Shown here: positions 1 through 21,253 of the stretch, piece after piece
How positions within the stretch are numbered: position 1 is the stretch's first letter
Layout: every line of letters begins with the position of its first letter
Source of the DNA: a virus
Strand: one strand, 5' to 3'
Virus record (IMG/VR): IMGVR_UViG_3300030329_003898
Span: 14,863-36,115 of that record
DNA: 21,253 nucleotides
Made by a program: the position numbers and the translations under genes
Notes under the pieces: generated by a model
Database searches by the model: none
The model's input: only the letters and a program-made list of their open reading frames with translations
What the model was told of the DNA's origin: nothing

Positions 1-3000
1 ATGACTGGTGCTAACGATTCAATTCTTTTCGGGTTAAGTGCTAGTACGTGGTTTAGACCATCTAATTTTACTAGAGGTTTCCGTATTTATATAGATAAGA
101 AGTTAGGCTGGAACCCAATAGCCGCTACTTTAGGTCCAATTGATGGTGGTAAAGAAGTTAGGCTTACAAGTGCAAACAATACCGCTGTTAGTGATTCCAA
201 CCCACAAATTGAAGTAACGGGGTTGACAGATGTATCTACTGCAGGTACTTATGCGGGGGCTAGTACTAACATACTAGAAGTTGGAATGGTGTTAGAAAGT
301 AATGATGCCGGCTCTAATCTTTTAGCAACTCCACTTATAGTGTCCAAAATTATTGATGATGGAACAAACCCCCCAATAATTAAGTTTAAAAAATATGACC
401 CTAGCTCAAGCGTATCTATCACTAGTTTTACACCGGATCAAGGGGCTGGAGATTTAGTATTTAAACAATATTCAATGAATGGTTTGAGTCCAAACTCAGC
501 TAAAAATATTAATTATTTTAACGATGCTAAGGGTTTTACTGGTCAAAATACGGGTACAGATGCTGTTGGTTACACTATAGAAATTCTCGAAGCAATAGTT
601 GACGATAGGTTACTACCAAGCAATCCAGCTATATGGGAAACAGAACCAAAAGAATCTACAGATTTAAATATATATTACGAGGCTAGTGGTTACAATCCAT
701 TTATTTTAGATAAAACAACAATAAAATCTGTTTTACCGATTGGCTCGAGAATTACAGTACCAGGCTCAGACTCTATTGAACCTGACACTGTGATAACTGG
801 TAACTCAGTACCTGATTATCCAACAGCAATAACTATAAGTACAAAAGCAAAAACAGATCAAGGTAGCCAAACCTCCACTTTTGCTACTGGTATAGCTATT
901 ACAACAGATACGCTTTTTAGAGTAGAAAGACCAGATGGTTCACAAATAAGTGTAAGAGTAGATATTGGTGGTTCAGATATATTGACTGGAGACCCTGTTT
1001 TCGATGGAAAAGTTTTTAGTATAAATCCAAATATATATACTAGTAGTTTTTGGTTAAATTGGCACAACTGTTATGTTTTTGGGAATGGTGTTGAATCAAA
1101 TAGAATTAGAGATAACTTTAATTTACCATATATAGGTAACGGTGTTATAGCTTCAACAACTTTAGCTGAACAATACAAACAAGAACATAGAAAACACGGT
1201 TTAATATATTCAGGTATATATAACTCTATTAGCGGTATAAATAATTTAAATCAATTTATACAAGCAGAAAAAATAACAAAAGATATAAATCCTATATACG
1301 GTAGTATTCAAAAACTACACATGAGAGATAGTGATTTAGTAACTTTATGTGAAGATAAAATATTAAGAATTATAGCAAATAAAGACGCTGTATTTAACGC
1401 TGATGGAAACCCTCAATTAATAGCAACACCAAACGTATTAGGACAGACGGTTCCTTTTACCGGTGAGTATGGTATATCTAAAAATCCAGAATCATTTGCC
1501 TCGGAATCTTATAGAGCTTATTTTACAGATAAAGTACGTGGGGCTGTAATGAGGTTATCAAGAGATGGTTTAACACCAATATCTGATGCTGGTATGAAAG
1601 ATTGGTTTAGAGATAATTTAAAACTAGGTGATAAACTAATTGGTAGTTATGATGATAGACAGGATCAGTATAATATAAGTGTTGTAAAAGAAACTTCAAA
1701 ACAATCGTTAATTCATTTGGGTAGAACTTCCTCAACTACAGTTAGTTTCAAAGAAGAGGTTAGGGGTTGGGTTAGTTTTAAATCATTTATACCTGAAAAC
1801 GGTATAAGTTGTGCCAACAATTACTATACTTTTAAAGAAGGTGTAGCGTGGCAACACCATGTTGAAAATAATAAAAGTAATGATAATCCTAGAAATACTT
1901 TTTATGGAATTCACACAGAGTCATCTTTTACTGTTATTTTAAATGATTTACCAAGTATTATAAAATCTTTTAAAACATTAAACTATGAGGGAACACAATC
2001 TAAAATAGATGAAAACCTCAGTGATAATAGCTATTACAATCTTGCGAATAAAAAAGGTTGGTATGTTCAAAGTATAAAAACAGACCAACAAGAAGGAGGG
2101 TTAAATGAGTTTATAGAAAAAGAAGGTAAATGGTTTAATTATATAAAAGGAAAAGCAATATCTTATTCTACAGACGGCCATATAACAAATAGTTTTGATC
2201 TTTTTGATGAGGGTGATTTTACTATTCAAGGTATAGGTGTTTTAACCAAAACCACAGCAAAAGGTGTTTATGGTTGTACGGATGATCGTGCTACAAACTT
2301 TAATCCAAACGCTTCAATTGATGATGGTTCTTGTATTGCTGCTGTGGATGGTTGTACAGAAGAACTAGCTTCTAATTATGATTCTTTAGCTACAAACAAT
2401 GATGGGAGTTGTACCTTCCCTGGTTGTACGGACAATACAGCATTTAATCATGATCCATATGCTAATACAGATGATGGATCATGTATACCAAGAGTTTACG
2501 GTTGTACTGATACTAGTACTTATACGCAATCATATACCGCGAGTGAGACAAGTACTAAAAACTCTTTCACAGCTATATACAATACTAACACTAATGGAAA
2601 TCCGCAAGCTAACACAAATGTAACATCAGCACAAGATTCTTCAAATCCTTGTATAGCCACAGTGCTAGGTTGTACGGATACGTTTGATGCTTGTTTTAGT
2701 GGTCTAGCAAACACATCATATCACCCTAATTACACTGGGTCTGGTGCTTGTTGTGGCGCTGCTACAGGTTGTAACGATCCATTAGCGTGTAATTATGATC
2801 CTGGTGTAGCTGCAAACGCTTCTACTAGTGGATGTGTATTATGTTCTGATGGTTTTCATAATGTAAACAATTTCTCTGTTGCTAGTACTAGTCAAGAATG
2901 TGGTACTGGTGAGAACGAGAACAAATCAAATTGTGAATATTGTGGTGGTCAGCATAAAGTTACATTTACAACTAGCTTGCCGGTTGAAATGATAAATGAG

Positions 3001-5502
3001 AATGATGTTTTATTGGTAATACAACATATTCAACCTAACGACGCTACTACAATGGGTGTCTTACCAACTCACCAAGCAGCACCAGTTAATAGTTATTATG
3101 TTACAGTTACAAATAAAGATAATAATTCAACTACATCTTATACTTTAGGACCAGGAACATCAGGTGTTGTGTGGAATGATGATATGAGTAGTTTTAGTAG
3201 TTCTTTTAACACATCTCTTTACACTACAGGGAGCGTATTACCAGCAACATACACAATAACTGGGTTAAACGATAATACTAACTATCAAATAGATTACTAC
3301 CCAGTTTGTAGTAACTCTGATGGTAGTTCTCTTCCAAATGGAGCTACTGGTGTATATACGGTTTCATTTACAACTCCACAAACTATAGTTTCTGGTTGTA
3401 CGGATGGTGGTGCTAACGCCACAGCTTGGAGCGGTACGTATCCAAACCCAGCCGGTGGAACACATAGTGCGTGTAATTATGATCCAAATGCTAATTTCGA
3501 TGATGGTAGTTGTGAATATACTTCTTGCTATGGTTGTATGACATCAGGTTATGTTAACTATGTTGCTACCAATACATTTACTGTTAACAATCAAACAGCC
3601 TGTGGTGATTTAATTGTAACTGGATGTATGATACCTACCGCTTCAAATCATGATGGAAACGCAAACGTACCTTGTACCACTGGATGTGTTGTTGATGCTA
3701 ATGGGCAGATGCAAACCGGTGACAACTGTTGTTGTAACCATGTGGTTTTGGGTTGTCTTGGTTTTGGTGCGACAAACTCTGGTGCTGTTGGCACTACGGC
3801 TGCTAATACAATACTTACCAATTCCTCTGGTAATATAGCCGCACTAAATTATGGTTGTGCTAATTCAACAGGCACTTTGAATACTCATTGTAACATGGTT
3901 ACTGGAGCACCATCAAATATAACACCTGCACAACTAAACACCAATTACGCTCCTCTTGTTACTAATGGTGTTGCGGCTAATCCAACACCAATAGTTACAA
4001 ATGAGGTACTTTCAACAGGTGAACAAGGGGTGTGTAACTTTACTGAACCTCAGTTTACCGGATTAAGTCAAATCGCATCTACTGTTTCTGGCGCTACCAC
4101 TAAGGATGTTGATATACAAATAATACTAGATCAAAACGGTACTCCATGGGATGGAAATACTGGAAATGGTAATTTAAGAGCTTCTGTTGCTATTCAATTT
4201 CATGATGGTACCTCGGTTGTTGGTCCTACAAACCTTGGTACTGTTGATATTGGAAGTGCTACATCGATATCATCAAGCAACGCTTTAACGCTTGCTACAA
4301 ACAATGGTATGACTACTCAAGCTGCTAACGCTACTATTGGGGTTTTATATCCAAATTGGATGGGTACTACTGGTCAAGCGTATGAAACAATTCTTGATGC
4401 AACTGAATTACAAAACGTAGTACAGGCTCATGGTAATACTTTAACTCTTACTGTTCTCGTACATCAATGGAACACGTTTACTTTAGACGGTAATACCTCA
4501 GTTAGTACTGTTCAACTTACAGGTGGTTGTACAGATGATACGGCTTCAAATTATAATGAGAATGCGAATGTTAATGATGGTTCTTGTAGCCAACAAGTGC
4601 TTGGTTGTACTAATAATACTTATTTCAACTATAACTCATCAGCAACACCTAACAATACTAACGCCGCTGTTTGCGGTGGACAGTGTTCTGCACCTACAAA
4701 TCCTATTAGAAGTATATTAGCAAACCCAAATATTTTCCAAGGTGCTTATAACTTACCTATATTCGCTATAGAGTGGAGTGGGAATGAAATGTTGTATGGC
4801 GAGCATAACGTTTATAATGGTGTTAATTATTCCGCACTAGATGGTATGGGTACCGGCGGTACTTTTCACACTACTGGTATAAACCCTTTGACTAGTTATC
4901 AAACTAACGGTGGAACTCTACCTTACGAAGACTTAAGTAATTATTATGGTGGTTATACTACTACCGCTACAACTGTAGCCAACCCGTTGGGAATAATAAG
5001 CTTTCAACTTGAGTATAGAATTAAACTAGCTAGTTCAACAACGTGGGGTGCTTGGCATAACCTCGCTGGTAATGTATCGAGTACCTCGGGTATGATTGCG
5101 CAGGGTTATGGTGGCTATCAACATTCTTTCACGCCTGGATTGACAATACCCGGCTTGACTCTCAAAAGTACCAACTGGGTTGATGATAATCAGGCTGTTT
5201 GGCCCGGCACCACGGGTCCAGTATCAATCTTTGCGCCAGACGCGGGTACTAATATAAATAATAGTACTTGTACTGGTTGTGGAGGATCAAGCCCGGCTTG
5301 GCGATGGAATTATCAAGATGGTTATAACCCTAATGATGAGTGGGAATTTAGAGTGAGAAGTGTATGTGAGAGTACATTAGGAATAACTGTTTCAGATGCT
5401 TCTACAGTTACATCATTTACTCAACCTGATTGTACAACTATAGTTAATCGTAATATAATCCCGCTTGGCTATGCCTCATATGCAGCTATAGGATGTGATT
5501 AA
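1..5502 (+). CDS. Giant phage tail/adhesin-like structural protein with Cys-rich GCTD repeats, possibly 5'-partial
   Basis: The reading frame is open from the first base and ends at TAA 5500-5502 (1833 codons). The ATG at base 1 may be the start or an internal Met cut by the window, because the first residues read like the interior of a folded domain. Residues 1-757 are Cys-poor (three Cys) and look like a phage tail or neck protein: a conserved-looking block around residues 440-570 includes the strings GEYGISKNPESFA, YFTDKVRGAV and LSRDGLTPIS. I recall similar strings in marine phage structural proteins, and they may relate to the tail stabilization protein of crAss-like phages (memory only). 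From residue 758 it becomes Cys-rich with repeated G-C-T-D...D-D-G-S-C units. Between these lie beta-rich, fibronectin-III-like stretches (about 975-1130 and 1590-1820). The C-terminal part probably extends from the virion and binds the host or its polysaccharides. Family assignment is inference. Confidence 0.75.
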   Translation: MTGANDSILFGLSASTWFRPSNFTRGFRIYIDKKLGWNPIAATLGPIDGGKEVRLTSANNTAVSDSNPQIEVTGLTDVSTAGTYAGASTNILEVGMVLESNDAGSNLLATPLIVSKIIDDGTNPPIIKFKKYDPSSSVSITSFTPDQGAGDLVFKQYSMNGLSPNSAKNINYFNDAKGFTGQNTGTDAVGYTIEILEAIVDDRLLPSNPAIWETEPKESTDLNIYYEASGYNPFILDKTTIKSVLPIGSRITVPGSDSIEPDTVITGNSVPDYPTAITISTKAKTDQGSQTSTFATGIAITTDTLFRVERPDGSQISVRVDIGGSDILTGDPVFDGKVFSINPNIYTSSFWLNWHNCYVFGNGVESNRIRDNFNLPYIGNGVIASTTLAEQYKQEHRKHGLIYSGIYNSISGINNLNQFIQAEKITKDINPIYGSIQKLHMRDSDLVTLCEDKILRIIANKDAVFNADGNPQLIATPNVLGQTVPFTGEYGISKNPESFASESYRAYFTDKVRGAVMRLSRDGLTPISDAGMKDWFRDNLKLGDKLIGSYDDRQDQYNISVVKETSKQSLIHLGRTSSTTVSFKEEVRGWVSFKSFIPENGISCANNYYTFKEGVAWQHHVENNKSNDNPRNTFYGIHTESSFTVILNDLPSIIKSFKTLNYEGTQSKIDENLSDNSYYNLANKKGWYVQSIKTDQQEGGLNEFIEKEGKWFNYIKGKAISYSTDGHITNSFDLFDEGDFTIQGIGVLTKTTAKGVYGCTDDRATNFNPNASIDDGSCIAAVDGCTEELASNYDSLATNNDGSCTFPGCTDNTAFNHDPYANTDDGSCIPRVYGCTDTSTYTQSYTASETSTKNSFTAIYNTNTNGNPQANTNVTSAQDSSNPCIATVLGCTDTFDACFSGLANTSYHPNYTGSGACCGAATGCNDPLACNYDPGVAANASTSGCVLCSDGFHNVNNFSVASTSQECGTGENENKSNCEYCGGQHKVTFTTSLPVEMINENDVLLVIQHIQPNDATTMGVLPTHQAAPVNSYYVTVTNKDNNSTTSYTLGPGTSGVVWNDDMSSFSSSFNTSLYTTGSVLPATYTITGLNDNTNYQIDYYPVCSNSDGSSLPNGATGVYTVSFTTPQTIVSGCTDGGANATAWSGTYPNPAGGTHSACNYDPNANFDDGSCEYTSCYGCMTSGYVNYVATNTFTVNNQTACGDLIVTGCMIPTASNHDGNANVPCTTGCVVDANGQMQTGDNCCCNHVVLGCLGFGATNSGAVGTTAANTILTNSSGNIAALNYGCANSTGTLNTHCNMVTGAPSNITPAQLNTNYAPLVTNGVAANPTPIVTNEVLSTGEQGVCNFTEPQFTGLSQIASTVSGATTKDVDIQIILDQNGTPWDGNTGNGNLRASVAIQFHDGTSVVGPTNLGTVDIGSATSISSSNALTLATNNGMTTQAANATIGVLYPNWMGTTGQAYETILDATELQNVVQAHGNTLTLTVLVHQWNTFTLDGNTSVSTVQLTGGCTDDTASNYNENANVNDGSCSQQVLGCTNNTYFNYNSSATPNNTNAAVCGGQCSAPTNPIRSILANPNIFQGAYNLPIFAIEWSGNEMLYGEHNVYNGVNYSALDGMGTGGTFHTTGINPLTSYQTNGGTLPYEDLSNYYGGYTTTATTVANPLGIISFQLEYRIKLASSTTWGAWHNLAGNVSSTSGMIAQGYGGYQHSFTPGLTIPGLTLKSTNWVDDNQAVWPGTTGPVSIFAPDAGTNINNSTCTGCGGSSPAWRWNYQDGYNPNDEWEFRVRSVCESTLGITVSDASTVTSFTQPDCTTIVNRNIIPLGYASYAAIGCD
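2272..4665 (+). repeat. Protein-level GCTD...DDGSC repeat region
   Basis: The protein encoded by the first gene carries recurring units of the form G-C-T-D-x-x-A-x-N-Y/F-N/D-P-x-A-x-x-D-D-G-S-C, about 21 residues long. Units or clear half-units begin near residues 758, 784, 808, 834, 890, 923, 1132, 1509 and 1535. The clearest full units are at 758-778, 784-804, 808-828 and 1509-1529. Others have lost the second half or carry inserts. Paired Cys and an acidic DDG loop suggest small disulfide-bonded, possibly calcium-binding modules. Such repeats are known from large secreted proteins of marine Bacteroidota. The DNA copies are diverged, so this is an old protein repeat and not a recent DNA duplication. 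Confidence 0.85.
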
Positions 5503-5531
5503 CATAAACATAATATACTAAATATTAAATT

Positions 5532-5915
5532 ATGCAAATATTAGAACTTACTTTTAACAATAACTTAAATGAATCTTTACAAGTTGGGGACACAGCTTTT
5601 TATGTACCAACAACTCCTAAAAGTGAATTTTCTACTGGTGAATTAAGTAACGTTATTAGATTGGGTGAAATAACTGAAGTCTTGTTAGGCCAAAGAATGA
5701 TAAAAGTTATGTGGGATAATATTAATGTTGCAGCACCTGTTGCTAGTGATTTTATTTTCTTTGCAAAAGACAGGAAAGTAAATACCTCTGGTTTAGTTGG
5801 TTATTATGCCGAAGTACAGTTTAAAAATAACCTAAATGGTGTTGATCAAAACAACCCCACGGATAGGGCAGAGCTTTTTGCGGTAAGTTCAGAAATTACT
5901 GAAAGTAGTAAATAA
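5532..5915 (+). CDS. Small hypothetical protein, probable virion component
   Basis: A 127-aa protein that I do not recognise. It has no signal peptide, membrane segment or cysteine. The composition is that of a compact, beta-rich globular protein (alternating hydrophobic runs near residues 1-10, 20-27, 42-65 and 86-98). The ATG follows an A/T-rich 29-base gap after the tail/adhesin gene and has no Shine-Dalgarno sequence. It sits between two large probable structural genes, 10 bases before the next start, so it is most likely translated with them. A role as a minor virion protein, chaperone or connector is plausible from position alone. Confidence 0.7.
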   Translation: MQILELTFNNNLNESLQVGDTAFYVPTTPKSEFSTGELSNVIRLGEITEVLLGQRMIKVMWDNINVAAPVASDFIFFAKDRKVNTSGLVGYYAEVQFKNNLNGVDQNNPTDRAELFAVSSEITESSK

Positions 5916-5925
5916 ATAATAAAAT

Positions 5926-7794
5926 ATGGCTATTATACAAGAATTTAACTTAGATACTAAAGATATTTACGCTTCTGGAGAAACTAGAAATTTTTCTATT
6001 ACAGCGGAGAATGGTGCTATATTTAGTCTAGAAATTAAAAATGAAGATAGTTATTATTATAATTTTTTCAATAACACTTTTCAAGCTACTAAAACTGGAT
6101 TAAGAGATGTTGTTGTTAAAGGTAATATTTTCTCAGGGAGTGTAACCTTCCCAACTGTTACTGATGCTGATCAATATGATGTGTATTTATGGGCTGGAGA
6201 TAATACTGAACATGTTGCTTTCCAAGAGGTTAGATTCAATGATGGTAGTTTAGATATAAATTCTTCTAAAGGTTCTAACTCTTTGTTAATACAAAAAGTT
6301 ATATATCAAACGCTAAATATAAACTTAACATTAACCGCGATGTCAATAAATGCGACAACGCCTTGGGGTAGTGTTTCAGTTACAGATGCAACTATACCAA
6401 CAACTGTGGGTAAAAGCTCTAACAAGCAATCTTTTACAGTAAAAGTAGGTACAGCGGCAACTAAAGCACAAAAAATTAATAGACAACCATCAAGTGGAGA
6501 CATAATCGTAGCACATAGTAGGACTGTTGGTAGCGCGCCAGAAAACATAGTAGGAGAAAGTATTTATCCAGCGGTGAGCAATACTGATACCATAGATGGG
6601 GCCGTAACAAGTGGTGTTAAAGTTGTTATGGATAATAACGTTGCAGACAACATGGTTGTTGGAGATAGGATAACAGCTACAGCTACAACAGATACTGTAG
6701 ATGGAGCTGTTGATACTGACGGAACTAAAGTTGTAATGGATGCAGCTGTAGCTACAAAAATGGCTGTTAGAGATAGAGTAACTGGAACAGCAGAATTAGA
6801 TGCTGGACATTTTGTTGTTAAAGCTTTAAACCCTGATGGTGATAATGCTAATGAGTTTGAAATGGGTGACGATGCTGACACTCAAAGTGCAAAAGAAATA
6901 ACAGCTGGTATTTCAGATGGTGTAACACTAACTTTTACATCGCAACTAAACAGAACAACAACAACTGTAGCTGCTTTAAACCCAGATACAGATAATGTAA
7001 AAGAGTTTTCGATGTCTCAAGCTATAGCTTTAGCCGATGGTATTACCTTAAATTTTAGTAATAGAAAAAACTATAGGTGGCCATTAGATAATATCAACGG
7101 ATTGTTAAAAGGTAATGTGATACACGTTACTGGTAACGCTGTTGCTGGTACTATAGCTGATTATGTAGATTCAACAACATTAAGGCAGGGATTAGAAGAT
7201 GAAGAAGTAATAATACATCGTGAAATAAGTGCTTTAGACACTCTTGGTAAAAAATCCACTAGAACTGTAAATGGAACAACAAAGTTGGTTACAGATGTTC
7301 AACCTGGTAATGTTGTTTTTAGCACACAACAAGTACTAGCTTTAGCTGGAGATAGTATAAAATTTTACGGTTACGGTCAGGCTGCTATAAAAGATATGAC
7401 TGGATGGGATGTTGAGTTTTCTAATTTACAAGTAGAATTAACTGATTCTACTTATGCGAGTGGAACGAAACCAACAACAACTACCACGGGTACAGTTAGT
7501 AGTAGCGCGACTATAGGTGTAGCTGATAGAGAAGGTATAGTACAAAATGTCTCTACAATTAGTGGTATAGGTATTGCGGTTGGAGCGGTAAACCCAACTA
7601 TAACTAGTACACAGGCTGATGGGTCTGGGAATTGGACCGCTAGTGCGGCTCAAACATTAGAAAATGGTATAACATTAACTATCGATAACACAAGCAGGTT
7701 TGCGATTATAACTGGAGATGTGGAAATAAAACAAGCTGGGTCAGCTGCTTTAAGTCTTGCTTTTGATTTAGAAAAGTTCATATTTGCCAACTAG
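5926..7794 (+). CDS. Repeat-containing virion structural protein, function unknown
   Basis: A 622-aa protein without signal peptide or membrane segments. The N-terminal 110 residues look beta-rich. The middle (about 221-365) holds two kinds of internal repeat. One is a unit with the core DGAV...KVVMD..VA..M.V.DR(I/V)T, present at about 221-249 and 256-286. The other is a unit with the core ALNPD.DN..EF...., followed by (S/A)DG(V/I)TL.F, present near 297 and 344, with a degenerate third unit near 550-585 (GAVNP... and LENGITLTID). Low Cys content, abundant Thr, Val and Gly, and repeated beta modules suit an elongated virion protein such as a fibre, decoration or tail-sheath-like protein. I recall repeats of this kind in marine phage contigs, but I cannot assign a precise role. 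It is the last gene before a 68-base non-coding gap, so it may end the structural operon. Confidence 0.75.
   Translation: MAIIQEFNLDTKDIYASGETRNFSITAENGAIFSLEIKNEDSYYYNFFNNTFQATKTGLRDVVVKGNIFSGSVTFPTVTDADQYDVYLWAGDNTEHVAFQEVRFNDGSLDINSSKGSNSLLIQKVIYQTLNINLTLTAMSINATTPWGSVSVTDATIPTTVGKSSNKQSFTVKVGTAATKAQKINRQPSSGDIIVAHSRTVGSAPENIVGESIYPAVSNTDTIDGAVTSGVKVVMDNNVADNMVVGDRITATATTDTVDGAVDTDGTKVVMDAAVATKMAVRDRVTGTAELDAGHFVVKALNPDGDNANEFEMGDDADTQSAKEITAGISDGVTLTFTSQLNRTTTTVAALNPDTDNVKEFSMSQAIALADGITLNFSNRKNYRWPLDNINGLLKGNVIHVTGNAVAGTIADYVDSTTLRQGLEDEEVIIHREISALDTLGKKSTRTVNGTTKLVTDVQPGNVVFSTQQVLALAGDSIKFYGYGQAAIKDMTGWDVEFSNLQVELTDSTYASGTKPTTTTTGTVSSSATIGVADREGIVQNVSTISGIGIAVGAVNPTITSTQADGSGNWTASAAQTLENGITLTIDNTSRFAIITGDVEIKQAGSAALSLAFDLEKFIFAN
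6580..7060 (+). repeat. Internal protein repeats in the 622-aa structural protein
   Basis: Two adjacent units share DGAV...KVVMD..VA..M.V.DR, encoded at about 6586-6674 and 6691-6785. They are followed by two units sharing ALNPD.DN..EF and (S/A)DG.TL.F, encoded at about 6814-6945 and 6955-7056. DNA identity is only partial, which indicates divergence after duplication. The repeats probably form successive beta modules. Confidence 0.7.
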
Positions 7795-7862
7795 AAGTAA
7801 AAAAAGCGCAAAAACTGTGATTATAAACACACATAAGTATAAATAATAAAAAAAACAATATT
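7795..7862 (+). promoter_or_regulatory. 68-base intergenic region with a candidate phage promoter motif
   Basis: This is the largest non-coding gap in the window. At 7817-7829 it contains GTGATTATAAACA, preceded by CAAAAAC at 7809-7815. The same 13-mer occurs at 18603-18615, again preceded by CAAAAAC (18594-18600), before the accessory cassette. Both copies lie 8-46 bases before an ATG and at the boundary between functional blocks. The TATAAA core is promoter-like. No convincing terminator hairpin was seen. Function is inferred from recurrence and position. Confidence 0.4.
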
Positions 7863-8768
7863 ATGGCTGTAGGTTTAATTAAAACAAAATGGGTGCATTC
7901 TAGCAAAAATAGTCCTAGTAAAAGTGGAGAAAGTCCAATAAGAGCTTGGTGGAACAAGACTAGGAAAGCAAATGAAAGAAGAATAGAAGAAGCTCAGAAA
8001 AATTATAACGAACAAATGCGTGAGTTTAAAAATCAAGAGTTCACAAACGTATATAGAGATGTAAAAAACCCAATGGAAAATTTACAGACTGAGTTTGAAA
8101 ACACTTTTGAAGATTTAACAGTAAATCAACAACAGGCACAGTTTGAAAAAGATATGGCCCAACAACAACAAGCTAATATAATGGATACTATGAGCGCTGC
8201 TGCTGGTGGAAGTGGTATAGCGGCATTAGCTCAACAAATGGCTCAATCAGGCCAACAACAAGCTCAAAGAGCTTCAGCTTCTATAGGTCAACAAGAAGCG
8301 GCTAATCAAAGAGCAGCGGCGCAAGGTGCTCAACAAGTACAACAAATGGAGGCTGGTGCGCAGGAAAAAGTATTAGGTGGAGCTGCTCAAGCTCAAGCAA
8401 TGAGATTGCAAGGTGAAGCTGATAAACAACAATTTGGCCTTGATAAACAAGCAACATTACTCGGTATGTCGCAACAACAACTTGGTACAGCTATGGATAT
8501 TGAAGCACAAAGAAAATCTGATAAAGCTGCAATGTGGAGTAATCTTTTATCTGATGTACGTTTAAAAGAAAAAATAGAAAGAACAGGTACTTCACCTTCT
8601 GGAATACCTATATATGAATTTAACTATATAGGTGGTGATAATAGATATAGTGGTGCTATGGCTCAAGATTTAATAGAAATGGGTATAGATGCTGTATCTG
8701 TCGAGAGCTCTGGTTATTACAGCGTAAACTATAATAATATCGATGTAGATATGAATAAAATAAACTAA
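7863..8768 (+). CDS. Gln/Ala-rich probable internal virion protein with a C-terminal mini-S74 chaperone-like domain
   Basis: A 301-aa protein in three parts: a basic N-terminus with a charged helix (about 1-70), a long Gln/Ala-rich helical stretch (about 75-225), and a C-terminal domain of about 70 residues. The C-terminal part begins S230-D-V-R-L-K235 and continues with YEFNY, GAMAQD (264-269) and VNY (288-290), the signature order of the S74 intramolecular chaperone/peptidase family. The Ser and Lys spaced as S-x4-K, which form the self-cleavage dyad in S74 proteins, are both present. The domain is much shorter than usual and lacks the long C-terminal helices. Gln/Ala-rich helical proteins directly before a giant protein are typical of podovirus ejection proteins (T7 gp14-like position), so that is my preferred role. 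A small fibre or base protein is the alternative. No Shine-Dalgarno; the start follows an A/T-rich leader. Confidence 0.75.
   Translation: MAVGLIKTKWVHSSKNSPSKSGESPIRAWWNKTRKANERRIEEAQKNYNEQMREFKNQEFTNVYRDVKNPMENLQTEFENTFEDLTVNQQQAQFEKDMAQQQQANIMDTMSAAAGGSGIAALAQQMAQSGQQQAQRASASIGQQEAANQRAAAQGAQQVQQMEAGAQEKVLGGAAQAQAMRLQGEADKQQFGLDKQATLLGMSQQQLGTAMDIEAQRKSDKAAMWSNLLSDVRLKEKIERTGTSPSGIPIYEFNYIGGDNRYSGAMAQDLIEMGIDAVSVESSGYYSVNYNNIDVDMNKIN
8550..8753 (+). other. Mini S74 (intramolecular chaperone/peptidase-like) domain
   Basis: Codons 230-297 of the 301-aa protein encode SDVRLKEK, a central YEFNY strand, GAMAQD, and a final VNYNNIDVDM. This is the S74 consensus order (SD.RLK, Y.F.Y, G.MAQ, AV, VNY/VDY). 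Self-cleavage in the family occurs just before the Ser, which would release about 72 residues. The match is from recalled family motifs. Confidence 0.75.
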
Positions 8769-8772
8769 CACT

Positions 8773-9777
8773 ATGAAAGAACCAAAATATGACATCATGA
8801 CATCTCTTTCTATGTTTAACGAGCGTGGTAAAAAGTTTAAACTAAAAGAGGGGTTATCTCAAGAGGTAAGGAACGAACAAGCGGGTATTGACGTAGAAGA
8901 ATTTAGTCCGAATATGCGTTCTGATAAAAACATGCAATTGTTTATTGAAAGTTCTGGTACTTACAAAGGGTCTGCAGCTATTGAAGCAAAAAAAGAAATT
9001 AATACACCAGAATACACCACTAGTGTTCAAATGATGAATTCTATAAGACAAGGCCTTGAGGGTGTTAAAAATGATTTATTTTATTTAGCAGATTACAAGC
9101 AAAAAAACTGGGATAATGTTGGTGGTATATCTAAACAAGAACCTTTAGAAGAAGTTGAATATCTTCATGATTTAATTCTTCTACCAGATCAATTAGATCA
9201 AAGTGTAGTTTTAAGTTTTGATGGTAGTACTATAAAAGGACCTAACGATGAAGATATACTTATAAGTAATTTACCGAAATTAATGCCAGCTGAGGTGGGT
9301 GAATCTGTTAAAGAACCTTTAAACGAATTAATACAACAAGCTTCAGAAAATAAATTAAACGGAAGACAACTTAATGAACATCAAGTAAAAGCAGAAATTA
9401 GAGTTTTACTTGATGATTTAAAAAAACAAGGTGGAGTTAAGGCTGTTAAGTCTCTAGCTTATGATGTACCATTTAACGTTGGTAATAGATACGGTACGTT
9501 TATGGACGAGTATTTTGATCAAAAAGATATAGCAGGAGAAATAGAAGCTTGGAGAGCAAAGAATCCTAGTGAAAATATTGAAAACGTTAAACGTGCTTTA
9601 TTACCAAACATGTGGAACCAACAAAATAGTAATGGTATGGAGAAAATGTTAGAAAACTGGCTGTTTTTAAAAGTTAAAGAGAATTATAACTTAACAGAAG
9701 ATACATCAAAACCAAAATCTCCTACAGCTGGTATGACAGCTGAAGAAAAACTAGAGTATTACAGAAATTTATCTTAA
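8773..9777 (+). CDS. Hypothetical protein in the ejection-protein block
   Basis: A 334-aa protein of unknown family. It is soluble and highly charged, with many predicted helices (about 75-105, 190-220, 255-300), no cysteine, no signal peptide and no membrane segment. The C-terminus ends in a short motif, MTAEEKLEYYRNLS, after a Pro/Lys/Ser linker; conserved-looking tails of this kind can dock onto a partner or act as packaging signals, but this is inference. It starts 4 bases after the S74-domain gene and ends 4 bases before the giant gene, so the three are surely co-translated. By position it resembles the second of the three internal virion proteins of podovirus-like phages (T7 gp14-15-16 order). 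Confidence 0.7.
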   Translation: MKEPKYDIMTSLSMFNERGKKFKLKEGLSQEVRNEQAGIDVEEFSPNMRSDKNMQLFIESSGTYKGSAAIEAKKEINTPEYTTSVQMMNSIRQGLEGVKNDLFYLADYKQKNWDNVGGISKQEPLEEVEYLHDLILLPDQLDQSVVLSFDGSTIKGPNDEDILISNLPKLMPAEVGESVKEPLNELIQQASENKLNGRQLNEHQVKAEIRVLLDDLKKQGGVKAVKSLAYDVPFNVGNRYGTFMDEYFDQKDIAGEIEAWRAKNPSENIENVKRALLPNMWNQQNSNGMEKMLENWLFLKVKENYNLTEDTSKPKSPTAGMTAEEKLEYYRNLS

Positions 9778-9781
9778 TAAT

Positions 9782-12700
9782 ATGTCTGAAGAATCTATTT
9801 TACTTATTGATCAAATGGAAGCTAATGGTGAATCACCAGAGGCTATAGCTGAGGTTCTACGAAAAAAAGAAGAAGAGGATAAAGATAATTTTAATCCAGG
9901 TGCTGATTTAGTTAATAAAATTAAACAACCAATTGGAAAAGGAACTGTTTTACCAAAAGAAAAATATACTTTTGATAAAGGGATTATTTATCGTGAAAAA
10001 GAAATTCAAAAAACAGATATTTCCGGTAAGTTGCTATATGATGAAAATAAAAACCCTATATATGAAACCGTACATAGTGTAGTCTCAGAAAAAGATGTTC
10101 CAAAAAACGTTTTATTAGATTATCAAAATTCTATAAAATCTGACTTAAAAACAGGACAAAAAGACCAAGGTGTTAAAGAGTTTTTATTTGGTGAAACTGA
10201 AGTTGATGTGGAACAAACAGATGTAATGAACAACATAAACACCTTTAAACCAAGCATTACTCAAGTTGAAGAAGTTCAAGACAATGTAAATCAAGAAATT
10301 GAAAATTGGAAAAACAACAACAAAGAGCTAGCGCTGTTAAATGATGAGATTAAAAACACACCTGTAACATCAATACCGGAATTTTCTGGCAACATGATGA
10401 TGACTGATATTGACGGGGCGGACGCTAGTTATTACAATACACAAGTTGAACAACAAGCTCAAGAAAAAACTGAATTTCGCCAAAGATTACTGTCTGGAAG
10501 AAATGAGATAGAATCAAAAATAAAAAATAGTAGAGTTGGGGATTATTTAAGAAAAGCCGCTAAATTATGGCCAAAAAACAAACCTATATCAGAACGTACT
10601 GATGAGTGGTTATTTGCAAATGCTGCTATGCTAATGCAGGAAGATGATGAAAATGGTATTTTTGAAGCAAACATAGCACAATATAAAGAAGATAATCAAG
10701 GTATTCTTCAGGTTACAAGAGGGGATTGGGAGAAACAAGAAGTTAAAAAAGCAGAGGAATATAAAGAATTGTTGACAACCAAACAAGAAGATAATCTTGT
10801 AAATCAAAATTTTTTAGCTGAAAATATAACTGATTTAGATATTGAAATAAATAATAAAGCAAATATTTTAAACTCTATAGATTATAGCACTTATGAGGAT
10901 TCTATAAAAAAATATGACGAACAAATAGCATTACTTGGTGATGTTAATGAAAACTCATCACCAGATCAAATAAACGAATGGAATAGATTAAATAACGAAA
11001 GAAACGTTGTTGTTGGTAATTATCAAAAAGCTTTTCAAGATAATTTAAAAATATACAATAATTTTATAGATCAAGTTGAGGATAGAAAAAAGTTGTATAG
11101 ACAATATAACAACACTATTCAATTAGATACAGAATTTAATAAAAACGGAGAGGACTTGGTGTCGTATATTAACATGATGAAACGTAACCACCATAACATT
11201 GCTGTAGCAGCAGCTTGGGTTGGTAGTTCAACTCTTAATATTATTAGTGGTTTAGAGGGTAAATACAACGCATTAAAAGAGCTACCTGAAGATTTATTGT
11301 TTGAATACTACGATAATGATCCAAATAATATGCCGGATTTAGTAAAGTTAATACACACTATTGATGGTGTTGATGACCAAATGCGGTATGTTGGAAAAGA
11401 TAAGTTTAATAAATTTATAGAAGATATAAATAATAGCGTTCAAAAACCAACAGAATACGAAGACATAAATAATCTAAGTGATTTAGGTGCTTTTGGCATG
11501 AATGTTATTGCTAATTTTGTCCCACAATACGCTTTGATGGCTACAACAGGCCCAGCTTCTATATATATAATGGGTGCAACTTCTTTTGGTAATAAGTATG
11601 ATGAAATGGAGTTTACAAACAGACAGGTGTTTGGTAGAACTAATTATACTTTAGCTGAAAAATGGGCTGCTAGTAGTATTGCTTTTGGATCAGAGGTGAT
11701 TTCAGAGAGTTTAACATATGGTGTTTTTAAAGCTAAAATGAAAGGGTTGAATACCGAGTCTCTTAAGAGGGTTGCAGATGGTATGATAAAAAACACCATT
11801 GAAACTAGTAAAAAAATTGCTAAAAGAACAATTACAAGCATTCCATACATGTATCAAGAAAGTGTTAGTGAGGTTTTTGCTCAAGTTGGTAATAACTTTG
11901 GCGATAGATATGTTTTAGGGAAAAATATAAGCCTTTTAGATAACACAAAAAGCGCTGCTCTTAGCGGCTTATTTATGGAGCGATCTATGTCTATGCCTGG
12001 TGTATACGCAGATGTTTCAAAGATTTTTTCCGGTAAAAATTATAGACAAAAAGTTGTTGAAAATAATGCTAGAAAAAAGAAAATAGAAAAACTCCTAGCC
12101 AATCCTGACTTAAATCCAAAAATACGAAACAATCTTGAAAATGAGTTTTTAAAATTAGTTGCTAAAAACGAGACGTTAATGGCTAAAAACGTTGAGAATA
12201 TAGATTTGATGTCTAATCAAGAAAAGGAAAATTTAATAAAGATAGACACAGAGGTAATAGAAATAAGAGCTACCGAAGACGCTGTTAGGAATGATAAATC
12301 TTTAAATGATAATCAAAAAGAAACTATAATAGAAGATTTAAGAAATCAAGAAAACGAATTGGAGAACCAAAGAGATGATATTGTAGTTCAATATGAGACA
12401 GAGGAAACTAGAAAAAAGAAAAAAGAAAGATACGAAAAACAGTTAAAACAAATAAAAGATAAAGTAAATAGGTTTAACAAACGTAAAATAAAGGATTTTA
12501 AATCTACTAATGATGGTGCTAGAGGTAGGGTTAAAGTTTTTAAAACTAGAGAAGAACAACAAGCTTTTTTTAACAACAGAATAAGCGAGCACAATGCTTT
12601 ATTACAAAAAGAAAAAGAAGCTTGGAAAGAAATTTTAAAAGATCCATCAAAATTAAATGAAGCAGATAGAGAGGCAATTGGTTTAGAAGAAGGTGGCAAA

Positions 12701-15700
12701 CTATTAGACCACCATGTCAATCAAATAAATAATTTCATTAAAGAAATAGATAGTCAAATTCAAGAAAATAATTATAACTCGCGTTCTGCAGCTAGAAATT
12801 ACGGTGGGTTTGCTACTGATAAGTATGGTGGTTTTGAAATATTCATTAATGAACAAAATTCTTTAGCAGTTGGTGGTAGAATAAATACCGCGGCCCATGA
12901 GTTTTTACATGGAGTGTTATTTAAATCTATAGGAAAAGATCCGGAAACCCAAAAAGCTTTAGGTGACGCTGTTATAAACTTTATGGTAGAAAATAAAGGT
13001 GGTTTTAGTAGAAGGTTTGCTAGAAGAATGGAACCATACCAAGGTGATAGTGAGTTTGGTGAAGAAATTATAACAATAATGTCTGAATCCATAATGGACA
13101 AAACATTAGATTATAATGAAAATTTTTTTACAAAAATTAATGATGTTATAAGACAACATCTTCAGAGATTAGGAATTATAGACATTCAGTTTAATACTGG
13201 TAGAGATGTTTATAATTTTATAAAAGACTATAATGCTTCTATAGAGAAAAATTACGATAGCGTTGCTATTGAAAAAATGATGGATCAAGGCGCTAAAGGT
13301 AAACTTTTAAGAAAAACTAAAAAAACTAAACCTACAGACCAGTTGATGGCTTCTAAGGAGGATGTTGGTTTAGTGGCTAGAGCTAAAAGAAATTTAAAGA
13401 AATACCAAGATAGCGTTACAGATAACAAAGGTGTTTTTATTAGAGAAGAATATAATCCAAACTCAGATATCATAACAGCTGAATTACCTGGTATGATTAA
13501 AGCCCAAGTAGATAACTATTTTAAAAGAAGACCCAAACTACAAATAGACAATTTAGCTAAAGAAGAACTACAACAAGAAATTTTATTTAGATTGTATGAT
13601 ACAACTAAAGAGGGAAAAAATGATTTAAACCGTTTTGATGGAAGAGGTACTCTTTATGGCTACTTGAATGGTAGGATAAAATATAGAATGTTAGATGCTT
13701 TTGAGTTTAATCCCACTATAATGCCAGATTTTACCCAACAACAACTTGATGAAGCTAGAGCTCAATTAGATGACGAAACCACAGAGCCAGTTATAGAAGA
13801 GAAAATTGGTCCAACACGTGAGGTTGTTGCTTTGGATAGTTTTGGTGAATCTGAATTACAAAACGAAATAAGAACAGATGTAAAAACTGTTGGTGTTGAG
13901 GGTGTTGAAAAGTATTTAGATGTTAAAAAAGAAACAGTAAAACACAGGAAGTTCATGAAAGATGGTACTGAGATAACTCCTGAATTAAAAGCTAAATATA
14001 AAGATGATGGTAAAAAACCACCAAAAGAGTTAAAGTCTTTACGTGTACCGACCGGTAAGTTTTATTTTATATTGGAAAAAGTTGCGGCTAAATATGGTAT
14101 AACAGACCCAATACGTCTAATAACAGAAAAAGATTTAGATACCAAGCAAAGAAAGTCTGCTCAAGATTACATATTATCCAGAAGAGATGAACATATTGTT
14201 TCGCTGCCCGAGGGTACTACAAAATCTGGAGATCCAACAGGTATTGCTACCACCGCTTTAGGTAAAGCGTTCTTCAAAAAGGGAGGTAGAACCAAATTTA
14301 AAACCACTGGTACTGGAAAGGGTTTGGCGGAACAAGCTAAGCAAAGAATAGAACCTATGGCTTATCTTGAGATATTTGGCTTAATACCAAAAGCAAGGGT
14401 AAATAATCCATCAGTTGATCCAGCTATAAGATCGCAAATAATACAAACCACTGTTATAGCTATAGATCAAGCCATAAGACAAGAAAAAGATGCTTTACAG
14501 TTGTCACAACAGAGAGTTGATAAATTAAAAGATGGTAAAGGTAAGATAATGTTTGCTAAAAACGAGTATAATTTATCCGAAGTCACAGAAGGTAATTTTA
14601 AAGATTTATATGTGCATCCTTTGGGCACGTTATCTAGCATACACAACATCGAGCTTTCTATTAAAAAAACTTTTTATAGAACAAGCACAAAAACCGGTAA
14701 AAGAGTTCCTTATAGATCCAGAGATTTAGACGCTATGTTTAGTGAAACGGAAACATATAGAGACGCTGGGGCTAGAGTTTTGAATACTTTTTTAGAATCC
14801 CACCCACAATTTAGAGATTTGATAAGAATAACTATGACGGGTGGTTTAGAAGGTGGGTTTTTTCAAACTAAAGATAACTTTAATAATTTAATCAATAAAA
14901 CTGATGTAAAACAAGAATATCTTGCTAGAAAAAAATATTCAGAAAAAGGGGCTTTATATAACAAGAACTACCACAAAAAAATAAACACTAAAGAGTTTAA
15001 AGACCAAAATGATGCTAGATTACCCCAGCTTTATAATTTCTTTAAAGCGGTTGAGGCTCACTTACAAAACTACCCAGAAGATGTTTGGATGTTTGAAGAG
15101 ATGTTATTAGACACTGGTAAGCAACAAAACGTGTTAACGAGAATTTTAGCTCCATTTTCTTTTTATGCTGTAGACGGTAATGGTAACCCAATATTTGATC
15201 AAAAAATAAAAGAAGAACATACTGATCCTCAGAATTTAATTGGCAAGGCTTTATTAGCTGGGGCTGTATTTAATAATGTAGATAAGGTTTGGAAAGTCGT
15301 GGGTAAATCTTACATGCAAGGAGCTATACTTGATTCAGATATAAATCCTCATGATAAAATGATTGATGATGCGGGCTTAAGCAACGAAATGCCACAAGTT
15401 TATTATGACAGAATAGTCCCAAGACTTCTTAGCGGTGAACTTAAGTTACCTAATGGTTATTCTTCTATTGTTAGACTTGCTGCTGCTGGAATTGATTTAA
15501 ATATGTATAAGTTAGCGGCTGAAGGTGTAACTATAGCTGAGTACTTTAGAGTTGAGGGTATGGAGGTTTCACAAGCAAACGAGTTAATAATAAAGCAACT
15601 CACTGGAGAGGTTGACGCTTTATACGCTGAAACTATTAAAGATATAGATATAAACCCAAAAATAAAAGAAAGTAAGATAATAAATAACGCTGTTAAACAA

Positions 15701-18586
15701 GGTAGAATAATGGCATCAAAACCATCTAACGGTATCACTGTTTTAGACTTTGATGATACACTAGCTACAACTGAGTCACTAGTTAGGTTTGTGGCTCCAG
15801 ATGGAACTAAGGGGACTTTAAACGCCGAAGAATACGCTAGTACGTATCAAGATTTATTAGCACAGGGATATAAATTTGATTTTACAGAATTTAATAAAGT
15901 TGTTAAAGGTAAACTAGCTCCATTGTTTAATAAAGCAATAAAACTTCAGGGTAAATTTGGTCCTGAAAACATGTTTGTATTAACAGCTAGACCACCAGCC
16001 GCTCAAAAACCTATATTTGACTTCTTAAAAGCTAATGGTTTAAACATACCTTTAGAAAACATAACGGGATTAGGAAACTCTACATCAGAGGCTAAAGCGT
16101 TGTGGATAGCTGATAAGGTTGGTGAAGGTTATAATGATTTCTATTTTGCAGATGACGCGTTACAAAACGTACAGGCTGTTAAGAACATGTTAGATCAATT
16201 CGATGTTAAGTCTAAAGTTCAACAAGCTAAAGTTAAGTTTAGTAAAGATATAGATGGGGAATTTAATGATATATTAGAAGAAACAACTGGTATGCAATCA
16301 GAAAAAGAATTCTCAGCCGCTAAAGCAAAGTTAAGAGGCAAAGGTAAGGGTAGATTTAATTTCTTTATACCACCATCTGCTGAAGATTTTAAAGGCTTAT
16401 TATATAGATTTCTAGCTAAAGGTAAAAAAGGTGATCAACAAATGGCTTGGTTTAAAAAAGCTTTATTAGATCCTTTTGCTAGAGGATATAGAGAGCTTAA
16501 TGAAGCTAAACAAGCAATGTGGAACGATTATAACGCCTTACGAAAAGCTATGCCTGATGTTCGTAAAAAGTTAACAAAAATAATAAAAGGACAAAAAGAT
16601 TTTCGTTATTCGGATGCTGTAAGAGTTTATTTATGGGACAAAGCTGGTTATACTATCCCCGGTTTATCTCAAACTGATTTAGCGAGATTAATAGATATAG
16701 TTAACAATGATTCAGAGTTAAAAGCATATGCTGATACTTTAGGTTTAATATCTAAAAGACCAGAAGGATATGTTGAACCAAGTCAAGAGTGGTTAGTTGG
16801 TAATATAATGTCAGATTTAGAAGGAGCTAATAAAGTTAATAGAGCGGAATTTTTAGCTGAATGGATAGAAAATAAAGATATAATATTTTCTGAAAAGAAC
16901 TTAAATAAAATAGAAGCCTTGTATGGAGCTAATTTTAGAGAAGCCCTAGAAGATATGTTGTACCGTATGGAAAAAGGTACGAACAGAATTACAGGTAGTA
17001 ATAGACTTGTTAATGCTTTCCAAAACTGGATAAATAATTCAGTTGGTGCTATTATGTTCTTTAATGCTAGATCAGCTGTATTACAGACTTTATCTACTGT
17101 TAACTTTATAAATTGGGGTGATAATAATATGGCTAAAGCTGCTATGGCTTTTGCTAATCAAAAACAATTCTGGGCAGACTTTGCATACTTATTCAACTCA
17201 GACATGTTGAAACAAAGACGTAAAGGGTTAAAAACAGATGTTAACACTGCTGAATTAACAGAAGCTGTTGGTAGATCAAAAAATCCAGTTATGGCTGCGT
17301 TAAACTATTTATTACAAAAAGGTTTCTTACCAACACAAATAGCGGATAGTTTTGCTATATCATCTGGTGGTGCTACTTTTTATAGAAATAGAGTTAATAC
17401 ATATTTAAAAGAAGGTTTAAGTCAAAAAGAAGCTGAGACAAAAGCTTTTGAAGATTTCCAAGAGATTGCAGAAGAAACACAACAGTCTTCTAGACCTGAT
17501 TTAATATCACAACAACAAGCATCTACTCTTGGTAGATTAATATTAGCATTCCAAAACACTCCTATGCAGTACATGAGATTAACTAAGAAAGCAATATCAG
17601 ATTTAGTTAATGGTAGGGGTGATGCTAAAACAAATATATCAAGAATATTATATTACGGAGCTGTACAAAATGTAATTTTCTATAGTTTACAATCAGCGTT
17701 ATTTGCATTAGCATTTGATGATGATGAAGACGATGAGAAAAGAGCTAAAACAGAAGAAAAGAAAATGAAAAGGCTGTATAATGGTATGCTTGATAGTATA
17801 CTAAGAGGTACAGGTGTTGGAGGAGCTGTGGTTTCAACTATAAAAAACATGATAATAAAAATTGGTGAAGAAGAAAGTAAGGGTTGGAACAAAGATTTTG
17901 ACAATGTTGTCGTTGAGGGACTTCAACTGTCTCCACCAATAGGATCTAAAGTTAGAAAACTTAGGAGTGCTGGAAGATCTTGGAGTTACAATAGAGATGT
18001 TATCAAAAAAATGGATTTCTTTGATATTGATAATCCAGTTTGGGACGCTGTGGGTAACGTTGTGTCTGCTCTAACAAATGTTCCTATGGATAGAATCGTT
18101 AATAAAACTAAAAATGTTAGAGAATCTCTTAATGAAGATAATGCTACTTGGCAGAGAATAGCTTTAATGTTAGGTTGGAATCGTTGGGATTTAAATGTTA
18201 AAAGTGATAAAATAGAATTAGTAAAAACTATTGTTAAGGAAGAAAAGAAACAAAAAGCTAAAGAAAAAAGAGACGAAAAGAAAAGAGAGGAAGAGGCTCT
18301 TAAACAATTAGAAATAGATAATACTATTAAAGAGGAGATTAAAGAAGAGAAAGAAGCTAAAGAACAAGGTAAAGAACAAAAGGAATACACGTGTGCAAAT
18401 GTTAATTCCAAAGGTAAAAGGTGTAGTATAGTTGTGCCTAAGGCTGGAATGAGATGTACAATACATGAAAAGGTTGAACAAAGAACTGATGGTAAAAAGT
18501 CTCAGTGTGAAAAAATTAAAAACGATGGTAAGAGATGTAAGATGCAAACAAGTAATAAAAGTGGTTACTGTTACTATCATGACTAA
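9782..18586 (+). CDS. Giant polyvalent/ejection protein with metallopeptidase, HAD phosphohydrolase and twin Cys/His motifs
   Basis: At 2934 aa this gene covers about 41% of the window. In order it shows: a charged N-terminus; hydrophobic helices near 473-491 and 583-603; a Lys/Glu-rich coiled-coil region (about 780-915); a zinc-peptidase motif H1039-E-F-L-H1043-G with a downstream EEIITIMSE helix offering a third ligand; a possible sigma-region-2-like stretch (1236-1310); a conserved-looking unknown region (about 1580-1960); a HAD-type domain (D1989-F-D1991-D-T1993, T2068, K2105, D2124-D2125); an unknown helical region (about 2170-2760) with a hydrophobic helix at 2624-2643; a Lys/Glu-rich helix; and two C-x9-C-x10-C-x2-H motifs at the end. 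Multi-enzyme giants of this sort are known as polyvalent proteins of phages and are thought to be packaged and injected with the DNA. Its place as third gene after a Gln/Ala-rich protein fits a T7 gp16-like ejection protein, though I see no lytic transglycosylase motif. Exact substrates are unknown. Confidence 0.8.
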   Translation: MSEESILLIDQMEANGESPEAIAEVLRKKEEEDKDNFNPGADLVNKIKQPIGKGTVLPKEKYTFDKGIIYREKEIQKTDISGKLLYDENKNPIYETVHSVVSEKDVPKNVLLDYQNSIKSDLKTGQKDQGVKEFLFGETEVDVEQTDVMNNINTFKPSITQVEEVQDNVNQEIENWKNNNKELALLNDEIKNTPVTSIPEFSGNMMMTDIDGADASYYNTQVEQQAQEKTEFRQRLLSGRNEIESKIKNSRVGDYLRKAAKLWPKNKPISERTDEWLFANAAMLMQEDDENGIFEANIAQYKEDNQGILQVTRGDWEKQEVKKAEEYKELLTTKQEDNLVNQNFLAENITDLDIEINNKANILNSIDYSTYEDSIKKYDEQIALLGDVNENSSPDQINEWNRLNNERNVVVGNYQKAFQDNLKIYNNFIDQVEDRKKLYRQYNNTIQLDTEFNKNGEDLVSYINMMKRNHHNIAVAAAWVGSSTLNIISGLEGKYNALKELPEDLLFEYYDNDPNNMPDLVKLIHTIDGVDDQMRYVGKDKFNKFIEDINNSVQKPTEYEDINNLSDLGAFGMNVIANFVPQYALMATTGPASIYIMGATSFGNKYDEMEFTNRQVFGRTNYTLAEKWAASSIAFGSEVISESLTYGVFKAKMKGLNTESLKRVADGMIKNTIETSKKIAKRTITSIPYMYQESVSEVFAQVGNNFGDRYVLGKNISLLDNTKSAALSGLFMERSMSMPGVYADVSKIFSGKNYRQKVVENNARKKKIEKLLANPDLNPKIRNNLENEFLKLVAKNETLMAKNVENIDLMSNQEKENLIKIDTEVIEIRATEDAVRNDKSLNDNQKETIIEDLRNQENELENQRDDIVVQYETEETRKKKKERYEKQLKQIKDKVNRFNKRKIKDFKSTNDGARGRVKVFKTREEQQAFFNNRISEHNALLQKEKEAWKEILKDPSKLNEADREAIGLEEGGKLLDHHVNQINNFIKEIDSQIQENNYNSRSAARNYGGFATDKYGGFEIFINEQNSLAVGGRINTAAHEFLHGVLFKSIGKDPETQKALGDAVINFMVENKGGFSRRFARRMEPYQGDSEFGEEIITIMSESIMDKTLDYNENFFTKINDVIRQHLQRLGIIDIQFNTGRDVYNFIKDYNASIEKNYDSVAIEKMMDQGAKGKLLRKTKKTKPTDQLMASKEDVGLVARAKRNLKKYQDSVTDNKGVFIREEYNPNSDIITAELPGMIKAQVDNYFKRRPKLQIDNLAKEELQQEILFRLYDTTKEGKNDLNRFDGRGTLYGYLNGRIKYRMLDAFEFNPTIMPDFTQQQLDEARAQLDDETTEPVIEEKIGPTREVVALDSFGESELQNEIRTDVKTVGVEGVEKYLDVKKETVKHRKFMKDGTEITPELKAKYKDDGKKPPKELKSLRVPTGKFYFILEKVAAKYGITDPIRLITEKDLDTKQRKSAQDYILSRRDEHIVSLPEGTTKSGDPTGIATTALGKAFFKKGGRTKFKTTGTGKGLAEQAKQRIEPMAYLEIFGLIPKARVNNPSVDPAIRSQIIQTTVIAIDQAIRQEKDALQLSQQRVDKLKDGKGKIMFAKNEYNLSEVTEGNFKDLYVHPLGTLSSIHNIELSIKKTFYRTSTKTGKRVPYRSRDLDAMFSETETYRDAGARVLNTFLESHPQFRDLIRITMTGGLEGGFFQTKDNFNNLINKTDVKQEYLARKKYSEKGALYNKNYHKKINTKEFKDQNDARLPQLYNFFKAVEAHLQNYPEDVWMFEEMLLDTGKQQNVLTRILAPFSFYAVDGNGNPIFDQKIKEEHTDPQNLIGKALLAGAVFNNVDKVWKVVGKSYMQGAILDSDINPHDKMIDDAGLSNEMPQVYYDRIVPRLLSGELKLPNGYSSIVRLAAAGIDLNMYKLAAEGVTIAEYFRVEGMEVSQANELIIKQLTGEVDALYAETIKDIDINPKIKESKIINNAVKQGRIMASKPSNGITVLDFDDTLATTESLVRFVAPDGTKGTLNAEEYASTYQDLLAQGYKFDFTEFNKVVKGKLAPLFNKAIKLQGKFGPENMFVLTARPPAAQKPIFDFLKANGLNIPLENITGLGNSTSEAKALWIADKVGEGYNDFYFADDALQNVQAVKNMLDQFDVKSKVQQAKVKFSKDIDGEFNDILEETTGMQSEKEFSAAKAKLRGKGKGRFNFFIPPSAEDFKGLLYRFLAKGKKGDQQMAWFKKALLDPFARGYRELNEAKQAMWNDYNALRKAMPDVRKKLTKIIKGQKDFRYSDAVRVYLWDKAGYTIPGLSQTDLARLIDIVNNDSELKAYADTLGLISKRPEGYVEPSQEWLVGNIMSDLEGANKVNRAEFLAEWIENKDIIFSEKNLNKIEALYGANFREALEDMLYRMEKGTNRITGSNRLVNAFQNWINNSVGAIMFFNARSAVLQTLSTVNFINWGDNNMAKAAMAFANQKQFWADFAYLFNSDMLKQRRKGLKTDVNTAELTEAVGRSKNPVMAALNYLLQKGFLPTQIADSFAISSGGATFYRNRVNTYLKEGLSQKEAETKAFEDFQEIAEETQQSSRPDLISQQQASTLGRLILAFQNTPMQYMRLTKKAISDLVNGRGDAKTNISRILYYGAVQNVIFYSLQSALFALAFDDDEDDEKRAKTEEKKMKRLYNGMLDSILRGTGVGGAVVSTIKNMIIKIGEEESKGWNKDFDNVVVEGLQLSPPIGSKVRKLRSAGRSWSYNRDVIKKMDFFDIDNPVWDAVGNVVSALTNVPMDRIVNKTKNVRESLNEDNATWQRIALMLGWNRWDLNVKSDKIELVKTIVKEEKKQKAKEKRDEKKREEEALKQLEIDNTIKEEIKEEKEAKEQGKEQKEYTCANVNSKGKRCSIVVPKAGMRCTIHEKVEQRTDGKKSQCEKIKNDGKRCKMQTSNKSGYCYYHD
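12890..13110 (+). other. Zincin-type metallopeptidase motif in the giant protein
   Basis: Codons 1037-1044 read A-A-H-E-F-L-H-G, a perfect HExxH zinc-binding helix with small residues before and Gly after it, as in gluzincin-type peptidases. About 60 residues later, GEEIITIMSES provides acidic residues in a helix where the third zinc ligand is expected. The segment before it (FEIFINEQNSLAVGG) looks like the edge strand of such a fold. The likely activity is cleavage of a virion or host protein, or self-processing of the giant protein. Confidence 0.65.
15731..16200 (+). other. HAD-superfamily phosphohydrolase domain in the giant protein
   Basis: All four HAD motifs occur in order: motif I D1989-F-D1991-D-T1993-L, with the nucleophile and general acid Asp; motif II FVLTARP with T2068; motif III K2105 in EAKALWIADKV; and motif IV YFADDA with D2124-D2125. 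The catalytic set appears intact. A phosphatase acting on nucleotides, sugars or nucleic-acid ends is possible; the substrate cannot be read from the sequence. Confidence 0.8.
18392..18583 (+). repeat. Two C-x9-C-x10-C-x2-H motifs at the giant protein's C-terminus
   Basis: Motif 1 uses C2871, C2881, C2892 and H2895; motif 2 uses C2909, C2919, C2930 and H2933, one residue before the stop. Spacing is identical in both, and each has G-K-R-C around its second Cys. Each unit can bind one zinc ion. I recall similar C...G..C...G.C..H units at the ends of unrelated phage and bacterial proteins. A DNA, RNA or protein-binding tag is plausible. Confidence 0.75.
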
Positions 18587-18623
18587 ATAATTCCAAAAAC
18601 AAGTGATTATAAACAAAACAATA
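18587..18623 (+). promoter_or_regulatory. Second copy of the candidate promoter motif
   Basis: The short gap between the giant gene and the accessory cassette holds CAAAAAC (18594-18600) then GTGATTATAAACA (18603-18615), matching the motif at 7809-7829 with one extra base between the two parts. It ends 8 bases before the ATG at 18624. It could drive the six-gene cassette. Its recurrence argues against using the GTG inside it as a start codon. Confidence 0.4.
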
Positions 18624-19724
18624 ATGGTGAAGAAACTAATAATATTACTAACAACAATTTTAATAGCTTGTACGGCTCCAAAGGAATGTTGCTCACAAAC
18701 ATATGGGATACAAGATGTAAAAAAACTTCTAAAGTTCTCTACATTTTATGCCGCTGTAAATGGTGGAACATCATTATCTGATGTTGATGTATTTTCTGTG
18801 GACAACGGATTGTCTACACAAACTATTTCAACTCCTTATGATTATAATTTTACTATAGGACTACGTAAGATAGCTAGATTCGGATACGAAAACAAAGCAC
18901 AAACATTTTACGATGGTACTGAATCAAACTATAGTGATGCGGCTACTGTAGGTAAGGTTAGAGGAGTTGAATATTTATTTGAAATAGATTATAAAAGACA
19001 AGAAGGGGTTGATTATATGGATCAACATCATTTTATTAGGTATAGTTCTGATGATGGGTGTGATGATGCTTTATGTGTTAATTTTTTCGCTTTAAAATTT
19101 GAATATTTAGAAGATGGCTTTGCAGATATTAAATATTTTGAAGCCTCAGAAAGATATAGACATAGAAGAAATAAAAATTTATCATTTAACATTGGCGCTT
19201 CTCATAGGTTGGCGGAACCATATGGATATGATCCATTAGACGAGTGGATGTTAGATAACGGTAATATACATTATACCTATTTAGCATTACAAGAGGGTTA
19301 TACTGTTGACGTGTATAGCAACGAGTATTACGACCCGACGGGCAAACTAGTTGCTACTAGCGCTGAAGTTTGGGAGGCTGTTGTTATACCAGAAGTATTA
19401 TCTAATTATACAGAAAAGAAAAGAAATGAATTATCAAAAGTAATACAACACTCTTTAGTTATGGGTTTTGATTACTATAAGTACTCTAAGAAAACATGGA
19501 TGCACGCGTGGGGTAATTTAATGCCTTGGCATTATAACGATGGCAGCGAGTTTTCTTATCATAACTATATAGAAGATGACCAGTGGTACGATTATTCTTT
19601 TGGTTTAATATATGGTATAAAACAAAACAAAAACTTAGGATACTTTGTAGAAGGTAAATACAATAAGTACTGGAATAGAGAGTGGTACGATTTTAAATTA
19701 GGATTAAATTACGTTATATTTTAA
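18624..19724 (+). CDS. Exported probable outer-membrane beta-barrel protein (phage-encoded)
   Basis: I start this gene at ATG 18624 (366 aa) rather than GTG 18603, because the ATG directly begins a clean signal peptide (MVKK then a hydrophobic run ending LIAC) and the GTG belongs to a repeated upstream motif. L13-I-A-C16 is a possible lipobox; signal peptidase I cleavage after the later Cys-rich stretch (CCSQ) is the alternative. The mature part is rich in alternating polar/aromatic strands, for example near LSFNIGASH, HSLVMGFDYYKY and YSFGLIYGI, and ends in strands YFVEGKY and LGLNYVIF with a terminal Phe. A C-terminal aromatic residue on an amphipathic strand is the classic signal for outer-membrane beta-barrel insertion. 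It heads the accessory cassette. Possible roles are masking or replacing a receptor (superinfection exclusion) or changing permeability. Family not recognised; the barrel call is inference. Confidence 0.65.
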   Translation: MVKKLIILLTTILIACTAPKECCSQTYGIQDVKKLLKFSTFYAAVNGGTSLSDVDVFSVDNGLSTQTISTPYDYNFTIGLRKIARFGYENKAQTFYDGTESNYSDAATVGKVRGVEYLFEIDYKRQEGVDYMDQHHFIRYSSDDGCDDALCVNFFALKFEYLEDGFADIKYFEASERYRHRRNKNLSFNIGASHRLAEPYGYDPLDEWMLDNGNIHYTYLALQEGYTVDVYSNEYYDPTGKLVATSAEVWEAVVIPEVLSNYTEKKRNELSKVIQHSLVMGFDYYKYSKKTWMHAWGNLMPWHYNDGSEFSYHNYIEDDQWYDYSFGLIYGIKQNKNLGYFVEGKYNKYWNREWYDFKLGLNYVIF

Positions 19725-19727
19725 AAA

Positions 19728-20006
19728 ATGGCAAAAGAATTAAATGAAGATACAGGTTTTAATATAAGTATTAAAACATTAATAGGTATAGGGTTTGCAA
19801 TGGCAACTATTATTAGTATGTGGTTTATGCTTCAAGCAGATATAGCTGAAGCTAAAGAATTACCAGCTGCTCCAGATCCAGAAGTAACAAGAATGGAATT
19901 TGATATGAAAGATCAAATGATCCGTCAAACTATTATGGATACCAAGAAAGATGTAGAAGAAATTAAAGAATCTATAGAAAAAATAGAAGATAAACTTTAT
20001 CAATAA
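19728..20006 (+). CDS. Small one-pass membrane protein with C-terminal coiled coil (holin/spanin-like candidate)
   Basis: A 92-aa protein starting 3 bases after the beta-barrel gene. Residues 1-15 are polar, residues about 16-36 form one transmembrane helix (IKTLIGIGFAMATIISMWFM), a short Pro/Ala-rich linker (PAAPDPE) follows, and residues about 55-90 form a charged heptad-like helix ending DVEEIKESIEKIEDKL. There is no cleavable signal. With the N-terminus probably in the cytoplasm, the coiled coil would lie in the periplasm. This shape suits a small lysis protein (holin accessory or inner-membrane spanin) or a membrane scaffold for the neighbouring exported proteins. Its stop overlaps the next start as TAATG. 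The lysis role is a guess from size, topology and location. Confidence 0.65.
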   Translation: MAKELNEDTGFNISIKTLIGIGFAMATIISMWFMLQADIAEAKELPAAPDPEVTRMEFDMKDQMIRQTIMDTKKDVEEIKESIEKIEDKLYQ

Positions 20007-20362
20007 TGAAAAATCCAATATGGAAAATATTTTGTGCTTACTTATTAGTTTTGGTCTTATTATTGGCTTGTGGAAATGCTTACGCGCAAATAACAGTAAC
20101 TCAATTTAACGCTGAGTGGAACGATGCTAATGAGGTTAGTTGGGTAAATAGCCTTGAAGACTGTAGAACTATTGCTTATGTAGATATAAGTAAAGACAAA
20201 GAGTTGCAAAAGAAACATAAGATAGCTGTTATACCAACTATTATACTATTTAAAGACGGTGAGGAGGTTGCTAGATTTCAAGCTGATCTTAGTTTTAAAA
20301 TGGTGGCAACAAAAGAAGAGGTACAAGAAGAAATAAATAATCAATTAATGAGTGATTTCTAA
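20006..20362 (+). CDS. Exported thioredoxin-fold protein lacking the CxxC active site
   Basis: A 118-aa protein whose ATG overlaps the preceding stop by one base. Residues 1-27 form a signal sequence (hydrophobic L-rich run, then A-C-G-N-A-Y-A-Q): either a lipoprotein cut before C22 or signal peptidase I cut after A27. The rest follows the thioredoxin pattern: FNAEW (34-38) aligns with the strand leading to WCGPC, VDIS (59-62) with the beta3 strand, HKIAVIPT (71-78) with the cis-Pro loop (P77), and IILFKDGEEVARFQ with the final strands, followed by a helix. The CGPC position reads N39-D-A-N42, so redox activity through CxxC is absent; one other Cys remains (C53). A chaperone, scaffold or binding role in the periplasm is more likely than disulfide exchange. 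Confidence 0.75.
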   Translation: MKNPIWKIFCAYLLVLVLLLACGNAYAQITVTQFNAEWNDANEVSWVNSLEDCRTIAYVDISKDKELQKKHKIAVIPTIILFKDGEEVARFQADLSFKMVATKEEVQEEINNQLMSDF

Positions 20363-20730
20363 TGTATACTTATAAAATAAAATTAGATAGAGTAATTGAT
20401 GGTGATACTGTTGATGCTGAAATAGATTTAGGATTTGATGTATCTATTAAAAAAAGAATTAGATTTATGGGTATTAATACTCCAGAATCAAGAACAAGAG
20501 ATTTAGAAGAAAAAGCTAGAGGTTTAGCGGCTAAAGATAGAGTTAAACAATTATTAGAAGGCGCTAATGAGATACAATTAAAATCTCATGGTGTTGGAAA
20601 ATATGGAAGATGTTTAGGCGAACTACATATTGATGTGGTGGATGGTAAAGAGAAAATGACTTTAGAAAACGTAAATGAATTATTAATTAAAGAAGGCCAT
20701 GCTGTAGAATATCATGGTGGTAAAAGGTAA
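20362..20730 (+). CDS. Staphylococcal-nuclease-like (SNase/thermonuclease family) nuclease
   Basis: A 122-aa protein matching the SNase fold. VIDGDTVDAEI supplies D15 (metal ligand, D21 in the staphylococcal enzyme); RIRFMGINTPES supplies R34 (R35), N39 in place of D40, T40 (T41) and E42 (E43, the general base); KYGRCLGEL supplies R83 (R87). The helix EEKARGLAAKDRVKQLL lies between them, as usual. Asn for Asp at the second metal position is common in this family, so activity is probably retained: Ca2+-dependent cleavage of DNA or RNA. It lacks a signal peptide and should be cytoplasmic, unlike its neighbours. Its ATG overlaps the thioredoxin-like gene's stop as TAATG. Degradation of host or competing DNA for nucleotides is a likely role. 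Confidence 0.88.
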   Translation: MYTYKIKLDRVIDGDTVDAEIDLGFDVSIKKRIRFMGINTPESRTRDLEEKARGLAAKDRVKQLLEGANEIQLKSHGVGKYGRCLGELHIDVVDGKEKMTLENVNELLIKEGHAVEYHGGKR

Positions 20731-20735
20731 AAAAT

Positions 20736-20822
20736 ATGAAAGAAACAATTTGTAAATTTATATGTAAAATAACTATGGGTGCAGTTTGTGTTGGTTGGTG
20801 TAAAGAGAAGTGTTGTAAATAA
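20736..20822 (+). CDS. 28-residue Cys-rich microprotein
   Basis: ATG 20736 to TAA 20820-20822 encodes 28 residues with six cysteines: C6, C10, C18, C22, C26 and C27, giving C-x3-C-x7-C-x3-C-x3-C-C. It is basic (Lys at both ends) with a hydrophobic centre (ITMGAVCVGW). It begins 5 bases after the nuclease stop, and its TAA overlaps the ATG of the next gene, so its location fits the tight packing of the cassette and leaves no untranslated gap. The i, i+4 Cys spacing would place Cys on one face of a helix, suited to metal binding, lipidation or disulfides at a membrane. I recall no named family. Confidence 0.6.
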   Translation: MKETICKFICKITMGAVCVGWCKEKCCK

Positions 20823-21253
20823 TGAAAAAGATATTATTTTTATTATTAATACCGTTTGTTACTTTAGGACAAATAAGTAATTTTCCTTGGGTACATAATT
20901 TTGATAACAATATTCCGCTAGAACAAGATACTAATGATTTTGGAGATTGGTGGTTAAAACAAGGACCAACCACCTCGGTTAATACCGGGCCAACTGGTGA
21001 CCACACTACAGGTTCTGGTGTTTATTTTTATGTTGAGTCATCTTATCCTAATTATCCCAATAAGATACTTACGGTATACACGCCTACATTTGATGTTTCA
21101 GCTACTCCTGGAAAAGTTCTATCATTTTGGTACCATATGTATGGTGCTACTATGGGTGATTTGGAAGTACACCTCGTTCAAAACGGTATTTTCACACCAA
21201 TAGATACAATATCGGGAGACCAAGGAAACCAATGGCATTTAGCTTATTACCCA
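20822..21253 (+). CDS. Secreted MAM-domain protein, 3'-partial
   Basis: An open frame from ATG 20822 runs off the window end (144 codons seen). Residues 1-16 form a signal peptide (MKKILFLLLIPFVTLG, cut before Q17). A MAM-type jelly-roll domain follows from about residue 27: FDNN...L, then DWW (43-45), NTGPTGDHTTGSGVYFYVE, a YTPTFDVS strand and LSFWYHMYG, with DLEVHL after it. The order TGP..DHT.G.G.Y.Y.E ... LSFWYHMYG is the MAM signature. MAM domains mediate adhesion and are frequent in flavobacterial secreted proteins, often with a C-terminal secretion tag that would lie outside this window. It is translationally coupled to the Cys-rich microprotein through TAATG. It may be host-derived. 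It could be an exported adhesin, a lysis-associated enzyme or a virion appendage. Confidence 0.8.
   Translation, partial: MKKILFLLLIPFVTLGQISNFPWVHNFDNNIPLEQDTNDFGDWWLKQGPTTSVNTGPTGDHTTGSGVYFYVESSYPNYPNKILTVYTPTFDVSATPGKVLSFWYHMYGATMGDLEVHLVQNGIFTPIDTISGDQGNQWHLAYYP

Follow-up and report, generated by a model that had tools for sequence, protein, structure and literature searches.

Does a tight run of envelope-related genes placed after the virion genes of an uncultured phage constitute a single functional system and, if so, what would that system do to the infected cell? This question is raised by the window examined here, a stretch of 21,253 nucleotides corresponding to positions 14863-36115 of a 36,115-base virus record (IMGVR_UViG_3300030329_003898), with the window end being also the contig end. 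A preliminary description had proposed that six genes of this window form one translationally coupled system involved in envelope remodelling, superinfection exclusion or lysis. The best overall explanation reached here, which could equally well prove right or wrong, is that of an exchangeable module that sends a surface protein, named CARGO, out through the type IX secretion system (T9SS) of the host and alters the surface of the infected cell at a late stage.

Organization of the locus

The cassette is preceded by genes encoding TerL, the portal, a scaffold-like protein, the capsid and further virion proteins. In its portal, the window phage shares 42-52% identity with Elemovirus, Maribacter phage Panino and an uncultured spring phage, and further matches were found in Cellulophaga and Tenacibaculum phages. 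The giant last protein of the structural block (9782-18586) had no Pfam or PHROG match, and it ends in two Cys/His-rich repeats (18390-18586; CANVNSKGKRC...CTIHE and CEKIKNDGKRC...CYYHD), which are possibly metal-binding.

All six genes of the cassette lie on the plus strand. The first, BAR (18624-19724), encodes a signal peptide followed by a predicted 12-stranded outer-membrane beta-barrel, and the second, TM (19728-20006), a 92-aa protein with a single membrane segment and then a coiled coil. TRX (20006-20362) combines a signal peptide with a thioredoxin-like domain (PF00085, E 7e-6), and it is followed by an SNase-like nuclease (20362-20730; PF00565, E 1e-11; PHROG 452) and by a Cys-rich microprotein of 28 aa (20736-20822). 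Finally, CARGO (20822-21253, open at the window end) carries a signal peptide and a MAM head (PF00629, E 2e-16). The genes are separated by gaps of 3 bases between BAR and TM (19725-19727) and 5 bases between the nuclease and the microprotein (20731-20735), or joined by exact TAATG overlaps at 20004-20008, 20360-20364 and 20820-20824. Thus, every reading frame, gap, overlap and coordinate of the preliminary description was recovered exactly, together with the motif in front, and its thioredoxin, SNase and MAM assignments were borne out by the Pfam matches given above.

Recurrence and exchange of a four-gene core

Relatives of BAR and TM were identified in large numbers, at least 537 for BAR and, in viral contigs, at least 436 for TM. 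In the BAR-ascertained loci where more than 3.5 kb of sequence follows on the right, TM, TRX and CARGO were all present in 51/51, and the SNase-like nuclease and the microprotein, whose position varies between loci, were present in 11 and 18 of them, respectively. The true unit is therefore the four-gene core BAR-TM-TRX-CARGO, and the nuclease and the microprotein are variable passengers. The six genes as a single unit were rejected on the same counts, so that the system first proposed holds as one envelope-biased unit of a Bacteroidota phage led by a motif, with the two passengers being optional.

The same association was observed from the side of TRX. For 46 TRX-centred loci that had flanking sequence, CARGO was always found within 6 kb of TRX, downstream in 43 and upstream in 3, although this set and the BAR-ascertained one are not fully independent, because many contigs are common to both. 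BAR was located upstream of TRX in 41 of these loci and downstream in 5, and TM always adjoins TRX. TM and TRX overlap by 1 base in 30 loci, and BAR and TM are separated by a single base in 28. Recurrence of both set and order in unrelated phages had been suggested as a check of the original idea; the set does recur, and the order is kept in part. Additionally, among 20 long contigs ascertained by their capsid gene, 9 had TM and 8 had BAR; the sole contig with TM but without BAR (G019) stops just past TM. Sorting tails were detected in 6/9 module-bearing contigs of this set versus 0/11 of those without the module, which may be fragments.

The core is also carried by phages whose structural genes are distant from those of the window. 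The window portal shares 22% identity with that of contig G207 and 17% with that of G212, and it could not be aligned to the portal of G201, whose terminase and portal belong to other families (phrog_2 and phrog_213, respectively). In these divergent carriers, the core proteins remain 53-72% (BAR), 75-91% (TM) and 41-67% (TRX) identical. Since the G201 terminase was absent from the other contigs tested, G201 is possibly a chimeric contig, and the other divergent contigs are independent of it. The module was also found in two MAG contigs (L088 and L090), which may be binned viruses. Taken together, the sequences indicate that the cassette is most likely a conserved, exchangeable phage module, located beside structural genes and common to uncultured phages of marine Flavobacteriales, and the four core genes very probably form a functional unit. 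Hundreds of uncultured marine viruses possess the four-gene set, with small Flavobacteriales of the ocean as their apparent hosts.

Other genes were observed around the core. A PAP2-family protein (PF01569; e.g. L016:11017-11544) and small basic proteins are frequent inserts between TRX and CARGO. In 13 loci, a second small outer-membrane barrel-like gene (L059:11687-12106, minus strand; PF13505 below cut-off) is found downstream on the opposite strand, near a ribonucleotide-reductase-like gene, and two divergent carrier contigs encode RIIA-like proteins (L438:16423-19203, minus strand, and L440:7907-10654).

A leading element ahead of the module

The element TTCCAAAAACAAGTGATTATAAACAAA is located at 18591-18617 on the plus strand, immediately ahead of BAR. 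A 27-nt position weight matrix (PWM) was built from 45 BAR upstream regions, scoring 28.9 at this site in the window, and was searched on both strands of 1.25 Mb of relatives. It returned 40 matches, 38 before BAR and 2 before TM; since most of the BAR matches belong to the training set, the informative part is that almost no matches occur elsewhere, together with the TM cases. In the same 1.25 Mb, the core pattern occurred 35 times versus 2-4 times in shuffled sequence, with 34 of the occurrences preceding BAR and the remaining one preceding TM in locus L041, where TM leads the module. The element therefore stands almost exclusively ahead of the first gene of the module, although the gene order varies, and it is best read as a putative promoter or leader. 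An in-frame GTG at 18603 falls within this conserved element; the start of BAR was assigned to the ATG at 18624 because, in the longer GTG frame, residue 8 is where most BLAST matches to relatives start.

The motif GTGATTATAAACA, which corresponds to the repeated promoter-like motif of the preliminary description, was found at 18603 and 7817, with the second, shorter copy (7817-7829) lying 46 bases ahead of an ATG at 7863. The search for sigma-70-type promoters was uninformative (47 found versus a mean of 63.9 in shuffles), and the Bacteroidota motif TAnnTTTG did not occur in front of BAR.

The barrel, the coiled coil and the thioredoxin-like protein

BAR had no Pfam match and no PDB sequence match, so its fold was approached by structure prediction. 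The AlphaFold2 model, obtained on 66 sequences with a pLDDT of 74, displayed twelve strands, in agreement with the barrel initially described. Its top fold matches were Tsx (Z 15.2) and the EstA autotransporter (Z 13.4), together with autotransporter barrels, and neither of the T9SS barrels PorV and PorP/SprF was among the best 50, although BAR may still be related to them. In this model, BAR is a predicted outer-membrane barrel of a common type, the fold of which is uninformative on function. At the end of BAR that bears the signal peptide (18624-18710; also L002, L005 and L007), a CxxPKxCCxQ pattern was observed, with CCxQ in 36/79 sequences; the same pattern occurs in one CARGO (L055) and is echoed in the Cys-rich microprotein.

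TM is the most conserved core protein, and its architecture of one membrane segment followed by a coiled coil was apparent in the alignment. Its gene differs from that of locus L003 by 30 synonymous and 8 non-synonymous codon changes and, judging from such codon comparison, TM is under purifying selection. As for TRX, the best-conserved part is the C-terminal half, and WNxxN (WNDAN in the window) is found where thioredoxin oxidoreductases have WCxxC. Among 78 homologues, none had a CxxC past the signal region, which upholds the description of this thioredoxin as dead, and a lipobox was found in 3. No match to BAR, TM or the MAM protein was obtained in 50,697 phage records, and the only match to TRX among cultured phages was weak and partial.

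CARGO: exchangeable heads and putative C-terminal sorting tails

The window CARGO begins with MKKILFLLLIPFVTLGQ, a signal peptide as judged by eye, and runs off the end of the contig, so that any C-terminal tail would lie outside the window. The 44 complete relatives that were aligned also have signal-peptide-like starts by eye. The heads fell into classes of 31, 12 (MAM) and 1, and Pfam likewise assigned MAM to 12/44. After the head come GCTD...DDGSC Cys repeats, then a conserved CYAWVISVDDYCCENEWDTICQ block and then the tail. What had been called a MAM protein does contain a MAM domain, and it represents the truncated N-terminal part of a large, probably exported protein in which MAM is only one head type and whose relatives bear a T9SS-type sorting tail. 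Cys repeats of this type are also present in secreted flavobacterial proteins, and about ten of them were observed in a large virion protein encoded at positions 1-5502 of the window.

Two kinds of tail were found. The canonical T9SS domain Por_Secre_tail (PF18962, TIGR04183) was present in 13/44 complete CARGO proteins, and the other 31/44 have instead a short tail at the C-terminus, ITDLLGRP...LLFYIYSDGTVERKLIK, which is not recognised by NCBIfam. The first, small alignments were too weak for a comparison of the two tails by hhalign and, hence, the comparison was made with more sequences and with shuffled controls. In that set, the shared motifs were in register with a score of 18.1 (P 0.003), whereas none of 20 column-shuffled controls scored above 12.7, the hhalign probability being only 10%. 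This offers a weak indication that the short tail may be homologous to the T9SS domain.

The short tail and the T9SS in host genomes

The short tail is also a host feature. With the form KLIKIVDLLGRE...LFYIYDDGTVEKKIIIE, it was found at 2-51 copies per genome in a single marine Flavobacteriales family, all 52 searched genomes of which (52/52) carry it (host genomes G021-G028 and G147-G195; e.g. L330-L349), which makes it a testable candidate for a secretion signal that has so far been unannotated. This family is that of one of eight MAGs chosen for holding CARGO relatives. When 119 genomes were drawn from the class, the short tail occurred in 4, namely the genome belonging to that family (G024, 22 copies) and 3/118 others, with 1-3 copies each. 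Among the eight MAGs with CARGO relatives, seven had 11-28 short tails each (E up to 0.05) and seven had SprA (TIGR04189), the eighth lacking both, and canonical tails were present in all eight (30-48 each). We infer that the phage hosts are a family of small marine Flavobacteriales.

In all 20 host short-tail copies inspected, the stop codon was at most 3 residues away. A simple hydrophobicity rule identified a signal peptide in 18/18 of the 5'-complete ORFs bearing them, the remaining 2/20 being open at the 5' end. In the initial eight host loci, a pattern gave 7 tailed ORFs, and a signal peptide was not evident in all of them within the sequence stretch covered.

Export of CARGO by the T9SS is probable, given that its complete relatives have signal peptides and carry C-terminal tails that are either canonical or like those of the host, and that SprA is present in 7/8 MAGs.

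Proposed function and alternative explanations

The T9SS builds surface coats, adhesins and secreted enzymes of Bacteroidota and, to our knowledge, is restricted to Bacteroidota and their relatives. In the proposed mechanism, the module would be expressed late in infection and its core products would be spread over the inner membrane, the periplasm, the outer membrane and the surface. BAR would be placed in the outer membrane, and TM would be held in the inner membrane, its coiled coil extending into the periplasm, in the orientation that we infer. TRX would act as a periplasmic chaperone or linker, and these three proteins would jointly help to place or anchor CARGO, which would leave the cell via Sec and then the host T9SS, followed by surface display. 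Such an apparatus, in which a barrel, a coiled coil and a redox-dead thioredoxin span the envelope and are shared by unrelated phages to place or anchor a T9SS cargo with swappable heads, combined with an unannotated T9SS tail borrowed by phages from one Flavobacteriales family, is put forward tentatively. In the last and weakest step, the infected cell would be recoated so that phage, either superinfecting or its own progeny, no longer adsorbs. Candidate gains from surface remodelling include receptor masking, exclusion, adhesion and release; recoating, with receptor masking as the favoured use, is the most likely role of the module, at somewhat short of an even chance.

The architecture of TM, in which a membrane segment precedes a coiled coil and which always adjoins TRX, would also suit an i-spanin-like protein in a module for outer-membrane disruption, the third step of lysis, that replaces spanins, with TRX and BAR as the outer-membrane partner and CARGO as a secondary addition. 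Consistent with this, no canonical spanin was recognised, and an M15 peptidase (PF08291; 23 loci), a 3TM holin (PF11351; 11 loci) and DUF5675 (9 loci) are encoded downstream in related loci. However, a lipoprotein partner is missing, with a lipobox in only 3/78 TRX proteins, CARGO is as constant as the other core genes (51/51 and 46/46), and it is not evident what a T9SS-tailed surface protein would contribute to lysis; this alternative is considered unlikely. The lysis role mentioned in the preliminary description was likewise weakened, since the M15 endolysin, the holin family and DUF5675 are found elsewhere in the region and no lipoprotein o-spanin was recognised in the core.

The surface protein could instead draw infected cells to new hosts or particles, resulting in adhesion or aggregation and not in exclusion. 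The swappable heads (31/12/1) are in line with such a role, as are the repeats that CARGO shares with secreted flavobacterial proteins and with the virion protein of the phage itself; on the other hand, it has no known binding partner and late display would leave little time before lysis, so that adhesion is also considered improbable. A further alternative is an ordinary hypervariable cargo island, namely genes that accumulated by chance where the late operon ends and that do not work together. This agrees with the way in which the nuclease, the microprotein, the PAP2-like protein and other small genes come and go, and it still holds for the passengers. Nevertheless, four genes that stay together across phages with unrelated portals, under a common upstream element, largely refute it for the core, for which it is very improbable.

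If the export and surface-remodelling reading is true, a widespread module feeding its own cargo into the T9SS would represent a viral route to rebuild the surfaces of abundant ocean bacteria, and many unannotated genes would be explained. Phage-host matching would also be aided, because the short tail marks the host family.

Comparison with known systems

Phage-encoded T9SS cargo is already known, and no earlier report of the envelope-spanning module or of the short tail was found in the open-access literature. 'Cryophage' encodes T9SS cargo comprising an endoglucanase, a GH39 protein and a PA14 protein (PMC7468147), and T9SS-tailed proteins are described in crAss-BACON cluster 2, near crAss-BACON genes (PMC6949934). 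Both cases have in common with relatives of the present module a phage product that carries a T9SS type A sorting domain and presumably enters the secretion system of its host (PMC7468147, PMC6949934). In the parts of the Cryophage report consulted, however, barrel, coiled-coil and thioredoxin partners are not mentioned (PMC7468147), and the present short tail is absent from NCBIfam.

Elemovirus, Maribacter phage Panino and related flavophages share the structural gene order of the window, in addition to the portal similarity given above, but in the Elemovirus and Panino records the late block finishes at the giant last protein, without the cassette. With spanins, the module shares a small membrane-anchored coiled-coil protein encoded beside an exported partner, whereas it differs from them in having no lipoprotein partner and in encoding a large barrel as well as a surface protein with a T9SS tail. 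The receptor-masking protein Llp of phage T5 is a single small lipoprotein, whereas the present module is multi-gene and envelope-wide and includes a large surface protein; what the two would have in common is the proposed role, the alteration of the host surface against phage adsorption.
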